From Verrucomicrobia bacterium IMCC26134 (GTDB lineage: Bacteria > Verrucomicrobiota > Verrucomicrobiia > Opitutales > Opitutaceae): a stretch of DNA of 64,000 nt. Shown here piece after piece: positions 1 through 64,000 of this stretch (positions are counted from its first letter, which is position 1; every line of letters begins with the position of its first letter). A program made the translations under genes and the position numbers. Under the pieces are notes generated by a model, which was not told the origin of the DNA, ran no database searches, and saw only the letters and a program-made list of their open reading frames with translations. The DNA lies in the NCBI GenBank assembly GCA_000972765.1, contig CP011265.1:2725001-2789000 (forward strand), read 5' to 3'.

Positions 1-1
1 C

Positions 2-730
2 GCCGAACGCCTCGTGATTCAATCCAATATCGCCTCCAGGCGGCTCATGGTCGCCAAGGACGAACGCATGGCCGAAGACGCACGCGCCGACGCACGCGCC
101 CAACTCGGACTGCCTGCCGAGGCCCCCCTGCCCCTTTACGAAACCCCCGCGCTCTCCTCAATCGATGAAAACCAATCCCCCGCCCGCCGTCTAGCCTCTG
201 CCAAAGCCGCCGAATCCGTCGCCATGGCACACATGGCCCGCGCCTCAGCCCGTCCGATGACCTCAATCGGAATCCGTTTCAATCGCGAGGAACAAAGTAT
301 GGCAAAAATGGATACGATATCCCTCGCCATCATGACCGAGCTCCCCTTCCGCAGCCGCCGCTACGCCCGCGCCGACGAACGCGCTGCTCGCGCCGACGAG
401 GCCGCCGCACACGCCGAAGGCGCAGCCGCCGTCCACCGCCTCTCCGCCGCCATCTCCCGCTTAGGACGCGCCGAACGCCTCGCAGCCACTACCCGGCGCC
501 TCGCCGATGAAACCGTCCGCCGGCTCGACGCCGAATATGAATCCTTTGTCCGCTCCGCCGGCGCCACCGACGGAATGGTCGGCGAATCCACTGTCCTCAT
601 GGTGATCGACATCCTCGAGCGCCAAACCAACGCACAACTCCAGGTGATCGATGCCGAGGGCGCCGCCCGCCTCGCCCGCGCAGAACTCTGGCGCTACGCC
701 CCTGCCGCATCATTTCTCATCAAACCCTGA
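2..730 (+). CDS. TolC-family outer-membrane efflux protein, 5' truncated by window edge
   Basis: The frame is open to the first bases of the window, so the GTG at 14 is not the true start; about 243 C-terminal residues are present. The protein is Ala/Arg/Glu-rich and helical, with long heptad-like stretches (RADERAARADEAAAHAEG, RLAATTRRLADETVRRL), as in the alpha-helical barrel of TolC/CusC/CzcC proteins, and ends with an LWRYAPAA-type tail. It lies directly upstream of a metal-binding protein, a CusB-type adaptor and a CusA-type pump, which supports a role as the outer-membrane exit duct of a tripartite metal efflux system. The signal peptide and any lipobox are outside the window. Family assignment rests on context plus helical character. 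Confidence 0.7.
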   Translation, partial: AERLVIQSNIASRRLMVAKDERMAEDARADARAQLGLPAEAPLPLYETPALSSIDENQSPARRLASAKAAESVAMAHMARASARPMTSIGIRFNREEQSMAKMDTISLAIMTELPFRSRRYARADERAARADEAAAHAEGAAAVHRLSAAISRLGRAERLAATTRRLADETVRRLDAEYESFVRSAGATDGMVGESTVLMVIDILERQTNAQLQVIDAEGAARLARAELWRYAPAASFLIKP

Positions 731-742
731 TCGTTTCCCGCC

Positions 743-1144
743 ATGAACAAACACCTCGTCTTATTCATCGCGACCTTCATCGCCGGCGCGGTCGTCGCGC
801 TCGCCGTGCGCACCGCGCTCCACAAGCCTTTCACTGCACCCACCGGCCATGCTGGAAACGCCGCTTACGCGCCCATGGTGAACAACACAACTCCGACCGT
901 GCCCGTCGTAGAGCCCGCGCCCATAGCGGCGGAACCAACACCTAAGACCGCAGCCGAACCCGTTGCAAAGAACGTCAACACGATCTGCTCCGTATGCGGC
1001 ATGGAGGTTGATCCCGACCTGCCCACCACCACCTACCAAGGCAAGGTCATCGGCTTCGGTTGCAAAACATGCCCGGCCACCTTTGCCGCCAATCCCGAAC
1101 GCTACGGCCCCTACGCCCTGCGCAACGAGATGTTTAAAAAATAA
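743..1144 (+). CDS. Membrane-anchored YHS/TRASH-like metal-binding protein
   Basis: 133 aa. An N-terminal hydrophobic segment (about residues 5-22, LFIATFIAGAVVALAV) should anchor or export it, followed by a Pro/Ala/Thr-rich linker. The C-terminal 45 residues hold CSVCGMEV and GCKTCPATF, two Cys-x2-Cys pairs typical of YHS/TRASH-like heavy-metal domains. It lies 12 nt after the TolC-type gene and 4 nt before the adaptor, so it is probably co-transcribed. The likely role is periplasmic metal (Cu or Ag) capture or handover to the efflux complex; the metal is inferred, not shown. Confidence 0.75.
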   Translation: MNKHLVLFIATFIAGAVVALAVRTALHKPFTAPTGHAGNAAYAPMVNNTTPTVPVVEPAPIAAEPTPKTAAEPVAKNVNTICSVCGMEVDPDLPTTTYQGKVIGFGCKTCPATFAANPERYGPYALRNEMFKK

Positions 1145-1148
1145 TCCC

Positions 1149-2489
1149 ATGCGACCGCTTCCATCTTGGCTCACTGTTGTCGCCGGACTTGCCCTCGGCG
1201 CCTGCACCGTCGTGCTACTACCCGCCGATGCCTTGTTTCAATCGGAAGCCGGACACGAACACGCCTCCGCATCTCCCCCTGCCGGCGAACGTTGGGCCTG
1301 CCCGATGATGGACTTTGTGGGCGGAAAACCAGGCAAATGCCCCGTCTGTGGCATGACGCTCGTTAAAGTCATAGCGGGCGAGGTTCAAGCCGAGTCGGTC
1401 CGCCGCCTCGGCCTGCAAACGTCCTTGGTTACACGCGGTCCGGCCATCGCCACTATCCACGGCTATGGTGCCGTCCGCTACGATGATCGCACCGCCCGCC
1501 CCGTCATCTCCCGTGTGGCTGGACGTGTCGTGAAACGCCATCCCGCCTCGCTCCATCCCGGCGAGATCGTCGCGGTCGGTGACGCCCTGATCGATCTCTA
1601 CAGCGCGGAAGTTTACGCCACCCAAGGCGAACTCGCCGCCGCCTTAAAGCTCGGCGATCAGCCCACGATCGCCGCTCTTTCCGCCCGTTTTTCACGTTGG
1701 AACCTGTCTTCGGTGGCCGACACCATACTAGCCGGCGGCGAACCGTCGGATACCGTCACCATCACCAGCCCTTACGCCGGTCGCGTGCTGGCCGGCGCTG
1801 AGGAGGACGGCGGCATGGCTGGCAAACTCCCCGAGGTCGGCGAACAAATCATGTCCGACCGTCCGCTCGTGCGGCTGATCGACCCGCACGCCTTCATGAT
1901 CGTTGTGCACGTGCCCGAAAACCGCTCCCGCTGGATCCGCGTCGGCCAGACCGCGCGTCTCGCGACCGACGATTTCGGCGAGTTGCCAGATCTAACCGCC
2001 GCGGTCACCTGGGTCGCCCCCGAACTCAACCTCGAAATCCGCGCCCGCGAAATCCACCTCCACCTGCGCGACGAGAAAGACCGCCTCCTTGCCGGCGCGC
2101 TCGTCAACGCCCGCATCCAGGCCGCCCTCGCCCCCGATCTCAAGCCCGCCGATCCCACCGACCGTGCCACCTGGGGTGCCTTCACTCTCATTCCCAAGAC
2201 CGCCGTGCTCTCCACCGGCGTGCGCAACGTTGCATGGAAAATCTCCAGCCGCGAACGCGATGGACGCATTCGCTTTGACCTCGCCGCCCTCGCCCTCGGC
2301 CCTCGACTCGAGGACGAAAACGGCAACGATCTCTACGTCGTCCGCGCCGGCCTCAGCCCTGGCGACGAGGTCGCCACCCAAGGCGCATTCCTTATCGACA
2401 GCCAGGCCCAGCTCGCCGGCACCGCCAGCCTCCTCTACCCGCTCGGCGCCAACGCATCCGCCGCAGTCGCTCCCGCTCACCAACACTAA
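1149..2489 (+). CDS. CusB-type RND efflux periplasmic adaptor subunit with heavy-metal-binding domain
   Basis: 446 aa from the ATG at 1149; the frame is open further upstream, but that part overlaps the preceding gene and reads as non-protein. The N-terminus has a signal/anchor segment (PSWLTVVAGLALGACTVVLL). A heavy-metal-binding motif follows at about residues 50-75 (ACPMMDF, then CPVCGMTLVK), as in CusB proteins of Cu/Ag systems. Next come the lipoyl/barrel-sandwich segment (VISRVAGRVVKRH) and beta-barrel/membrane-proximal segments ending in HQH. It would link the inner-membrane pump to the outer-membrane duct. Cu(I)/Ag(I) is the best guess for substrate; Zn/Co/Ni (Czc-type) is possible. 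Confidence 0.88.
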   Translation: MRPLPSWLTVVAGLALGACTVVLLPADALFQSEAGHEHASASPPAGERWACPMMDFVGGKPGKCPVCGMTLVKVIAGEVQAESVRRLGLQTSLVTRGPAIATIHGYGAVRYDDRTARPVISRVAGRVVKRHPASLHPGEIVAVGDALIDLYSAEVYATQGELAAALKLGDQPTIAALSARFSRWNLSSVADTILAGGEPSDTVTITSPYAGRVLAGAEEDGGMAGKLPEVGEQIMSDRPLVRLIDPHAFMIVVHVPENRSRWIRVGQTARLATDDFGELPDLTAAVTWVAPELNLEIRAREIHLHLRDEKDRLLAGALVNARIQAALAPDLKPADPTDRATWGAFTLIPKTAVLSTGVRNVAWKISSRERDGRIRFDLAALALGPRLEDENGNDLYVVRAGLSPGDEVATQGAFLIDSQAQLAGTASLLYPLGANASAAVAPAHQH

Positions 2490-2549
2490 CGCACGACCGA
2501 CCAGATCCTCCCATCGGTCTTTGGACCTTGGGCATTGGTCATTCCAGCC

Positions 2550-5500
2550 ATGCTGGCCTTCGCCATTCGCAACATCTTCATCACGCTGTCCGCCGCACTG
2601 GCCCTTGCCATCGCCGGTTTCTGGGCTTGGCGACAGGTGCCGGTGGACGCCATCCCCGACCTCTCTGATAATCAAGTGATCGTTTGGGCCGAATGGCCGG
2701 GCAAGAGCCCCGAGGACATGGACCAACAGATCACCGCCCGCCTCACCCGCGAACTCCAGGGCCTGCCCGGGGTGCGCACCGTCCGCGGTATGTCTCTCTA
2801 CGGCGCGAGCTACGTATATGTGATCTTCGACGACCATCGCGACCTCTACGAGTGCCGCACCCGCACCCTTGAGCGTCTCGCCCAGATCCAAGATATCCTG
2901 CCGGAAGGCGTCACCGCCAAGCTCGGCCCAGACGCCACGGCCATGGGCCAGGTCTTCGCCTTCACCTTGCAAGGCCCGCGCGACATCGAGTCGAAGCGCT
3001 TCATCCTCGATCAGCTCGTCGTGCCGGCTCTCCGCGCCGTCGCCGGCGTCTCCGAAGTCGCCCCCGCCGGCGGAGTCGTCCGCGCATACCAGATAGACGT
3101 CGACCCCACCCGCCTCGAAGAACAGGGCATCACCATCGACCAACTCATGACGGCTGTCCGCGCCGCCGGTCGCGATGTCGGCGCGATGAGTGTCGAGCAA
3201 GGTGGCGTCGAGACGATGATTCGCGGCGTCGGCTTCATACGCTCCGCCAAAGATGTCGAAAACATCATCATCCGCGGCAACCGCATGAAAGGCGCCGGTC
3301 TCCAGCTCGGCCAGATTGCCGAGGTCCATCTCGGCGGCCAGTTCCGCCAGGGTCTGCTTGCCGACGGCTATCAGGAGCACGTCGGCGCCGTCGTCGCCCT
3401 GCGCATCCACGAAGACCCCAAACACGTCATCGCCGCCGTGAAACAGCGCCTGGCCGACCTCGCCCCCGCGCTCACCGCCGAGAAACTCGAAGCCATCGCC
3501 TTCTACGACCGCTCCCAACTCATCGAGGAAACCAACGCCACCGTCGTGGACACCCTTAAGGAGGCGATCATCACCACCTTGCTCGTCGTAGTGGTTTTCC
3601 TGCTCCATCTGCGCGCCAGCCTCGCCACCGCCGTCGGTCTGCCGCTGGGCATGTTGTTCGCGTTTCTCGTCATGCACTTCCTCGGCGTGAGCGCCAACTT
3701 GATGAGCCTAGCCGGCATCGCGATCGCCATCGGCGTGATGGTGGATTTCGGCATCATCATGACGGAAAACATCACGCAGCACCTCGTGGACTTGCAGACG
3801 AAGTGTCAGCGCGAGGGACGCGCCATGCCCACCTCGCCATGGAACGAAGAGATCATCGAGACCGTCGTCACCGCCTCCCGCGAGGTCGCCCGCCCGCTCA
3901 TCACATCCGCCGCCACCACCGTCATCGGTTTCCTGCCCATCTTCGCCCTCACCGGCCAGGCCGGTCGCCTCTTCATCCCGCTCGCCCTCACCAAGACCCT
4001 CGCGATCAGCGGCTCCGTGCTCGTCGGCGTATTCCTCGTCCCCGTGCTTTGCCGCCTGCTTCTTCCGCCCTGGCAGGTGCGCAAGACGCCGCTGCTCATC
4101 CTTAGCGCACTCGCCGCCGGCCTCGCCTTCGGCTGGTTCTGGAAAGACGGCTACACCATTCCGCTCGACCACGAGCGCTGGTCCTTAAGCGTGCCGGGCT
4201 GGCTCTTCGCCCCCGCGCTCGCCGCCCTCGTCGGCTCCGCCGTATGGCGCCTCGGCCGAGAGCGTCTGGTGGACTACGAACACAACCCCACCAGCCACGC
4301 CATCCACGTGGCCTACGACTGGGCCTACACCCGCATCCAGCGCCACAAGGTCATCTTCGCCTTCACCATCGCGACTCTCGCCGTCGGCGGCTACCTCGTC
4401 GGGCTAGGCTGGACCCGCATGAGCTGGCCCTTGCGCCAGGGCTTTTCACTCGTCGGCGGCGACCTCGGTCGCACCCGCCTCGACGCGACACTGACCCGTT
4501 GGTTCCCCGGCATCGGCGCGAGTTTCCTGCCGCCGCTCGACGAAGGCAGCCTGCTTTTCATGCCGTCCGTTCCAGCCACCGCCGGACTCGGCGAGACGCA
4601 GCGCGTGATGATGATCCAAAACCGCGCCATCGAATCCGTGCCCGAGGTCTCCGGCGTCATGGGCAAGCTCGGCCGCGCCGAGACCGCCCTCGACCCCGCA
4701 CCCATCGGCATGATCGAGACCGTCGTCATTTTAAAACCTTACAAAGACTGGCCCATCGTGGCCATGCCCGGCCCGCACGGCACCCTCGTCAACCGCACGC
4801 GCACGCTCGCCGAGGTCCGCGCCAGCCTGGCCGCCGCCACCGATCTGCCCGGCGTCGCACCGAGCTGGTTGCAGCCCATCGAAACCCGCGTGGTCATGCT
4901 CTCCACCGGCATCCGCAGCCTCATGGCGCTGCAAATCCTCGGCGACGACCAGGCCGCGCTCGAGGCCTTCGCCGAGTCCGCCGAAAAAATCGTTCAGGCC
5001 ACACCCGGCGCCGCCGACGCCCAGATGCAGCGCGAAGGCGGCAAGCCCTACGCCGAGGTCCGCCTCGATCCGGAAAAAATCGCCCGCTTCGGCTTCACCC
5101 AGGAAATGGTCCTCGATGGCGTCGAGACCGCCTTCGGCGGCATGCCCATCACTTTTTCCGTCGAAGGCGCGCTGCGTTATCCGGTTCGCATCCGCTACCT
5201 GCGCGAGCGGCGCGACGACCCCGACGAGTTGCTCGGCCTACAGGTCGGCATGGCCGGCCAGCACGGTGCCGTTCCGCTTTCCAGCCTACTCGCCACACCC
5301 ACGACCTACACACTCGCCTTCACCGCGCCCGCTACTGCGCAAAGCTTTCTCGCGACGCTCCCGCTCGCCACCCAGCGCAACTATGTCGTCCTCGACGCCA
5401 CCCGCGCCGAGTTGACGGTGCCCGCCGGCGACCCGATCCCCGCCGCCACCGCGCCGTTCGTCATCTCCCAATGCCCGAGCGAGCTCGGCCTTACCTACAC

Positions 5501-6263
5501 CATCGGGCCGATGGCCATTCGCTCCGAAGGCGGAAAACGCACCCAATACGTCATGTTTAACGCCGCCCCCGGTGCCGCCGAGGTGGACATCGTCAACGCC
5601 GCCGACACCCGCCTTCAGGCCGCGCTTTCCTCCGGCCAGCTCACGCTGCCGAAGGGCACGACTTACCGCTGGGTTGGTCGCTACGAACAAAAGCTCAAGG
5701 CCGACCGCACTCTCACATGGGTCATCGCCGCGTCCTTCGCAGTGATGGTCGTGCTCATATTCATCGGCACGCGCTCGTGGTTGATCACTGCCGTCATCGT
5801 CGGCTGCAACGCCACCGTCACCACCGCCGGCGGCTTCGTGCTGGTGTGGCTCTGGGGCGCGCAACTCACCACCGCGGTGACGGTGGGGTTCCTTGTGCTG
5901 CTCGGTGTGATGTTTAATGACGGCATCCTGCTCGGCACCTACATCCAGGAAAAATTCAAAACCCTGCCGCGCGACATGGACGACGTGAACCAGCGCATCT
6001 TCGAGGCCGGCCTGCGACGACGCCGCCCCGCCCTCATGACCAACATGACCACACTGCTCTCGCTCGTGCCCGTGCTCTGGGCGACGGGTCGCGGTGCCGA
6101 GGTGATGACGCCCATGATGCTCCCCGTGATCGGCGGCATGGTCTTCGACGTCGCGTCGCTCTTCTCTGTGCCAGTCTTCTACGCCTGGTATTGGGAGCGT
6201 CGACTAGCCCGCCGCAAATATGTAAAATGCAATGCCTACGACTCTAAGCCTAACCAAACATGA
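2550..6263 (+). CDS. CusA/CzcA-family heavy-metal RND efflux pump
   Basis: 1237 aa from the ATG at 2550 (a TTG at 2535 adds five residues). It has the RND layout: N-terminal TM helix (AIRNIFITLSAALALAIAG), porter-domain start (VPVDAIPDLSDNQVIVW, classic for CusA/CzcA), TM helices around residues 340-520, a second porter half, and C-terminal TM helices. TM4 carries D399 and E406 (VMVDFGIIMTEN), the acidic pair expected for proton relay. It is longer than the usual ~1040 aa: extra sequence lies at about residues 510-600 and 930-1000. It is the last gene of the metal operon; the next gene is convergent 39 nt away. The metal is not determinable, but the HMBD in the adaptor favours Cu/Ag. Confidence 0.9.
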   Translation: MLAFAIRNIFITLSAALALAIAGFWAWRQVPVDAIPDLSDNQVIVWAEWPGKSPEDMDQQITARLTRELQGLPGVRTVRGMSLYGASYVYVIFDDHRDLYECRTRTLERLAQIQDILPEGVTAKLGPDATAMGQVFAFTLQGPRDIESKRFILDQLVVPALRAVAGVSEVAPAGGVVRAYQIDVDPTRLEEQGITIDQLMTAVRAAGRDVGAMSVEQGGVETMIRGVGFIRSAKDVENIIIRGNRMKGAGLQLGQIAEVHLGGQFRQGLLADGYQEHVGAVVALRIHEDPKHVIAAVKQRLADLAPALTAEKLEAIAFYDRSQLIEETNATVVDTLKEAIITTLLVVVVFLLHLRASLATAVGLPLGMLFAFLVMHFLGVSANLMSLAGIAIAIGVMVDFGIIMTENITQHLVDLQTKCQREGRAMPTSPWNEEIIETVVTASREVARPLITSAATTVIGFLPIFALTGQAGRLFIPLALTKTLAISGSVLVGVFLVPVLCRLLLPPWQVRKTPLLILSALAAGLAFGWFWKDGYTIPLDHERWSLSVPGWLFAPALAALVGSAVWRLGRERLVDYEHNPTSHAIHVAYDWAYTRIQRHKVIFAFTIATLAVGGYLVGLGWTRMSWPLRQGFSLVGGDLGRTRLDATLTRWFPGIGASFLPPLDEGSLLFMPSVPATAGLGETQRVMMIQNRAIESVPEVSGVMGKLGRAETALDPAPIGMIETVVILKPYKDWPIVAMPGPHGTLVNRTRTLAEVRASLAAATDLPGVAPSWLQPIETRVVMLSTGIRSLMALQILGDDQAALEAFAESAEKIVQATPGAADAQMQREGGKPYAEVRLDPEKIARFGFTQEMVLDGVETAFGGMPITFSVEGALRYPVRIRYLRERRDDPDELLGLQVGMAGQHGAVPLSSLLATPTTYTLAFTAPATAQSFLATLPLATQRNYVVLDATRAELTVPAGDPIPAATAPFVISQCPSELGLTYTIGPMAIRSEGGKRTQYVMFNAAPGAAEVDIVNAADTRLQAALSSGQLTLPKGTTYRWVGRYEQKLKADRTLTWVIAASFAVMVVLIFIGTRSWLITAVIVGCNATVTTAGGFVLVWLWGAQLTTAVTVGFLVLLGVMFNDGILLGTYIQEKFKTLPRDMDDVNQRIFEAGLRRRRPALMTNMTTLLSLVPVLWATGRGAEVMTPMMLPVIGGMVFDVASLFSVPVFYAWYWERRLARRKYVKCNAYDSKPNQT

Positions 6264-6302
6264 ACCAATAATGCAACGAGCGCCCACTGCGTAAGGCAGT
6301 CC

Positions 6303-7529
6303 TTAGTCAGCGGTGGCGATCGGGAAAAATACGGTGATTTCCGTGCCTTTTTCGAGGACAGTTTTAACCCGGATAAGACCATTATTGCTCTGCACCAATC
6401 GGGAAACGATTGAGAGTCCAAGACCGGTGCCACTGCTCTCTTTGGTTGTGAAATAGGGGGCGAATATCCGCTGGAGGTTATCGCTAGTGATGCCCGACCC
6501 TTCGTCACTAATCGTAAGAACCAAAAGGGGCGGATTGTTGGGGAAAGTGGCTTCGCCAAGACTGATTTCGGTGTCCGATGGCGCTGGAAACGGGGTCGGT
6601 AGCGCCTGCTGGATACACCGCGCGGCGACTCGAACCGTCTGTATGTTCGAAGTGCTTTGCAACGCGTTGATCGTAAGATTGAGCAATATCTGAAGAAGAT
6701 CGGTGGCATCGACCGACGGCGTAGCATCCTCGATAAGTGCCTGAAAGATGAGCTGGTTACCACCGACGGAAGGATGAACTTTAAGTAAAGACTCTAAATC
6801 CGCGAAGACCGTATTGATCGAATGCTGAACCCCCGGCGAATGCTGATCATGAATGAACCGAAGATAACGCGCGGCGATGGCCGTGCAGGTATCGACCTGC
6901 TTTCCGATGATGGCGATATCAAGGCGCACCCGTGAAAGTTCCTCGCCATGCAATACGCTAAGCTCCCGAAGCCGCATCTCCAAGAGGCCCACATAGCCCA
7001 CAATGACTGCTAGCGGATTATTGATATCATGGAGCACACCGGCGTATATCTCGGAGGTAGTGCGCGCCACTTCCTCCCGGAGGGCCACGTCATCCAGCCT
7101 GTTTGTGAGTTCGTGTAATCTTCCGGATGCGTTGCTTAGGTTTTCCGAAATCTTGCGCAGATGAAGCGCGCGCGCCACGGATTCACGAATTGTGGCGACG
7201 TCGAATGGTTTGCTGAGATAATCGCATGCGCCGAGCCTCAAGGCCTGTCGCGCGGTATCTAATGTCTCATATGCGGTGAGCATGATGACCTCGATCTGAC
7301 CGTCGATTTCTTTAAGCGCCTTGAGCACGTCAATGCCAGATGCACCGGTCATACGAATATCAAGGATGGCAATGTGAATGGGGTTTTCACGGGCGAAGGC
7401 TATAGCCTTTTCACCGCAATCGACGATCTGGACATTGAAATCGTTTCGGAAAACCATGCGCACCGACTGGCGAGGCCCCTCCTCGTCATCGACCACGAGG
7501 AGAGTATACTTAACTGGAGGGGTATTCAT
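6303..7529 (-). CDS. Response regulator-histidine kinase hybrid (receiver plus HisKA/HATPase), PhcR-like architecture
   Basis: 408 aa. The N-terminal receiver is complete: acidic pair near residue 14 (LVVDDEE), phospho-acceptor D57 (ILDIRM), conserved T85 and K107 (YLSKPFD). A coiled linker leads to a kinase core with H167 (GVLHDINNPLAVIVGYV), an N box, G1 (DEGSGIT) and G2 (SSGTGLGLSIV). There is no DNA-binding output domain: the output of the receiver is a kinase domain. This is the arrangement described for PhcR of the Ralstonia fatty-acid methyl ester quorum system. It is the last gene of a leftward operon, 24 nt after the FadL-type gene. The partner kinase is probably one of the two other kinases in the locus (inference). 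Confidence 0.88.
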   Translation of the reverse strand: MNTPPVKYTLLVVDDEEGPRQSVRMVFRNDFNVQIVDCGEKAIAFARENPIHIAILDIRMTGASGIDVLKALKEIDGQIEVIMLTAYETLDTARQALRLGACDYLSKPFDVATIRESVARALHLRKISENLSNASGRLHELTNRLDDVALREEVARTTSEIYAGVLHDINNPLAVIVGYVGLLEMRLRELSVLHGEELSRVRLDIAIIGKQVDTCTAIAARYLRFIHDQHSPGVQHSINTVFADLESLLKVHPSVGGNQLIFQALIEDATPSVDATDLLQILLNLTINALQSTSNIQTVRVAARCIQQALPTPFPAPSDTEISLGEATFPNNPPLLVLTISDEGSGITSDNLQRIFAPYFTTKESSGTGLGLSIVSRLVQSNNGLIRVKTVLEKGTEITVFFPIATAD

Positions 7530-7553
7530 GGCACCAGGTATTTGACCGCCGCC

Positions 7554-8747
7554 TTAAAAAGCGTAGTCGATTGAGGCGGCGAGTGCGTGAGTGCGGTTTT
7601 GATACGAGCCATCTGCGAGGCCGAAAGGACTGCCGCTCACCTTGCGGTCCGGCGAATAACCGAACTGATAAGTGAGACTTAGTTTGAGAGCGCCTGTGCC
7701 ATAATTGCCGCCGAGCGCGAACATATGACGATCAGAATCCGGCACCGCAGGAGTAAAGGTTGCATCCGGAACAGAATTCTCGGCGTAAGTGTAGCCAGCG
7801 CTCAAGCTGAAGCCATTTTCAAATGAGCGGGTGAGACCAAGGTCGTAGAAAAAGCCCGACTGCCAGTTGAATGTCTGAGCCGCACTGAGCGGAGCCGGAG
7901 CCTTGATGGAGATCGAATTGAAGCGATCCCAGTTGGTCCAATCCAGATTGAACTCAATGTTCCAACGAGGGGTCGGACGGTAGGAGTAACCGGCGATCAC
8001 AACCTCTGGGAAAACAAAGTCCGCGTTCGCCGCTTGGGCTGGAACGGCGCCAGCAATCGCAGCGGTTCCATCGAGTTTGACCGTGTAGTGATGCTGGTAG
8101 CTTATGCCAAAGGCGTGTTCCGCGGAAGGTTGCCAACGGGCGCCGGCATTAAAACCGAGGGCGCTTCCATCGCCATCAAATGTGTATTCACCAAAGCCCG
8201 ACTGCCGACTCAGCTTGGTGTCGGCACGCTGAAACACAGGCCCGGCTCCGATCGAAATCTCCGGGGTTATGTTGTAGGCGCCGACCGCAGCCACGGAGTA
8301 GGTTTTTTGCTCAGCCTTGGTCGTTAGCGGACTCAGAACAGAGGCCTGTCCCCAGTCAGTGGACAGCCCAAAAGGCGCGTAAGCACCGAGCCCAAATGCG
8401 TAGTCCTTATCTTTTGGCGCGTAAGCGTAATAAAACTGGGGAACGAGATTGCTCTCACGCTTCATCTTGGCGCTGCCGGCCGGGCCGGAGAAACTGGTAT
8501 CGAGTTCAATCACATAGGCGGTGGCGGATAGAGACTGTCCCTTGAGCTGGGTTAGCCCCGCTGGATTATAGTAGACTGCCGAGGGATTGTCCGCGGTGGC
8601 GGCAAATGCATTTCCACGACCGGTCGCGTAGGCGTCTTTGAAGCCAATACGGGTCCCTGAGCCCCAAACAGCCAGTGGCGATACCAGGATTAAAAACGCA
8701 CCGGTGAGCAGGGCCTGTGCGGCGGGGGAGATTCTTTGATTCATCAT
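7554..8747 (-). CDS. OmpP1/FadL-family outer-membrane fatty-acid transporter
   Basis: 397 aa from the first ATG of a tandem ATGATG at 8747/8744; the longer frame starts from a TTG inside the spacer and is less likely. A signal peptide (LLTGAFLILVSPLAVWGSG) is followed by the FadL hallmark region (GNAFAATADNPSAVYYNPAG, with the NPAG motif) and a beta-barrel with alternating aromatic strands ending in SIDYAF, a C-terminal Phe typical of outer-membrane barrels. FadL proteins move long-chain fatty acids and other hydrophobic compounds through the outer membrane. It sits between two kinase genes, which suggests import or release of a hydrophobic signal rather than simple catabolism (inference). 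Confidence 0.92.
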   Translation of the reverse strand: MMNQRISPAAQALLTGAFLILVSPLAVWGSGTRIGFKDAYATGRGNAFAATADNPSAVYYNPAGLTQLKGQSLSATAYVIELDTSFSGPAGSAKMKRESNLVPQFYYAYAPKDKDYAFGLGAYAPFGLSTDWGQASVLSPLTTKAEQKTYSVAAVGAYNITPEISIGAGPVFQRADTKLSRQSGFGEYTFDGDGSALGFNAGARWQPSAEHAFGISYQHHYTVKLDGTAAIAGAVPAQAANADFVFPEVVIAGYSYRPTPRWNIEFNLDWTNWDRFNSISIKAPAPLSAAQTFNWQSGFFYDLGLTRSFENGFSLSAGYTYAENSVPDATFTPAVPDSDRHMFALGGNYGTGALKLSLTYQFGYSPDRKVSGSPFGLADGSYQNRTHALAASIDYAF

Positions 8748-8769
8748 GTGACAATTACGGGGTGTTAAT

Positions 8770-10761
8770 TTAGCCAAGAGGTATATGGATCACGATATCG
8801 GAATCCGTCAGACTGATTTTCTCGCTCACGTCAAGCCAGCCGGAGTGATTTTCAATGATACGACGCGCAACGGTGAGCCCCAAACCGACTCCAGTGGTGC
8901 GAGTGGTGAAAAACGGCTCGATGGCCCGCGCTTTGGTTTCCGGAGTGAAGCCGGTGCCTTCATCGCGGAAACGTAGATTCAAGACGGGGTTGCCCTTCGT
9001 GTCCTCACCTTGCTCAAGCACCACACGAATGCCCCCGCCGACCGGAGTCTCTTGCAGTCCGTTCAGGAATATTTCTTCAAGCGCATGGATGATACTGGCC
9101 TGATGAACCCGGACCGGAGTGTCCTCATTCTGACCGGATATCTGAAGATGCGCTTGTTTGCCAAGAGAAGTCGCGGCGCGCTGAAAGGCCGATCGTAACA
9201 TAGGACCAACCGGCAGCCATCCGTCGGCGGGATGTGCGGGTTGCGATAGAAACAGCATCTGTTCGGTGAAGCGCTGGATACGCCCCGTCTCACGCCCTAG
9301 CGCGGACTTGAGAGACTCACGGAATTCCTGGCTCGCGTAATCCGTATCGATTAACTGGTGATGCGTGCTAAGCGGAACCAGTGAGTTACGAATTTCATGC
9401 GCGAAACGTTTAGCGATGAGGGCAATGAGCTTAAAGTTCGAAGCCTCAACCTCGGCCTTTTGCACTGCCTGTATCTGCGTGAAATCCTCGACCAATGCCA
9501 TCGCAGGTTGCGGCAACCGGTTGTCGGGCGAAGGAAAGGGCACCAGACTGACGCGATAAGAGCGACCAGCGTTTTTCTCGGAAACGACAAAAAATGGCTC
9601 AACTTGTTTACCGTTTTCAGCGAGGTCATGCAGCGCGGAAGCAAGGGAGCGCGGCAGATCAGCAAAATCCACGCGTGTATCAGCGACGTTCGATTCACCG
9701 CGTAGGAAACGGATAAAAGCGCGGTTAGCATGCTGCACGCTAAGATCCGCCCCCAAGACCACGCTGCCGCTTGTGATCGCGCCTAAAACATCAGAAAACA
9801 AGCGGTGGCTGGAGGCGAGTTGATGATGCAACCAGCTGTTTTTTACCGCCAGTCCGAGTTCCTCGAGCAAATGATACACGAGTTGAAGTTCGGAGTCCTC
9901 CAACGGATTGCCTGTGACGCGTCCACCGATCACTGCTACGCCAAGCGTGCGTTCACGATCATTGATGGGCAGCGCCACCTGACATCCCAGAACGTCAAAC
10001 TCGCGCTGGATTTTAGCGTCGTCTTGGACCGACGATGAAGGACCGTCTTTCTCGGCCCTCAGTATTTGGGCAAACCGTGTAATGTGCAGGCCGATACCGC
10101 TCAGGCGCGATAACTCAATGCACTCGAGCAGATCATTCGAAATACCTACCGCTCCAACACAGGTAAGACGATCCCGGTTGCGCAGAACAGAAGTCTGCCC
10201 GAGAGTCCCCGAAGGCGCAGGCTCTAAAAATAACGCGATCCGGTTTACGTTCAAAACTTCGCGCAGCTTCAGCACGAAATGTTGGGCAAACAGTTTATGG
10301 TCCAATGAGTAACCCAGGACACGCGAGAAGTTTCTAAGGACCTCAAGATCGGTGTTTACCAAGGCTACAGCAGGTGCGGAAACCGAAATATTCCGATGTG
10401 ATAAACCGGGATTGCGCTCCTTGGGCGCAAGCAACGCCCGGGTAGCTCTTTCAAAAACAGGTAAAACCAGCGGAGTCCGAAGCACTAAATCAGCCCCGGC
10501 AGAGTAAGCCATCTGCTCGGTTTCAGCAGAAACACCTATAGTAACAACCAGTGGGATTGAGCCGGCGGCTTCTTTGATTGCGGAAACTGATGCCGGGCAA
10601 TCACCCAAGTAGACAACAAGATCAAAAAGACCTGAGCTCAACAGATCCAGAGCTGAGTCGAGGTCATCTTTACGTATGGTCTTGTGTTTAGGGGAAGTGA
10701 AGAGAGCGGTCGCATTTAAACGCGCCAGAGAATCTTCGGAAATAAGCAGGGTATGGATCAC
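8770..10761 (-). CDS. Soluble multi-domain histidine kinase (pseudo-receiver, GAF, PAS, HisKA, HATPase)
   Basis: 663 aa, no membrane segment. Residues 1-115 look like a receiver fold, but the phospho-acceptor position (DLVVYLGD) and the conserved Lys (LRTPLVL) are not canonical, so it is likely a pseudo-receiver. A GAF-like region spans about 140-310, a PAS-like region about 320-430, then HisKA with H455 (KRFAHEIRNSLVPLS) and HATPase_c (DEGTGFT, TTGVGLGLTVARR). It is the first gene of the leftward operon, divergent from the thioesterase-methyltransferase fusion across a 169-nt AT-rich spacer. It is probably a cytoplasmic sensor within the same circuit; the ligand is unknown. Confidence 0.88.
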   Translation of the reverse strand: MIHTLLISEDSLARLNATALFTSPKHKTIRKDDLDSALDLLSSGLFDLVVYLGDCPASVSAIKEAAGSIPLVVTIGVSAETEQMAYSAGADLVLRTPLVLPVFERATRALLAPKERNPGLSHRNISVSAPAVALVNTDLEVLRNFSRVLGYSLDHKLFAQHFVLKLREVLNVNRIALFLEPAPSGTLGQTSVLRNRDRLTCVGAVGISNDLLECIELSRLSGIGLHITRFAQILRAEKDGPSSSVQDDAKIQREFDVLGCQVALPINDRERTLGVAVIGGRVTGNPLEDSELQLVYHLLEELGLAVKNSWLHHQLASSHRLFSDVLGAITSGSVVLGADLSVQHANRAFIRFLRGESNVADTRVDFADLPRSLASALHDLAENGKQVEPFFVVSEKNAGRSYRVSLVPFPSPDNRLPQPAMALVEDFTQIQAVQKAEVEASNFKLIALIAKRFAHEIRNSLVPLSTHHQLIDTDYASQEFRESLKSALGRETGRIQRFTEQMLFLSQPAHPADGWLPVGPMLRSAFQRAATSLGKQAHLQISGQNEDTPVRVHQASIIHALEEIFLNGLQETPVGGGIRVVLEQGEDTKGNPVLNLRFRDEGTGFTPETKARAIEPFFTTRTTGVGLGLTVARRIIENHSGWLDVSEKISLTDSDIVIHIPLG

Positions 10762-10930
10762 TGCGGGTTATAATCTATACGGACTTAAAAGGTTATTGTT
10801 GAATTTAAAAAACAATAGATCACTTACTCCATAGCAACAGGAAATTGAACGATACAAAGGCATGAAATAGCATAAGCGTAAGCGCAATATTACAACAATA
10901 ACGCCCCCCTTAGGCAACACAGGTATTTTC
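10762..10930. promoter_or_regulatory. Divergent AT-rich intergenic region between signalling operons
   Basis: 169 nt, much AT-richer than the window average, separating two operons that start in opposite directions; promoters for both must lie here. A short inverted repeat (ATTGTT at 10795-10800 and AACAAT at 10811-10816) is a candidate operator. No -10/-35 pair stands out strongly enough to call. The start codon of the rightward gene is preceded only by a weak ribosome binding site (ACAGGT). Confidence 0.4.
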
Positions 10931-12649
10931 ATGAAAAACACCAAAGTTTCAACTTCTGTGGCGAGGATTCAAAGTAGTCTGGTTTTCTTCCCGAGTCGTA
11001 ACGGCCTCAAAATGGCCGCCTACATCGATAAGCTGGAGGGGCAAACTGAATGTCTTGGGTATGTAGTCATGGCGCCCAAATACGGCGAAACAAAGAAAAA
11101 TAATCTCCAACTAGCTTACAACCTAGCTGCTAATGGATTAAAGGTTTTGCGTTTCGACCACACTAACCACGTGGGTGAAAGCGAAGGCCAGATGCTACGG
11201 TATACGCTACCAGGGGCGGTTGAAGACATCCTCGGAGCATACGACTACCTTGAGAGACATCACGGCATCCTGCAAGCCGGTCTAGTGGCAAGTAGTCTGG
11301 CCGGACGCATGGCAATAAGAGCCACAAGTTTGGATAAGCGTATCAACCACCTCACTTGTCTGGTCGGTGTTGTGAACATACAGCAAACGCTCGCTATTGT
11401 TTATCAGGAGGACGTGGTCACAAATTATCTGGATGGAAAAAGATGGGGTATAAACGATGTGCTAGGTTTCGAAATTGATTTCGAGAACTTCGCGGCTGCG
11501 ATGATTGAAAGCAACCTATACAGCTACAGCGGCACTTGTGAGGACTTGGCTGCCATCCATGTTCCAGTTTCATTACTTTCAGCCGAAAATGATCCCTGGG
11601 TAAATGTGGAGGAAGCAAGACACGCCATGTCGTTAACGCCTCAGGGCGATTTCCATAAAATCCAGAATGCGATGCACGAGGTAAGGGAAAACCCGGAGGC
11701 CGCTCAAAAAACTTTCCTTAAAATAACAAGCATCTGTCTTGAAAAATCGACCGGACGCAAAATCCAGGATCATCAGTTGCTTGCTCCTGATAAAAAGAAT
11801 TTACTAGAACAAAATAAAGTAGAGCGCCAAAGGCTAAAAGCCTCAAACAATGAGACCCAGACAGAAATCGATTTCTGGAGTCAGTATCTGGCCAAATACA
11901 AATACTTTCAAAATGTAGATGTGTATCAGGAATACATCAACATAGTTGGCCAATTGCTGGGAGACTTTCGCCCGGGTGAAATTTTACTGGATGCTGGATG
12001 CGGAAATGGAATGTTCGGCATATGGACGATAAGAAATCTCTTAGGGAAAGAAAAAGTAATTTTCGATCCTCCGTTAATATATAGCGGATTGGACCTTACG
12101 CACGAAGGGATATTGGAAGCTGCAAAAAATCACAATAAACTGAGCGGCGACTTAGCCAAGTCTCAAAAATTAGCGGACAAAGGAATCAGTTTTATATACG
12201 GGAGCGTGGATTTTAACAAGGCATCAGATACATCAAAAAGCCTAGGCTCTCCGGTAATCAGCTATGCAGCCAATACGTTCGATAAAATATGCTGCAGTCT
12301 ACTCATATCCTATCTGGAGGATCCCTCCGAACTGGTTAGGCAACTCTTCCGGGTGCTAAAACCTGGAGGCAAACTGGTTCTCTCGAGCATGAAACCTTAC
12401 TGCGACCTATCAGATATGTATCGATCTTATGCTGAAAAAAACCTCAGCGCACAAAGCGAGCAGGACATAGAGTCCGGCCGCAATCTGCTCACTGCTGCGG
12501 GAAAAATCAAATTCAAGGAGGAACTAGGCATCTATAAGTTTTACTCCACAGAAGAACTCAGCGAACTGTTGATTGATTGCGGTTTCATAAAACTAAAAGC
12601 CCTGTCTTCTTTTGGTAATCAAGCGAATATTATTCTAGCCGAGAAGTGA
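10931..12649 (+). CDS. LuxD-like acyl-ACP thioesterase/acyltransferase fused to a class I SAM methyltransferase
   Basis: 572 aa. Residues ~15-275 resemble LuxD, the myristoyl-ACP thioesterase of luminous bacteria: FDHTNHVGESEG matches the LuxD DSLHHVG region, GLVASSLAGRMA gives nucleophile S122, ENDPWV gives D221 and MHEVRENP gives H249, at the order and spacing of the LuxD Ser-Asp-His triad. After a charged linker (280-315), residues ~320-570 form a Rossmann methyltransferase with motif I LLDAGCGNG (354-360) and a LKPGGKLVLSS strand. Inferred role: release a fatty acid from acyl-ACP, then methylate it or a derivative. It overlaps the next kinase gene by GTGA. Base composition is AT-rich compared with both flanks, suggesting transfer. 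A different acyl product or a catabolic esterase role cannot be excluded. Confidence 0.85.
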   Translation: MKNTKVSTSVARIQSSLVFFPSRNGLKMAAYIDKLEGQTECLGYVVMAPKYGETKKNNLQLAYNLAANGLKVLRFDHTNHVGESEGQMLRYTLPGAVEDILGAYDYLERHHGILQAGLVASSLAGRMAIRATSLDKRINHLTCLVGVVNIQQTLAIVYQEDVVTNYLDGKRWGINDVLGFEIDFENFAAAMIESNLYSYSGTCEDLAAIHVPVSLLSAENDPWVNVEEARHAMSLTPQGDFHKIQNAMHEVRENPEAAQKTFLKITSICLEKSTGRKIQDHQLLAPDKKNLLEQNKVERQRLKASNNETQTEIDFWSQYLAKYKYFQNVDVYQEYINIVGQLLGDFRPGEILLDAGCGNGMFGIWTIRNLLGKEKVIFDPPLIYSGLDLTHEGILEAAKNHNKLSGDLAKSQKLADKGISFIYGSVDFNKASDTSKSLGSPVISYAANTFDKICCSLLISYLEDPSELVRQLFRVLKPGGKLVLSSMKPYCDLSDMYRSYAEKNLSAQSEQDIESGRNLLTAAGKIKFKEELGIYKFYSTEELSELLIDCGFIKLKALSSFGNQANIILAEK

Positions 12650-14748
12650 TATACCTAGGCTTAATTTCAGCTTTTATCAACGCGGCGGCCAGTATGGCGC
12701 TCGGCATGGTGGTCTTTTCCAAAAAGCCCCGAGATGCCAAGACGAAAATGTTCACATGGGTGATGGTGGCGGTGGCGACTTGGTCCACGATGTATTTTTG
12801 CTGGTTAATGTCGGGTAATGCCCGGACAGCTCTAATATACTGCCGGCTACTATCAGCAGCCGCGATCATGATTCCCGTATGCTACGCACATTTTATCATT
12901 AATCTTACCGGAGCCTCCCACCGGCGCGAAATGAGGGCCCGCTACGTAATCGCAGCAGTTTTATTCGGGCTCTCCTTCACGCCATGGATAGTTTCACATG
13001 TAGAATCTAATAAATGGTTTATTTTCTGGCCCAAGGCAGGTCCTTTATACCCTCTATATCTGGGCTTCTTCTTTTACATATTCGTCCGAGTCACCACACT
13101 ACTCCTCGGCGAATTCAAAAAGTCGACATTCCTGAGACGAAACCAACTTCTATATGTAATCATCTTTACTCTGATCGGGCTACTGGGTGCTTCCACCAAC
13201 TACTTTTTATGGTATGACATTCCCATCCCTCCGGTTGGAAACATCTTCGTGACGGTTTACATGATCGGCGTTGCGTATGCCGTCATCCGATTTCGTCTGA
13301 TGGAGTTCAATCTACTGATCGCCCGTTCGATCAGTTACATTGTGCTGATTCCCTTGATCGCATTACTGCAAACCTCCGCAGTATACCTACTAAATAAAAC
13401 AACTGAACGCACAATCAATATCTACTATCTAGTTTTTGTCTGCTCCTTCATAGGCACCCTGCTTTTGATAATATGGGGTCCAAACTTACGCAGAAAAATC
13501 GACGGCTTGCTTGAACAAAGATTCCTCGGGGTAATGGCAGCACGAAGGGCCAAACTTAGGGCGCTGACACAGCAAATAAGCACGATCAAAGATGAAGAGG
13601 GTATATTCAAGCAAACGGTCGAGTCGATTGCGGAGACTTTGACCGTCGACCACGTAGGCATATTCATGCGAATAGATTACGAACCAATCTTCACGCTTAA
13701 AGCTTTCATCAGCAATCAGATACCGCGATTAAAAAAACTGATTGTCAATGATAAAAACCCCCTTGTTTTAGTCCTTCAGCAATCTCCCCATGCTTTGTTA
13801 TTAGACGAAATAGAACATAATCCATCCAATCAAAACAGACAATCTATCGCTCAATTGAGACGTGAAAGCGGCGTTGAGTTAGCGGTCCCAATTTATGCAG
13901 GGAGTTTTTTCTATGGATTTCTGGCCCTAGGTCGAAGAAGGACGGATATTTTCTATTCAGATGCCGACCTCACTCTTTTGGAATCTCTCGGATTGCAAAT
14001 CGGACTCAATCTGCGAACGAGACAATTAGAACGTCAGTCAAATCATAGCGAAAAGCTAATTTCACTGGGAACCTTAGCCGCAGGGTTAGCCCATGAAATA
14101 CGAAATCCATTGGTTTCCATACGAACATTCAGTGAATTGATCGGTGATGAAAACAATGACGCCGATTTCTATCGAGAATTTAAAAGTGTAGTGGGCAGAG
14201 ATGTTACACGTATCACTGCTATAATTGAAAACATCTCGGCTTTTGCCGAAAACTCCCAGGTCAAAACAGGGCCGGTGAATATTAAAGAGGTCATCAACGG
14301 AGTATACGATATAGCTAAAACCGAGTTCACTAGGGCGGGTGTATCATTCGAAAAACCTGAGTCCGACATGCCTTTGGTGCAGGGAAATTACAGTCAGCTC
14401 CTCCAAGTATTCCTCAACCTTTTCCAAAATGCGATTCATGCACTGGAGGGCAGAAACTCCCCCTGCGTCAAGATTGGCTTTCGTCTGGAGTCGGATGAAG
14501 CGGGATGCCAGACCTTGATTGTATCTGTAGCCGATAATGGTGCAGGCATCGATGAAATCGTAAAAGCTAGAATTTTCGATCCGTTTATCACGACAAAAGC
14601 GACCGGTGACCAAGTTGTGCGCAGGGGCATGGGACTGGGCCTGGCTATTGTAAAACGAATCATTGAAGCTCATAACGGTTCCATCAACGTGACCAGCGAG
14701 TCCGGTTGCGGAACCACATTTTACGTGCATCTGCCCTGTATAACATGA
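12646..14748 (+). CDS. Membrane sensor histidine kinase with 7TM-type N-terminus and GAF domain
   Basis: 700 aa from a GTG that overlaps the upstream stop (GTGA), so translation is likely coupled. About nine hydrophobic segments fill residues 1-280, with the AYAVIRFRLMEFN signature that follows the 7TM sensor region in this kinase class. Residues ~310-460 are GAF-like, then HisKA with H483 (AAGLAHEIRNPLVSIRTF) and HATPase_c (DNGAGIDE, RRGMGLGLAIVKR). It is co-translated with the acyl thioesterase-methyltransferase, as PhcS is paired with the methyltransferase PhcB. It is a good candidate receptor for a membrane-soluble lipid signal (inference). AT-rich like the gene before it. Confidence 0.88.
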   Translation: MIYLGLISAFINAAASMALGMVVFSKKPRDAKTKMFTWVMVAVATWSTMYFCWLMSGNARTALIYCRLLSAAAIMIPVCYAHFIINLTGASHRREMRARYVIAAVLFGLSFTPWIVSHVESNKWFIFWPKAGPLYPLYLGFFFYIFVRVTTLLLGEFKKSTFLRRNQLLYVIIFTLIGLLGASTNYFLWYDIPIPPVGNIFVTVYMIGVAYAVIRFRLMEFNLLIARSISYIVLIPLIALLQTSAVYLLNKTTERTINIYYLVFVCSFIGTLLLIIWGPNLRRKIDGLLEQRFLGVMAARRAKLRALTQQISTIKDEEGIFKQTVESIAETLTVDHVGIFMRIDYEPIFTLKAFISNQIPRLKKLIVNDKNPLVLVLQQSPHALLLDEIEHNPSNQNRQSIAQLRRESGVELAVPIYAGSFFYGFLALGRRRTDIFYSDADLTLLESLGLQIGLNLRTRQLERQSNHSEKLISLGTLAAGLAHEIRNPLVSIRTFSELIGDENNDADFYREFKSVVGRDVTRITAIIENISAFAENSQVKTGPVNIKEVINGVYDIAKTEFTRAGVSFEKPESDMPLVQGNYSQLLQVFLNLFQNAIHALEGRNSPCVKIGFRLESDEAGCQTLIVSVADNGAGIDEIVKARIFDPFITTKATGDQVVRRGMGLGLAIVKRIIEAHNGSINVTSESGCGTTFYVHLPCIT

Positions 14749-16139
14749 CACCAACCAACCAATCACCCGTTGCGGTAAACTTATCCGGACCGTCGGCATT
14801 ACGAGAGTTGGCGAAAGCCTTTAGACATATACACGATTTCCGCAGATTCACCGAGATGCTGGAAAGCGCCCTCGGCAAAGCGGCCTTTTTTGAAACCGCA
14901 CGAATTCAACTGTTCCCCGACTCCACCCCGGCCAATCTATTTTCCGAAGGGAACCTTGTATTACCACTGTCCGGACAGGGTGAAATGCACGGCATGTTAG
15001 CCGTTGCAGGCGGGACTGAGCCACGGGCCTTCGGACCGGAAGATATCCATTTATTATCCGCATTGGGTTCGGTAATTGCGGCTGCTCTAGATCATGCCCT
15101 TCGGCACGGTGAGATTCAGCGCAATCTTGATATCCTTACCTTTATCCTGAACCTTGCCCCTGTCGGGCTTGTGGCACTAGACACAGAGCGGCGTGTCTTA
15201 GTTGCAAATGATCTAGCGCGACGTTGGCTGGGTGCAGGAAAAAACGAGGATTTGACCAATCGACTCACTCCCGAGGTCCTAGGAGTGCAGTGGTGGTCGC
15301 AATCGAAATTCCACCTTCGCACCGAAGGACGCCTTGTCTACGTCGAATCATGCACCGTTTGTGATACTGCGGGGAATGGCATAGGCCCCACTGCGATTGT
15401 ATTAACCGATATGTCAGCGGAACAGATGCGGCTTTTCGATGGACTTCAACGGGAGCTTTACCGGTGCAGGTGGCTCGAAACGGAGCTTTCCTTTGTGTTG
15501 CTGGAATCAACTCAGGCAGGCAGGGGATTACTCCAGCGCCTGCCGGATTTGCGTGCGGTGCTCAAACCGGGCGAGATCGCCGGACCTTACGACGCTTTTC
15601 GTATTGGATTAGTATTACCGGAAACCAATCGAGCGCAAGTCATGGCACGGCTGCGATCATGGGTAGAAATGGTGCCACCGGAAGGACTAAGGGCGGCGGT
15701 TGTTTCTACATCAGATACAACATCGGCCGAACACTTGCTGAGTCAGGCGCTTGCCGGCATGAAACCGGTTGAAGATCTGCTGCGCAGAGTGCTCTTGCTG
15801 CACGATGATTACCCGGCGGTGAACGATATGCTGGAAATGGTGCTGGGGCGCCATTATGACGTCGTTAAAAGCTCGAATCTCGGAGACAGCATGAAACTTC
15901 TGCGCTCCCGCCCTTTCGATGGATTGGTCACTGAAGTCGATCTGCGTTCAGGGGAAAGCGGCGTGAATCTGGCTTTGTTGGCCAAACAACTGCAGCCATC
16001 GATTCGTCCCTTTTTTACCACGGTGACACACGCAGGTAAATCGCTCACCAGTGCACCAGAGCTTTCCGACCACGTGGTCATTCGCAAGCCCTTCGATGTG
16101 CGACAGCTCGAGCAAGCCATGCGTGAAGCGCTCAACTGA
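14745..16139 (+). CDS. GAF/PAS protein with degenerate central region and atypical C-terminal receiver
   Basis: 464 aa from the ATG at 14745, overlapping the kinase stop by ATGA; the TTG at 14706 would lie inside the kinase gene. GAF-like region about residues 20-130, PAS-like 130-240 (LAPVGLVALDTERRVLVAND), a central domain of unclear family (240-345), then a receiver-like domain. That receiver keeps the acidic pair (LLLHDDYPAV) and the Lys (VIRKPFD), but the expected phospho-acceptor aligns with E397 (GLVTEVDLRSGESG), with D399 two residues on. It ends the rightward signalling operon. No DNA-binding domain is visible. The role is probably integration or output of the kinase circuit. Confidence 0.75.
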   Translation: MTPTNQSPVAVNLSGPSALRELAKAFRHIHDFRRFTEMLESALGKAAFFETARIQLFPDSTPANLFSEGNLVLPLSGQGEMHGMLAVAGGTEPRAFGPEDIHLLSALGSVIAAALDHALRHGEIQRNLDILTFILNLAPVGLVALDTERRVLVANDLARRWLGAGKNEDLTNRLTPEVLGVQWWSQSKFHLRTEGRLVYVESCTVCDTAGNGIGPTAIVLTDMSAEQMRLFDGLQRELYRCRWLETELSFVLLESTQAGRGLLQRLPDLRAVLKPGEIAGPYDAFRIGLVLPETNRAQVMARLRSWVEMVPPEGLRAAVVSTSDTTSAEHLLSQALAGMKPVEDLLRRVLLLHDDYPAVNDMLEMVLGRHYDVVKSSNLGDSMKLLRSRPFDGLVTEVDLRSGESGVNLALLAKQLQPSIRPFFTTVTHAGKSLTSAPELSDHVVIRKPFDVRQLEQAMREALN

Positions 16140-16187
16140 GTTTCTTCGAGGCAAGCTCCAGTTAAGATACCACCCAGGTAGTGCGCA

Positions 16188-16304
<117 letters not shown>

Positions 16305-16391
16305 AAATACGAGAGCCGAAAACAAGTCCGCTGCGCGCAAAGCGCAAGGTCTTTTCTCGCTCCCCTGCACACCTTTTTACTTTGCCCGCCA

Positions 16392-17345
16392 CTAGACGCC
16401 AAACCACGCGCCGGCTTCGGTCCGATCGCGGCTGATCTGATCACATAATTCATCAACGCCGGCAAATCGCCGCTCGGCTCTTAAAAAGCTCAGCCACTCC
16501 ACACGAAGTTCGTCTCCCGTGCCGTAGGGACACTCACCAAGAACATGCACCTCCAGTTGGGGCGCGCTCGCCTGCTCCACCGTGGGGCGCAACCCGTAAT
16601 TTGCCACTGCCGGCAGGGATTCTCCGCCTGACGCGGAGAGGGCGGTCACTTTCACCGCATAAACACCAAACTTCGGCTTGAGATCCGGTTCCCAGGCCAG
16701 ATTAAGCGTGGGGAATCCGATCGTGCGACCAAGCTGCTTTCCCGCCCGCACCACGCCGCTGCTGGTGTAGACCGCCCCGAGCAATACGTTGGCGGCATCA
16801 ATGCGCCCTTCCGTCAGCAAAGTCCGGATACGCGTGCTGCTGATCGGTTCGCCGTCGCCGTTGATACGCGGCGCGCTCACGACGTGCAGTCCGGCTTTCC
16901 TGGCCTCAGCCACGAGCAGTGCCACGTCGCCGCGACGGCCGCGCCCGAAACGCCAGTTTTCACCTACGTAAACCGTGTGAAGCCCTCCAAGCCGCGCGCG
17001 GAGATACGGCAGCAGCGCTTCGGCTTCGAGCGAGGCGAAGGCGGAGTCAAAGGGCTGCACAATCACCGCCGCCACCCCGAGGGCGAGCAGGGCCGCCACC
17101 CGTTGCTCACGGTCCATGATGAGCCGCACCGGGTCATCCGGACGAAAGAGACGGCTGGGATGCGGATCAAACGTGAGCACCGCCGCGAGCCCCCCGCTGC
17201 GACGCGCCGAGCGCACCGCCGGTTCGATCACCGAACGATGGCCGAGATGGACGCCGTCAAACATGCCTACAGCCAGATGCAGCGGGCGCCGCACCGGCAG
17301 GTCCGTGGCCTGATCCAACCCAACGTAAACGGTGCCGGTGTTCAC
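16392..17345 (-). CDS. ribF: Bifunctional riboflavin kinase/FAD synthetase RibF
   Basis: 317 aa, the usual size. The N-terminal FAD synthetase part carries GMFDGVHLGHRSVI (nucleotidyltransferase HxGH-type motif), FDPHPSRLF and the ISSTRIRTLL signature at about residues 165-175. The C-terminal riboflavin kinase part carries GRTIGFPTLNL and NYGLRPTVE. It makes FMN and FAD from riboflavin. It is the last gene of the nusA operon, 49 nt downstream of truB, a common bacterial order. Confidence 0.96.
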   Translation of the reverse strand: MNTGTVYVGLDQATDLPVRRPLHLAVGMFDGVHLGHRSVIEPAVRSARRSGGLAAVLTFDPHPSRLFRPDDPVRLIMDREQRVAALLALGVAAVIVQPFDSAFASLEAEALLPYLRARLGGLHTVYVGENWRFGRGRRGDVALLVAEARKAGLHVVSAPRINGDGEPISSTRIRTLLTEGRIDAANVLLGAVYTSSGVVRAGKQLGRTIGFPTLNLAWEPDLKPKFGVYAVKVTALSASGGESLPAVANYGLRPTVEQASAPQLEVHVLGECPYGTGDELRVEWLSFLRAERRFAGVDELCDQISRDRTEAGAWFGV

Positions 17346-17394
17346 TGTTTGGTTTGCGGCTACAAGTTAACCAGCGGGTGGAGTGGTGCGCTCC

Positions 17395-18126
17395 TCACCC
17401 AACAACCGTGATGGGCACAGCTTCGTGGGCGGGAACAAGTGCGGCGGACACTTCGACGGGAGACATTTTTTGCAACTGCTCGAGTGTAACCGCACGCTCG
17501 ATCCGGAGGGCGCCCGAATAGGTGCGACGCAGGGCCTTGAGGTGGGCGCCGCAACCCAGTTTTTGCCCGAGGTCATGGGCCAGGGTGCGCACGTAGGTCC
17601 CCTTGGTGCAATCGACCTCGAAATCGAGCTCGTCCGGGGCTGACCAGCGCATGAGATCGAAGCGCTTCACCCTGATAAATCTGGCCTCGCGCTCCACTTC
17701 CTCGCCGGCGCGGGCGGCCTTGTAGAGGGGCTGGCCTTTGATCTTGATCGCGGAAAACATGGGCGGCATCTGATACTGATCCCCCACCATGCCGCGCAAG
17801 GCGGCGCGAATTTGCTCCTCGCTCAACTCCGGCACAGGCCGGGTCTCCAAGACCTCGCCCTCGGCGTCCTGGGTATTAGTCACCTGGCCCAGCTTGATCG
17901 TGCCGACATACCCCTTGTCCACACTCATGAGATACTGGGAGAGCTTGGTCGCCTTGCCCACAAGGATGACGAGCAAGCCGGTGGCCATCGGATCGAGGGT
18001 GCCGGCGTGCCCGATGCGGCTCATCCGCAGGATACCGCGAAGGCGGGCGACCACATCGTGGGATGTGTGGTCGGTGGGTTTGTCGATGAGCAGCACGCCA
18101 TCGAGTTCCTGTTTGGGCGTGATCAT
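17395..18126 (-). CDS. truB: tRNA pseudouridine(55) synthase TruB
   Basis: 243 aa. It contains [31 protein letters not shown] (catalytic Asp in the GTLDP motif, about residue 44) and [13 protein letters not shown], all TruB signatures. The enzyme makes pseudouridine 55 in the T-loop of tRNAs. Its start overlaps the stop of nrnA by one base, indicating translational coupling. It is somewhat short at the C-terminus, with no PUA domain, as in several phyla. Confidence 0.96.
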
Positions 18127-19139
18127 CAGCGAGTGAGATTGCGGGCGGCGGCGACGGTCTCGATCCGGGCGCGGAGGCTGGCTTTAAGACGGGGCAGAAA
18201 GGTTTCGAGGCTCTCGTTCTTTACATTCAACCCGGCCGCGCAGGCGTGGCCGCCTCCGTTGAATTCGGCGGCGATAAGATCCACCCTGAAGGTGGCGTCC
18301 TTGGCCCGCAGACTGCCCTTGATCGCGCCCCCTCGAAGCTCCACCAAGACACCGATCTCCACGCCCTCGATGCAGCGGGCGTAGTCGACCAAACCTTCGG
18401 CATCCTCCTGCCCGGTGTCGGTTTGCCGATACAGATCCTCGGAAATCACGCCGAGGCATACACGCCCGTCGCAGCTCAACTCCAGTGACGCCAGAAAGTG
18501 CTGGAGCAGGCGCAGCTTGCCGAGGGTTTCCTGTTCATAAAGCTCCAACCCCATGCGCGCCGGATCAGCCCCGCGTGCGACCAACTCGGCGGCCAGAAGG
18601 AAGGTGCGGCGGGTCGTGGCGGCGAAGCGAAACTGGCCGGTGTCGGTCGCGATTCCGGTATAAAGGGCCATCGCAGTCGGCGCGTCGAAGGGCAGACCGG
18701 CATCAAGCAAAAGACCGGCGAGGATCTCGCCGGTGGCGGCAGAGCTGGTGTCGACGAGGTTTATCCCGGCGAAGCCTACGTTTGAGAGATGATGATCGAT
18801 GCAAGCGATGGGCTCGGGAAAGGCGGCGGCGAAGCGCTCGGTGGCGCGACGGGCATCGGCGCAATCCACGTAAATGGCCACGCGTTCCTCGGCGAGGGCG
18901 GCCTCAAGCGACACGAACGGCGTGCCGGCGACCAGAAACTGAAGGCGGCGCGGCACGGGATCGGGATTGGCGCAGACGACGTCGAGCCCGAGGAGCCGGA
19001 GCGCCCGGCTCAAGGCCACTTGCGAGCCGGTGCAGTCGCCATCGGGCCGGGCATGCCCGATCACGACGATCCGGCGCCCCGCGCACGAGGCGAGCAGGCG
19101 CGAAAAGGCGTCTTTAAACTGCGGATACAGCAGACTCAC
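18126..19139 (-). CDS. nrnA: DHH-family oligoribonuclease/pAp phosphatase NrnA
   Basis: 337 aa. The DHH catalytic motifs are present: [13 protein letters not shown] (motif I), YVDCAD (II), CIDHHLSN (III), and the DHHA1 motif [12 protein letters not shown] near the C-terminus. NrnA enzymes degrade nanoRNAs and dephosphorylate pAp, linking RNA turnover to sulfur metabolism; a sulfate-activation operon lies elsewhere in this window. It overlaps rbfA by 4 nt and truB by 1 nt. Confidence 0.92.
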
Positions 19140-19516
19140 GGCGCGGAGGAGTCGGACGGCTTGGGCGCGGCGGACTTCTCCTTGGCGGCGATCTCGTCGA
19201 GCAGTCCAAGGATGCGGTTGCCCCGGTCGGTGGCGAGGTCGAGCTCGTAGGTCAGCACGGGCATGTGCTTGAGAATGATAATGTCGCCGAGGGCGAAACG
19301 CAGCTCCTGGGCGTGTTTGCGCAGCCAGCGGAGGCGATCGGCGGCGAGCTCATCGTCGCCGGTGATGGCGACGAAGACCTTGCCCTGCCGGACGTCGGGA
19401 GTGACCTCCACTGCGGTGATGGTGACTGAGGCGGCGTCGTTGTTGTATTTCCGGCGGAGCAGATTGCTCAGCTCGCGCTGGATTAACTCATTTACGCGTA
19501 AGGTGCGGGTGGACAT
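19136..19516 (-). CDS. rbfA: Ribosome-binding factor A
   Basis: 126 aa. The N-terminus MSTRTLRVNELIQRELSNLL and the VTITAVEVTPDVRQGKVFV strand are typical of RbfA, a KH-fold factor for 30S maturation and 16S rRNA 5'-end processing. It sits 45 nt downstream of infB and overlaps nrnA by 4 nt. The last ~20 residues are an Ala/Lys/Ser-rich tail ([17 protein letters not shown]). Confidence 0.95.
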   Translation of the reverse strand: MSTRTLRVNELIQRELSNLLRRKYNNDAASVTITAVEVTPDVRQGKVFVAITGDDELAADRLRWLRKHAQELRFALGDIIILKHMPVLTYELDLATDRGNRILGLLDEIAAKEKSAAPKPSDSSAP

Positions 19517-19561
19517 GGCGGGATACCCGCCGCTAGCGCACGGTGGCTAGCGGAGGAGTGA

Positions 19562-22180
19562 TCAAAGCGAGGCGCGAACCTTTTGGATCTCGTAAACCTC
19601 GATGACGTCGCCGACTTCGTAGCCGTTAAAATCGCCGAGACGGATACCGCACTCGAGGCCGGCGCGAACCTCGTTGGCGTCGTCCTTGAAGCGTTTGAGG
19701 GTGTCGATCTTGCCCTCGTCCACGATGTCCTTCTTGCGGCGGACACGGGCGTTGGCGTTGCGGGTGATTTTGCCTTCGGTGACAAGACAGCCGGCGACCG
19801 TGCCTTTGCCGACCGGGAAGGTGGCGCGGACTTCGGCGGCGCCGAGTTTGATTTCCTTGAGATCGGGGTCGAGCAAGTCGGCCATCATCTCCTTCACCTT
19901 GTCGGCGAGTTGATAAATGATGCCGAAGGTCTCGATGCGGACGCCGTGGTGCTTGGCGAGGGGCGTGACGCCGTTTTCCAGCTTGGTGTTGAAGCCGATG
20001 ATAACAGCGCCGCCGGTGCCGGCCATGAGCACGTCGTTTTTGCCGATGAGGCCGACGTCAGTGGAGACAACCTCGAGGCTGACCTTGCTGCTCTTGATAC
20101 CTTCGAGCACATGGCGCACGGCCTCGGTGGAGCCGAAGACGTCGGTTTTGATGATGACCTTGAGTGTCTTGCCCTGAGTGGCGGCGATGTCGGCGAAGAG
20201 TTGTTCGACGGAGACGTTTTTCGGCGCGGCGTCGGAGCTGGCGGTGACCTTCTTGAGTGCGAACGCCTCTTCCTCGGCAAGATTCTCGGCCTCGCGGGCG
20301 TTTTTGACGGCCTTGAACTGGGCGCCGCTGTCGGGCGCGCCGGACCAGCCGATGACGCGAACCGGGGCGGCGGGAGGAGCCTCTTTGATGCTCTCGCCCT
20401 TGTCATTGAACATGGCGCGGACTTTGCACCATTGCGCACCGCATACGAGAGAGTCGCCCACCTTGAGGGTGCCGCGCTGGACAAGCACGGTGGCAAGGGG
20501 GCCGCGGCCGACATCGACTTGGGACTCGATGATGATACCGGCGGCCTCGGCCTTCGGGTTGGCCTTGAGTTCAAGCACGTCGGCCTGAAGGAGGATCATG
20601 TCGAGCAAATCACTGAGGCCGGTGCCCTTGAGCGCGGAGACGGGGACGGTCACGGTCTCGCCACCCCAGTCTTCGGGGGCGATATTGCGCTCCTGCATCT
20701 GCTGCTTCACGCGCTCGATGTTGGCACCCTTCACGTCCATCTTATTGACGGCGACCATCAGGGTGACGGCGGCGGTCTGGGCGTGTTTAAGGGCTTCGTC
20801 GGTTTGCGGCATGAAGCCGTCGTCGGCGGCCACCACAAGGATGGCGATATCGGTGACAGAAGCGCCGCGGGCGCGCATCTTGTTAAAGGCGGCGTGACCG
20901 GGAGTATCGAGGAAGGTGATCTTGCGGCCGGAGTGCTCGATCTGGTAGGCGCCGATATGCTGGGTGATGCCGCCGGCCTCGCCACTGGCGACATTGGCCT
21001 TGCGTATGGCATCGAGCAGGGAGGTTTTGCCGTGGTCGACGTGACCAAGAATACAGCAAACCGGGGGGCGGACCGCCATGTTAACGACTTCGTCCTCAGC
21101 CTGCTTTTTGACGCGGGCAGCCTCTTTTTCCTTCGGATTTACCTGCTGCTGGGCGGCCTCGCCGCGATGCTTGATCTCCAGGAGGAAGCCATGCTTCTCG
21201 GCCACCTTGGCGGCGACCGCCTCATCGATGGACTGGTTGATCGACGCGAAAATACCGACCTCCATCAGCTCGGAGATAAGCTTGAAGGGGCGCATGCCGA
21301 GGGTCGTGGCGAAATCGCGCACGATGATCGGAGGCTTGAGATGGATGATCTTGACGCCGCCTTCGTCGGTGATGGTCGCGGTCTGGGCGGAAGGGGTGAC
21401 GGGCAACATCGGGTTGCCGGGCGCCGAAATGGTGGCGGGCGGCGCCTTGGGCGCGCCGTAAGCGGCCGGCTTGGGCAGAGGAGGCGATGCAGGCGAGGCG
21501 GCGGGTGCGGGTGCGGGACGGCTGAACGCAGGCGGCTGCAGCGGGGCGGAAGCCGGTGCCGAAACAGGGGGACGCAGCGGAGCGGAAGCGGGAGACGGCG
21601 CGGCAGCCGCAGCCGGTGGACGCAGGCCCGGGGTCACCAAGGGAGCATTCGGGCGCGGAGCACCGAAGGGGGCACTTGGCACGGAAGGGGCTGATGCCGG
21701 GCGTGAGACCGGAGGCAGAGCGGGCGGCCGTGAAATAGGGGGCGGCGCGGATACCGGCAAAGGCGGCGGCGCGGAAGGACGCGATACCGGAGCGGGTGGT
21801 GCGACCGGGGCGGCCGGGGCCTGAACCGGCGCGGGGGGAGCAGGGGTGGCGGGATTAGCCTCGGCGGTGGCACGGGCGGCGGCCTCGCTGCGCTCACGGG
21901 CGACATCGCCGACCGATTTCACCATCATGCCGGCCGGTCCTTTGGCGGCCGGCTTGGCTGCTTCAGGGGCGGCTGCGGCCGCTGGTGGCGTGACGGCTGC
22001 GGTCGGAGCGGGGGCGGCTGACGCCGGGCGTTCGAACTCCTTTTCCAAGGCCTCAGCAGAGATGTTGTCCACCGTGCTGGACGAGGTCTTCACGTCATAG
22101 TTGCGTGCCTTCAACAAGGAGATCAGCTCCTTGTTTTCCATGCCTAGTTTCTTGGCGAGTTCGTGGACGCGTATGCTCAT
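19562..22180 (-). CDS. infB: Translation initiation factor IF-2
   Basis: 872 aa. The N-terminal IF2_N helix bundle (residues 1-50, [19 protein letters not shown]) is followed by a long Pro/Ala-rich linker (about 55-270), a second IF2_N-like segment (~280-345), and the GTPase with [22 protein letters not shown] and NKMD, then domains II-IV. It delivers fMet-tRNA to the 30S subunit and promotes subunit joining. The linker's extreme Pro/Ala content explains the long antisense open frames here. It lies 61 nt downstream of nusA. Confidence 0.97.
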
Positions 22181-22241
22181 TAATTCAGATGACGGAGTGA
22201 GGAAAGGCTGATGTGAAGGCGGCGAAGGAAACGCGTGCGAG

Positions 22242-23468
22242 TTATGCGTTTGTTACCTTGGCGATGATGGCGCCGGCTTCTTCGGCGGTAAAGCCGGAGT
22301 CCACCAGATCTTCCACGGCGACGCCCTCGAAGGCAGCAGGGGAATTGATGCCAATGGCTACGAGTCGCTCGGCCACCGGTTTATCAAGACCGAACGAAGA
22401 GACGAGGGAGTTGATCGCCTGGCTGCGAGGGTCAACCGTCTCGACCTTGAACTCCTCGATATCAATGCGCCAGCCGATGAGGCGGGAAGTGAGCCGGGCG
22501 TTCTGGCCCTTCTTGCCGATGGCTATGGCCAAGTCGTCCGTCGCGACGCGCAGGAGGATGCGCTTGGAACGCTCGTCGAGCACGATCTCGCGCGGCACGG
22601 CCGGCTTGAGCGCCTCGAGCACCATCTGCTTGGGGTCGGTAAACCAGTTGATGATGTCGACCTTCTCGCCATTGAGCTCTCGCACGATGGTTTTAACGCG
22701 GGCGCCGCGGGCGCCGACGCATGCGCCGACGGGGTCAACCTTGGGGTCGGTGCTGGTGACGGCGATCTTGGTGCGGTAGCCGGGTTCGCGGGCGAAGGCC
22801 TCGATTTTAACCGTGCCGTCGGCGATTTCCCCTACCTCAACCTCAAAGAGGCGGCGGACAAACTTGGGGCTGCCACGGCTCAAGACCAACTCGGGGCCAC
22901 GGGGACTGCTCTCGATGGCGAGCAGCAGACAGCGAATACGATCGCCGGGCTGATATTCCTCACCCGGGACCTGTTCGCGACCGGGCAGGACGGCCTCGGA
23001 CTTTCCTAGATCAATGTAGATATCGCTGCGCTCTTTACGGCGCACGGTGCCGGTGACGATGTTGCCGACGCTGTCTTTGTAATCGTCGTAAATACGGTCT
23101 TTTTCAAACTGGCGGAGCTTCTGCATCACCGCCTGGCGGGCGGTTTGGGCGGCGATTCGTCCGAGTTCGGACGGATTGATTTCTTTTTCGATCACATCGC
23201 CGATCAAAGCGCCGGGCTTGAACGCCTGCGCCTTCTCGACATGCACCTCGACCTTGGGATCGCCGACCGAGTCCACGACCTTGAGCAAGGCCCAAGCCTT
23301 CAATTGGCCGTTGCGCGGATTAATCTCGATTTTGATGTCCTGACCGGAGTTGACGCCTTTCAGCGCCGCAGATTTGATGGCATTGACGATCGCGGCGATC
23401 ATGTCGGCGCGCGCAATGCCCCTTTCCTTCTCCATGTATTCGAGGACTGTGAGTATTTCGCTGCTCAT
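22242..23468 (-). CDS. nusA: Transcription termination/antitermination protein NusA
   Basis: 408 aa. NusA_N (1-125), S1 (about 135-200, [19 protein letters not shown]), and KH domains ([37 protein letters not shown]) are in order. A short C-terminal helix-hairpin-helix-like region follows ([19 protein letters not shown]); the tandem acidic repeats of the E. coli protein are absent. It is the first gene of the operon; rimP, often upstream, is not found here. A terminator-like hairpin ends 17 nt before the start codon (see 23486-23512), implying attenuation or autoregulation. Confidence 0.96.
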
Positions 23469-23485
23469 GAGGGTCGGATGTTTAG

Positions 23486-23512
23486 AAAAAAAAGGTGGGC
23501 CAAAGGCCCACC
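23486..23512 (-). terminator. Intrinsic terminator/attenuator hairpin in the nusA leader
   Basis: On the minus strand an 8-bp perfect stem (GGTGGGCC / GGCCCACC, 3-nt loop) is followed by eight T residues. The T-tract ends 17 nt before the nusA ATG, leaving no space for another promoter, so nusA transcripts must read through it. Confidence 0.8.
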
Positions 23513-23545
23513 AAACGGACAGTGAACTGATTTAACCAAAGGTGG

Positions 23546-23574
23546 AGTTAGCAACCCCAGCAAAACGGTGTCAA
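23546..23574 (-). promoter_or_regulatory. Candidate nusA operon promoter
   Basis: On the minus strand a perfect TTGACA (23569-23574) lies 17 nt from CTAACT (23546-23551), a weak -10 match. Transcription would begin near 23538 and give a ~70-nt leader containing the hairpin at 23486-23512. The -35 is convincing, the -10 less so. Confidence 0.45.
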
Positions 23575-23657
23575 GTCCCGCGCCCGAACATCGCACGCGA
23601 TAAGCTAGTCCCCCCACCCTGCCGCAGCCCCTAAAAGAAAGGTGACCGCCTGGGGCT

Positions 23658-23699
23658 AAAAACAAAAAGCCACCCGCATCCAAGTGGACAGGAGTGGCC
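23658..23699 (-). terminator. Intrinsic terminator after the small basic-protein gene
   Basis: Minus strand: GGCCACTCC and GGGTGGC arms with a longer loop, followed by TTTTTGTTTTT. It begins 25 nt after the stop of the 32-aa gene at 23724-23822 and separates that gene from the nusA leader. Confidence 0.65.
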
Positions 23700-23723
23700 G
23701 TAGAGACTACCTGAGCCGGCGGC

Positions 23724-23822
23724 TCAGCGTCCCTTTTTCTCGCGCTTGTCGGCTTTTTTCTCCGCCGGAGTTTTCAAGGGCTTTTTCTTCGTCTGCTTTT
23801 GGGAGTTTTGAGTTTTGGCCAT
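23724..23822 (-). CDS. Small lysine-rich protein (32 aa)
   Basis: ATG at 23822 gives a 32-residue, strongly basic protein (starts MAKTQNSQKQTKKK, ends REKKGR), rich in Lys/Gln and without hydrophobic core, likely disordered. It has its own downstream terminator. Together with the next small gene it looks like a pair of nucleic-acid-binding or ribosome-associated tails; no function can be assigned. Too short for routine gene finders. Confidence 0.5.
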   Translation of the reverse strand: MAKTQNSQKQTKKKPLKTPAEKKADKREKKGR

Positions 23823-23874
23823 AAGAGTAGAGGCTGGGATGGGTTGACTGACGGAGGGATCGGGTGCGCTTGGT

Positions 23875-24018
23875 TTACTTCTTTTTACCGGCGGCAGCCT
23901 TGGCCTTGGTGGCTTGCTGCGAGGTGATGAGCGACTGCTTTTTTTGGTTGGAAGCGTCGTTCTTCGACTGTTTTTGCGAGGCTTTTTTCTGCGTGGATTT
24001 AGGGGATTTATCGCCCAT
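23875..24018 (-). CDS. Small basic protein (47 aa), MGDKSPKS-type
   Basis: ATG at 24018 gives 47 residues beginning MGDKSPKSTQKKASQKQSKN and ending in KAAAGKKK. The composition is Lys/Gln/Ser/Ala-rich and low-complexity, but the MGDKSPKS start resembles small conserved hypothetical proteins I recall from Verrucomicrobiota and relatives. It lies 52 nt upstream of the 32-aa gene on the same strand, so the two may be co-transcribed. Function unknown. Confidence 0.6.
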   Translation of the reverse strand: MGDKSPKSTQKKASQKQSKNDASNQKKQSLITSQQATKAKAAAGKKK

Positions 24019-24265
24019 GATTTTATGTTCTTTCGGAGGGTTGCCTCACCTTCGGAATGTTTGTTTCCCCGAAAGCGTGCACCCTTGCATGACAGATCGC
24101 ACCGCTATGGCGAGACTCATCCAGCCGTATCTGCTTCGCCGATACGGGATCACGCCGGCCGCCGGTCCCTCGTGATCGACAGGTAATACAAATACCCTCG
24201 CCGCCCGGCACCAAACCCCGCACCAACCCAGCTCAGGGCCTGTCACGCCCGACCCGGCCCCCCCC

Positions 24266-26377
24266 ATGTCTCCCCTTCGTCTCGCTCCCCTGACTCTGCT
24301 CGCCGCCACCTTGAATGCAGCGGCCGCCTCATCGCTGCCGGGCCCCGAGCACAGTCTGGTGACGCTGCCGGCCTTCGTGGTCACCGCCACTCGCGCCCCG
24401 CAGGATCCCGCCACCCTGCCGCTCACCGTGGATGTCTTCACTGCGTCCACCTTGCAAAACGGCCCCGCGCTCACGCTCGACGACGCACTCCGCCGCTCCG
24501 CCGCGTTTTCACTTTTCCGGCGCACCGGCTCGCTTACGGCCAACCCCACCGCCCAGGGCGCCTCGTTGCGCGGCATAGGCCCGAGTGCGGCCAGCCGGAC
24601 CCTCGTCCTGCTCGATGGCGTGCCGGTCGTCGATCCGTTCTTTGGCTCGGTCGCCTGGTCCAAGCTTCCTTCCGCCTCGCTCGAGCGGGTGGAAATCGTC
24701 CGTGGCGGCGGTTCCGCAGCCTGGGGCGGCACTTCTCTGGGCGGCACCATCCAGCTCATCTCCACAGCGCTTCTCCCCGACAAGGACACACCGACGCACC
24801 CGGGCCCGCAAACCAGCGGCAGCGCTTCAGTCACCGGGGGGGATTTCAATACGCGTGCCAGCGATGTCACCGCCACTCTGGTCGCCCCCTCGGCGCGCGA
24901 TGCCGTCCGCATCGAGGCTGCCGCCTTCGCCACCGATGGCGTCCGCCTCGTGCAAGCCCCCGGCCCGATCGACCGTCCCGCCGACTCCGCTTCCCAGCGC
25001 GGCCAGTTGACGTGGCAACGTCGCGTCAGCGACTCGGCCACCCTGACCTCCACCGCCCGTGTCTGGCACGATACCCGCGGGAACGGCACCCCTTACCAGA
25101 AAAATGCCTCTGACGAGCGTTTCGTCTCCGCCGCTTTAAGGGGACGCCCTGCCAACGGCCCCGTCTGGAGCTGCACGCTCTATGCGCAGGATCAGGATTA
25201 CTCGAATACCTTCTCGGCGGTGAACGCCGCCCGCAGCGCCGAGACTCCCGCCAGCGACCAATACGCCGTGCCCGCCACCGCCGGCGGCGCCTCCGCCCAG
25301 CTCAACTGGGGCGAGCCCGACGACCTCGCCTCCGGCGCCTCCTCCCTCACCACGGTCGGCCTCGACGCCCGTCGTGTCGAAGGCGAAACTCGCGAACACT
25401 TTCGCTACGTCGGCACCGCCTACACCCGCAACCGACTCGCCGGCGGCACCCAAAGCTCCGCCGGGGTCTTCGCCAACCACTCCCGCGCGCTCGCCCCCGG
25501 CCTGACCGCCAGCTTGGGAATGCGCCTCGACACCACCCGCAACACCGACGGCTTCCGTCGCGAGACCGTCCTCGCCACCGGCGCAGATGAGTTGAACCAG
25601 CATTACGCCAACCGCGAAGACCGCGCCTTCTCCCCTACCCTGGGCCTTGCCTGGCGAGCCACCGATACCCTCACCGCCCGCGCCGCCGCCTACTCCGCCT
25701 ACCGCGCTCCGACCCTCAACGAGCTCTACCGCCCCTTCCGCGTCGGCCCCGTCACCACCCGCGCCAACCCCGATCTCTCTCCCGAAACCCTCCAAGGCGG
25801 CGAACTCGGCCTCGCCTGGGAAACACCCGCCCATGACGCCGGCCTGCGCGCCACGGTTTTCCAAAACGACCTCGCCGACACCGTAGCCAACGTCACCCTC
25901 GACGCCACCACCCGCGAAAAACGCAACCTCGACTCCGCCCGCGTGCGAGGCTTCGAGCTCGGCGGCCACTGGAGCCCGTTCGCCCTCCTCCGTCTCGACG
26001 CCGACTACCTGCTCGACGACGCCCGCGTCGTCTCCGGCGGCCCCGGCGCCACCGCGCTCGACGGACGCCGCCTAGCCCAGGTGCCGCGGCACAACCTCAC
26101 CCTCGGCGCCGCCTGGCAGGCCACCCGCAGCCTGGATCTCGATCTCCGCGCCGGCTGGCGCTCCGCCCAGTGGGAGGACGACCTCAACACCCTTCGCCTC
26201 GCCCCCTCTATCCGCCTCGATCTCGCCGCCCACTACGCTTTTTCGCCTCGCTGGCGCCTCACCCTCGCGGTGGAAAACCTTTTCGACACCGCCACCGAAA
26301 CCGGCCGCACCTCCACCGGCGTCGTCAGCATTGCCCCGCCACGCTGGTCGCGGGCCGATCTCGAGTTCCGCTGGTAA
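24266..26377 (+). CDS. TonB-dependent outer-membrane receptor
   Basis: 703 aa. A signal peptide (LAPLTLLAATLNAAAASS) is followed by a TonB-box-like stretch (LPAFVVTATRAP), a plug domain (LRGIGPSAASRTLVLLDGVP, then VEIVRGGGSAAWGG) and a long 22-strand-type beta-barrel with VENLFDTATETG near the C-terminus and a final aromatic Trp (DLEFRW). It imports an unknown ligand using TonB energy. No cobalamin riboswitch is visible upstream. It lies 82 nt before a GH51 enzyme on the same strand, so an oligosaccharide ligand is possible, though siderophore or vitamin uptake cannot be excluded. Confidence 0.9.
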   Translation: MSPLRLAPLTLLAATLNAAAASSLPGPEHSLVTLPAFVVTATRAPQDPATLPLTVDVFTASTLQNGPALTLDDALRRSAAFSLFRRTGSLTANPTAQGASLRGIGPSAASRTLVLLDGVPVVDPFFGSVAWSKLPSASLERVEIVRGGGSAAWGGTSLGGTIQLISTALLPDKDTPTHPGPQTSGSASVTGGDFNTRASDVTATLVAPSARDAVRIEAAAFATDGVRLVQAPGPIDRPADSASQRGQLTWQRRVSDSATLTSTARVWHDTRGNGTPYQKNASDERFVSAALRGRPANGPVWSCTLYAQDQDYSNTFSAVNAARSAETPASDQYAVPATAGGASAQLNWGEPDDLASGASSLTTVGLDARRVEGETREHFRYVGTAYTRNRLAGGTQSSAGVFANHSRALAPGLTASLGMRLDTTRNTDGFRRETVLATGADELNQHYANREDRAFSPTLGLAWRATDTLTARAAAYSAYRAPTLNELYRPFRVGPVTTRANPDLSPETLQGGELGLAWETPAHDAGLRATVFQNDLADTVANVTLDATTREKRNLDSARVRGFELGGHWSPFALLRLDADYLLDDARVVSGGPGATALDGRRLAQVPRHNLTLGAAWQATRSLDLDLRAGWRSAQWEDDLNTLRLAPSIRLDLAAHYAFSPRWRLTLAVENLFDTATETGRTSTGVVSIAPPRWSRADLEFRW

Positions 26378-26459
26378 AGCCAGCGCCGCCCTTCCTCAGA
26401 CTGTTCGTTTTCATCTGCGTCGCCCCCGCTCTGCCTTTGTTCAATCTACGTAAATCCCC

Positions 26460-28424
26460 ATGACACCCCGCCTCACCCCGCTCCTGCGCTGCCTCGCCTG
26501 GCTCTCGCTCCCGCTCACCGCATCCGCCGCCGACGTCACCGCCGCCGTCTCGTCCACCCCGGTCGCAACGCTCTCCATCGATGCCACCGCGTCCGCCGGT
26601 CGCGTCAGTCCGCTGCACTACGGTTTGATGACCGAGGAGATCAATCACTGCTACGACGGCGGTCTCTACGCCGAGCTCGTGCGCAACCGAACTTTTCGCG
26701 ACGACGATAAACAACCCGCGCACTGGTCCGCCGTCCACGATGCCACCCTCGCGCTCGACCGCACCCAGCCGCTCAACGCCGCCAACCCCGCCAGCCTCCG
26801 CGTCGATATCCGGGCCTCCGGTGGTGGCGTCGCCAACACCGGCTACTGGGGCTTCCCCGTCACGCCCTCCACCCGCTACCGCGCCACCGTCCACGCCAAG
26901 GCCGCCGCCGGCTTCACCGGCCCGCTCACTCTCTCCCTGCAAAGCCCCGACGGCTCCATCGTTTACGCGCGGGCAAAGATTTCCCGCCTCTCCGCCGACT
27001 GGCAGGCGCACGAGGTCACCCTGCGCACCGCTCGCGGCATCACCCCCACCACCGACACCCGCCTCGTCCTCGGCACCGAGGCCCCCGCCACCGTCTGGCT
27101 GGGCCTCGTCTCGCTCTTCCCTCCCACCTGGAAAGACCGCCCCAATGGCCTCCGCCGCGACCTCATGCAGATGCTGGTCGATCTCAAACCCGCCTTCCTG
27201 CGTTTCCCCGGCGGCAACTATCTGGAGGGCGACACCATCGACTCCCGTTTCAAGTGGTGGGAAACTCTCGGCCCCATCGCCGAGCGCCCCGGCCACCCCT
27301 GCCCCTGGGGCTACCGTTCCACCGACGGCATGGGCCTGCTCGAATTTCTCCTCTGGTGCGAAGACATGAAGGCCGAACCCGTGCTCGCCCTCTACGCCGG
27401 CTACTCGCTCAGAGGCGACTACGTTAAGCCCGGCCCCGACTTGGAGCCGTTTATCAAGGAAGCGCTCGACGAGATCGAATACGTCTCCGGCCCCGTCACC
27501 TCCACCTGGGGCGCGCGCCGCGCCGCCGACGGCCACCCCGAACCGTTCCCCCTGCGCTATGTCGAGATCGGCAACGAAGACTGGTTCGACAAATCCGGCA
27601 GCTACGACGCCCGCTACACCCAGTTCCAAGACGCGATCAAGGCCCGCCACCCCGGCCTCAAGTGCATCTCCAGCATCGGCAACGAGCAACCCGCCCAGAA
27701 ACGCGTGCAAAGCCGCCGCCCCGATGTGCTCGACGAGCACTACTACCGGAAAACAGCCGATTTCCTCAAAGACTCGCCCACCCACTTCGATTCCTACGAC
27801 CGCTCCGGCCCCGAGATTTTTGTCGGAGAATGGGCCGCCCACGAGACCGCCTTCCCGCCCTGGGACAAACAATCCAAAGGCCTCCCCGCCACGCCCAACC
27901 AATGGGCCGCCATCGGCGACGCCGCCTGGATGGCCGCCATGGAGCGCCACTCCGACTTCGTGACCATGCAGTGCTACGCCCCGCTCTTCGCCAACCTGAA
28001 CGACTATCAATGGCGCCCCGACCTCATCGGCTACGATGCGCTGCGCGCCTACGGTTCTCCCAGCTACCACGCCTTCCGCCTCTTCAGCACCCACGTCGGC
28101 GACGAGATTTTAAAAACCACCTTTGGCGCCGGCACCTCGGTCCAGGGCTCCGTCACCCGCGATTCCCGCTCCGGCCTCATCTACGTAAAACTAGTCAACC
28201 CGCTCCCCGCCGCCCAGTCGCTCCGCATCGACCTCGCCGGCGGCCGCCCCCTGGCCCGCACCGCCCGCGTGTTCACCCTCGCCGCCGCCCCCGACGCCAC
28301 CAACTCCCTCGCCGCACCCGCGAAGGTCGTGCCCGTCGCCTCCAAACTCCCGGTGTCGTCACCGTCCTTCACCTGCGACCTCGCCCCCACGTCCGTCACC
28401 GTCCTGGAGCTGAAACCGCGCTAA
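26460..28424 (+). CDS. Secreted GH51-type alpha-L-arabinofuranosidase
   Basis: 654 aa with an N-terminal signal peptide (LLRCLAWLSLPLTASA). The N-terminal segment VSPLHYGLMTEEINHCYDGG is typical of GH51; a carbohydrate-binding-like insert spans about residues 90-225, then a TIM barrel begins (FLRFPGGNYLEG). Putative acid/base E373 (EIGNEDW) and nucleophile E457 (FVGEWAAHE) are in place, and a C-terminal beta domain closes the protein. It would release arabinose from arabinan or arabinoxylan in the periplasm or outside. Its neighbour is a TonB receptor. Confidence 0.88.
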   Translation: MTPRLTPLLRCLAWLSLPLTASAADVTAAVSSTPVATLSIDATASAGRVSPLHYGLMTEEINHCYDGGLYAELVRNRTFRDDDKQPAHWSAVHDATLALDRTQPLNAANPASLRVDIRASGGGVANTGYWGFPVTPSTRYRATVHAKAAAGFTGPLTLSLQSPDGSIVYARAKISRLSADWQAHEVTLRTARGITPTTDTRLVLGTEAPATVWLGLVSLFPPTWKDRPNGLRRDLMQMLVDLKPAFLRFPGGNYLEGDTIDSRFKWWETLGPIAERPGHPCPWGYRSTDGMGLLEFLLWCEDMKAEPVLALYAGYSLRGDYVKPGPDLEPFIKEALDEIEYVSGPVTSTWGARRAADGHPEPFPLRYVEIGNEDWFDKSGSYDARYTQFQDAIKARHPGLKCISSIGNEQPAQKRVQSRRPDVLDEHYYRKTADFLKDSPTHFDSYDRSGPEIFVGEWAAHETAFPPWDKQSKGLPATPNQWAAIGDAAWMAAMERHSDFVTMQCYAPLFANLNDYQWRPDLIGYDALRAYGSPSYHAFRLFSTHVGDEILKTTFGAGTSVQGSVTRDSRSGLIYVKLVNPLPAAQSLRIDLAGGRPLARTARVFTLAAAPDATNSLAAPAKVVPVASKLPVSSPSFTCDLAPTSVTVLELKPR

Positions 28425-28761
28425 GCGCAGGGCGCCCTGCCCCTCACGCCTCGTAATAAGACAGGATAGGATATCCCTTTGGTCCGCCGTCGGCCATAGG
28501 CCTGACACCAATCGCCCGAAACTTTTAGACTTTAACGCAAGGACGCAGACGCGCGGAGATAGGCAATGATTCAACTCATGTTTGCGCCATTGCGCCCTTT
28601 GCGTCTTGGCGACTTTGCGTTGGAAAAATCTATTTTATTAGGGCCATAGGCCCGCAAAGTCGGTTCGCCGCCGCGGGGTGCATTTTAAAGTGGCGAAATA
28701 ATGCGCGTTACGTCGGATTTGCCATCAAGCCCCGGCTGCAACGCCAAACGATCTCCCTTCC
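28425..28761. other. Intergenic region with inverted-repeat element, no gene
   Basis: 337 nt. A perfect palindrome GCAGGGCGCCCTGC lies at 28427-28440 right after the GH51 stop. A CTTTGCGT-type inverted repeat occupies about 28532-28624. No credible coding frame was seen. Confidence 0.6.
28532..28624. repeat. CTTTGCGT-type interspersed inverted repeat, copy 1
   Basis: Left arm AACGCAAGGACGCAGACGC and right arm CTTTGCGTCTTGGCGACTTT are roughly complementary. Same family as 33417-33503, 33600-33677 and 35738-35803. Confidence 0.65.
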
Positions 28762-29700
28762 TTGAACACCACCACCTGGGACACCCTCAAGCTCGTCGCA
28801 GAGCCCACCCGCCTGCGCATCCTCGCCCTCCTGCTGCGCGAGGAGCTCTCCGTCGCCGAGCTGCAAGAGATCCTCGGCATGGCCCAGTCGCGCATCTCCT
28901 CCCAGCTCGCCCTGCTCCGCTCCGCCGAGCTCGTGGTGGACCGCCGCGACGGCAAACGCGCCTACTACAGCCTCCGCCCCGCCCTCGCCCCCGCCACCTT
29001 CGCCCTCCTGCAAAGCGCCACCGACGCCGTCGCCGACCTGCCCGAGATCCGCGACGACTCCGCCGCCCTCGCCCGCGCCCTGCAAAAACGCCGCGCCCAC
29101 CAGGAGCAGTATTTCAACCTCATCGCCGGCAAGCTGGGCAAAAACTACTGCCCCGGCCGCTCCTGGGAAGCCCTCGGCCACCTCGCCCTGCGCCTCGCCC
29201 CGCCCATCATCATCGCCGACCTCGGCGCCGGCGAGGGCCTCGTCTCCCAGCTCCTCGCCCGCCGCGCCAAGAAGGTGTGGTGCATCGACAACTCCCCCCG
29301 CATGGTCGAGGTCGGCACCGCCCTCGCCGAGAAAAACGGCCTCGACAACCTCACCTACAAACTCGGCGACATCGAGGCCGTGCCCCTGCCCGACCGCTCG
29401 GTCGATCTCGCCATCCTCAGCCAGGCCCTGCACCACGCCCAGCACCCGCAGACCGCGGTGCGCGAGGCCGCCCGCATCCTCAAACCCGGCGGCCAGCTCC
29501 TCATCCTCGACCTGCGCGAACACGATTTCGAAAAGGCCCGCGAACTCTACGCCGACGTCTGGCTGGGTTTTAAAGAAAGCGCGCTCCACGGTTTTCTCCG
29601 CGACGCCGGCCTCCAGCAGATCGAGATCGCCACGGTAGCCCGCGAGGAACAGGCCCCGCATTTCGAGACCCTGCTCGCCAGCGGAAAAAAACCGACGTGA
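28762..29700 (+). CDS. ArsR-family regulator fused to SAM-dependent methyltransferase
   Basis: 312 aa from a TTG start (no better ATG in frame upstream of the HTH). Residues 1-80 form a winged helix of the ArsR type (AEPTRLRILALLLREELSVA, then QSRISSQLALLRSAELV). Residues ~130-300 form a methyltransferase (IIADLGAGEGLVSQLLA motif I, LSQALHHAQHP, LKPGGQLLILDL). Such fusions are widespread and often sit near methionine/SAM-cycle genes, but none is adjacent here. It probably regulates in response to SAM/SAH or a methylated metabolite; the substrate is unknown. Confidence 0.88.
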   Translation: MNTTTWDTLKLVAEPTRLRILALLLREELSVAELQEILGMAQSRISSQLALLRSAELVVDRRDGKRAYYSLRPALAPATFALLQSATDAVADLPEIRDDSAALARALQKRRAHQEQYFNLIAGKLGKNYCPGRSWEALGHLALRLAPPIIIADLGAGEGLVSQLLARRAKKVWCIDNSPRMVEVGTALAEKNGLDNLTYKLGDIEAVPLPDRSVDLAILSQALHHAQHPQTAVREAARILKPGGQLLILDLREHDFEKARELYADVWLGFKESALHGFLRDAGLQQIEIATVAREEQAPHFETLLASGKKPT

Positions 29701-29825
29701 TCCAGCCCGAACCGAATGGCGTTCGTGAGACGCTACCGCCCCGATGACGCCTCGGCCCCAAGGTCTACCCTCACACTTGCCGTCATCGTAAGCACTTTAA
29801 AGTGCCATTAAATCAACGTTTCTCG

Positions 29826-29871
29826 GCCAGACCCCTTTAGATTGCTCCGCCAGACCCCTTTAGATTGCTCC
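29826..29871. repeat. Tandem duplication of a 23-bp unit
   Basis: The unit GCCAGACCCCTTTAGATTGC plus TCC occurs twice back to back (29826-29848, 29849-29871) just downstream of the LRR gene. It resembles scars at insertion-sequence ends, but no target duplication can be defined. Confidence 0.6.
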
Positions 29872-29891
29872 CCAAACCTTTTTCAGGCGTG

Positions 29892-32102
29892 CTACTGCTT
29901 CGCTTTGATCCGCACAAACGCCTTATTCGTGGGCAGACCTTCCAGCGGCAGCGCAAAAGCCTGGTAAGTGGTCCAAGTCACAAGATCGGTGGATTGCTCA
30001 ATGTCGTAATTGAGCGTCAAAGTTCCTGCCACATTCCTCGTTAAGACAAGATCCCCTATTGCCATATTCTGAATCTGGCTAGTCGTGTAGAGCGTCCAGA
30101 GGTTAGGGTTGCTCAATACGCTATTGATTCCGTCCGTTCGGCTTTGAGCGAGGGAGGAGGTGAGCTCAGGCTTGGTGGCCAGATTTTCTAACTCGGTCTT
30201 AATCGAGAGGCCATAATTCCCACTCGTAGCCTTTATCTTATTTGCCACCGCAGTCACGAAGGCATCGTTGTTGGCGAGGGCGTTAACCAAGTAATCAAAT
30301 GCCACCTGACCTTTAATGCCGAACTGTGAGACTTCGCTGCTAAATCTATCGGGCATTGTGATACTGGTGAGGCCGGTGCAACCATAGAACGCACCCTGCC
30401 CAATGCTTGCCACGCTGTCCGGGATAGTGATACTGGCGAGGCTGGTGCAATTATAGAACGCACCACCCCCAATACTCGTCACGCCATTCTGGATCGTGAT
30501 ACTGGTGAGGCCGGTGCAATAACCGAACGCATTAACCCCAATATTCGTCACGCTGTTCGGAATCGTGATACTAGTGAGGCTGGTGCAACCTATGAACGCA
30601 GAATCACCAATACTGGTCACGCTGTTCGGGATAGTGATACTGGTGAGGCTGGTGCAATTATAGAACGCAGAACTCTCGATACTCGTCACGCTGTTCGGGA
30701 TAGTGATACTGGCGAGGCTGGTGCACCCAAGGAACGCAGAACTCTCGATACTCGTCACGCTGTTCGGGATAGTGATGCTGGCGAGGCTGGTGCAGCCCTG
30801 GAACGCACCACCCCCAATACTCGTCACGCTGTTCGGGATAGTGATACTGGCGAGGCTGGTGCAATTATAGAACGCAGAACTCTCGATACTCGTCACGCTG
30901 TTGGGGATCGTGACACTGGTGAGGCTGGTGCACCCATAGAACGCAGAACTCTCGATACTCGTCACGCTGTTCGGGATAGTGATGCTGGCGAGGCTGGTGC
31001 AGCCCTGGAACGCACCACCCCCAATACTCGTCACGCTGTTCGGGATAGTGATACTGGCGAGGCTGGTGCAATTATAGAACGCAGAACTCTCGATACTCGT
31101 CACGCTGTTCGGGATAGTGATATTGGTGAGGCTAGTGAGACCTTGGAACGCAGAACTCCAAATACTCGTCACGCCGGTCTGGATAGTGATGCTGGTGAGG
31201 TTTGTGCAACCATAGAACAATTGGCCCCCAATACTCGTCACACTGCCCGGGATAGTGATACTGGCGAGGCTGGTGCAATTATAGAACGCAGAACTCTCGA
31301 TACTCGTCACGCTGTTCGGGATAGTGATACTGGTGAGGCCGGTGCAACCAATGAACGCACCCTCCCCAATGCTTGTCACGCTGTTCGGGATAGTGATACT
31401 GGCGAGGCTGGTGCAATTATAGAACGCAGAACCCTCGATACTCGTCACGCTGTTGGGGATCGTGACACTGGTGAGGCTGGTGCACCCATAGAACGCAGAA
31501 CTCTCGATACTCGTCACGCTGTTCGGGATAGTGATACTGGCGAGGCCGGTGCAACCAATGAACGCACCCTCCCCAATGCTCGTCACGCTGTTCGGGATAG
31601 TGATACTGGCGAGGCTGGTGCAATTATAGAACGCACGACCCCAAATACTCGTCACGCTGTTCGGGATAGTGATGCTGGTGATGCTGGTGCAGCCCTGGAA
31701 CGCACCACCCCCAATACTCGTCACGCTGTTCGGGATAGTGATACTGGCGAGGCTGGTGCAATTATAGAACGCACCACCCCCAATACTCGTCACGCTGTTC
31801 GGGAGAGTGATACTGGCGAGGCCGGTGCAACCATAGAACGCAGCCGCCCCAATGCTTGTCACGCTGTTCGGGATAGTGATGCTGGTGATGCTGGTGCGAT
31901 AAATAAACGCCCAAACCCCAATACTCGTCACGCCGAAACCGTTAACCACACTTGGTATCGTTACCGCGCCACCTGCTCCTTCGTAGGCTGTAATGGTGGC
32001 TTGGTTGTTTGAGGCGGTATAAGTCCAAGGGCCGTCACTATCACCTAAAACAGCTTGGAAAGCCAATGGGAGAATCAGGGTAAATAGGAGAAGAAATCGC
32101 AT
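29892..32102 (-). CDS. Secreted BspA-like leucine-rich repeat (LRR_5) protein
   Basis: 736 aa from the ATG at 32102, which begins a clean signal peptide (MRFLLLFTLILPLAFQAVLG); a TTG at 32138 would add 12 residues. After a short WTYTASNNQATIT module come about 22 repeats of a 23-residue unit (consensus SITIPNSVTSIGGGAFYNCT, then SLA), followed by a helical segment (~590-660) and a C-terminal beta module with DIEQSTDLVTWTTYQ, a style common in Opitutaceae surface proteins. Likely surface-exposed adhesion or binding. The near-identical repeats at DNA level point to recent expansion by recombination. Flanked by IS remnants on the upstream side. Confidence 0.9.
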   Translation of the reverse strand: MRFLLLFTLILPLAFQAVLGDSDGPWTYTASNNQATITAYEGAGGAVTIPSVVNGFGVTSIGVWAFIYRTSITSITIPNSVTSIGAAAFYGCTGLASITLPNSVTSIGGGAFYNCTSLASITIPNSVTSIGGGAFQGCTSITSITIPNSVTSIWGRAFYNCTSLASITIPNSVTSIGEGAFIGCTGLASITIPNSVTSIESSAFYGCTSLTSVTIPNSVTSIEGSAFYNCTSLASITIPNSVTSIGEGAFIGCTGLTSITIPNSVTSIESSAFYNCTSLASITIPGSVTSIGGQLFYGCTNLTSITIQTGVTSIWSSAFQGLTSLTNITIPNSVTSIESSAFYNCTSLASITIPNSVTSIGGGAFQGCTSLASITIPNSVTSIESSAFYGCTSLTSVTIPNSVTSIESSAFYNCTSLASITIPNSVTSIGGGAFQGCTSLASITIPNSVTSIESSAFLGCTSLASITIPNSVTSIESSAFYNCTSLTSITIPNSVTSIGDSAFIGCTSLTSITIPNSVTNIGVNAFGYCTGLTSITIQNGVTSIGGGAFYNCTSLASITIPDSVASIGQGAFYGCTGLTSITMPDRFSSEVSQFGIKGQVAFDYLVNALANNDAFVTAVANKIKATSGNYGLSIKTELENLATKPELTSSLAQSRTDGINSVLSNPNLWTLYTTSQIQNMAIGDLVLTRNVAGTLTLNYDIEQSTDLVTWTTYQAFALPLEGLPTNKAFVRIKAKQ
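30366..31883 (-). repeat. Tandem array of ~22 69-nt LRR-coding units
   Basis: Unit length is exactly 69 nt, spanning the LRR part of the gene at 29892-32102. Sub-patterns recur in higher-order blocks (ESSAFYNCTSLA then GGGAFQGCTSLA), suggesting multi-unit duplications. The array also produces a long repeat-bearing antisense frame that is not a gene. Confidence 0.9.
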
Positions 32103-32204
32103 TTGGCTGATAAGGGCACCCCTCCATGACTTGATCAAGCACCCTTCAGATTGTCACAATAACGCGCTGGCTAAAAGGGGTATGGCCGAGTGACTTTGCG
32201 ACCT

Positions 32205-32273
32205 TCGGTTCGGGTATGATCCGGAGACCTAGGTGACAGATTGTCCGGGGACATAGGTTACACTTTCTGGGCT
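32205..32273 (+). repeat. IS481-type end-like sequence
   Basis: Two imperfect tandem units of the form GGAGACCTAGGTGACAGATT and GGGGACATAGGTTACACTTT precede the transposase remnant. The wording resembles terminal sequence of IS481-family elements. The opposite end was not found. Confidence 0.5.
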
Positions 32274-32480
32274 ATGCCCTGGAAAACAACCACCCCGATG
32301 GAAGAAGCCCTCCGATTCGTCACCCTGGCCCAGACCGAGCGTTTTACGCTGACGGAGCTGTGCGGCCAGTTTTGCATCAGTCGCCGCCATGCCAATAGGG
32401 TCTGGCTGAGAAACGTTGAATTAGACTCAGGCGGCGTGGGATCACTCCGTGGCGAGAAGAAACAGGAGGCGGGTCGCTAA
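32274..32480 (+). pseudogene. Truncated IS481-family transposase (N-terminal HTH only)
   Basis: 68 residues from the ATG at 32274: MPWKTTTPMEEALRFVTLAQ and the helix-turn-helix FTLTELCGQFCISRRHANRV match the N-terminus of IS481/IS3-like transposases. The frame then runs into unrelated sequence and stops; the DDE integrase core is absent. An inactive remnant left after deletion. Confidence 0.75.
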
Positions 32481-32622
32481 ACGCCGAGCGGGAGCTCGGC
32501 GTTCCGGGGTCCTTGCTCACGACCGGCCGCCAGGCTGGAGAAAACCAACGCCGGGCTGCATTTTATCCGTGCCCACGCGGCTTATCCGTGGTTAGTCATC
32601 AACCTTTTAACCCTTACCTCTT

Positions 32623-33357
32623 ATGGGACGCCAATGGCTTCACGCGAAACGCGCCGTAGTTAACAACCGCAAAGGTCAACTCGTCGGCAAACTAGTCAAA
32701 GAAATCACCGTCGCCGCCAAACTCGGCGGCGGCGACCTCGCCGCCAATGCCCGGCTCTTCGCCGCCATCGACAAGGCCAAGAAGGCCTCGGTGACGCGCG
32801 ACGTGATCGAGCGCGCCGTCCATAAGGGTGCCGGCACCGGCGGCGAAAAAATCGACATCTCCGCCATCACCTTCGAGGGCTACGCTCCGCACAAGGTCCC
32901 GGTCGTCGTCGAGTGCTACACCGACAACGTCCAGCGCCTCGCGCCCGAGATGCGTGTGCTCTTCAAAAAGGGCATCCTTGGCACCACCGGTTCAAACAAG
33001 TTCCTCTTCGACCACCTCGGCATCGTCGAGGCACACACACCCTCCGCCGCGCCCGACCTGGAAGCCGCCGCCATCGAGGCCGGCGCCAACGACTTCGCCC
33101 CGCTCACCCACGAGGAGAACGACGACATCCCCGCCGAGGGCGTCAGCGGCGCACGTTTCCTCTGCGATCTCACCGCCATCCACGCCGTCTCCGAATGGCT
33201 CAAGGCCAACGGCTGGACGGTCATCACCTCAGAAATGGGCTACATCGCCAAAAACTACCCGGAGCTGAGCGAAGAGCATCGCGCCGAGGTCGGCGAGTTC
33301 CTCCACGCCCTCGAGGACAACGACGACGTGCAACGCGTCTGGGCCGCGCTCAAGTAA
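32623..33357 (+). CDS. YebC/PmpR-family protein (TACO1-like)
   Basis: 244 aa. The N-terminus MGRQWLHAKRAVVNNRKGQL varies from the usual MAGHSKWANIKHRK pattern, but KEITVAAKLGGGDLAANARL, GGEKIDISAITFEGYAP and the C-terminal SEWLKANGWTVITSEMGYI are YebC hallmarks. Members act as DNA-binding regulators or as ribosome-associated translation factors at proline stretches; the genome's Pro-rich proteins (see infB) fit the latter. Stand-alone gene. Confidence 0.92.
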   Translation: MGRQWLHAKRAVVNNRKGQLVGKLVKEITVAAKLGGGDLAANARLFAAIDKAKKASVTRDVIERAVHKGAGTGGEKIDISAITFEGYAPHKVPVVVECYTDNVQRLAPEMRVLFKKGILGTTGSNKFLFDHLGIVEAHTPSAAPDLEAAAIEAGANDFAPLTHEENDDIPAEGVSGARFLCDLTAIHAVSEWLKANGWTVITSEMGYIAKNYPELSEEHRAEVGEFLHALEDNDDVQRVWAALK

Positions 33358-33416
33358 GGCACCCCGCTCCGGCCTGCGGCGCTCCGTCGCCCCGGCGCCT
33401 ATCCATGACTGCTTTG

Positions 33417-33503
33417 GCCACAGAGACCGCAGACAGCGCAAAGCCCAGCCCCCGTTCAGTTCATTTCTTTGCGTTCTCTGCGTTCTTTGCGGCTGAACAT
33501 TCG
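33417..33503. repeat. CTTTGCGT-type interspersed repeat, copy 2
   Basis: Contains CACAGAGACCGCAGACAGCG on the left and TTTGCGTTCTCTGCGTTCTT on the right, imperfectly complementary. Near-identical right arm to copy 3. Confidence 0.6.
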
Positions 33504-33599
33504 TCGATTGCGAACAAGAATGGGCGGCTACGGCTCAGTTGAAACTGCTCGAGCTTTTTGAGAAAATCACGACCGGAAACCAGCCGACTTATTTTTGCC

Positions 33600-33677
33600 T
33601 AAAAAGAACGCAAAAATATCAAAGATAATACGTTACAGCTGTATTTCTTTGCGATCTCTGCGTTCTTTGCGGCTAAG
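33600..33677. repeat. CTTTGCGT-type interspersed repeat, copy 3
   Basis: Left arm AAAAAGAACGCAAAAATATC, right arm TTTGCGATCTCTGCGTTCTT. It lies 100 nt downstream of copy 2 in the same gap. Confidence 0.6.
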
Positions 33678-33697
33678 CCTCCAGTTAAAACGCTCTA

Positions 33698-34237
33698 ATG
33701 AATATCTCCCTCCCCTCCCGCCGTGCCGTGCTGATGATCGGCACCGTGTTGCTCGGCATCGCGCTCATCGCCGGGCTCCCCTGGCTCAGCCCGACCCGTG
33801 GCGTCGAGCGCGCCTGGCAGGGCACCTTGTCCGCCCTGGCCGACAACGACCTCGAAAAATTCGCCTCGTATCTGGATACCAACTACCACGACGGTTTCGG
33901 TCTGGATAAAAGCGGCGCGGTGGCGCTGGCGAAGACCGTGCGCGGCCAGTTTCTCCTCTGCACGATCGGCCGCGAGCAGGCGGAGCTGGTCTTGGACCCG
34001 GGAAACCGCACCGCGACCTCCCGCGCCTTGATCCGCCTCGACGGCCAGGGCTCGCCCGCCGCCACCGCCGTCATCCAGGCCTCGGCGTCGAGCACGACCC
34101 CGACGATCTTCCGCTGGCGGCGCGGCTCGTGGAAACCCTGGGACTGGACACTCGTCGCCCTCGACAATGCCGAGGCCACCAAGGGGATCGGGCAGCTCCA
34201 GCGCGAGTTAAACTCCTTCGGCGCCGGATTGCCGTAG
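33698..34237 (+). CDS. Hypothetical membrane-anchored protein (179 aa)
   Basis: A single N-terminal TM helix (about residues 10-28, AVLMIGTVLLGIALIAGLPW) is followed by a ~150-residue soluble domain with an SNTF2-like feel (AWQGTLSALADNDLEKFASY, QFLLCTIGREQAELVLD, ending in an NSFGAGLP tail). The helix-then-strand pattern suggests a nuclear-transport-factor-2-like fold, but I do not recognise the family. Stand-alone gene, convergent with cysN. Confidence 0.7.
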   Translation: MNISLPSRRAVLMIGTVLLGIALIAGLPWLSPTRGVERAWQGTLSALADNDLEKFASYLDTNYHDGFGLDKSGAVALAKTVRGQFLLCTIGREQAELVLDPGNRTATSRALIRLDGQGSPAATAVIQASASSTTPTIFRWRRGSWKPWDWTLVALDNAEATKGIGQLQRELNSFGAGLP

Positions 34238-34268
34238 GACCAATTCAAAGTCTCGGCGAGACATAGGG

Positions 34269-34345
34269 GCGACGTGTAGCAACGTCCGTGACGGACGTTC
34301 TTCAGCGGCATGGAAACGGCCGACACGGCCGTTGCTACACGTCGC
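34269..34345. repeat. REP-like dual-hairpin element bounded by a perfect 16-bp inverted repeat
   Basis: Arms GCGACGTGTAGCAACG (34269-34284) and CGTTGCTACACGTCGC (34330-34345) are perfectly complementary. Inside lie hairpins TCCGTGACGGA and ACGGCCGACACGGCCGT separated by CGTTCTTCAGCG-type sequence, which recurs in the element after recN. It lies between convergent genes. Confidence 0.75.
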
Positions 34346-34351
34346 ACGAAC

Positions 34352-35710
34352 TTACAGCCCGCCCATGTCGGCGAACTGCTCGGTCTGGCCGCGCTCGCTG
34401 CCCTCGGTCCACATGATCATGCCGGCGCCGACCGTGGCGTTGCTGAACTCCTCGATGAGGATGAAGCTGCCGGTGGTGCGGTTGCGCTTGTAGGAATCGA
34501 TCATCAGCGGGACGGCGGTGCGCACGTGGATGCGGCCGATGTCGTTCATGCCGATGCTGAGGTCCTCGGTGTTTTTGTGGAGGGTGTTGATGTTGACCTT
34601 GTAGCGGACGGCCTTGACCGCGCACTTGGTCTCGCGGGTGGCGTGGCGGAGGATGTATTTGCCGCCGGGGTTGAGCTTGGCGGGCGCGAACCAGCAGATC
34701 ATCGCCTCGATATCCTGGGTGACGGCGGGCTGGTTGTTCGGCTTGGCAAAAAGGTCGCCGCGCGAGCTGTCGATCTCGCGGTCCAGGGTGATGGCGACCG
34801 ACATGGGCGCGAAGGCCTCGGCGAGTTCACCCTCGGGGCCGTGGATGGATTTGATGACGGCGGGCAGGCCGGAAGGCAGGGAGACGATCTCGTCGCCGGG
34901 CTTGAACACCCCGCCGGCGACGCGGCCGGCGAAGCCGCGGAAGTCGTGGTGCGCGTCGTTGTTGGGCCGGATGACGGTCTGGATCGAGAAGCGCGGGTCG
35001 ATGTGGTTGTGATCGCTGCCGATGTAAACCGTCTCGAGCGTGTAGAGGAGCGAACCGCCGTGATACCAAGGGGTGCGGGTGGAGTTTTCGACGACGTTGT
35101 CGCCGTGCAGCGCGCTGATGGGGATGAACTTGATGTCGGCGATGTTCAGCCGGGAGGCGAACTCGGAGTATTGCGCGACGATCTCGTTGAAGCGGGCCTC
35201 GGAGAAGTCCACGAGGTCCATCTTGTTGACCGCGACCACGACGTGGGGGATGCCGAGGAGGGAGGCGATGAAGGAGTGGCGGCAGGTCTGCTCGATGACG
35301 CCCTTGCGCGCGTCGATGAGGATGATGGCGAGGTTGGCGGTGGAGGCGCCGGTCACCATGTTGCGCGTGTATTGGATGTGGCCGGGAGTGTCGGCGATGA
35401 TGAACTTGCGCTTGGGGGTGGCGAAGTAGCGGTAGGCGACGTCGATGGTGATGCCCTGCTCGCGCTCGGCGCGGAGGCCGTCGGTGAGGAGGGCGAGGTT
35501 GAGGGTCTCTTCGCCGCGCTGCTCGGTCACGCGCTCGAGGTTTTCGAGGGTGTCCTCGAAGATGGCCTTGGAGTCGTAGAGGAGGCGCCCGATGAGCGTG
35601 GATTTACCATCGTCCACGGAGCCGGCCGTGGTGAAACGGAGCAGATCCATGGCGAGGTAGTGTTCGTCGGTGTGAACGGGAGCGGCGGCGGTGGTGGGCG
35701 TGGCGGACAT
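34352..35710 (-). CDS. cysN: Sulfate adenylyltransferase subunit 1 (CysN, GTPase)
   Basis: 452 aa. The GTPase motifs are GSVDDGKSTLIGRLLYD (P-loop), IADTPGHIQYTRNM and VAVNKMDLVDFSEA, followed by EF-Tu-like barrel domains. With CysD it forms ATP sulfurylase, making APS from sulfate and ATP with GTP hydrolysis. The C-terminus lacks a fused APS kinase; a separate cysC is in the operon. Order is cysC-cysD-cysN on the minus strand, with a 95-nt gap before cysN holding a repeat element. Confidence 0.96.
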   Translation of the reverse strand: MSATPTTAAAPVHTDEHYLAMDLLRFTTAGSVDDGKSTLIGRLLYDSKAIFEDTLENLERVTEQRGEETLNLALLTDGLRAEREQGITIDVAYRYFATPKRKFIIADTPGHIQYTRNMVTGASTANLAIILIDARKGVIEQTCRHSFIASLLGIPHVVVAVNKMDLVDFSEARFNEIVAQYSEFASRLNIADIKFIPISALHGDNVVENSTRTPWYHGGSLLYTLETVYIGSDHNHIDPRFSIQTVIRPNNDAHHDFRGFAGRVAGGVFKPGDEIVSLPSGLPAVIKSIHGPEGELAEAFAPMSVAITLDREIDSSRGDLFAKPNNQPAVTQDIEAMICWFAPAKLNPGGKYILRHATRETKCAVKAVRYKVNINTLHKNTEDLSIGMNDIGRIHVRTAVPLMIDSYKRNRTTGSFILIEEFSNATVGAGMIMWTEGSERGQTEQFADMGGL

Positions 35711-35737
35711 TTTTTGGAAAATACGGATTAGAAAGTT

Positions 35738-35803
35738 TTAACGCAAAGGCGCGAAGGGCATCTTTGCGTGCTTTGCGACTTCGCGTCTTTGCGTAAAAAA
35801 ACG
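35738..35803. repeat. CTTTGCGT-type interspersed inverted repeat, copy 4 (inside cys operon)
   Basis: ACGCAAAGGCGCGAAG pairs with CTTCGCGTCTTTGCGT at 15 of 16 positions, giving a long hairpin in the cysD-cysN gap. In the transcript this could stabilise the upstream part or attenuate cysN. Confidence 0.75.
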
Positions 35804-35805
35804 CC

Positions 35806-36711
35806 TTAGAAGTAACCCGCTTTTTTGCGGTCTTCCATGGCGCTTTCGGAGCGCTTGTCGTCGGCGCGGGTGCCGCGCTCGGTCTGGCGGGCGCTGGCGA
35901 CTTCCTGGATGATCTCGGCGAGGGTGCTGGCCGGGGACTCGACCGCGCCGGTGCAGGTGCTGTCGCCCACGGTGCGGTAGCGCACGGTGCGCTCCTCGTA
36001 GTGCTCGCCGTCGAGCAAGGTGATGTAGGGCGACTCGGCGAGGAGCACGCCATTGCGATTCACGACCCGGCGCTGGTGGCTGAAGTAGATCGAGGGGATC
36101 TTGAGTTTCTCGCGGGCGATGTATTGCCAGACGTCCATCTCGGTCCAGTTGGAAAGGGGGAAAACGCGGAAGTGTTCGCCCTGGTTTTTGCGGCCGTTGA
36201 AGAGATTCCAGAGCTCGGGGCGCTGGTTCTTCGGATCCCACTGGCCGAACTCATCACGGTGGGAGAAAAAGCGCTCCTTGGCGCGGGCCTTTTCCTCGTC
36301 ACGCCGGGCGCCGCCGAGGCAGGCATCGTATTTAAACTCTTCGATCGTATCCAGCAGGGTGACGGTCTGGAGGCCGTTGCGCGATGGATTGGGGCCTTTC
36401 TCCTCCTGGCAGCGACCGGCCTTGATGGAATCGGCGACATAGCGGACGACGAGACGGGCGCCCACATCCTCGGCAAACCAGTCCCGATACTCGATGGCCT
36501 CGGGGAAGTTGTGGCCGGTATCCACGTGCACGAGCGGGAACGGCAGCTTGGCGGGGGCGAAGGCCTTTTGCGCCAGACGCGCCATCACGATGGAGTCCTT
36601 GCCGCCGGAAAACAGGAGTGCGGGGCGCTCAAACTGGGCGGCGACCTCGCGCAGCACGAAGATGGCCTCGTGCTCGAGTTGGGAAAGGTGGGTCAGATTA
36701 TAGGAAGACAT
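35806..36711 (-). CDS. cysD: Sulfate adenylyltransferase subunit 2 (CysD)
   Basis: 301 aa, usual size. It contains the PP-loop LLFSGGKDSIVMARLA (about residues 32-47), HVDTGHNFPEAIEYRD and the C-terminal MEDRKKAGYF motif typical of CysD. It catalyses adenylation of sulfate to APS, driven by CysN. It lies 45 nt downstream of cysC. Confidence 0.97.
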   Translation of the reverse strand: MSSYNLTHLSQLEHEAIFVLREVAAQFERPALLFSGGKDSIVMARLAQKAFAPAKLPFPLVHVDTGHNFPEAIEYRDWFAEDVGARLVVRYVADSIKAGRCQEEKGPNPSRNGLQTVTLLDTIEEFKYDACLGGARRDEEKARAKERFFSHRDEFGQWDPKNQRPELWNLFNGRKNQGEHFRVFPLSNWTEMDVWQYIAREKLKIPSIYFSHQRRVVNRNGVLLAESPYITLLDGEHYEERTVRYRTVGDSTCTGAVESPASTLAEIIQEVASARQTERGTRADDKRSESAMEDRKKAGYF

Positions 36712-36756
36712 GAGACGGAAAAGAGGGAGAAAGCGGAGACGCGAAACCTGGCGTCC

Positions 36757-37368
36757 TTAAAGACGGATGCGGGGCAACACCGCGGCGCGCAAGGTATCAA
36801 GGCAGGCCTCGGGCGAGGCGGCCTCGGTATCAAGCACGAGCGTATCCGGCGCATCGGCGGCCGGCTCTTCAAAGGCGGAATCCCTGCCGGTGAACTGCCC
36901 CACCCCGCCGGCGGACGCCTTGGCGTAGAGCCCCTTGGGGTCGCGCCGCGCGCAGGTTTCGAACGAGGCTTTGACGTAAACCTCCAGCAAATCGGCGCCC
37001 CCGATGATGTCGCGCGCCAGGGCGCGATGAGCCCGGAGCGGGGTGATAAAGGAACAGAGCGTCACCACGCCGGCGTGGGCGAAGAGCTTGGCGACCTCGG
37101 CGATCCGGCGGATATTTTCCGCCCGGTCGGCATCGCCGAAGCCAAGGCCGCGATTCAAACCGGTGCGGATGTTATCCCCGTCGAGCAGCTGGGTCGCGAA
37201 GCCTTCGGCGTGCAGACGGCGCTCCAAGGCGATGCCGAGCGTGCTCTTACCCGAGCCGGAGAGCCCATAAAGCCAGATCACCCGCCCGTGCTGGGCCAGC
37301 CGCGCCTCCTTGTCGGCCCGTGACAGGACGCGATCGAAGATCGGATGTAGATTCGTGGCGTCGCTCAT
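36757..37368 (-). CDS. cysC: Adenylylsulfate kinase (CysC)
   Basis: 203 aa. P-loop WLYGLSGSGKSTLGIALERR (about residues 29-48), LLDGDNIRTGLNRGLGF, and FITPLRAHR match APS kinases, which phosphorylate APS to PAPS. It is the first gene of the sulfate-activation operon. PAPS implies either assimilation via PAPS reductase or sulfation of polysaccharides; neither reductase nor sulfotransferase genes are in the window. The pAp by-product would be a substrate of NrnA (18126-19139). Confidence 0.96.
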   Translation of the reverse strand: MSDATNLHPIFDRVLSRADKEARLAQHGRVIWLYGLSGSGKSTLGIALERRLHAEGFATQLLDGDNIRTGLNRGLGFGDADRAENIRRIAEVAKLFAHAGVVTLCSFITPLRAHRALARDIIGGADLLEVYVKASFETCARRDPKGLYAKASAGGVGQFTGRDSAFEEPAADAPDTLVLDTEAASPEACLDTLRAAVLPRIRL

Positions 37369-37673
37369 TTGTTGAGTAAACTACCAAACAAACATAAGAT
37401 TAAAATGTCAGGCAAGGGCAAAAGGCTGGTTTGTTCGTCACTTTTAAGACCACCCAGCCGTCTCATTCAGGCTGTAACGCACAGGCGCAGAGGCGCTAGG
37501 CGCTTTCTTCAAATTGAACCAATGCTCCGTGAGAGGGAAATCATGCTCGGCCAAGGCGACCGAGGCGGAGGCTGGCCAGAGGCCCGTGCCGCCGAGGCCA
37601 ACGCCGGCCCAGCTTGATTTCCCCGTCACCCGCGGGGCGCAAGCAGAGCGTTGGGTGAATTTGAAGGCAGCGC
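37369..37673. other. Intergenic region, nothing identified
   Basis: 305 nt between cysC and the TPR-like gene. An AT-rich stretch just upstream of cysC (37369-37400) likely holds the cys promoter. A minus-strand frame at 37444-37629 reads like a decayed protein tail; I do not call it. Confidence 0.5.
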
Positions 37674-38465
37674 CTAGGGTTTGAAGCGCTGATCCGCCGG
37701 GAGGGAAAGCTCGTCCTCAAGCTCGTGGATGCGGCCGAGCACGGTCTGCGCGGAGGCCTGCAAATCCTCCTTCGGAAGCTTGGGGTATAGCTGCTTGAGA
37801 TAGTCGTAGGCCTCGGCATTGCGATTCATCTTACGGAGCAACTCGGCGTAGATGCGGGCGGCGTAATACGGGGCGTCGGGATGCTCGGCGGCGCGGCGGT
37901 AATAGGTCGCGGCGGTCTCGGTGTCCTTGAGGCGATTCAGGTAAATATTGGCGATCTCGAGGCGGATCATCGGGCTGTCGGGATGAAAACCGAATGCCTC
38001 GTTCAAATAACGAATCGCAACGGCCGATTGCTCCTCGTCGAAATGCCGTTTCACGCTGTCGGGGACCTTGTCGTAGCCGCCTGCCTTGTCGATGCGCCAG
38101 TTGGGCATGTCGTAGGCGATCATGCGGCTGCCGTTGAGCCAGAAATAGGGGGAGCGCGGATCGATGGCCGTGACCAGCTTGATCGAGGTCTGCGTGGCGG
38201 GCAGATCGTATTTCTCCCAGACGTAGTTGGTGCGAATCCAAAACAGGTCGGCCAGGATGGCGCGAAAGCCACCCAGCAAGCCCACCGTCACGCCCTGGCC
38301 CAGCGCGTCCTTGACCGACTCCAGCCGCAGCGAGGGCTGCCGGGAGCGCACCACCTCCCAGGCCGGGGCTTCGACGACGCGCAGGCCCAGCCCGGCAAGA
38401 ACCAAACTGGTGACAACGACCACGCCGGTGCGGAGTGAGCGCGAGGAGAAAAACGCAAGCGTCAT
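37674..38465 (-). CDS. Membrane-anchored TPR-like protein of ABC-transporter operon
   Basis: 263 aa. An N-terminal TM segment (TGVVVVTSLVLAGLGLRVV) is followed by a soluble region with TPR-like helical pairs (AIRYLNEAFGFHPDSPMIRL, AATYYRRAAEHPDAPYYAAR). The sequence GFRAILADLFWIRTNYVWEK recalls a conserved segment found in bacterial proteins beside ABC-2 exporters. It lies 3 nt after the permease gene, so it is clearly part of that operon. Function unknown; perhaps scaffolding or quality control of the exported product. Confidence 0.7.
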   Translation of the reverse strand: MTLAFFSSRSLRTGVVVVTSLVLAGLGLRVVEAPAWEVVRSRQPSLRLESVKDALGQGVTVGLLGGFRAILADLFWIRTNYVWEKYDLPATQTSIKLVTAIDPRSPYFWLNGSRMIAYDMPNWRIDKAGGYDKVPDSVKRHFDEEQSAVAIRYLNEAFGFHPDSPMIRLEIANIYLNRLKDTETAATYYRRAAEHPDAPYYAARIYAELLRKMNRNAEAYDYLKQLYPKLPKEDLQASAQTVLGRIHELEDELSLPADQRFKP

Positions 38466-38468
38466 GGC

Positions 38469-39311
38469 TTAGATCTCGCGATTGCGGAAGCTATAGACGG
38501 CCAGCCCGCCGATCACCGCGATGTAGACGACGGCGTAAACGGCCACCCGGCCGGCCAGCAGGGGATCGAGCGCCGCCCCCTGCCCGATCTCGTCGCCGAG
38601 GTTGAACAGCTGGAAGTTCGGGAAAATGAGCCCGAGGACCTGCACCAGCACGCGCAGCATCAGGTTGTCGACATTGCTCCAGGAATCGCGCGCCAGGTAT
38701 TGCAGGTGGCAGATCACCAAGGCGAAGAAGCCCGTCACCACCGTGTAGAGGTTACTGTTGGAGAACGTGGCGATCAGCAGGACGATGGACGAGAGCACGC
38801 CAAACTTCAGCCACTGCAGCACGCCCACGATGAACAGATCCCCGTAGCGCACGATACGGCCCGAGGCAAAAGCCTCCGGATCGATCGTCATCAGCTGACC
38901 CTCGCGATGCCAGAGCAGCGCCATCATCAGGCCGATGGTGAGCGCGCAAAAGACGCCGATCACGGCAAACACGCCGACGAACTTGCCGAAGACAAACTCC
39001 GCCCGCCAGATGGGCTTGGCCAGGAGCGTCAACGCGGTGCGGTTCTCGATCTCGCTGAAAAACAGCTGCGCGGTCGTGGTGATGGTGAGAGCGGAGCCGA
39101 AAAACACCAGCGCGCCAAAGCCGAAGTCGGCGATGAACTTCAACTCGGACGATCCGAAGTTGAAATCGCGAAAAAACTGCGCGCTCGCCACCAGTCCGAC
39201 CGCCAGCAGGAGCAGGAAGTTAAACAGTCGCTGACGGACGGCCTCCAGGAAGGTGTTGCTGGCGATCAAGGCCAGACGACTAAAGGAAAAAGGAACGGAA
39301 ACTGCACTCAT
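38469..39311 (-). CDS. ABC-2-type transporter permease
   Basis: 280 aa with about six TM segments, e.g. FGALVFFGSALTITTTAQLF, VFAVIGVFCALTIGLMMALL, FGVLSSIVLLIATF and VAVYAVVYIAVIGGLAVYSF. The motif NRTALTLLAKPIWRAEFVFG is typical of ABC-2 permeases. It pairs with the ATPase gene 14 nt upstream. Substrate unknown. Confidence 0.88.
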   Translation of the reverse strand: MSAVSVPFSFSRLALIASNTFLEAVRQRLFNFLLLLAVGLVASAQFFRDFNFGSSELKFIADFGFGALVFFGSALTITTTAQLFFSEIENRTALTLLAKPIWRAEFVFGKFVGVFAVIGVFCALTIGLMMALLWHREGQLMTIDPEAFASGRIVRYGDLFIVGVLQWLKFGVLSSIVLLIATFSNSNLYTVVTGFFALVICHLQYLARDSWSNVDNLMLRVLVQVLGLIFPNFQLFNLGDEIGQGAALDPLLAGRVAVYAVVYIAVIGGLAVYSFRNREI

Positions 39312-39325
39312 GGGTGGGGGGGAAA

Positions 39326-40279
39326 TCAGGCTTTCGGTTTTGGGGAGGCCGCCACCGGCGCGGAGGTGTTCGGCGCGGAGGACTTGGGCACGACGTTGCT
39401 GCCGACCCCGCCAGAGGCGCCGGCGTGGCCGCCGCGGGATACTTTGCTCAGGAATAGCTGGTCCAGACGGGCGCGGGGCTGCTCGATCGCATTCAAGGCA
39501 TGGCCGCGCGAGACGAGCCAGCCGCGCAAGGCCTCGATATCAGCGGGAGGCAGGGAATCCACGATCAGAGCCTGCCGGTCGCGCTGCCCGACCAGCTCCT
39601 GCAGCGACCCCTCGACGATCAGCTTGCCGTGGTCGAGGATCGCCACGCGATCACACACATCCTCGATCTGCGCCAGCAAATGCGAGGTGATGAGCACGGT
39701 CTTGCCCTGCTGCTTGAGCTTGAGGATGAGCTCGCACATCTCGGCGGTGCCCACCGGATCGACGCCCGCGGTCGGCTCGTCGAGCACGATCAGCTTGGGA
39801 TCATGCACCAGCGCCTGGGCCAGCCCGATGCGCTGCAACATCCCCTTCGAGTAGGTCCCCACCCGGCGATCAGCCGCCTTGGACAAGCCCACCCAATCCA
39901 CGACATCCTTCACCCGCGCCTGAAGCTGCTTGCGCGGCACCCCGCAAACCCGGGCATAAAAGCGCACCAGCTCGTAACCGCTGAGGTAACGATAAAAATA
40001 CGGAGCCTCGGGCAGGTAGCCCACGTTGCGGCGGGACTCGACCTCATGGCTCGGCACCCCGAAGACCCGCACATCGCCGGCCGTCGCCCCGAGCAAGCCG
40101 AGGATGACCTTGATCGTGGTGCTTTTACCCGATCCGTTGGGCCCGAGCAGACCGAAGACGTGGCCCTCCTCGACCGTGAGGGAGAGATCATCGACCGCGC
40201 GCAGTTTCACACCGCGCAGCGTGACGGCGAAATCCTTGGTGAGACCTTTGATTGAAATGGCTGGGACTGGGGTGTTCAT
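39326..40279 (-). CDS. ABC transporter ATP-binding protein
   Basis: 317 aa. Walker A GLLGPNGSGKSTTIKVILG, signature YSKGMLQRIGLAQALVHDP, Walker B LIVLDEPTAGVDP and switch His (LITSHLLAQIED) are all present, as in the NatA/CcmA-like class. A long Ala/Ser/Pro-rich tail (~270-317) is unusual. It overlaps acyP by 4 nt and precedes the permease by 14 nt, giving an acyP-ATPase-permease-TPR operon. Confidence 0.93.
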   Translation of the reverse strand: MNTPVPAISIKGLTKDFAVTLRGVKLRAVDDLSLTVEEGHVFGLLGPNGSGKSTTIKVILGLLGATAGDVRVFGVPSHEVESRRNVGYLPEAPYFYRYLSGYELVRFYARVCGVPRKQLQARVKDVVDWVGLSKAADRRVGTYSKGMLQRIGLAQALVHDPKLIVLDEPTAGVDPVGTAEMCELILKLKQQGKTVLITSHLLAQIEDVCDRVAILDHGKLIVEGSLQELVGQRDRQALIVDSLPPADIEALRGWLVSRGHALNAIEQPRARLDQLFLSKVSRGGHAGASGGVGSNVVPKSSAPNTSAPVAASPKPKA

Positions 40280-40554
40280 CGAATTTCAAAACCAGAAAAT
40301 TGTGGGAGCCGCGAAAGCTGGACGTGTTCCATGTTTTTTACAAACCCATGCATGCGTTCGCGCACCGCCTCGATGAACGCCGTCACCACCGAGGGCTCGC
40401 CCTCCGCCTCCAGCTGCACCCGGCCATCGGGCAGATTGCACACAAAACCAGCCACTTCGAACTCCTTGGCCGTCTGCAACACCGCATACCGGAAACCCAC
40501 GCCTTGGACGTGGCCGGAGAAATAGACTATCGCGTGGCTGACGGGGCGGTTCAT
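40276..40554 (-). CDS. acyP: Acylphosphatase
   Basis: 92 aa. The signature AIVYFSGHVQGVGFRYAVLQ (catalytic Arg in GVGFR) and GFVCNLPDGRVQLEAEG (catalytic Asn) are intact. It hydrolyses acyl phosphates. First gene of the ABC exporter operon, overlapping the ATPase by 4 nt. Confidence 0.95.
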   Translation of the reverse strand: MNRPVSHAIVYFSGHVQGVGFRYAVLQTAKEFEVAGFVCNLPDGRVQLEAEGEPSVVTAFIEAVRERMHGFVKNMEHVQLSRLPQFSGFEIR

Positions 40555-40677
40555 GCAAAAGAAGATAAAGGTGAATCAATTGTGAACCCGCGGCCAATTT
40601 CAATCTGTATTGTCACCCGCTCAAAGCAATAAATCGGCTTTTTCCCGTTGCATTTCAGCCCTCTGAAACCAACGTGA

Positions 40678-41409
40678 ATGCAGGATAACCTATCCTCCTC
40701 AAGAATGAGTAACACCAATTCGGAAAATCCTTCAGACAACGACTGGGATGATCGCGGAGAACTCGTTTGGAACGAATTTGATTGGGAGCGCTACCTGCGC
40801 CATCAGGACGAGATCGTCCTTCGCTACCTCGCGCACTACGAAAAACTCAGCGCCCACCCCGAGCGCCTGGACGAGGCCGCCCGCCTCATGGGCTGGGGTA
40901 TGGAAGAGTGGACCAGCGACGGCGTCCTCGACGGCGATGACGATGACCTGGATGGCCCCAACGACGTCGATACCAGGGCCGAAGCCGAGCCATACACGCT
41001 GCACAAAAACCCCATTCACGTCGCCTCGCGCGCCATCTTCCTGAGTCTGAAGCGCAGCTGGGAGCAAGTGACCGCCGATGCCTGCAACGTGCCCTCGCAC
41101 CTCGTGCTCGCCTACTACGCCGCGCTGCTGCGCTGCGAGGATCAGGCGATGCAGGCGATCTCGGCCCTCGATTTTGGCGATTACGCCATGGCGATCAGCC
41201 TCTTTAAACGCGCCCTGCGTGACCTCAACAGCACGCTCGCCACGCTCGACTCCGAGCTTTGCGAATACAGCCCGGCGCTTAAAACCTACCGGGAAAACGC
41301 CATGCCCCGCCTGTTCGACCTGCGCGAGGTCTGGCTGCGCGTCATGAGCGAGTGCCGCGAAGAGCTTTCCCGCCCCTCCTCAGAAGAGCCCGACGGCGAC
41401 GACGAATAA
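40678..41409 (+). CDS. Hypothetical acidic helical protein (243 aa)
   Basis: Starts at the ATG at 40678 or, equally likely, the ATG at 40705. The protein is acidic, with Asp-rich stretches (DGVLDGDDDDLDGPNDVD and SSEEPDGDDE tail) and a helical centre (residues ~100-220) without membrane segments. I do not recognise the family. It ends in a strong intrinsic terminator and lies between acyP (divergent) and tRNA-Val. Confidence 0.75.
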   Translation: MQDNLSSSRMSNTNSENPSDNDWDDRGELVWNEFDWERYLRHQDEIVLRYLAHYEKLSAHPERLDEAARLMGWGMEEWTSDGVLDGDDDDLDGPNDVDTRAEAEPYTLHKNPIHVASRAIFLSLKRSWEQVTADACNVPSHLVLAYYAALLRCEDQAMQAISALDFGDYAMAISLFKRALRDLNSTLATLDSELCEYSPALKTYRENAMPRLFDLREVWLRVMSECREELSRPSSEEPDGDDE

Positions 41410-41450
41410 GCACCGCGCCCGCCTGGCATCGACCGGGATGTTTTTTTTAC

Positions 41451-41478
41451 GCCGCACCTCTCAAAGGTGCGGCTTTTT
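41451..41478 (+). terminator. Rho-independent terminator
   Basis: GCCGCACCT and AGGTGCGGC form a 9-bp perfect stem followed by TTTTT, 41 nt after the stop of the acidic hypothetical gene. Confidence 0.88.
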
Positions 41479-41558
41479 AGTATCCGCAAACCCTGAGTTG
41501 AATGGTTCCCAGAAACCGCAAGCCACCTAAATTCCCCGTAACCTCTTGATAATCAAGA

Positions 41559-41635
41559 TGGTGGACCCTACTGGACTCGAACCAGTGACCTCTTCCATGT
41601 CAAGGAAACGCTCTAACCAACTGAGCTAAGGGTCC
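41559..41635 (-). tRNA. tRNA-Val (anticodon GAC)
   Basis: Minus strand GGACCCTTAGCTCAGTTGG at the 5' end (41635), anticodon stem-loop TTTCC-TTGACAT-GGAAG with anticodon GAC, T-loop GGTTCGAGTCC and 3' end AGGGTCCA with encoded CCA at 41559-41561. Confidence 0.95.
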
Positions 41636-41825
41636 AAAAATTTGGAGAGGCGGAGTAAGCACAGGCGGACGCGACATCGGCAAGAAAAATTCTCGCAAAT
41701 CTCACAATGGCTTTTCCCCAGCCCCAAACCGCGATTCCCCCACCCCGCCCCGCTCACGTTCGCTAGCGAATGCTCCAGAACCCGCTTGCGCCGCATCGCC
41801 CGCCCCGCTCACTGGGAATACAGCC

Positions 41826-43487
41826 ATGCTCCAGACCCTTCGCATCCGAAACCTCGCCCTCCTCGAAGAAGTCGCCCTCGAATTCGAGCCCGGCTTCACC
41901 GTCGTCACCGGCGAGACCGGCGCGGGCAAAAGCATCCTCCTCGGCGCCCTCAGCCTGCTCGCCGGCGAGCGCGCCGACAAGACCCTCATCCGCCAGGGCG
42001 CCTCCTGCTGCGAGGTCGAGGCCGCCCTCCACTTTGCCAAGTCCGGCCGGATCGACGCCCTGCTCGCCGAGCTCGAGCTCCCCCCCTGCGAAGACGGCGT
42101 CCTCCTGCTCAAACGCTCCCTCCCGCGCGAAAAAGCCCCGCGCATCACCGTCAACGGCAGCCTCGCCACCCTCTCCGCCCTGCAACGCCTCGGCGAGCTC
42201 TGGATCGATTTCCACGGCCCCAGCGAACCCCGCCGCCTGCTCAAGGAATCCTGCCAGCTGGAGCTCCTCGATCTCTTCAGCCGCGCCGGGCCCGTCCTCG
42301 AGGATTATCAGCTCGCCTACCGCGCCTGGCGCGAGGCCCTCGCCGAGCGCGAGCGCCTGGCCCAGGAAACCCACCTCGCGCCGGACCAGCTCGCCTTCAT
42401 CGAGGCCCAGCTCGCCAAGCTCGACGCCCTCGAACTCACCGACGAGGCGGTCGAGGCCCTCGAGCGCGACCACCAGCGCCTCAGCCGCGCCCAGGAACTC
42501 TCCGAGCTCTGCGGTTCGCTGGAAACCGGCCTCGCCGGCGATGACGGCCTCACCACCCGCCTCGGCGGCGTCCTCCGCGAGGCCCGCCAGCTCGAGCTCC
42601 TCGACCCCGCCAGCCGCTCCCTCGCCGAGCGCCTGCAAACCGCCAGCATCGAGCTCGACGACATCGCCCAGGAAGTTCGCGCCCTCGGCGGCCAGCTCAA
42701 TTTCGACCCCGAGCAAGCCGAGGACCTCGCCAACCGCATGAGCACCTGGCTCGAGGTCAAGCGCCGCCACGGCGGAGATGTCGCCGCCGTGGCCGCCGCC
42801 CGCGAGACCCTGCGCCGCCGCCTCGAGGTGCAAGGCGACCTCGAGGGCGCGCTCGCCCGCCTCGACGGGACCATCGCCGCCGCCCGCTCCGCCGCCACCA
42901 CCGCCGCCCGCCCTCTGCGCACCCTGCGCGAGAAGGGCGCGCGCGACCTCGCCAAGATCGGCGCCAAAAGCATCGCCCAGCTCGGCTTCAAAAAAGCCGA
43001 GTTCCACGTGCGCGTAGTTCCGCTGCCCGAGCCCGGCCCGCACGGCGATTGCGGCGTCGAGTTCCAGTTCTCGCCCAATGTCGGCGAGCCTCCCCTGCCC
43101 CTCGGCCGCATCGCCTCCAGCGGCGAGCTCGCCCGCGTCATGCTCGCCTTAAAAACCGTGCTGGCCGACCTCGACGACGTGCCCGTGCTCGTTTTCGACG
43201 AGGTCGATGCCAACGTCGGCGGCGAGATCGGCCGCATCGTGGGCGAGCAAATGGCAGGCATCGCCCGCACCCACCAGGTCCTCTGCGTGACGCACCTGCC
43301 GCAGGTCGCGGGCCTGGGCGACAGCCACCTCCTGGTGGAGAAAGACCAGTCCGGCGAACGCGCCGTGGTCACGATCCAGCCCATCCACGCGCAGCGTAAA
43401 ACCCGGGTGAGCGAGCTCGCCCGCATGCTGGGCGACCGCACCGCCAAGAGCGCCCTGCAACACGCCGAAGAACTCCTCAAAGCCTGA
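41826..43487 (+). CDS. recN: DNA repair protein RecN
   Basis: 553 aa. SMC-like ATPase: N-terminal LRIRNLALLEEVALEFEPGF and Walker A VVTGETGAGKSILLGALSLL, a central coiled coil (~165-360), and C-terminal FSPNVGEPPLPLGRIASSGE, Walker B VLVFDEVDANVGGEIG and QVLCVTHLPQVA. It acts in double-strand-break repair. Start chosen at the ATG at 41826 that begins MLQTLRIRN, the family start. Confidence 0.96.
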   Translation: MLQTLRIRNLALLEEVALEFEPGFTVVTGETGAGKSILLGALSLLAGERADKTLIRQGASCCEVEAALHFAKSGRIDALLAELELPPCEDGVLLLKRSLPREKAPRITVNGSLATLSALQRLGELWIDFHGPSEPRRLLKESCQLELLDLFSRAGPVLEDYQLAYRAWREALAERERLAQETHLAPDQLAFIEAQLAKLDALELTDEAVEALERDHQRLSRAQELSELCGSLETGLAGDDGLTTRLGGVLREARQLELLDPASRSLAERLQTASIELDDIAQEVRALGGQLNFDPEQAEDLANRMSTWLEVKRRHGGDVAAVAAARETLRRRLEVQGDLEGALARLDGTIAAARSAATTAARPLRTLREKGARDLAKIGAKSIAQLGFKKAEFHVRVVPLPEPGPHGDCGVEFQFSPNVGEPPLPLGRIASSGELARVMLALKTVLADLDDVPVLVFDEVDANVGGEIGRIVGEQMAGIARTHQVLCVTHLPQVAGLGDSHLLVEKDQSGERAVVTIQPIHAQRKTRVSELARMLGDRTAKSALQHAEELLKA

Positions 43488-43509
43488 TTTATAGCGTTTA
43501 TGGATTATG

Positions 43510-43576
43510 ATGCAGCAGTGGCCGTGTCGGCCGTTCTTCAGCGTCTGAACACGCCTGACACAGGCGTGTCTACACC
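43510..43576. repeat. REP-like dual-hairpin element, second copy
   Basis: Hairpins GGCCGTGTCGGCC and ACACGCCTGACACAGGCGTGT flank CGTTCTTCAGCG, the same layout as at 34269-34345, ending in CTACAC. Located right after recN. Confidence 0.65.
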
Positions 43577-43705
43577 CGGACGGTAAACCGGTTTCAGAAT
43601 CGAAATAGTAATATTCCGCGCCCTGCAGTTACACCCTGTAAGCTCGGGTATCCTTCGCCCAACCAAGCCAGCGGGTGCTCCCTTCAGCGGGTCCATTCGC
43701 CAAAG

Positions 43706-43730
43706 CCGCCATTTGCTATGCAAATGGCGG
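43706..43730. repeat. Inverted repeat overlapping tRNA-Ser 3' fragment
   Basis: CCGCCATTTG (43706-43715) and CAAATGGCGG (43721-43730) pair perfectly; the right arm includes the CCA of the tRNA fragment, as at 16188-16218. Confidence 0.7.
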
Positions 43731-43749
43731 AGAGGGAGGGATTCGAACC
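43725..43749 (-). other. Putative attachment-site scar: tRNA-Ser 3'-end fragment
   Basis: The minus strand reads GGTTCGAATCCC followed by TCCCTCTCCGCCA, i.e. the T-loop, acceptor strand and CCA of a tRNA-Ser, identical in form to the 3' end of tRNA-Ser(GCU) at 16213. No tRNA body follows: beyond 43749 the T-stem no longer pairs. This is the expected product of integration into a tRNA-Ser 3' end. Confidence 0.75.
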
Positions 43750-43941
43750 ACCTTCAGGCAAACAACAGAAAGCCTTCGTTTAGTGTGCTTTAGGTTGTAG
43801 GTTAATAGTTTAGAACAGGATTTAAGATGCAGGAAAATGCAGGGAAGTGAAGCTAAAAACAGCCTTCCTGACAAATCCGTGGCAAATAATTTGGCACGAA
43901 AAAGCCCCGCGCGCACGGTGCGGCGGGGCTGAGGGCGTCGA

Positions 43942-44511
43942 TCAATCCTCCTCGGGGAGCATGATCGTGAGGCAGGGGCGGCCGGTCTCGTCGGGGTGGG
44001 AAATGGCCTTCAACGTGTGGAGGCGCTTCCGGCCGGTGCCGGTGATGATGACGCGGAACAGGCGCCCACCCTGCCAGACGCGGACGGGGCAGGCTCGGGA
44101 CATGTGGAGAATGTCATGCCAGACGCCGCGCCAGTCGTTCGCGTGCTTCGGGCTCGCGACCGCCTGCTCGATCAGGGCGAAGACCGCCGCCGTCATGGCG
44201 ACGTGAACGCTGGGGAAGTGCTGGGCGGAGACCTCGGCGAGGTCTCCGGTGGAGGCGTCGGCAAGGACGCCGTCGGCGATGGCCTGGGCGCGGGTGTAAA
44301 CGCTGATGACGGTAAAGCCGTCGAACGGGTGGCCGGGCTGGTGGATCTGGTCGCCGGGCTGAGGTGTAGGATCACGGGAGATGTGCGCAAGGCTGCGCCC
44401 GGAATCCGGGCACCCGCATCCTTGCGCCCCTTCGCTCTGCTTCGGGGCCACGCCTGCGGCGTGACCATCTACGTGCTGCCGCACTTCGTCACTAACGGGT
44501 ATATCAGACAT
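43942..44511 (-). CDS. DUF6573-like protein with N-terminal in-frame repeat insertion
   Basis: 189 aa from the ATG at 44511. Residues ~65-185 (FTVISVYTRAQAIADGVL, VAMTAAVFALIEQAV, WHDILHMSRACP) resemble DUF6573, a small family frequent in phages and plasmids. Residues 7-39 are encoded by a 99-nt repeat that also occurs in the phage portal gene (62686-62784), so the original start may lie downstream of it. It is divergent from the defence operon. Function unknown; mobile-element cargo. Confidence 0.65.
   Translation of the reverse strand: MSDIPVSDEVRQHVDGHAAGVAPKQSEGAQGCGCPDSGRSLAHISRDPTPQPGDQIHQPGHPFDGFTVISVYTRAQAIADGVLADASTGDLAEVSAQHFPSVHVAMTAAVFALIEQAVASPKHANDWRGVWHDILHMSRACPVRVWQGGRLFRVIITGTGRKRLHTLKAISHPDETGRPCLTIMLPEED
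44395..44493 (-). repeat. 99-nt in-frame hairpin-rich repeat, copy A
   Basis: 80 of 99 positions match copy B at 62686-62784, with no gaps. It contains hairpins GCCCGGAATCCGGGC and GGCCACGCCTGCGGCGTGAC. It is read in the same frame in both host genes, giving 33 residues (DGHAAGVAPK here). Confidence 0.85.
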
Positions 44512-44966
44512 CGGTGTATCGGGACTGTGCGCCCCAACGAGGGCGCGGATGGGAGTAGCGGGCCGCGCTACGCGGAGCCCTCAGATGGCCAAACCGAAAA
44601 AACGGCCGCCCCCGAGGGATGCCTGACGCCCAGCACCGGCTGCGCAAGGTGGAGCGCAGCGGGACGGGACGCGGGACGACGCAGTCGCCAGCGCCCGCCA
44701 GCGAGCAATACCTAGAGGCGTGGACGGGCGGAGTGCGCAGCGCGGAGACCGCCAGCCGTCGCAGGTGCTACCCTAAAGGCACCCTCTGGGCACGGCCACG
44801 CACGAAGAATTCGAGCCTCCGGCGAGCGTCGATTTTGCGGTCAACTGTTGGTTGCAACTTACGCATCTTCTCTGTGATGCTTTTGCTCTTATGTTTTGGC
44901 CCGACGATTTACCGGGGCATTGCTAAGCACGTCCTTTCGCAATTTTTCTAATAAGAGATTTTACCC
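44512..44966. other. Intergenic region upstream of defence operon, no gene seen
   Basis: 455 nt. The first ~300 nt are GC-rich and Arg/Ser-heavy in all frames without family resemblance; the last ~110 nt become AT-rich (44850-44960) and probably hold the promoter of the defence operon. No terminator or repeat stood out. Confidence 0.5.
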
Positions 44967-47933
44967 ATGAGCATTTTTGCCGCCTGCCAACCACGCATCG
45001 AAGTCCGCCAGGGCGAATTGAATGACGCGATTTTTGCGGCCGATTTTGGCGACCTCGTGGCCGGACGCGCTCCCGGCGTTTACGCCGACGCTGCGAAATT
45101 CTTTGGAAACACACACCCGGCCCAAAACTTGAAGGACGTTGCCAAGGTCGTCTTTGGTAGGCTCGCCAACACCAAGGAAACCGGTTTGACGCTCCGATTG
45201 AGCACTGGGTTTGGTGGCGGTAAAACGCACACGCTGATGACGCTGTGGCACCTTGGAAAAAACTCGGGCTCCCCGTCAGTTGGTTCTGATGTTTTGGCAT
45301 CAAGTGGCCGGCCGGCGAATGTCACCACGATTGCGGTAGATTGCGGCAAGGCCGGCGTGCCGGACTTCAACTCCTACTCCGATGCGTCGCCCAAAAGCCT
45401 TTGGGGTGAGCTTTTCTATCTTTTGGGTGAGGCAACCGCGCCAAACGGCGGCGGAGCCAAGGCACTCGCGACCCTGGGCGCGGCCGACCACCCCGAAGCA
45501 TCGCCCAACGCCAAGCAAATCGAGGCCGTTCTCCCAGCGGGGCCGATTCTCTTCCTGATCGACGAATTGGTAATCTACATGGCGAAACTGTCAGAACGTG
45601 GGCAGGGCAATCTGCTCGGCTTCCTCAATCTGCTTTCCGCCGTGGTCAGCAATCGCCCGCAAACTGTCTTGGTGGTCACCGATCCCGGCCAGCAGGCCGT
45701 TTACTCGCGGCAGTCGCAACGCATCGCCGCTGAGTTGGCTGCGTGCGCCAAAAACCTTGAGGAAATTTTCGGCCGCAAGATGACGAGCATCGATCCTATC
45801 GGTGACGAGTCGGCGAAGGTGATTGTGCGCCGCCTCTTCGGCTCCGTGGATCAGGCGGCGGCACAGTCCACCGCGCAAATCTACTCTGACCTTTACGTGC
45901 GTGTAGCCGCTGCCGATAGCCGCCTGCTGCCCACGGGAGGAGCCACTCCGCCGACCTCGCCCGGCTACAAAAAACTTATTGCCGATTGTTATCCGTTTCA
46001 CCCGCGCCTTCTCAAAACGGCCGAGGAGCGCCTCGGCGCGATGGACAGTTTCCAGAAGAGTCGCGGCGTCCTGCGGCTTTTCGCCCGCATCATCCGCGAT
46101 GTCTGGAATCAGAAAGCGGACTGCGACCTGATTTCCGCCGGTGAAGTGAACTGGTCGGACAAAGACATTAAGTCCGACTTGTTGGAACGCCTACAGCGCG
46201 ACCGTTTCACCTCCTCCATCAAGGCCGACATCGAAGGCCATGCCCTTGACATTGACGGTGGAAAACGGGGTGTCCACACGCGGGCGGCGTCGGCGTTGTT
46301 GCTCGAAAGCTTGGACACGGCCAACTCCTCCAGCGGTTTTGATGCGCCCGAGCTGACGCTGGCGATTCTCCGTCCCGATGAGGCCGGCCCTGAAGCTGGT
46401 GAGGCTCTGGATCGTCTGATTGGCGTGTGCTGGCACACCTACCCGCGTCCTGGCGGTAGCGGCGTGCAGTTCCGTTATGAGCCGAACATCACCCGTCAGA
46501 TCGACGAGATGCGGAACAAGATCGACACCGATGATGCGGCGAGCCGCGTGCGATCCGAGGTGCAGCAGTATTTCGGCGGATCCGTTTTCAAGCTCGCGGC
46601 GTGGCCGGCGCATGCCAGCCAAGTGCCGGAGTCGGCCGATCTTCAACTTGCCCTGTGCGCTAGCGAAAAGACCGCAACTGTGGTGGTGAGCTATAGCGAT
46701 GACCGCGATCCATCCGCGCCGATCCCGCGCGGTTTCAAGAACGCCCTTTTGGCTATCGCGCCCTCGGCGGTTAAATGGGCGGCGGCGGTCGAGAAGGCCC
46801 AGCGCCTGCTCGCGGCGGAAGCGATCAAGAAGGAGCACGGAACCGGTAGTGCGGGGAAACAGGTTTTGGAGCAAATCGAGCGCATCGAACCCGACCTGCG
46901 GAAACAGTTTTTCCTGCATAGCTATCGCGCTTTCGACCAAGTGGTGCTCGCCGGTCGCGGCACGCTGCAACTTGAGGAGCAATTCATGGTGCCGGAAGCT
47001 CAGGTGATGCAACGGCCCAATGGCCAAGCAGGTCTGCGCCGCTTCCTAGAAGAAAAGAAGCTGCTGCACAAATCGACCGATGCCATCGACGCCGATTTGT
47101 TTGTGACCAAAGTTCTGCCCGGCGCGACGCCTATGCCCGGCCAGCCTGATGCCTTCACGGCCAAGGCCGTCCATGAGCGCATCCTCAGTGCCCCCGGCCT
47201 GCGATTGATTCCGGACGCAGATGTGGTGCGCTCCACGATTTTGAAAGCCGTCGAGGTCGGAAAGGTGGTCGTGCGCTTTTCCGATGATCGTGCCTTTGAC
47301 GATAAAGGCAGTGTCGAGGGTGTGCCCGGTCACCGCCGCCGCTCGGCCAATAAACTTTCGTCCACCTTTGCCCTGGATGATGCCGTGTTGGTCGCGCTCT
47401 CCGGCTCCGCCTCGGCGGTTGCCTGGGTAGCAGAGGACAAACCTGACACCAAAGGAGGCGGCGGCACGCCTCCTCCGGGTGGTGGTGGCGGTCTGCCTCC
47501 GCCTCCGCCCCCGCCGCCCAGTCAAGTGACGGGCACCAGTTGGACGGCGATTCTTAACTACGCCAAAGTGCGTCCGCTGCTCACGCTTGAGCTGCGTGCT
47601 CCTACGCCGGCAGTCGCGGCCACGCTTGCCACGCTTGCCCAGCCCCTCGGCGCCGATTCCCTCACGGTGACCGTAACTATCAACGGTGACGCAAAGGATG
47701 GTGGCTCGGTTAATTTCTCCGCCGAACGCCTGAAACTGAATCATCCGACAAAGCCGCTCCAGATGGCGCAGACGCTTTTCAACTCGCTCTCCGACGGGTG
47801 CCATTACGAGGCCACGGTCACGCTTGAGTTCAAGGGCGGTCGCGCTGGTCTGCACGCGTCGTTGGAAAACCTCCAGCAGAGCGCGTCGGCTGATGTGAAA
47901 CCGACCGGTGTCTTCGACAAACCCACTGCCTAA
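44967..47933 (+). CDS. DUF499-family AAA-like ATPase of anti-phage DUF499/DUF1156 system
   Basis: 988 aa. Walker A GFGGGKTHTL (K86) and Walker B ILFLIDELVIYM (D199, E200) define a P-loop ATPase; SLWGELFYLLGEA and FGRKMTSIDPIGDES are typical of DUF499 proteins. A proline/glycine linker (about 830-852) connects to a C-terminal beta-rich domain (~855-980). DUF499 genes are known to travel with DUF1156 methylases and helicases in defence islands; both partners are downstream here. Inferred role: ATP-driven sensor or loader of the system. First gene of a plus-strand operon. Confidence 0.88.
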   Translation: MSIFAACQPRIEVRQGELNDAIFAADFGDLVAGRAPGVYADAAKFFGNTHPAQNLKDVAKVVFGRLANTKETGLTLRLSTGFGGGKTHTLMTLWHLGKNSGSPSVGSDVLASSGRPANVTTIAVDCGKAGVPDFNSYSDASPKSLWGELFYLLGEATAPNGGGAKALATLGAADHPEASPNAKQIEAVLPAGPILFLIDELVIYMAKLSERGQGNLLGFLNLLSAVVSNRPQTVLVVTDPGQQAVYSRQSQRIAAELAACAKNLEEIFGRKMTSIDPIGDESAKVIVRRLFGSVDQAAAQSTAQIYSDLYVRVAAADSRLLPTGGATPPTSPGYKKLIADCYPFHPRLLKTAEERLGAMDSFQKSRGVLRLFARIIRDVWNQKADCDLISAGEVNWSDKDIKSDLLERLQRDRFTSSIKADIEGHALDIDGGKRGVHTRAASALLLESLDTANSSSGFDAPELTLAILRPDEAGPEAGEALDRLIGVCWHTYPRPGGSGVQFRYEPNITRQIDEMRNKIDTDDAASRVRSEVQQYFGGSVFKLAAWPAHASQVPESADLQLALCASEKTATVVVSYSDDRDPSAPIPRGFKNALLAIAPSAVKWAAAVEKAQRLLAAEAIKKEHGTGSAGKQVLEQIERIEPDLRKQFFLHSYRAFDQVVLAGRGTLQLEEQFMVPEAQVMQRPNGQAGLRRFLEEKKLLHKSTDAIDADLFVTKVLPGATPMPGQPDAFTAKAVHERILSAPGLRLIPDADVVRSTILKAVEVGKVVVRFSDDRAFDDKGSVEGVPGHRRRSANKLSSTFALDDAVLVALSGSASAVAWVAEDKPDTKGGGGTPPPGGGGGLPPPPPPPPSQVTGTSWTAILNYAKVRPLLTLELRAPTPAVAATLATLAQPLGADSLTVTVTINGDAKDGGSVNFSAERLKLNHPTKPLQMAQTLFNSLSDGCHYEATVTLEFKGGRAGLHASLENLQQSASADVKPTGVFDKPTA

Positions 47934-47944
47934 GTCGATTCCCC

Positions 47945-48400
47945 ATGAAGATTCGCCAAGCCTCTTTTGCCCTGCGGGTGGTGCGCCGTCGCGCGGGCGA
48001 TGCGGCTATTCTCTATCGGCGCTCGCTCGACGAGCAACTGAACGAACGCCTGACACGCGTTACATCCATCTCTCCCTTGGCTTTCGCATCGGCTGCCGCG
48101 TTGATCCGGCAGGCAGTGCGCGAAGGCTCGCGAGAAGCGGGCGGTAAACCGTCATCCAAAACTCGCGGCACCTTGGAGCCCGGCCCTTTCTATCCACTCG
48201 ATCCGGATTGGGGTGCTCGTGTGGCGTGTTTCGCCATGATCGCTTCGGGACTACGCAACGCCGACCGGTTGCATCGCTCGGCCGGCCACCTACAGAGTTC
48301 CGATCCCGGCGAGGCCGCGTGGTGGTTTGGCCTGATGCGGAATGGCCGCCTCGTGCGCACTCGTCGGGCGCTGCGCATTTTGTTGGAGGCCGTTAAGTAA
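47945..48400 (+). CDS. Small hypothetical protein in defence operon (151 aa)
   Basis: A basic protein (KIRQASFALRVVRRRAGDAA at the start, TRRALRILLEAVK at the end) with a PDWGARVACFAMIASGLRNA centre. No catalytic motif is evident and I do not recognise the family. It is 11 nt after the DUF499 gene and 9 nt before the CD-NTase gene, so it belongs to the operon and is probably an accessory of the ATPase. Confidence 0.7.
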   Translation: MKIRQASFALRVVRRRAGDAAILYRRSLDEQLNERLTRVTSISPLAFASAAALIRQAVREGSREAGGKPSSKTRGTLEPGPFYPLDPDWGARVACFAMIASGLRNADRLHRSAGHLQSSDPGEAAWWFGLMRNGRLVRTRRALRILLEAVK

Positions 48401-48409
48401 GCCCGCGCC

Positions 48410-49273
48410 ATGCCGACGACCATCCTGCAAGGCTTCGCCAAGTTTAGCTCCAATCTGGAAATCACGGGGTTGCAGGCTCAGACGGTATCCACGCGGCAAC
48501 AGAACGTGCGAGATACGGTGGCGGCGGGATTTACGGTGCTCGATTCGTTTCTTACCGGCTCCTACAAGCGGAGCACCATGATCGCGCCGTTGAGTCAGGC
48601 GGATGTGGATTTGTTCGTTGTGTTGGATTCCAGCTACTTCACCAAATTTACACAAAAGGATCTATTGGAAGAAGTGCGCACAGCCTTGCGGAAGGAATAT
48701 CCGACTACCCCGCGTTTCTCGAAGAACGGGCAAGCTGTCACGATCACGTTTTCGGATTTTCAGGTGGATGTCGTTCCGGCGTTTTACCGGCAAGGCGGCG
48801 GTTACCTAATCCCCAATGCCAACAGTAATCAGTGGATTTCCACTGATCCGACTAAGCATGAGGCAATTTGGACAGAGCAAAACAAATGGCACCAAGGCGA
48901 CCTCGTGCCGTTTATCAAAATGATCAAATGCTGGAACCGCGAGCATAGCGGCTTCCTGCGGTCGTTTCATTTGGAAACGGTGGTTTTGGAGACGCTGCGT
49001 AATGTGACGATGAACGATTGGCCGTCGGCGGTGCGCTACTTTTTCGACAAGGCGCGCACCACGGCATGGAGCCCGATCAACGACCCCGCAGGCTACAGCG
49101 GCGATCTAACCGGCTATCTGTTCTACACGGATAAGGTCGAGGTCCAGAAGCGTGCCCAAGCGGCTTATGATCGAGCCTTGCAGGCCGAAGGTTACATCAA
49201 GGACTGTTACATTGCAGACGCTTACGGCCGTTATCGGATCATCTTTGGCGACTACTTCCCCGCTTATGGCTGA
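48410..49273 (+). CDS. CBASS-like CD-NTase (oligonucleotide cyclase)
   Basis: 287 aa. The nucleotidyltransferase signature GSYKRSTMIAPLSQADVDLF gives G50-S51 and D65-x-D67; the third acidic residue is D120 (FQVDVVPAF). A helical OAS1_C-like half follows (FIKMIKCWNREHSGFLRSFH). Such enzymes sense infection and make cyclic oligonucleotides. The next gene, overlapping by 8 nt, is a two-TM SLATT protein, the expected membrane effector, so the two form a minimal type I CBASS. No ubiquitin-like, HORMA or TRIP13 genes are present. Confidence 0.88.
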   Translation: MPTTILQGFAKFSSNLEITGLQAQTVSTRQQNVRDTVAAGFTVLDSFLTGSYKRSTMIAPLSQADVDLFVVLDSSYFTKFTQKDLLEEVRTALRKEYPTTPRFSKNGQAVTITFSDFQVDVVPAFYRQGGGYLIPNANSNQWISTDPTKHEAIWTEQNKWHQGDLVPFIKMIKCWNREHSGFLRSFHLETVVLETLRNVTMNDWPSAVRYFFDKARTTAWSPINDPAGYSGDLTGYLFYTDKVEVQKRAQAAYDRALQAEGYIKDCYIADAYGRYRIIFGDYFPAYG

Positions 49274-49781
49274 AGACTCTGAAATTCTTGCCGCAATCCG
49301 GGCAGAGGCCTCGCGCATCGAAGAAGATGCCACCTACTCGTCGTGTGGGCACTTCGAGGCGTCCAAACCGTGGGCGCATCTAAACCTTTGGATTGGGATT
49401 CCCGTGACCATCGCCGCCGCCATTGGTGGCGTGGCGGCGCTCAAAGAATTACCCACCGTTGCCTCATTGATCGCGTTTGCAGTAGCGGCGGGAACGGGCC
49501 TGATGACCTTTCTCGCACCGCGCGAGCGTCACAGCCTCCATGCGGATTGCGGGAATGCCTACTCGGCTCTGCGGAACGAGGTGCGGATGTTTCGTAATAT
49601 CGAATGCCGAGCGGGTGCCTCGATTCCCGACCTTTATGCTCGGCTACAGGACTTTTCCAAACGTCGAAATGATTTGAACGCATCGTCGCCAATCATCCCG
49701 GAGCGAGCCTTCAATAAGGCGCGCGCTGGACTTGAGGAAGGTCAGAAAACCCACCGGGTAGATCAGAATACAAAATCTTAA
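49266..49781 (+). CDS. SLATT-domain membrane effector
   Basis: 171 aa from the ATG at 49266, overlapping the CD-NTase stop by 8 nt; the longer open frame upstream is a shadow of that gene. Two TM helices (LNLWIGIPVTIAAAIGGVAA and VASLIAFAVAAGTGLMTFLA) followed by a cytoplasmic helical tail (CGNAYSALRNEVRMFRNIEC) match SLATT proteins, proposed pore-forming effectors gated by nucleotide signals. It would kill or arrest the cell once the CD-NTase product binds. Confidence 0.85.
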   Translation: MAEDSEILAAIRAEASRIEEDATYSSCGHFEASKPWAHLNLWIGIPVTIAAAIGGVAALKELPTVASLIAFAVAAGTGLMTFLAPRERHSLHADCGNAYSALRNEVRMFRNIECRAGASIPDLYARLQDFSKRRNDLNASSPIIPERAFNKARAGLEEGQKTHRVDQNTKS

Positions 49782-49785
49782 AAAC

Positions 49786-52734
49786 ATGCCTGTCACACGC
49801 CCCCGCCTCCTGATTGAAGACTGGCTACCCGCTGCCGCCATTGGTGTTGAGTGTATGCGTGAGCGCGGTAGTTCAAGTGCTCTTACACCCAATACATATC
49901 TGCATGTTTGGTGGGCGCGACGCCCCTTGGTCGCGAGTCGTGCTGCTGTGTTAGGTTCCTTGCTGCCTGCGGACTTCTCCCGCGAGCGTTTTGAGCGCCT
50001 ACTTGGTTTTGGTCGGCCTGGTTCTGAGTTGGTAAAAATACGCGCGGCTATGGATCGCGGAATGCAGATAGAGGGAGGATTCAATGCGGATCGCTCATTT
50101 AAACGTGGATTGCGCGAGGATGATCTCACCGCTGCCTACGCTGCGGCCAAAACACTATTTGGTGATCAAATTGCGGTTATTGATCCGATGTCGGGCGGAG
50201 GTTCGATTCCCCTAGAGTCGGCTCGGCTCGGATTTAAAACCTTCGCAAACGAACTAAACCCGGTCGCCTGCACGGTGCTAGAGGCGACAGTGGATTATTC
50301 ACTGAGATTCGGCCCCGAGCTTGGGACGAAGGCTAGGGCATGGGGTGCTGAGTTGGTCAAACGGATTGAAAAGCGCCTCACTCCTTTCTTCCCGAAAAAA
50401 AGTTACAGCTCCGTTCACGCATATGTTTATGTCAGAACTGTTCCCTGCCCTGATACGCAGTATGCCACCCCGCTTGTGTCTGACTGGCATCTGTTAAAAC
50501 CCAAAGGCAGTGATCGCCGTATCGTTGCGGAGCCTATCGTGGATATGAAGGCGGGGACTTGGTCAGTTCGCATACGTGAACTGGGTTCAGGGGCGGGTAA
50601 ACTAAAAGAGGCTCCAACTCCAACATGCGGCGGCGGTGATGGTGTTTCAATTTTCACCGGAGTTAAGATACCCAGCGATTATATCAAAGCTCAGGCGCAG
50701 AATGGGAAAATGGGGCACGTCCTTTACGCCATCGGCGTCAAAACCCCTAGTGGACTAGAGTTTCAACAGCCGACAGCAGAAGACATCAAAGCCCTAGCAG
50801 CTGCTGAGGCTGAACTGAAATGCGTTAGATCAGAATGGGAAGCCAAAGGCATCATACCTACGGAAAAATTCCCTGACGTTTCCAGCGATAGTCGGCCCAT
50901 TATTTACGGAATGCCAAGATGGGCTGATATGTTTAATCCCAGGCAACTCCTTTCCATTGGAGTTATTGTCGAGGAGCATAAAAAACTGCGCGCTGAAATG
51001 GTGGCGAAAGAGGGCACAGAGTGGGGGGAAGCAGCAGCAATGCTTCTGTCGCTGGTAATCGACAAGTTTATCAATCACGACTGTAGCCAAACTCGTTTTG
51101 AAAACACCCGCGCTGTCATCAAAGGGAAGATGGATCGGCACGATTACGCATTTAAAACCACCTATGCTGAAATGGCGCCATGTGGATCGGGCGGCGGTTT
51201 TGCATGGGCGATTGATAATTGCTTAGAAGGATTTGAAGGCATCGCAAAATTACCGAAAGCAGCCAACGCTAAAGCTGCGGAACTTACCCAGGGCTCAGCC
51301 ACGAATCTTGCCCATTTGGAAGATGGGTCCATTTCAGCCGTGGTTGTCGATCCGCCGTATGCGGACAATGTCCAATACTCAGAACTAGCGGACTTCTTTT
51401 ATGTATGGTTAAAACGGACCCAGGGACATCGTCGGCCCGAGTGGTTTTCCACATATTTGTGCGACCATGACGAGGAGGCGGTCGTCAACGCACAAAGGCA
51501 TCAAGAGGACACTAAAACCCTTAAATCAGCAAAAGATAGAGCGCATGTTTTCTATCAGAGTCTGATGGCAAAGGCATTTCGTGAGGCTCATCGCGTTTTA
51601 AACACGGATGGTGCTCTCACCGTTATGTTCACGCATAAAAAGCAGGAAGCATGGGAAGCCTTATTCTCGTCGCTGATCTCTGCTGGTTTTACTATTACAG
51701 CCACGTGGCCAATTAAAACCGAAAGCGAACACTCTCTCCACCAAGCCAAGAAAAACGCCGCTCAAAGCACGGTGATTCTCGTGGCGCGGAAACGGCCCGC
51801 CGGAGCGGGCACCGGTTATTACAACGATGAGTTGCGCGCGGAAATCCGCCAGAAAGCGCGAGCGACGGCGGAGCGCCTGAAAACCGAGGGACTGAACGCG
51901 GTTGACCAACTCGTGGGCTCCTTCGGCCCTGCGATGGAGGTGTATTCACGTTATGACGTGGTCAAGACGGACACCGGCGAACTGATCGCCGTGTCGGCGG
52001 CGATTGATGAAGCGAGCGAAGCGGTGAGCCAATGGCGTATCGAACAGCTTGCCGAGCGCGGCCTTGATGGCGTGGAGCCCGAGGGTAAGTTCGCGCTGCT
52101 GTGCTGGGATGTTCTGGGCGCGGCGGAGTTTCGCTACAACGAGGCCAGCCTCCTCGGCAAAGCTGTGGGTATGGAAGTGGACACCCTCATCGTCGCCGGT
52201 CTGGTGACGAAGAGCGGCGACAAGATCAAGGTGGTGCCGGTAAAAGAGCGCCGCCGTGAACGTGCCTTGGAGCAGGAAGAGGCGGATTTGTTAGGAGTCT
52301 CTCTCACGGGCAAGAAGCGGAAAAAGTCCGACACCTTAAAGGTGCATCCGAATGATCCGAGCTTCCGCACGGCGCTGGATGGATGCCATGCGCTCGCGCT
52401 GCGCTATCTCGAAGCGGGTGGCGGCGCGGGCGGTATCGGCAACGCCCGTGAATTATCCCGGCGGCAAAACTGGCAAAAGGGCAGCACGGTGGCGCGGCTG
52501 CTCGAAGCGCTCGTGCATGCCGCCCCCGAGGCGGTGCGGCATGACGACGGCAAGAAGACCAGCGCGGCGGCGCTCTTCCCGGAGTTCAGTGCCTGGCATT
52601 CACTCCTCCAACCGCTCTTCGGGGTGGAGACACCGGACTGGACGCCGCGCGTGGAGCCGCAGTTTGAACTGGCGCTGGCCGGAGGCGAGCAGGCCGAACT
52701 TGAGGAAGCCGAGGAAGAGGAAACCGAATATTAA
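49786..52734 (+). CDS. DUF1156-containing DNA methyltransferase
   Basis: 982 aa. The N-terminal DUF1156 segment RPRLLIEDWLPAAAIGVECM and YLHVWWARRPLVASRAAVLG is diagnostic. The methylase core has SAM motif I IDPMSGGGSIPLESAR (D133 on) and catalytic DPPY (residues 522-525, VVDPPYADNVQYSELADFFY), implying an amino-methyl (N6-adenine or N4-cytosine) enzyme. The ~200 C-terminal residues are Glu-rich. It probably marks host DNA for the system. It starts 5 nt after the SLATT gene and ends 6 nt before the helicase gene. Confidence 0.92.
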   Translation: MPVTRPRLLIEDWLPAAAIGVECMRERGSSSALTPNTYLHVWWARRPLVASRAAVLGSLLPADFSRERFERLLGFGRPGSELVKIRAAMDRGMQIEGGFNADRSFKRGLREDDLTAAYAAAKTLFGDQIAVIDPMSGGGSIPLESARLGFKTFANELNPVACTVLEATVDYSLRFGPELGTKARAWGAELVKRIEKRLTPFFPKKSYSSVHAYVYVRTVPCPDTQYATPLVSDWHLLKPKGSDRRIVAEPIVDMKAGTWSVRIRELGSGAGKLKEAPTPTCGGGDGVSIFTGVKIPSDYIKAQAQNGKMGHVLYAIGVKTPSGLEFQQPTAEDIKALAAAEAELKCVRSEWEAKGIIPTEKFPDVSSDSRPIIYGMPRWADMFNPRQLLSIGVIVEEHKKLRAEMVAKEGTEWGEAAAMLLSLVIDKFINHDCSQTRFENTRAVIKGKMDRHDYAFKTTYAEMAPCGSGGGFAWAIDNCLEGFEGIAKLPKAANAKAAELTQGSATNLAHLEDGSISAVVVDPPYADNVQYSELADFFYVWLKRTQGHRRPEWFSTYLCDHDEEAVVNAQRHQEDTKTLKSAKDRAHVFYQSLMAKAFREAHRVLNTDGALTVMFTHKKQEAWEALFSSLISAGFTITATWPIKTESEHSLHQAKKNAAQSTVILVARKRPAGAGTGYYNDELRAEIRQKARATAERLKTEGLNAVDQLVGSFGPAMEVYSRYDVVKTDTGELIAVSAAIDEASEAVSQWRIEQLAERGLDGVEPEGKFALLCWDVLGAAEFRYNEASLLGKAVGMEVDTLIVAGLVTKSGDKIKVVPVKERRRERALEQEEADLLGVSLTGKKRKKSDTLKVHPNDPSFRTALDGCHALALRYLEAGGGAGGIGNARELSRRQNWQKGSTVARLLEALVHAAPEAVRHDDGKKTSAAALFPEFSAWHSLLQPLFGVETPDWTPRVEPQFELALAGGEQAELEEAEEEETEY

Positions 52735-52740
52735 TCCCGT

Positions 52741-55700
52741 ATGGCCGGCCCATTGAATCGACTGCGAGATCGTAGCTGGCGGCGCTTCCTCCAGGCGCAC
52801 GACGGCGCTCTCGTGGACGAACTCTACAACCCGGCGCTGGGCGTAGCGGTGCGTTATGATCGGTGCTGCGCTTATTTCTCCAGCTCGGTGCTGGCGGTGG
52901 CGGCGCGAGGGTTTGGAGCACTGGTGCAGCACTATCTGGAAGCACCTCCGGCGTGCCCGCCGCCACCGGTGCGCCTGCTCGTGAACGAGGAAATGAGCCG
53001 CGACGATGTGCGTGCGCTCACGGAGGCACGGGATGTGGCTGTGTTGGAGCATCTGCTCCTCACGCGGTTGCGGACGCCACAGGAAGCTATCGAGCGCGAC
53101 CGGCTGGGTCTGCTCGGCTACTTGGTGAAACGCGGCTGGATCGAGGTGCGCGTCGGAGTGTTGCGCACGGGCAACGGCATCCTGCATTCAAAGTTTGGCG
53201 TGGTGCGTGATGCGGCGGGAGACGCCCTGATGTTTCGTGGCAGCGCCAACGAGTCGGCGAGCGGGCTTCAGCACAACGTCGAACACGTCGAGGTAACTAC
53301 CTCGTGGGAAGATGCGGCCGGGTATGAGCATTTCACCGGCCTGTTCGAGAAGATGTGGGATAACCAGCATCCCGCCATCGAGACCTTTGCGCTGCCGGAT
53401 GCCGTCGCGCTGAAATTGATTTCGTTCGCGCCGGACGAGCTGCCGGAGGGTGGGAGCTACGATGACGAGAAGGACAAGGTGGCGGAGCCCGCGCCCCCGC
53501 AGGCGGTGCAGCGTGCGGTCGATCCCATCGCGCGACGAAAAACGGCAATGCTGTGGCGCTACCTCGTGGAATCGCCCTATCTTCCGAACGGCCACACGGT
53601 ATGTGATGCAACGGCACTGGTGGACATGTGGCCGCATCAGCGGCGCGTCGTGGAGGAAACGTCGAGCGCATGGCCGGATGGCCGCTTGTTGTGCGACGAG
53701 GTCGGCATGGGCAAAACGATTGAGGCCATTCTCGTGCTCCGGCGGTTGCTGGCTGGCCGGGGAGTGCGCCGCGTGTTGATTCTCCTGCCGGCGGGCCTGC
53801 TTCGCCAATGGCAGTCGGAACTGCGCGAAAAGGGCGGCCTGATTGTGCCGCGCCTGCAAGGGACGTCGTCGCTTTTCTGGCCGGATGGTCGCGAGGTGGC
53901 CGTGGATGGCCTCGCCGCCGCCGTGCGCCAACCGTTGCTCATCGTAAGCCGCGAGATGGCACGCATGGAATCCAACCTCGGCATTCTCTTGGCGGCGGAG
54001 CCGTGGGACTTGGTTTTGCTGGATGAATCGCACGCGGCCCGGCGCAAGGAAGCCAAGGAGTCGGCATTCAATCAGGCCAACTTGCTATTGGATTTGTTGC
54101 GGCAACTCCAACTGCGGCAACGGGCGAGAAGCATCATGCTACTCAGCGCGACGCCGATGCAGACGCAGGCTTGGGAGCCTTGGGATTTGCTGGGCGTCCT
54201 GGGCGAAGGAGGGCCGTGGATCGCGGAGTTCAAGGCGGTGCAGCATTACTACGCGGCGATTGCGTCACTCGAAACGGGCAAATGGGAACCCGAGATTGCG
54301 CTGGCGGCGGCGGATGTGCTGCTGGCAGACGGGCGAGTGAAGGTGTTGCCCAACGGGCAAGCGCTGCCTCGGGATCGGCAAGCGCTGGCGACCAAGCTCC
54401 AGTTCGCACCCAAATCAGAACGGCCTGCTCTAGTCGCCTGGCTGCGAAAGGCGTCCCCCATCGCCCGACGCATTCACCGAAACACCCGCGACACTCTCCG
54501 CGAATACCACCGAATCGGAATCTTGGACAAAGCGCCCGCATATCGTCGGGTCGAAGACCTCACCTACGAGTATTGCACGCCGGGAGAACGGGAGATCTAC
54601 AAGGAGCTCAAAAACTACATCGAGCGGCGTTTTCAGGAACTGGAAGGGGAGCGGCCCGGAAAGGGCTTCGTGATGACGATCTATCAGCGGCGCATGGCCA
54701 GCGCGCCGTATGCGATCACGCAAAGCCTCACGCGTCGCCTAGAAGGATTGGAGCGGGTGATGAAACGCTTCGCCATCGACAGCCGATCTGCGGAAGACCT
54801 GCCGGAAGGAGTGACCGGCGACGATGTCGGCGATGCCGACGACATGGGCGAGATTTCGGCCGCCTTCCCCACCGATCCGGAACAAGCGGCGCGGGAGCAC
54901 GCCGACGTGCAAAAGCTGCTTAAGGCGCTTACCGGCCTGCATGGGCAAGACACGAAGCGGGATCGTTTCTTCTCGGTGCTTCAATCGGTGATGCAGGACG
55001 GGCGCGCTGTCCTCGTTTTCACGGAATACTCCGACACGATGAAGTATCTGCGGGATTTCCTTGTTGATCGCTACCAGGCCACGCTCGGGACGTATAGCGG
55101 CGAAGGAGGGCGGCTTTTTGAGGACGGGCGTTGGATCAACGTGACGAAGGACGTCATCACGAAACGCCTGCGAGACCGTAAACTTCGGGTGCTGCTCTGC
55201 ACGGATGCGGCGAGCGAAGGTCTAAATCTCCAAGCTGCGGGCGCGGTTATTAACTATGATCTGCCGTGGAACCCCAGCAAGGTAGAGCAACGCATCGGAC
55301 GCGTAGATCGTATCGGCCAAGCGCTCACGGAAATCCGGGTGATTAACTTCTTCTTGGAGGATAGCGTGGATCAGCGCGTTTATGAGGTGCTGCGGACGCG
55401 CTGCAAAATGTTCGAGGGCTTCATTGGCAGGATGCAACCGGTGTTGGCTAAAGCGCAAAAGATGCTCCGAGGCCAAGAGCCGGCCGATACCCGCATTCTA
55501 GAGGAGTTGGCGCAAAACCAAGATGCGGACATTCTGGCGCGGGAGACGTTCGCCCAGGATGCCGAGATGCCACCGGAGACATTGTCGCCGCTCGCGACGC
55601 GCGATTCTGTGCGGTGTGCGCTCTACCGACTGGCGGAGGGCACCCATGCCACGGTCAGCGCGGACTCAAACCGTGTCGGAGTGTCGGGGCTGGGCGACGC

Positions 55701-56559
55701 TTTTTCAGTCGGTCTCACGCAAGAGGCGCTTGAGGGAGACTCGGACGCATTGCCGCCCACGGTTACGCATCCGCGATTCCGGCAAATCGCTGAACTTCTT
55801 GAGCGAAGCGACGAATGTTTGCCGCTTGTGGTGGAAGCGGCGGCCTCGGGTGCGTTCCGGGTCGCCAAGGCGACTTGGCTGGATGGCGCGGATGGAAGAA
55901 TCGAAGTCGCGTCCTTCGATCATCTGGAATCTCTCGTTGCAGCCTGGAACGGACAGCTCGCCGATGAAGGCGCGTGGAAACTGGCGGTGGAACATCTGCG
56001 CAAGACAAGCGCGGCTGAGGCCCGTAACCATGAGGCTGAGGCCAACGTGAAACGCCGTGCGCTCGTGAGTGCGCAAATGGCATCTGCGCGGCGGCGGCTG
56101 CTCCTCGAACTTGGACGATATTTAGGCTGCCTCGACGAGGGGGTTGGCGATCTCAATGGCGTATTCTACCGTCAGATGACTCGCGACATCGTGAGCCAAA
56201 AGAGACTAGGGCGTTGCTTTCAGCTTCTCGGCCGGGCCTATCCGGAGTGGCCGGAAGACATCGTGTGGGATGTGGAAAACACGGTGGAGGCGTTGCCAGC
56301 CAATCGGCAGCAGGCGCGCTTGATCGGCAATGAGCTTGAGGCGGCGCTTTCGGATCCGCGTTGGATGCTGGCGGCGGCGATTGCCGTGGATGGACTGCCT
56401 GATGAGGCGGAACTCGCCAGCTATCGCCCGGAGGTTCGTAAGCTATTCCTCAATGCTATTGAACTGGTGACTCGTCTGAAAAAAGAGGGGTGGAAGCAGC
56501 AGGACTTCGCGAAGGCTTTGATTCAGCTTCTACAGGACGGCACGGAGGAGGGGAAATGA
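52741..56559 (+). CDS. SNF2/DEAD-like helicase with N-terminal PLD nuclease-like domain
   Basis: 1272 aa. Residues ~60-210 hold a phospholipase-D-like HxK motif (LHSKFGVVRD, H149/K151) with FRGSANESASGL. The helicase follows: Walker A DEVGMGKTIEA (K325), Walker B LLDESHAARR (D428), motif III LLSATPMQTQ, and motif VI QRIGRVDRIGQ (R851 on). Likely the DNA translocating and cutting arm of the DUF499/DUF1156 system. Only one HKD motif is seen, so dimerisation would be needed for catalysis. The next gene overlaps by ATGA. Confidence 0.9.
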   Translation: MAGPLNRLRDRSWRRFLQAHDGALVDELYNPALGVAVRYDRCCAYFSSSVLAVAARGFGALVQHYLEAPPACPPPPVRLLVNEEMSRDDVRALTEARDVAVLEHLLLTRLRTPQEAIERDRLGLLGYLVKRGWIEVRVGVLRTGNGILHSKFGVVRDAAGDALMFRGSANESASGLQHNVEHVEVTTSWEDAAGYEHFTGLFEKMWDNQHPAIETFALPDAVALKLISFAPDELPEGGSYDDEKDKVAEPAPPQAVQRAVDPIARRKTAMLWRYLVESPYLPNGHTVCDATALVDMWPHQRRVVEETSSAWPDGRLLCDEVGMGKTIEAILVLRRLLAGRGVRRVLILLPAGLLRQWQSELREKGGLIVPRLQGTSSLFWPDGREVAVDGLAAAVRQPLLIVSREMARMESNLGILLAAEPWDLVLLDESHAARRKEAKESAFNQANLLLDLLRQLQLRQRARSIMLLSATPMQTQAWEPWDLLGVLGEGGPWIAEFKAVQHYYAAIASLETGKWEPEIALAAADVLLADGRVKVLPNGQALPRDRQALATKLQFAPKSERPALVAWLRKASPIARRIHRNTRDTLREYHRIGILDKAPAYRRVEDLTYEYCTPGEREIYKELKNYIERRFQELEGERPGKGFVMTIYQRRMASAPYAITQSLTRRLEGLERVMKRFAIDSRSAEDLPEGVTGDDVGDADDMGEISAAFPTDPEQAAREHADVQKLLKALTGLHGQDTKRDRFFSVLQSVMQDGRAVLVFTEYSDTMKYLRDFLVDRYQATLGTYSGEGGRLFEDGRWINVTKDVITKRLRDRKLRVLLCTDAASEGLNLQAAGAVINYDLPWNPSKVEQRIGRVDRIGQALTEIRVINFFLEDSVDQRVYEVLRTRCKMFEGFIGRMQPVLAKAQKMLRGQEPADTRILEELAQNQDADILARETFAQDAEMPPETLSPLATRDSVRCALYRLAEGTHATVSADSNRVGVSGLGDAFSVGLTQEALEGDSDALPPTVTHPRFRQIAELLERSDECLPLVVEAAASGAFRVAKATWLDGADGRIEVASFDHLESLVAAWNGQLADEGAWKLAVEHLRKTSAAEARNHEAEANVKRRALVSAQMASARRRLLLELGRYLGCLDEGVGDLNGVFYRQMTRDIVSQKRLGRCFQLLGRAYPEWPEDIVWDVENTVEALPANRQQARLIGNELEAALSDPRWMLAAAIAVDGLPDEAELASYRPEVRKLFLNAIELVTRLKKEGWKQQDFAKALIQLLQDGTEEGK

Positions 56560-57020
56560 GCGAAGCAGCCAAAGAGCGATTTGTTTTGGATACGAACCAG
56601 ATCGTTGGCGGTGGCACGGGCTGGCGCTCGGCGGCACCGCAGGCACCAAAGAACCCCAAGTCCAAGTTGCTTGCGCATGTAGCGGCACACCAGACCGGGC
56701 TTTATTGCGGCAAAATCATTGGGGAGTATCTTGAGAAGCTGGTTGATCGCGGACACGCGCCGGAACGGGCTGCGGAAATGATCGCCTATATCATGGGTGC
56801 CTTTGAACGCGTGGCTCCCATCACCAAGGGGTCGCCGTTTCCGCCTACGGATTTGGATGATGAAGTATTTCTACTGTGCGCGATAGATGGCCAAGCTCAC
56901 TACCTCGTCACAGACGATAAGCATCTGCTTGAACTTCGGGACAAATACTCGGCCTTCAAAATCGGGTCAATTGAAGCGCTGGGGCTTGGCGAAAGGGGGA
57001 TGAAAAATGCCACAACCTAG
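56556..57020 (+). CDS. PIN-domain ribonuclease (VapC-like)
   Basis: 154 aa from the ATG at 56556 (ATGA overlap with the helicase stop). PIN acidic residues are present: D12 (FVLDTNQI), Glu in GEYLEKL, Asp/Glu in TDLDDEVFLLCAID and VTDDKHLLEL. PIN proteins cleave RNA, often as toxins. No VapB-type antitoxin is next to it, which suggests it acts as a system component under the control of the operon instead. Confidence 0.8.
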   Translation: MSEAAKERFVLDTNQIVGGGTGWRSAAPQAPKNPKSKLLAHVAAHQTGLYCGKIIGEYLEKLVDRGHAPERAAEMIAYIMGAFERVAPITKGSPFPPTDLDDEVFLLCAIDGQAHYLVTDDKHLLELRDKYSAFKIGSIEALGLGERGMKNATT

Positions 57021-57861
57021 CGAGAAATCGAAGTCCGTGGCTGGCGTGAACCAGCAATTCATCGGCTTTGAGGTCGATACGAATCTAGAAATGGAACTGC
57101 GCCATTATCTCTACCAACTCGATGTCGATATCAATATCGAGACCCAGTTGATCGCCGTTTACGGACTGCTCGCGAAGACAAAGGAGGCGGATGCGGAAAT
57201 CACCCAGGAGATTCAGGGGTGGGAGGAGCACGCGAGAACGACCAGTGATGACGACGCGCAACAGTATGCGGAGGGGCAGTGGATAGACTGCCTGCATCGG
57301 GCGACTTATCATGGTGCTGCGCATAGCATGGCGGCGCTAGGGATGCTGGCACCGCTGCTCGAAACCGTGTTTCACCAATATCTGCGGGCGATCTGCCAGA
57401 AGCTCACGGAGCTTGGCGAGCCGATTGGAACTCACGAGAGGTGGGCGCGTCCGTCTCGGAAGGCATATGATTGCCACTACGTGTGGCGGAACGGCGGGTT
57501 TGATAAAGACGTGGTTTCAGGAATTGGCCAGATGGTGGAAGCTCTTGATATGGCGAGGTGTCTTCCTGCGGATTTTCAGCAGGTGCTGAGCGCGTTGATC
57601 GAGTATCGGAACAAGATGTTTCACAACGGATTCGAGTGGCCGATGGAGGAGCGTCGAGACTTTGAGCAAAGGCTCCAGGAAAAAGGATTTCCAACCGAGT
57701 GGTTTACTAAAGCGACCTCGGGGGATGACCCGGTCGTTTTCTACATGTCGGAAACCATGATTCGTAAGGTCATGGAGACGATTGACGGCGTTCTCGACGG
57801 GATCGCCGGCTACACGCGAGACCGCGTGACACCCTTACGCCTAAAGCGGGAATACCCATGA
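57007..57861 (+). CDS. HEPN-like protein with Rx4H motif
   Basis: 284 aa, helical and acidic, no TM. Near the C-terminus LIEYRNKMFHNGFEW contains Arg-x4-His, the HEPN RNase signature (RNKMFH). The upstream region (LIAVYGLLAKTKEADAEI, GAAHSMAALGMLAPLLETVF) is helical as expected. Overlaps the PIN gene by 14 nt and the DUF3800 gene by 4 nt. It may cleave RNA upon activation, or be a non-catalytic HEPN partner. Family not identified more precisely. Confidence 0.6.
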   Translation: MPQPSEKSKSVAGVNQQFIGFEVDTNLEMELRHYLYQLDVDINIETQLIAVYGLLAKTKEADAEITQEIQGWEEHARTTSDDDAQQYAEGQWIDCLHRATYHGAAHSMAALGMLAPLLETVFHQYLRAICQKLTELGEPIGTHERWARPSRKAYDCHYVWRNGGFDKDVVSGIGQMVEALDMARCLPADFQQVLSALIEYRNKMFHNGFEWPMEERRDFEQRLQEKGFPTEWFTKATSGDDPVVFYMSETMIRKVMETIDGVLDGIAGYTRDRVTPLRLKREYP

Positions 57862-58559
57862 AGCCGATCTATAACCTCTACTGCGACGAGAGCTGCCACC
57901 TTGAACATGACCACCAAAAGGCGATGGTGCTGGGTGTGGTGTGGTGCCCAGAAGATAAGGCGCGAGCCATCGCGGAGCGATTGCGCGAGATCAAACGCGA
58001 CCACAAAATGCCTTCCACATTTGAGGCGAAGTGGACGAAGGTTTCACCGGCGAAGGTCGATTACTACCTGGCGGTCATCGACTATTTTTTTGATGCCGAT
58101 GATCTCCATTACCGGGGGCTAGTCGTGCCCGACAAATCGAAGCTCGCGCACGAGAAGTTCGGGCAGGATCACGATACTTGGTATTACAAGATGTATTTCC
58201 AGCTCCTGAGCGTTCTCCTAAGCCCGGAGGCGCACTACCGGATTTATTTGGACATCAAGGATACCGTCGGCGGCGCTAAAGTGGAGAAGCTCCACGATGT
58301 GCTTTGCAATAGCTGCTATGATTTCGACCGGCAAATTATCGAACGGGTGCAAACGGTGCGGAGTCACGAAATCGAGCAACTCCAAGTGTGCGACCTTCTC
58401 TCTGGTGCCCTGTCTTACGTTCATCGCGGGTTGGCCGGAAGCGTGGCCAAGCAACAATTGATTGAGCGGATCAAGCACCGGTCGGGTTTGCAGCTCACGC
58501 GGAGCACTTTGCTACGGGCGCGGAAGTTTAATTTGTTTTGCTGGGAGCCGGGCACATGA
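57858..58559 (+). CDS. DUF3800-family protein
   Basis: 233 aa. YNLYCDESCHLEHDH (Asp-Glu-Ser near the N-terminus), FEAKWTKVS, YRIYLDIKDT and LQVCDLLSGALSY form the RNase-H-like acidic constellation of DUF3800 proteins, common in defence islands and mobile elements. Overlaps its neighbours on both sides by ATGA. Possible nuclease; function unproven for the family. Confidence 0.85.
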   Translation: MKPIYNLYCDESCHLEHDHQKAMVLGVVWCPEDKARAIAERLREIKRDHKMPSTFEAKWTKVSPAKVDYYLAVIDYFFDADDLHYRGLVVPDKSKLAHEKFGQDHDTWYYKMYFQLLSVLLSPEAHYRIYLDIKDTVGGAKVEKLHDVLCNSCYDFDRQIIERVQTVRSHEIEQLQVCDLLSGALSYVHRGLAGSVAKQQLIERIKHRSGLQLTRSTLLRARKFNLFCWEPGT

Positions 58560-59059
58560 GCGAGAATCTACCTGATTTCGCGGAGGTGAACGATTTTCCC
58601 GGTGAGGACTTCGTCGCACGATGGAAAACGTATCTCGAAGCGGTTTACGCCATCTATCTTCGGGAGGTTGCGCACGGGGGACTTACTTTTCAAAGCCTTC
58701 CGGTGCGGTGTCGCTTCATTCCGGAGACGTTCGGGAAGCATTATGCTTTTTGGCACATCATGCAGGAAGGACGGATTGAGGATGATCGAACGGCCGATCT
58801 CGAGCGCTGCAAGCGGGTGCGGTGGATCGCTTGGGTGATAGCGGCGGCGGAGGCCGGGGATGTGCGCGTGAAAGTATTTCCGCAGTTGAAACGCGGCACC
58901 GAACAGCCCTGGGCCTTATGGCTTGAGGACACGGGCTACGTGGTGATCCTAGTCGAACGTAATGGCTATTTCCTGCTTCGGACAGCATTCCCTGTCACGT
59001 ATCGGAACAAGGCTGAAGAGCTGCGGCGCGACTGGTTGCGCCATACCCAAGGGAGATAA
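58556..59059 (+). CDS. Barnase/EndoU/RelE-fold nuclease-like protein
   Basis: 167 aa from the ATG at 58556 (ATGA overlap). The C-terminal half (YVVILVERNGYFLLRTAFPV, then EELRRDWLRHTQG) resembles the phage Barnase-EndoU-ColicinE5/D-RelE-like nuclease group, where a hydrophobic strand carries the YFLLxTAxP motif. The N-terminal half (AVYAIYLREVAHGGLTFQSL) looks like an adaptor. Last gene of the defence operon; downstream the strand switches to phage genes. Assignment is from motif shape only. Confidence 0.6.
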   Translation: MSENLPDFAEVNDFPGEDFVARWKTYLEAVYAIYLREVAHGGLTFQSLPVRCRFIPETFGKHYAFWHIMQEGRIEDDRTADLERCKRVRWIAWVIAAAEAGDVRVKVFPQLKRGTEQPWALWLEDTGYVVILVERNGYFLLRTAFPVTYRNKAEELRRDWLRHTQGR

Positions 59060-59202
59060 AAAGACTGAAGCCGCCTCCTTGTGAGAGACGGCCTCGAAAG
59101 CTCCTTTCACACATGGTGAATGAACAGTGTTAAAATCGGACTTTCCTGTGATAAATCAAGTTAATCCTTCAAGTCCTTGTGGTGAAACGGGTAAATTGAG
59201 TA

Positions 59203-59397
59203 TCAGGTCTTGAAGGAGTCGTTGGGTTTGCCGTCGTCGGCGAGGTCGCCCATGCGGTTCACAGCGTCTTTGAGGAAGGACGAGACGGCGAAGACCGTGA
59301 GGCCAATGGGCGTGCCGGAGAAGGGGCCGGCAACGGTGAGGACAAGACCGGCGGTCTTACCGAGGAAGGACAGGATGCGGATGGTTTTGGCGTTCAT
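59203..59397 (-). CDS. Small phage-type membrane protein
   Basis: 64 aa with one hydrophobic region (GLVLTVAGPFSGTPIGLTVF) and a charged C-terminus (VNRMGDLADDGKPNDSFKT). It lies downstream of the phage capsid genes on the same strand. A holin-like or small structural role is possible; family unknown. Confidence 0.5.
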   Translation of the reverse strand: MNAKTIRILSFLGKTAGLVLTVAGPFSGTPIGLTVFAVSSFLKDAVNRMGDLADDGKPNDSFKT

Positions 59398-59491
59398 ACC
59401 TCATTGCCCTGCTGTCAACGGATCAGAGTGGTTACACAGAGCCGAGCCGGAGCGCGGCCCACAGAGGCCACAGAGCAAGGCAGGCTGGGCT

Positions 59492-59689
59492 TCAATCCTC
59501 CGAAGAAGGTTTGGAGTTCCTATTCCTGAGCTGGTCGCGGATGCGGAGGCATAGGTAAACCAGCGTCGCGATACCGACGAGCAGGCCGACAAGGGCGTTG
59601 AGTTGGTCGAGGGTGATGACGGCGATCCAGCCAAGACCTACTCGGTGGAGGACTGGGTCGCGGGTGAGTTCGGCGAGGGTGGAGAGCAT
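59492..59689 (-). CDS. Small single-TM phage protein, possible holin
   Basis: 65 aa: LGWIAVITLDQLNALVGLLVGIATLVYLCLR is one long hydrophobic stretch (given here only as position ~18-48; key part LVGLLVGIATLVYLCL), followed by a basic-acidic tail (RDQLRNRNSKPSSED). Size and layout fit small phage holins. Downstream of the major capsid gene. Confidence 0.5.
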   Translation of the reverse strand: MLSTLAELTRDPVLHRVGLGWIAVITLDQLNALVGLLVGIATLVYLCLRIRDQLRNRNSKPSSED

Positions 59690-59800
59690 CGGAGGAAGAA
59701 TTACGGCTGAGACTTGAAACCGGAGGGACGGGCATGAAAACGGGCGGCGGTCACATGTGACCGGCCGCCCGTGGTTGGCTGTGCGAGGTGGCGGCGACGC

Positions 59801-60703
59801 TTACGAGGCAGTGACCTTGCGGGCGCAGACGGAGGACGTGACGCGGATGTCTTCCGACCAATCGACCGCGAGGATGTCGGAACGGGCGGAGTCGTCGCGG
59901 TAGGTGCGAACGACGTCCACGCCGCCACGGCGGAGGCGGAAGGTCTTCATGAAGCTCGGATCGTAGAGCGTGGGGCTGGCGTTGGCGTGGAAGACGACGA
60001 GCTGTTGACCGACGATGTTCACGTTGGCCTTGGCCGCGCCGAGCTTGGCGGTGTCCTTGGCGAGGATGCCTACGCGGATGTCGATGCTCGGGTTGAGCAG
60101 GAGCGAAGAGAATTGCGCCATGCTGACGCCGACTGAGGCCGCGCCGGGGAAACGGGCGATGACCTTGGCGTTGTTGCGGAGCTTGTTCCAGAGCGGCAGG
60201 CCGATGACGAGGCGGTTGGGCATGCGGCCGGTGTCGGTGGCGAGGGCCTCGATCTGCTCGTCGATCTTCGCAATGGGGTCGTCGCTCGCGAGGGTGATGT
60301 TGGTCGCGGCGGCGAGCGCGGTGAGCGCGGCGAAGACCTTGGCCTCGTGAGAGGTGACGGCGGACGAGACGAGGGTCTGCGTCTTGGCCTCCTCCAAGCG
60401 GAGCGGATCGTTCTGACCGGCCTCGTCGCGCTCGTGGTCGTCGATGGCGATTTCGAGCGCCTGCGGGAGACAGTTGTAGGTCGGATCGCTGGCGGCGAAC
60501 TCAAGGCGCTTGGCGGGGCCGCCGACGGCGCGGGAGGTGTCGATGACTTGAAACGTATTCTTGTCGTCGAAGCTCTTGTATTGGCCGGTGGCGGCGGGAA
60601 CAACCACCTCGGGCGCGAGGAAGTTGGCGAGCGTGGCGGAGATGTCCTGGGCGAGGCCGCGCGCGTAGTTGGTCAAAGTGACGTTGTATTTGGTGGAACT
60701 CAT
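59801..60703 (-). CDS. Phage major capsid protein
   Basis: 300 aa, no TM. It begins MSSTKYNVTLTNYARGLAQD and carries GRMPNRLVIGLPLWNKLRNN, VVFHANASPTLYDPSFMKTF and a C-terminal beta-strand pattern (RTYRDDSARSDILAVDWSED) as in HK97-fold major capsid proteins of Mu-like and related phages. Gene order (portal, protease, decoration, capsid) supports this. Confidence 0.8.
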   Translation of the reverse strand: MSSTKYNVTLTNYARGLAQDISATLANFLAPEVVVPAATGQYKSFDDKNTFQVIDTSRAVGGPAKRLEFAASDPTYNCLPQALEIAIDDHERDEAGQNDPLRLEEAKTQTLVSSAVTSHEAKVFAALTALAAATNITLASDDPIAKIDEQIEALATDTGRMPNRLVIGLPLWNKLRNNAKVIARFPGAASVGVSMAQFSSLLLNPSIDIRVGILAKDTAKLGAAKANVNIVGQQLVVFHANASPTLYDPSFMKTFRLRRGGVDVVRTYRDDSARSDILAVDWSEDIRVTSSVCARKVTAS

Positions 60704-60940
60704 TTTTCGGGTGGGGACGGTTGGGTGAAGGGAGGTGGATTACGGAAGGGATTCGGATGTCAGCGGGAGGGGGCGGGCTTCACCCAACCTCTCGCCCACA
60801 GACGCGGCTCGCGGCGTTGGAGGCGGCGCATCGGTCGGTCATGGGCCTGAGCCCACTCCCTCCCGTTGCTGGCCTCCGCCTGGCGATCCATCGTCTCTGG
60901 GCTTCGCCGCACTCCGAAAAAGGCGGAGCGGGCGGGCGGC

Positions 60941-61336
60941 TTAGGTGAGGGATTGCGGGGCGATGAGGACGGCCTCGATGAGTTCATCGATGGCTCCGGT
61001 TTCGAGGGCCTGCGCGACGACGATACGGGCACCGGAGCCGACGTCGGTCTGAACACGGCCATCAGAGGTGAGTTGAAGGTCGGTGCCAGGCCAGCCGACG
61101 GAGGCGGCGAGCTTCACGCGGATCACTCCGGCGAGACCGCCCGCGCCGACGGCGACGGTGACGGGTTCACCGGCCTTGCCGTCGGTGAGGAGGACGCCGA
61201 AGGGCTTATGAGCGGTGGAGCTGACAAGGGCGACCGTGCCAGCGGTGAGGACGACGAAGCGGCCTACTTGGCCGGTGAGGTCGGCGGCGGCCTCGAAGGG
61301 GAGGATGGCGTTCGTGCGGGCGAGGGAAGTTTTCAT
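60941..61336 (-). CDS. Phage capsid decoration protein (DUF2190-like)
   Basis: 131 aa, beta-rich, with GRFVVLTAGTVALVSSTAHK and FGVLLTDGKAGEPVTVAVGA, the pattern of DUF2190/capsid-cement proteins that stabilise HK97-type heads. Between the protease and major capsid genes, as in other Mu-like head modules. Confidence 0.75.
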   Translation of the reverse strand: MKTSLARTNAILPFEAAADLTGQVGRFVVLTAGTVALVSSTAHKPFGVLLTDGKAGEPVTVAVGAGGLAGVIRVKLAASVGWPGTDLQLTSDGRVQTDVGSGARIVVAQALETGAIDELIEAVLIAPQSLT

Positions 61337-61383
61337 GGGAAGTAGCGAGGAGTGAGTAGCGAGTAGGTCGGAGGTGGGGACGA

Positions 61384-62376
61384 TCAGCGGAAGAGTTCGG
61401 GAGCCTCGGCTTTGGCCTTGGCGTAGATGGTCTGGAAATCCGCGCTCGGGTGGGCGGCGCGGACGGCGGCAAGTTTTTGCTCCTGCCGCGTGATGAGGTT
61501 GGCGGGATTGGCGGCGTCCTCATGGCCGGGGGTAAGGCGGGCGAGCACCGGATTGATGGTGAGGGCGTCGAGAGCCTTCACGGCCTTGGCCTCGTCTCGG
61601 AGGAGCGCATCGACCCAGAAGCCGCGCGCGTCGGTGTCCTTGGCCGGGAGGCGACCTACACGGACGGCGGCATCAACCAGCGCCTCGGCGCGTTGGCGGG
61701 CCTGCGTGGCGAGAGTCGATTTGAGGTCGGTGATTTCGGATTTGAGCGAACCGACGGAGCGCGAGACCTGCGTGACGAGGTCGGCCTCCTCGGTAGCGGA
61801 CGCCTCGACTAGCGAGAGCGAGCGGAGGGTGGAGATGAGAGTTTGCATGGGCATCGGCTCGGTCGCGGTGTCAACGGGAGCGGCGGCGAAGAGCGGGGCG
61901 ATGCGCTTGAAGGCGGCACGATTGACGAGGCCGCCCATGTTGATCTCGGAGCCGGTGACGTGGCCGGAGGCGTCGAGATGGAAGGTCGGGGAAAAGCGGC
62001 GGAAGGTGCGGCCTTCGACGGCGCGTTTACCGGCGTCCGACCAGTCGAGGCGGGCGCGCACGCCGCCGGTCTGCGGATCGTCTCCGGCCCAGTAGAACTC
62101 GGTGGGCCAGGCGGAGGCCTCGCGGTCTTCGTGGTTGAAATCGAAGAAGGGACGATCTTCGCGGCCTTCGGCGGCGGCGGTCATTTTCGCCGCAAGGAAA
62201 GTCTGGAGCACGGCGGCGGTGGCGGCGCTGACGGCGACCTCAACAGAGACGGGTTTGCCGCCCTGAGAGGCGCGGATGCGATGCCGACCGGGCGGCATGT
62301 ATTGGATGTCGGACGGGAGCGCGGAGCCCTCGGCGAGGGCGTTGGAAAAGGCGGCGTGGAGCGGTGCGGGCGTCAT
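61384..62376 (-). CDS. Mu gpI-like phage prohead protease/scaffold
   Basis: 330 aa. The N-terminal half contains PFFDFNHEDREASAWPTEFY and FRRFSPTFHLDASGHVTG, hallmarks of Mu gpI-type proteases. The C-terminal third is a coiled scaffold-like region (ITDLKSTLATQARQRAEALV). It cleaves itself and head proteins during prohead maturation. 15 nt downstream of the portal gene. Confidence 0.88.
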   Translation of the reverse strand: MTPAPLHAAFSNALAEGSALPSDIQYMPPGRHRIRASQGGKPVSVEVAVSAATAAVLQTFLAAKMTAAAEGREDRPFFDFNHEDREASAWPTEFYWAGDDPQTGGVRARLDWSDAGKRAVEGRTFRRFSPTFHLDASGHVTGSEINMGGLVNRAAFKRIAPLFAAAPVDTATEPMPMQTLISTLRSLSLVEASATEEADLVTQVSRSVGSLKSEITDLKSTLATQARQRAEALVDAAVRVGRLPAKDTDARGFWVDALLRDEAKAVKALDALTINPVLARLTPGHEDAANPANLITRQEQKLAAVRAAHPSADFQTIYAKAKAEAPELFR

Positions 62377-62391
62377 GCCGCTGGCGCGGTG

Positions 62392-63999
62392 TCAATCCGG
62401 CGACTGGTAGCTGGTCTTGGGCACGCGGATCAAAACGCTGCGGCAGTTGTAGTGCGCGGGTGGTGGCGAAAACCAACCGTCCCCCCAGCGGCGACCGTGA
62501 CGGCCTTGGCAAAGGGGCGTGGTGCGGTTGTCGAGGGTCGCATCCCAAACGAGGTATTCGTCGGCGGCGTTGGCTTCGGCGACCTGTTGCGGAAACGCCG
62601 CCTGCGCGGCGGCTTGGCGTGTGGAGAGTTCCTGCGCACTTTCGGACGAAGCCGAAAGTGCGTCGGCGTCTGTTTGCGAGTGCTCGCGCCCGCAAGACGG
62701 GCACCCGCGATCACTCGCCCCTCCGCGAAGCTCCGGGGCCACGCCTGCGGCGCGACCATCTCCGCGCTGCCGCGCTACGTCACTCGTGGCGTCGATTGGG
62801 ACGCCACAACCGCACGCGCACGACTTGGCGTCGGCGGGGGCTGGTTGCGGTTCCGTCGGCACGGCCTGAGCAACGGGTTTGGCGGGCTTGAAAAGCGCTT
62901 CGCCCGCGTCCGGCGTCGGAACCTTGTGCCGCTCGTAGAGGTATTGGAGCGAGACGGGCAGGCCCATTTCGACGAATAGGGTTTTGTCGCGGGCGGCCAT
63001 GTCTTGCTCGCGACCGGGGCGCGAAATCTCGACCTCAACGAAGGGGATTTCTTCGGCGCTGCCCCAGTTGAGCGCGATCAACTGCGGGATGAGCTGATCG
63101 TTGAGGACGGCGACGATGAACTCGGCGTAGGTCTCGAAAAGATCCAGCTCGACCTCGCGATGAACTTCGCTGGCGGCGCGGCTGCCTTGGCCGTTGTGTT
63201 CAACGGAGAGGTTCTGACCGAGAAGCATGATGTCGCACGCGCGGTCGGCGATGCCCATGAGGCGTTCGCTGGGATCGTTCGGGCCGGCGACGCCGGGCGT
63301 GGTGCCTTGGAGAATTTGCAGATTCGTTCCCTGAGGAAACGCACCCCATGAGGCGGTGCCCATGTTGCGGAGCGCGGCGGTGATGGCGTCGATTTCGGAT
63401 TGGGTGGCGGTGGTCGGGTAGTTGGCCCAACGCAAGGGCGTGCCGAAGAGTTCGGCCTTCTGCACCAACCATTCCCAGCCGAGCATGTGACCAAGCCAGA
63501 GCGGAGCCAGGGCGCGGAGCTGCGCGGCCTCGCCGAGCGCGCCGGATTTCGACTGGAAAACGCCGGTCAGGAATTTACCGGGGTGTTTGGCGAAGGGAGT
63601 GAGCGTAGCGAACGCGGCGGGATCGAGGCGGAGCGCGAGGGTGCCGTCGGTGTTGATGCCGAGGTAACGGGACGGCACTCGGCGGAAGCCGACCGGGACG
63701 ACGAAACCCGTGGTGTCGGTCGTCCAGTCGATCTCGACCACAGACAGGCCGCGTGCGACGGCGTCCATGAGTTCGTAAACGGCGGAGCCGAGCGGGGCGC
63801 GCGTGGTGTCAACGTAGCCGCGTTGCAAGTGGAGCGCGGACTCGACGAAGGCTGCTTTCTCCTGAGCGGAAGCGGACGGCTTGCCGTTCTTCGGGGTGAA
63901 GGGCTGCACGTTGAGCGGCAGCTTGCGGATGGCGTTCTTGATCTTTTGGAGATTGGCGCGGAGGCGCGGCCAAGTGTCCTCCATCAGGTTGAATAGATC
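62392..63999 (-). CDS. Mu gp29-like (DUF935) phage portal fused to head-morphogenesis C-terminus, 5' truncated by window edge
   Basis: The frame is open to the window end (DLFNL precedes the ATG at 63984), so the true start is outside. Residues 1-390 (from 63984) are a DUF935 portal: ALHLQRGYVDTTRAPLGSAV, VSRYLGINTDG-like region, LMGIADRACDIMLLGQNLSV. Then a 33-residue insertion encoded by the 99-nt repeat, and a C-terminal segment (EYLVWDATLDNRTTPLCQGR, then PPAHYNCRSVLIRV) that is the conserved end of SPP1-gp7/Mu-gpF head-morphogenesis proteins. The rest of that protein is missing, so this is either a deletion fusion or a natural one. Confidence 0.82.
   Translation of the reverse strand, partial: DLFNLMEDTWPRLRANLQKIKNAIRKLPLNVQPFTPKNGKPSASAQEKAAFVESALHLQRGYVDTTRAPLGSAVYELMDAVARGLSVVEIDWTTDTTGFVVPVGFRRVPSRYLGINTDGTLALRLDPAAFATLTPFAKHPGKFLTGVFQSKSGALGEAAQLRALAPLWLGHMLGWEWLVQKAELFGTPLRWANYPTTATQSEIDAITAALRNMGTASWGAFPQGTNLQILQGTTPGVAGPNDPSERLMGIADRACDIMLLGQNLSVEHNGQGSRAASEVHREVELDLFETYAEFIVAVLNDQLIPQLIALNWGSAEEIPFVEVEISRPGREQDMAARDKTLFVEMGLPVSLQYLYERHKVPTPDAGEALFKPAKPVAQAVPTEPQPAPADAKSCACGCGVPIDATSDVARQRGDGRAAGVAPELRGGASDRGCPSCGREHSQTDADALSASSESAQELSTRQAAAQAAFPQQVAEANAADEYLVWDATLDNRTTPLCQGRHGRRWGDGWFSPPPAHYNCRSVLIRVPKTSYQSPD
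62686..62784 (-). repeat. 99-nt in-frame hairpin-rich repeat, copy B (inside portal gene)
   Basis: Matches copy A (44395-44493) at 80 of 99 positions without gaps. Hairpins GCCCGCAAGACGGGC and GGCCACGCCTGCGGCGCGACC are conserved in shape. It is read in the same frame as copy A (DGRAAGVAPE here), placed between the portal and head-morphogenesis parts. Confidence 0.85.
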
Positions 64000-64000
64000 G

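Follow-up and report, generated by a model that had tools for sequence, protein, structure and literature searches.

Small repeats that insert frequently in frame into protein genes have so far been treated as a peculiarity of Rickettsia. The Rickettsia palindromic elements (RPEs) measure about 150 bp and fall into ten families, and the 2024 review that describes them regards in-frame repeats in proteins outside Rickettsia as no more than conceivable (PMC10969869). Among other palindromic repeats, the GTAG and CGTC REPs are units of 20–40 bp; Opitutus terrae is rich in the GTAG type, and intragenic units have been listed (Di Nocera et al. 2013, PMC3733652). Prokaryotic MITEs (ERIC, RUP, Correia/NEMIS, BOX) are non-autonomous elements of 70–300 bp that can fuse in frame with host ORFs.

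We describe here a segment of about 105 nt that resembles each of these systems in part. Like the RPEs, it is a small dispersed palindromic element that lies in frame in unrelated protein genes, adds a few dozen residues and has no known mobiliser. Unlike them, it is found in a different phylum, packs four separate hairpins into its ~105 nt, is spread over a whole order and uses a defined NAR target with base replacement; moreover, the frame bias is shown here against intergenic copies, and the hosts include phage and transposase genes. By analogy, RPEs are the closest match in behaviour, and we would call the element RPE-like rather than an RPE. All model-confirmed named copies belong to Verrucomicrobiota, which speaks against homology with the RPE families, although no direct comparison with RPE sequences was made. 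With REPs, REPINs and GTAG- or CGTC-tagged repeats (PMC3733652, PMC3116915) the element shares its shortness, palindromic and folded nature, many copies, occasional intragenic units and GNAG motifs. REPs, however, are single hairpins and the GTAG REPs are paired with RAYT genes, whereas the element is a unit of four hairpins in fixed order that is not consistently linked to RAYT genes; one of its hairpins might still overlap in part with an O. terrae REP family. It is non-autonomous as MITEs are, but lacks terminal inverted repeats and, in empty-site comparisons, target-site duplication.

Two copies in one genome

The stretch of DNA that was analysed (the window) comprises 64,000 nt of the genome of Verrucomicrobia bacterium IMCC26134 (CP011265.1, 2,725,001–2,789,000). 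The first-pass annotation, made from the sequence alone, had claimed two gap-free copies of 99 nt on the minus strand, 80/99 identical and in the same phase, each adding 33 residues. The copies, their coordinates (44395–44493 and 62686–62784), identity and phase all held; the best identity among 20,000 mononucleotide shuffles of the 99-nt pair was 49/99. A reading frame is common to both, with the shared peptide DxxRQxxDGxAAGVAP. The length had to be corrected: comparison with other copies and with empty sites makes the true element about 105 nt, with some 12 nt beyond the 99-nt outline, revised ends at about 44384–44488 and 62674–62779, and a net insertion of 105 nt (35 codons) in each gene. 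The fourth hairpin closes only when these ~12 outside nucleotides are included. The copies and their host genes are as follows.

62674..62779, minus strand: element copy A, in the Mu-like portal gene, third base of a Glu codon replaced; covariance-model hit 62674–62781, 92.0 bits; empty homologue L105
62780..62781, minus strand: G-A of the target triplet GA/A beside copy A, belonging to the Glu codon of ...DATS-E-SS... in the empty portal
62392..63984, minus strand: host gene, Mu-like portal; PF06074 at residues 1–354, Phage_Mu_F (PF04233) C-terminus at 456–519, element between the two domains
44384..44488, minus strand: element copy B, at codon 3 of the original DUF6573 gene; covariance-model hit 44383–44490, 93.7 bits; empty homologues ATGCGTGAC(A/C)TCTCC in L072 and L088
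43942..44511, minus strand: host gene, DUF6573 protein; PF20213 at residues 64–189, element in the N-terminal extension

Within this genome BLAST finds copies A and B only. Taken alone this suggested a chance pair, a reading that we reject, as a covariance model recovers a third copy at 227110–227206 (63 bits), together with a doubtful fourth, and a family that extends through the order.

Distribution in Opitutales

The ~105-nt four-hairpin segment is a dispersed family across the order Opitutales. BLAST with copy A gives matches in 122 of 252 genomes of the family, the weakest of them short. The covariance model R1, which was built from 16 copies and whose E-values are rough, has hits in 87 of 373 genomes of the order and in 35 of 100 genera, representing at least eight families. 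This order-wide scan scored at most ten hits per genome, a maximum that several genomes reached; in nine well-scored genomes R1 gives from 2 to at least 17 copies each. A pattern scan of named genomes places the element in Opitutaceae, Puniceicoccaceae and other Opitutales or Verrucomicrobiota, including the cultured Geminisphaera colitermitum TAV2. The list of taxa from that scan is incomplete; within it, pattern scan and covariance model together gave no named, confirmed copy outside Verrucomicrobiota. Some MAG contigs are possibly misbinned. The covariance model did not confirm the pattern hits obtained in records of Archangiaceae, Lachnospiraceae, Prevotella, Acidobacteria and Chthoniobacter. 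Among annotated phage and plasmid records none matches the element, and a search of the literature for its sequence motifs returned nothing relevant.

In one genus, the element lies within a tandemly doubled unit with a period of 195–197 nt and similar flanks in three genomes (L149 5197–5490, L151 4647–4943, L152 4899–5192).

Hairpin architecture

Four hairpins occur in a fixed order and are conserved and covarying across copies. In copy A they are placed as follows.

62764..62775, minus strand: hairpin 1, GCGC-GGCA-GCGC with GNA/GNA on its flanks (helix 1)
62739..62755, minus strand: hairpin 2, with the strongest covariation among the confidently paired helices (helix 2)
62718..62738, minus strand: hairpin 3, CCCC-GNA-GC..GC-GNA-GGGG (helix 3)
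62676..62717, minus strand: hairpin 4, a long stem with a GGGT bulge and a GCCC/GGGC tip, its 3' part beyond the 99-nt outline (helices 4 and 5)

In the seed alignment, which was not fitted to any model, 85% of pair cells are standard versus 35–48% when the partners are slid, and both sides have changed in 16 of 29 pairs. Across 133 distinct copies the paired cells amount to 85.6% (34–52% for slid controls), with double changes in 24 of the 29 pairs; this larger alignment was fitted to the covariance model, and the unfitted seed gives the same picture. The folding energy of single copies (z −4.1 for one, −0.4 for the other) is not decisive, and it is the covariation across copies that decides the matter. 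The consensus of the aligned copies reads (G)ACGgAGCGCGgcAGCGCGgAGATGGtC..GCCGcaGGC..gGCCCCGgAGC...GCGnAGGGGtGA....GCGGGTGCCC..GGGC.....ACAA, and element length is mostly 84–115 nt. No terminal inverted repeats are present, the conserved ends CGGAG... and ...ACAA not being inverted repeats of each other.

Hairpins 1 and 3 have a common design, C-GNA-GC...GC-GNA-G, which amounts to a symmetric internal loop and in which sheared G-A pairs can be envisaged; the loop of hairpin 1 is usually GNNA. Motifs of the GNA/GNA type are stable in RNA and in single-stranded DNA alike, and the data therefore cannot tell which chemistry the active strand has.

Such an architecture could also be that of a functional structured RNA or a regulatory element, present in genes only incidentally. 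The strong covariation and the conserved unpaired motifs speak for this. However, there is no orientation bias with respect to neighbouring genes, hosts and positions are varied, copy number is variable and the element is present or absent in near-identical genes, all of which make the explanation very improbable. Against the Rfam 15 covariance models, no family match coincides with the element, the sole sub-threshold hit touching the edge of one copy.

One copy (L157 9684–9827) is 144 nt long and has an extra palindromic stretch within hairpin 3, which may reflect another palindrome inserted into the element.

Insertion site

For the empty-site comparisons, the flanks of each element were joined by script and then compared with homologues. 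About fifteen pairs of occupied and empty loci were obtained, nearly all of the NAR type, with the portal in addition. The occupied site reads N-A-[CGnAG ... ACA]-A-N and the empty site N-A-R-N, the target triplet usually being GAG or GAA. In most pairs the third base is G when empty and A when occupied; the element therefore normally brings its own last A, which replaces one base. One such pair is GTG-GAG-CGC in four genomes versus GTG-GAC...CAA-CGC when occupied, and further empty targets are AAG, from a Vsr-like gene, and CAG, from a non-coding region that is conserved across four genomes. A few occupied sites retain the target base (G or C), and two pairs involve one further base. None of the empty-site pairs has a target-site duplication. 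An NAR target with replacement of the third base and without duplication is thus what the comparison of empty sites shows; it is read off that comparison and not from new insertions.

Insertions in the portal and DUF6573 genes

A second prophage in the same genome carries a portal without the segment, 97% identical over residues 1–402 and 90% over 445–530, and is one of at least nine element-free portals. Three portals have the element, at three different codons of the linker: at the Glu codon of DATS-E-SS in the window, ~30 codons upstream of that site, after LFIPY, in genome G115, and splitting the CACGC-VPIDA motif in genome G042. These are therefore independent insertions into the portal/Mu-F linker. 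The elements of G115 and the window are 93% identical despite their different insertion codons, which probably reflects recent movement from a common source. We expect that 35 extra residues in this linker do little harm.

Just downstream of copy A, the portal gene of the window contains one more palindrome.

62636..62661, no strand assigned: perfect 10-bp inverted repeat (11 bp with the flanking base)

It lies in an extra stretch of ~8 codons that is missing from the empty portals, and might be a further small insertion or have arisen as a side effect of the first.

In the DUF6573 gene, the homologues of G042 and G115 that lack the element start ATG CGT GAC (CTC or ATC) TCC, whereas in the window and in genome G212 the element follows the GA of the third codon. 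The latter two copies share their site and 98% of their sequence, and hence represent one insertion. G212 retains the original ATG, which the window has lost; its frame there begins further upstream.

The region upstream of and within this gene (window 43976–44780 and L007 1–1100) is a hot spot, with four elements within 750 bp in G215, one in G042 and two in G107. The window has most of the empty sites that match these elements.

An alternative is that the segment is a protein domain shared ancestrally by the portal and DUF6573 proteins, the DNA likeness then following from protein conservation. In its favour, both copies share a frame and a common core. Several lines of evidence oppose it. 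First of all, element-free homologues of both genes exist, and the segment is not ancestral to either. Second, the majority of copies are not in genes. Third, base pairs covary. Finally, related portals carry the element at different codons. The element-free portals and the intergenic copies already rule this explanation out.

Other host genes

Most copies lie outside genes, in either orientation, and the genes that do contain one are diverse. In an IS91-type Y2 transposase and its partner tyrosine integrase, three in-frame elements are found in two neighbouring copies of the unit; they sit in conserved parts of the proteins, and the frames are kept open in the tandem copies. In-frame copies are also present in genes for an RsmB/F-type methyltransferase, a DnaG-like primase, PDDEXK_3 and RHS proteins, and an EPSP synthase gene holds a copy that is antisense yet in frame. 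Further hosts are IS110 transposases and a KilA-N protein. Frameshifted copies occur in Vsr-like genes and in the IS91 copies of G105.

Reading frame, orientation and encoded peptide

For the frame test, a single codon was put in place of each element before gene calling, so that ORFs existing only through an in-frame insert would not be counted. The gene caller was a home-made codon scorer with codon models trained per G+C class. Among 199 distinct copies, 27 have a coding signal on both sides and are counted as intragenic. Their length is divisible by three in 21 cases, compared with 66 of 153 copies outside genes (43%; Fisher p=0.0008); six are not a multiple of three. A smaller, overlapping first set gave 13/15 versus 43/106. 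Intragenic copies are oriented 22 sense to 5 antisense (p=0.0015), whereas those between genes have no orientation bias (29:37). The frame and orientation tests treat copies as independent, though they are partly related.

In-frame intragenic copies keep the host frame open and add about 30–36 residues. The frame bias looks like selection after insertion, since copies outside genes are of all lengths. The sense bias is not accounted for by stops, of which antisense frames have fewer than sense frames. The sense peptide is hydrophilic (mean GRAVY −1.05 versus −0.13 to −0.39 in antisense frames), which fits with selection on the protein. Only 47% of copies are open in the element's own reading frame; the element is therefore not built for coding. 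The target triplet is in codon register in 22 of the 27 intragenic copies; as, within the genes of the window, 67% of GAR triplets already are in-frame Glu codons, the common phase is mostly a target preference.

Could the inserts be removed or skipped, as a self-splicing RNA, an intein-like peptide or by translational bypass? If the insert is retained, the full-length portal would carry DVARQRGDGRAAGVAP. Some inserts sit in conserved transposase and integrase regions, which would be expected to be sensitive, in keeping with removal. However, an insert that is excised or bypassed could have any length, yet the bias towards multiples of three is there; out-of-frame copies occur; group I and II introns and inteins are all larger than ~105 nt; and Rfam contains no match. 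Removal or bypass is thus very unlikely. The inserts are most probably translated and not removed from the mRNA, an inference from the length bias without transcript or peptide data.

Search for a mobilising enzyme

No mobilising enzyme was identified among the families tested. Reverse transcriptase (PF00078), IS110 (PF02371) and Y2/IS91 (PF04986) are present in 4, 5 and 3 of 12 copy-bearing genomes, respectively, and were each rejected as the mobiliser, being missing from most of the genomes tested. Y1/RAYT (PF01797) is present in 11 of 12 genomes of a nearly identical set. Genome G356, 99% complete and with at least eight copies, lacks all four families.

The more serious rival is a REP/REPIN-type repeat moved by a RAYT (Y1 tyrosine transposase), which would recognise GNAG tags by the hairpins and act through a folded single-stranded DNA intermediate. 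GNAG motifs on the hairpin flanks, the abundance of GTAG REPs in O. terrae, with REPs inside genes (Di Nocera 2013, PMC3733652), and RAYT-type genes common in these genomes all speak for it. Against it, the element has four hairpins over ~105 nt and not one of 20–40 bp, only 3 clear elements were found in ~100 kb around 32 Y1 loci (not all Y1 loci were covered), and G356 has its copies without any Y1 gene. In the window's own genome, three tandem, nearly identical Y1 (RAYT-type) genes (G000:C1:723729-725730, L032–L034) have between them a GGCCAGACCCCTTTGGCTTGGCC repeat, which differs from the four-hairpin element. We regard this explanation as unlikely. A CAGACCCCTTT repeat similar to the one between these Y1 genes is seen at 29822–29878 of the window.

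A longer, autonomous version was not seen: matches to the left-end motif are mostly known full copies, and none is split around a gene, a few matches excepted from individual inspection. Reversed patterns, as a control, gave 0 matches.

Proposed mechanism and significance

We consider it very likely that we are dealing with one copy of a mobile, non-autonomous palindromic element of ~105 nt, which has spread through Opitutales by the route proposed here, whose steps are inferred. The mobile form would be a folded single strand, DNA or RNA, whose hairpins and GNA/GNA internal loops would be recognised by an enzyme supplied in trans. Insertion itself would ignore the reading frame, and intragenic copies would survive where they leave the frame open and the host protein tolerates the extra peptide. 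In the portal, the linker joining the portal and Mu-F-like domains would be hit repeatedly in this way.

The first-pass annotation had likened the two copies to RPEs that insert in frame, and had named a nucleotide profile search, stem covariation, insertion-free homologues and in-frame bias as ways to check this. All came out favourably: the element is found across the order, the stems it had called conserved do covary (as four hairpins), portal and DUF6573 genes without the insertion exist, and a frame bias is present relative to non-genic copies. The likeness is supported as an analogy in behaviour, not as membership, and the shared codon phase, though real, is largely explained by the GAR target triplet.

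What is new is a case that is independent of Rickettsia, extends over a whole order and comes with empty sites, a defined target triplet, a covariance model and a phage gene in which insertion has occurred repeatedly. Two questions can now be put to the test, namely the identity of the enzyme that moves such elements, and whether proteins gain new sequence through them. There is also a warning, in that annotated Opitutales proteins can carry 30–36-residue segments of mobile-DNA origin. A bolder reading, which we think improbable, is that the element is adapted to genes, its GAR target, for the most part a Glu codon, giving codon register and its sense strand encoding a soluble, linker-like peptide, and that it is moved by an unrecognised type of enzyme. 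If this were true, a mobile DNA family would time and again supply proteins with linkers throughout a bacterial order and its phages.

Other features of the window

A defence island at 44967–59059 contains an HmaC/DUF499 ATPase, DUF7680, a CBASS-type SMODS cyclase (48410–49273), a DUF1156/HmaB methylase, a PLD-SNF2 helicase and PDC-M04A/B genes; we read it as an Hma-like system with an embedded oligonucleotide cyclase. At 29892–32138, the window encodes a protein of 23-residue BspA-type leucine-rich repeats, with a DNA period of 69 nt, 23 copies and 81% matches.
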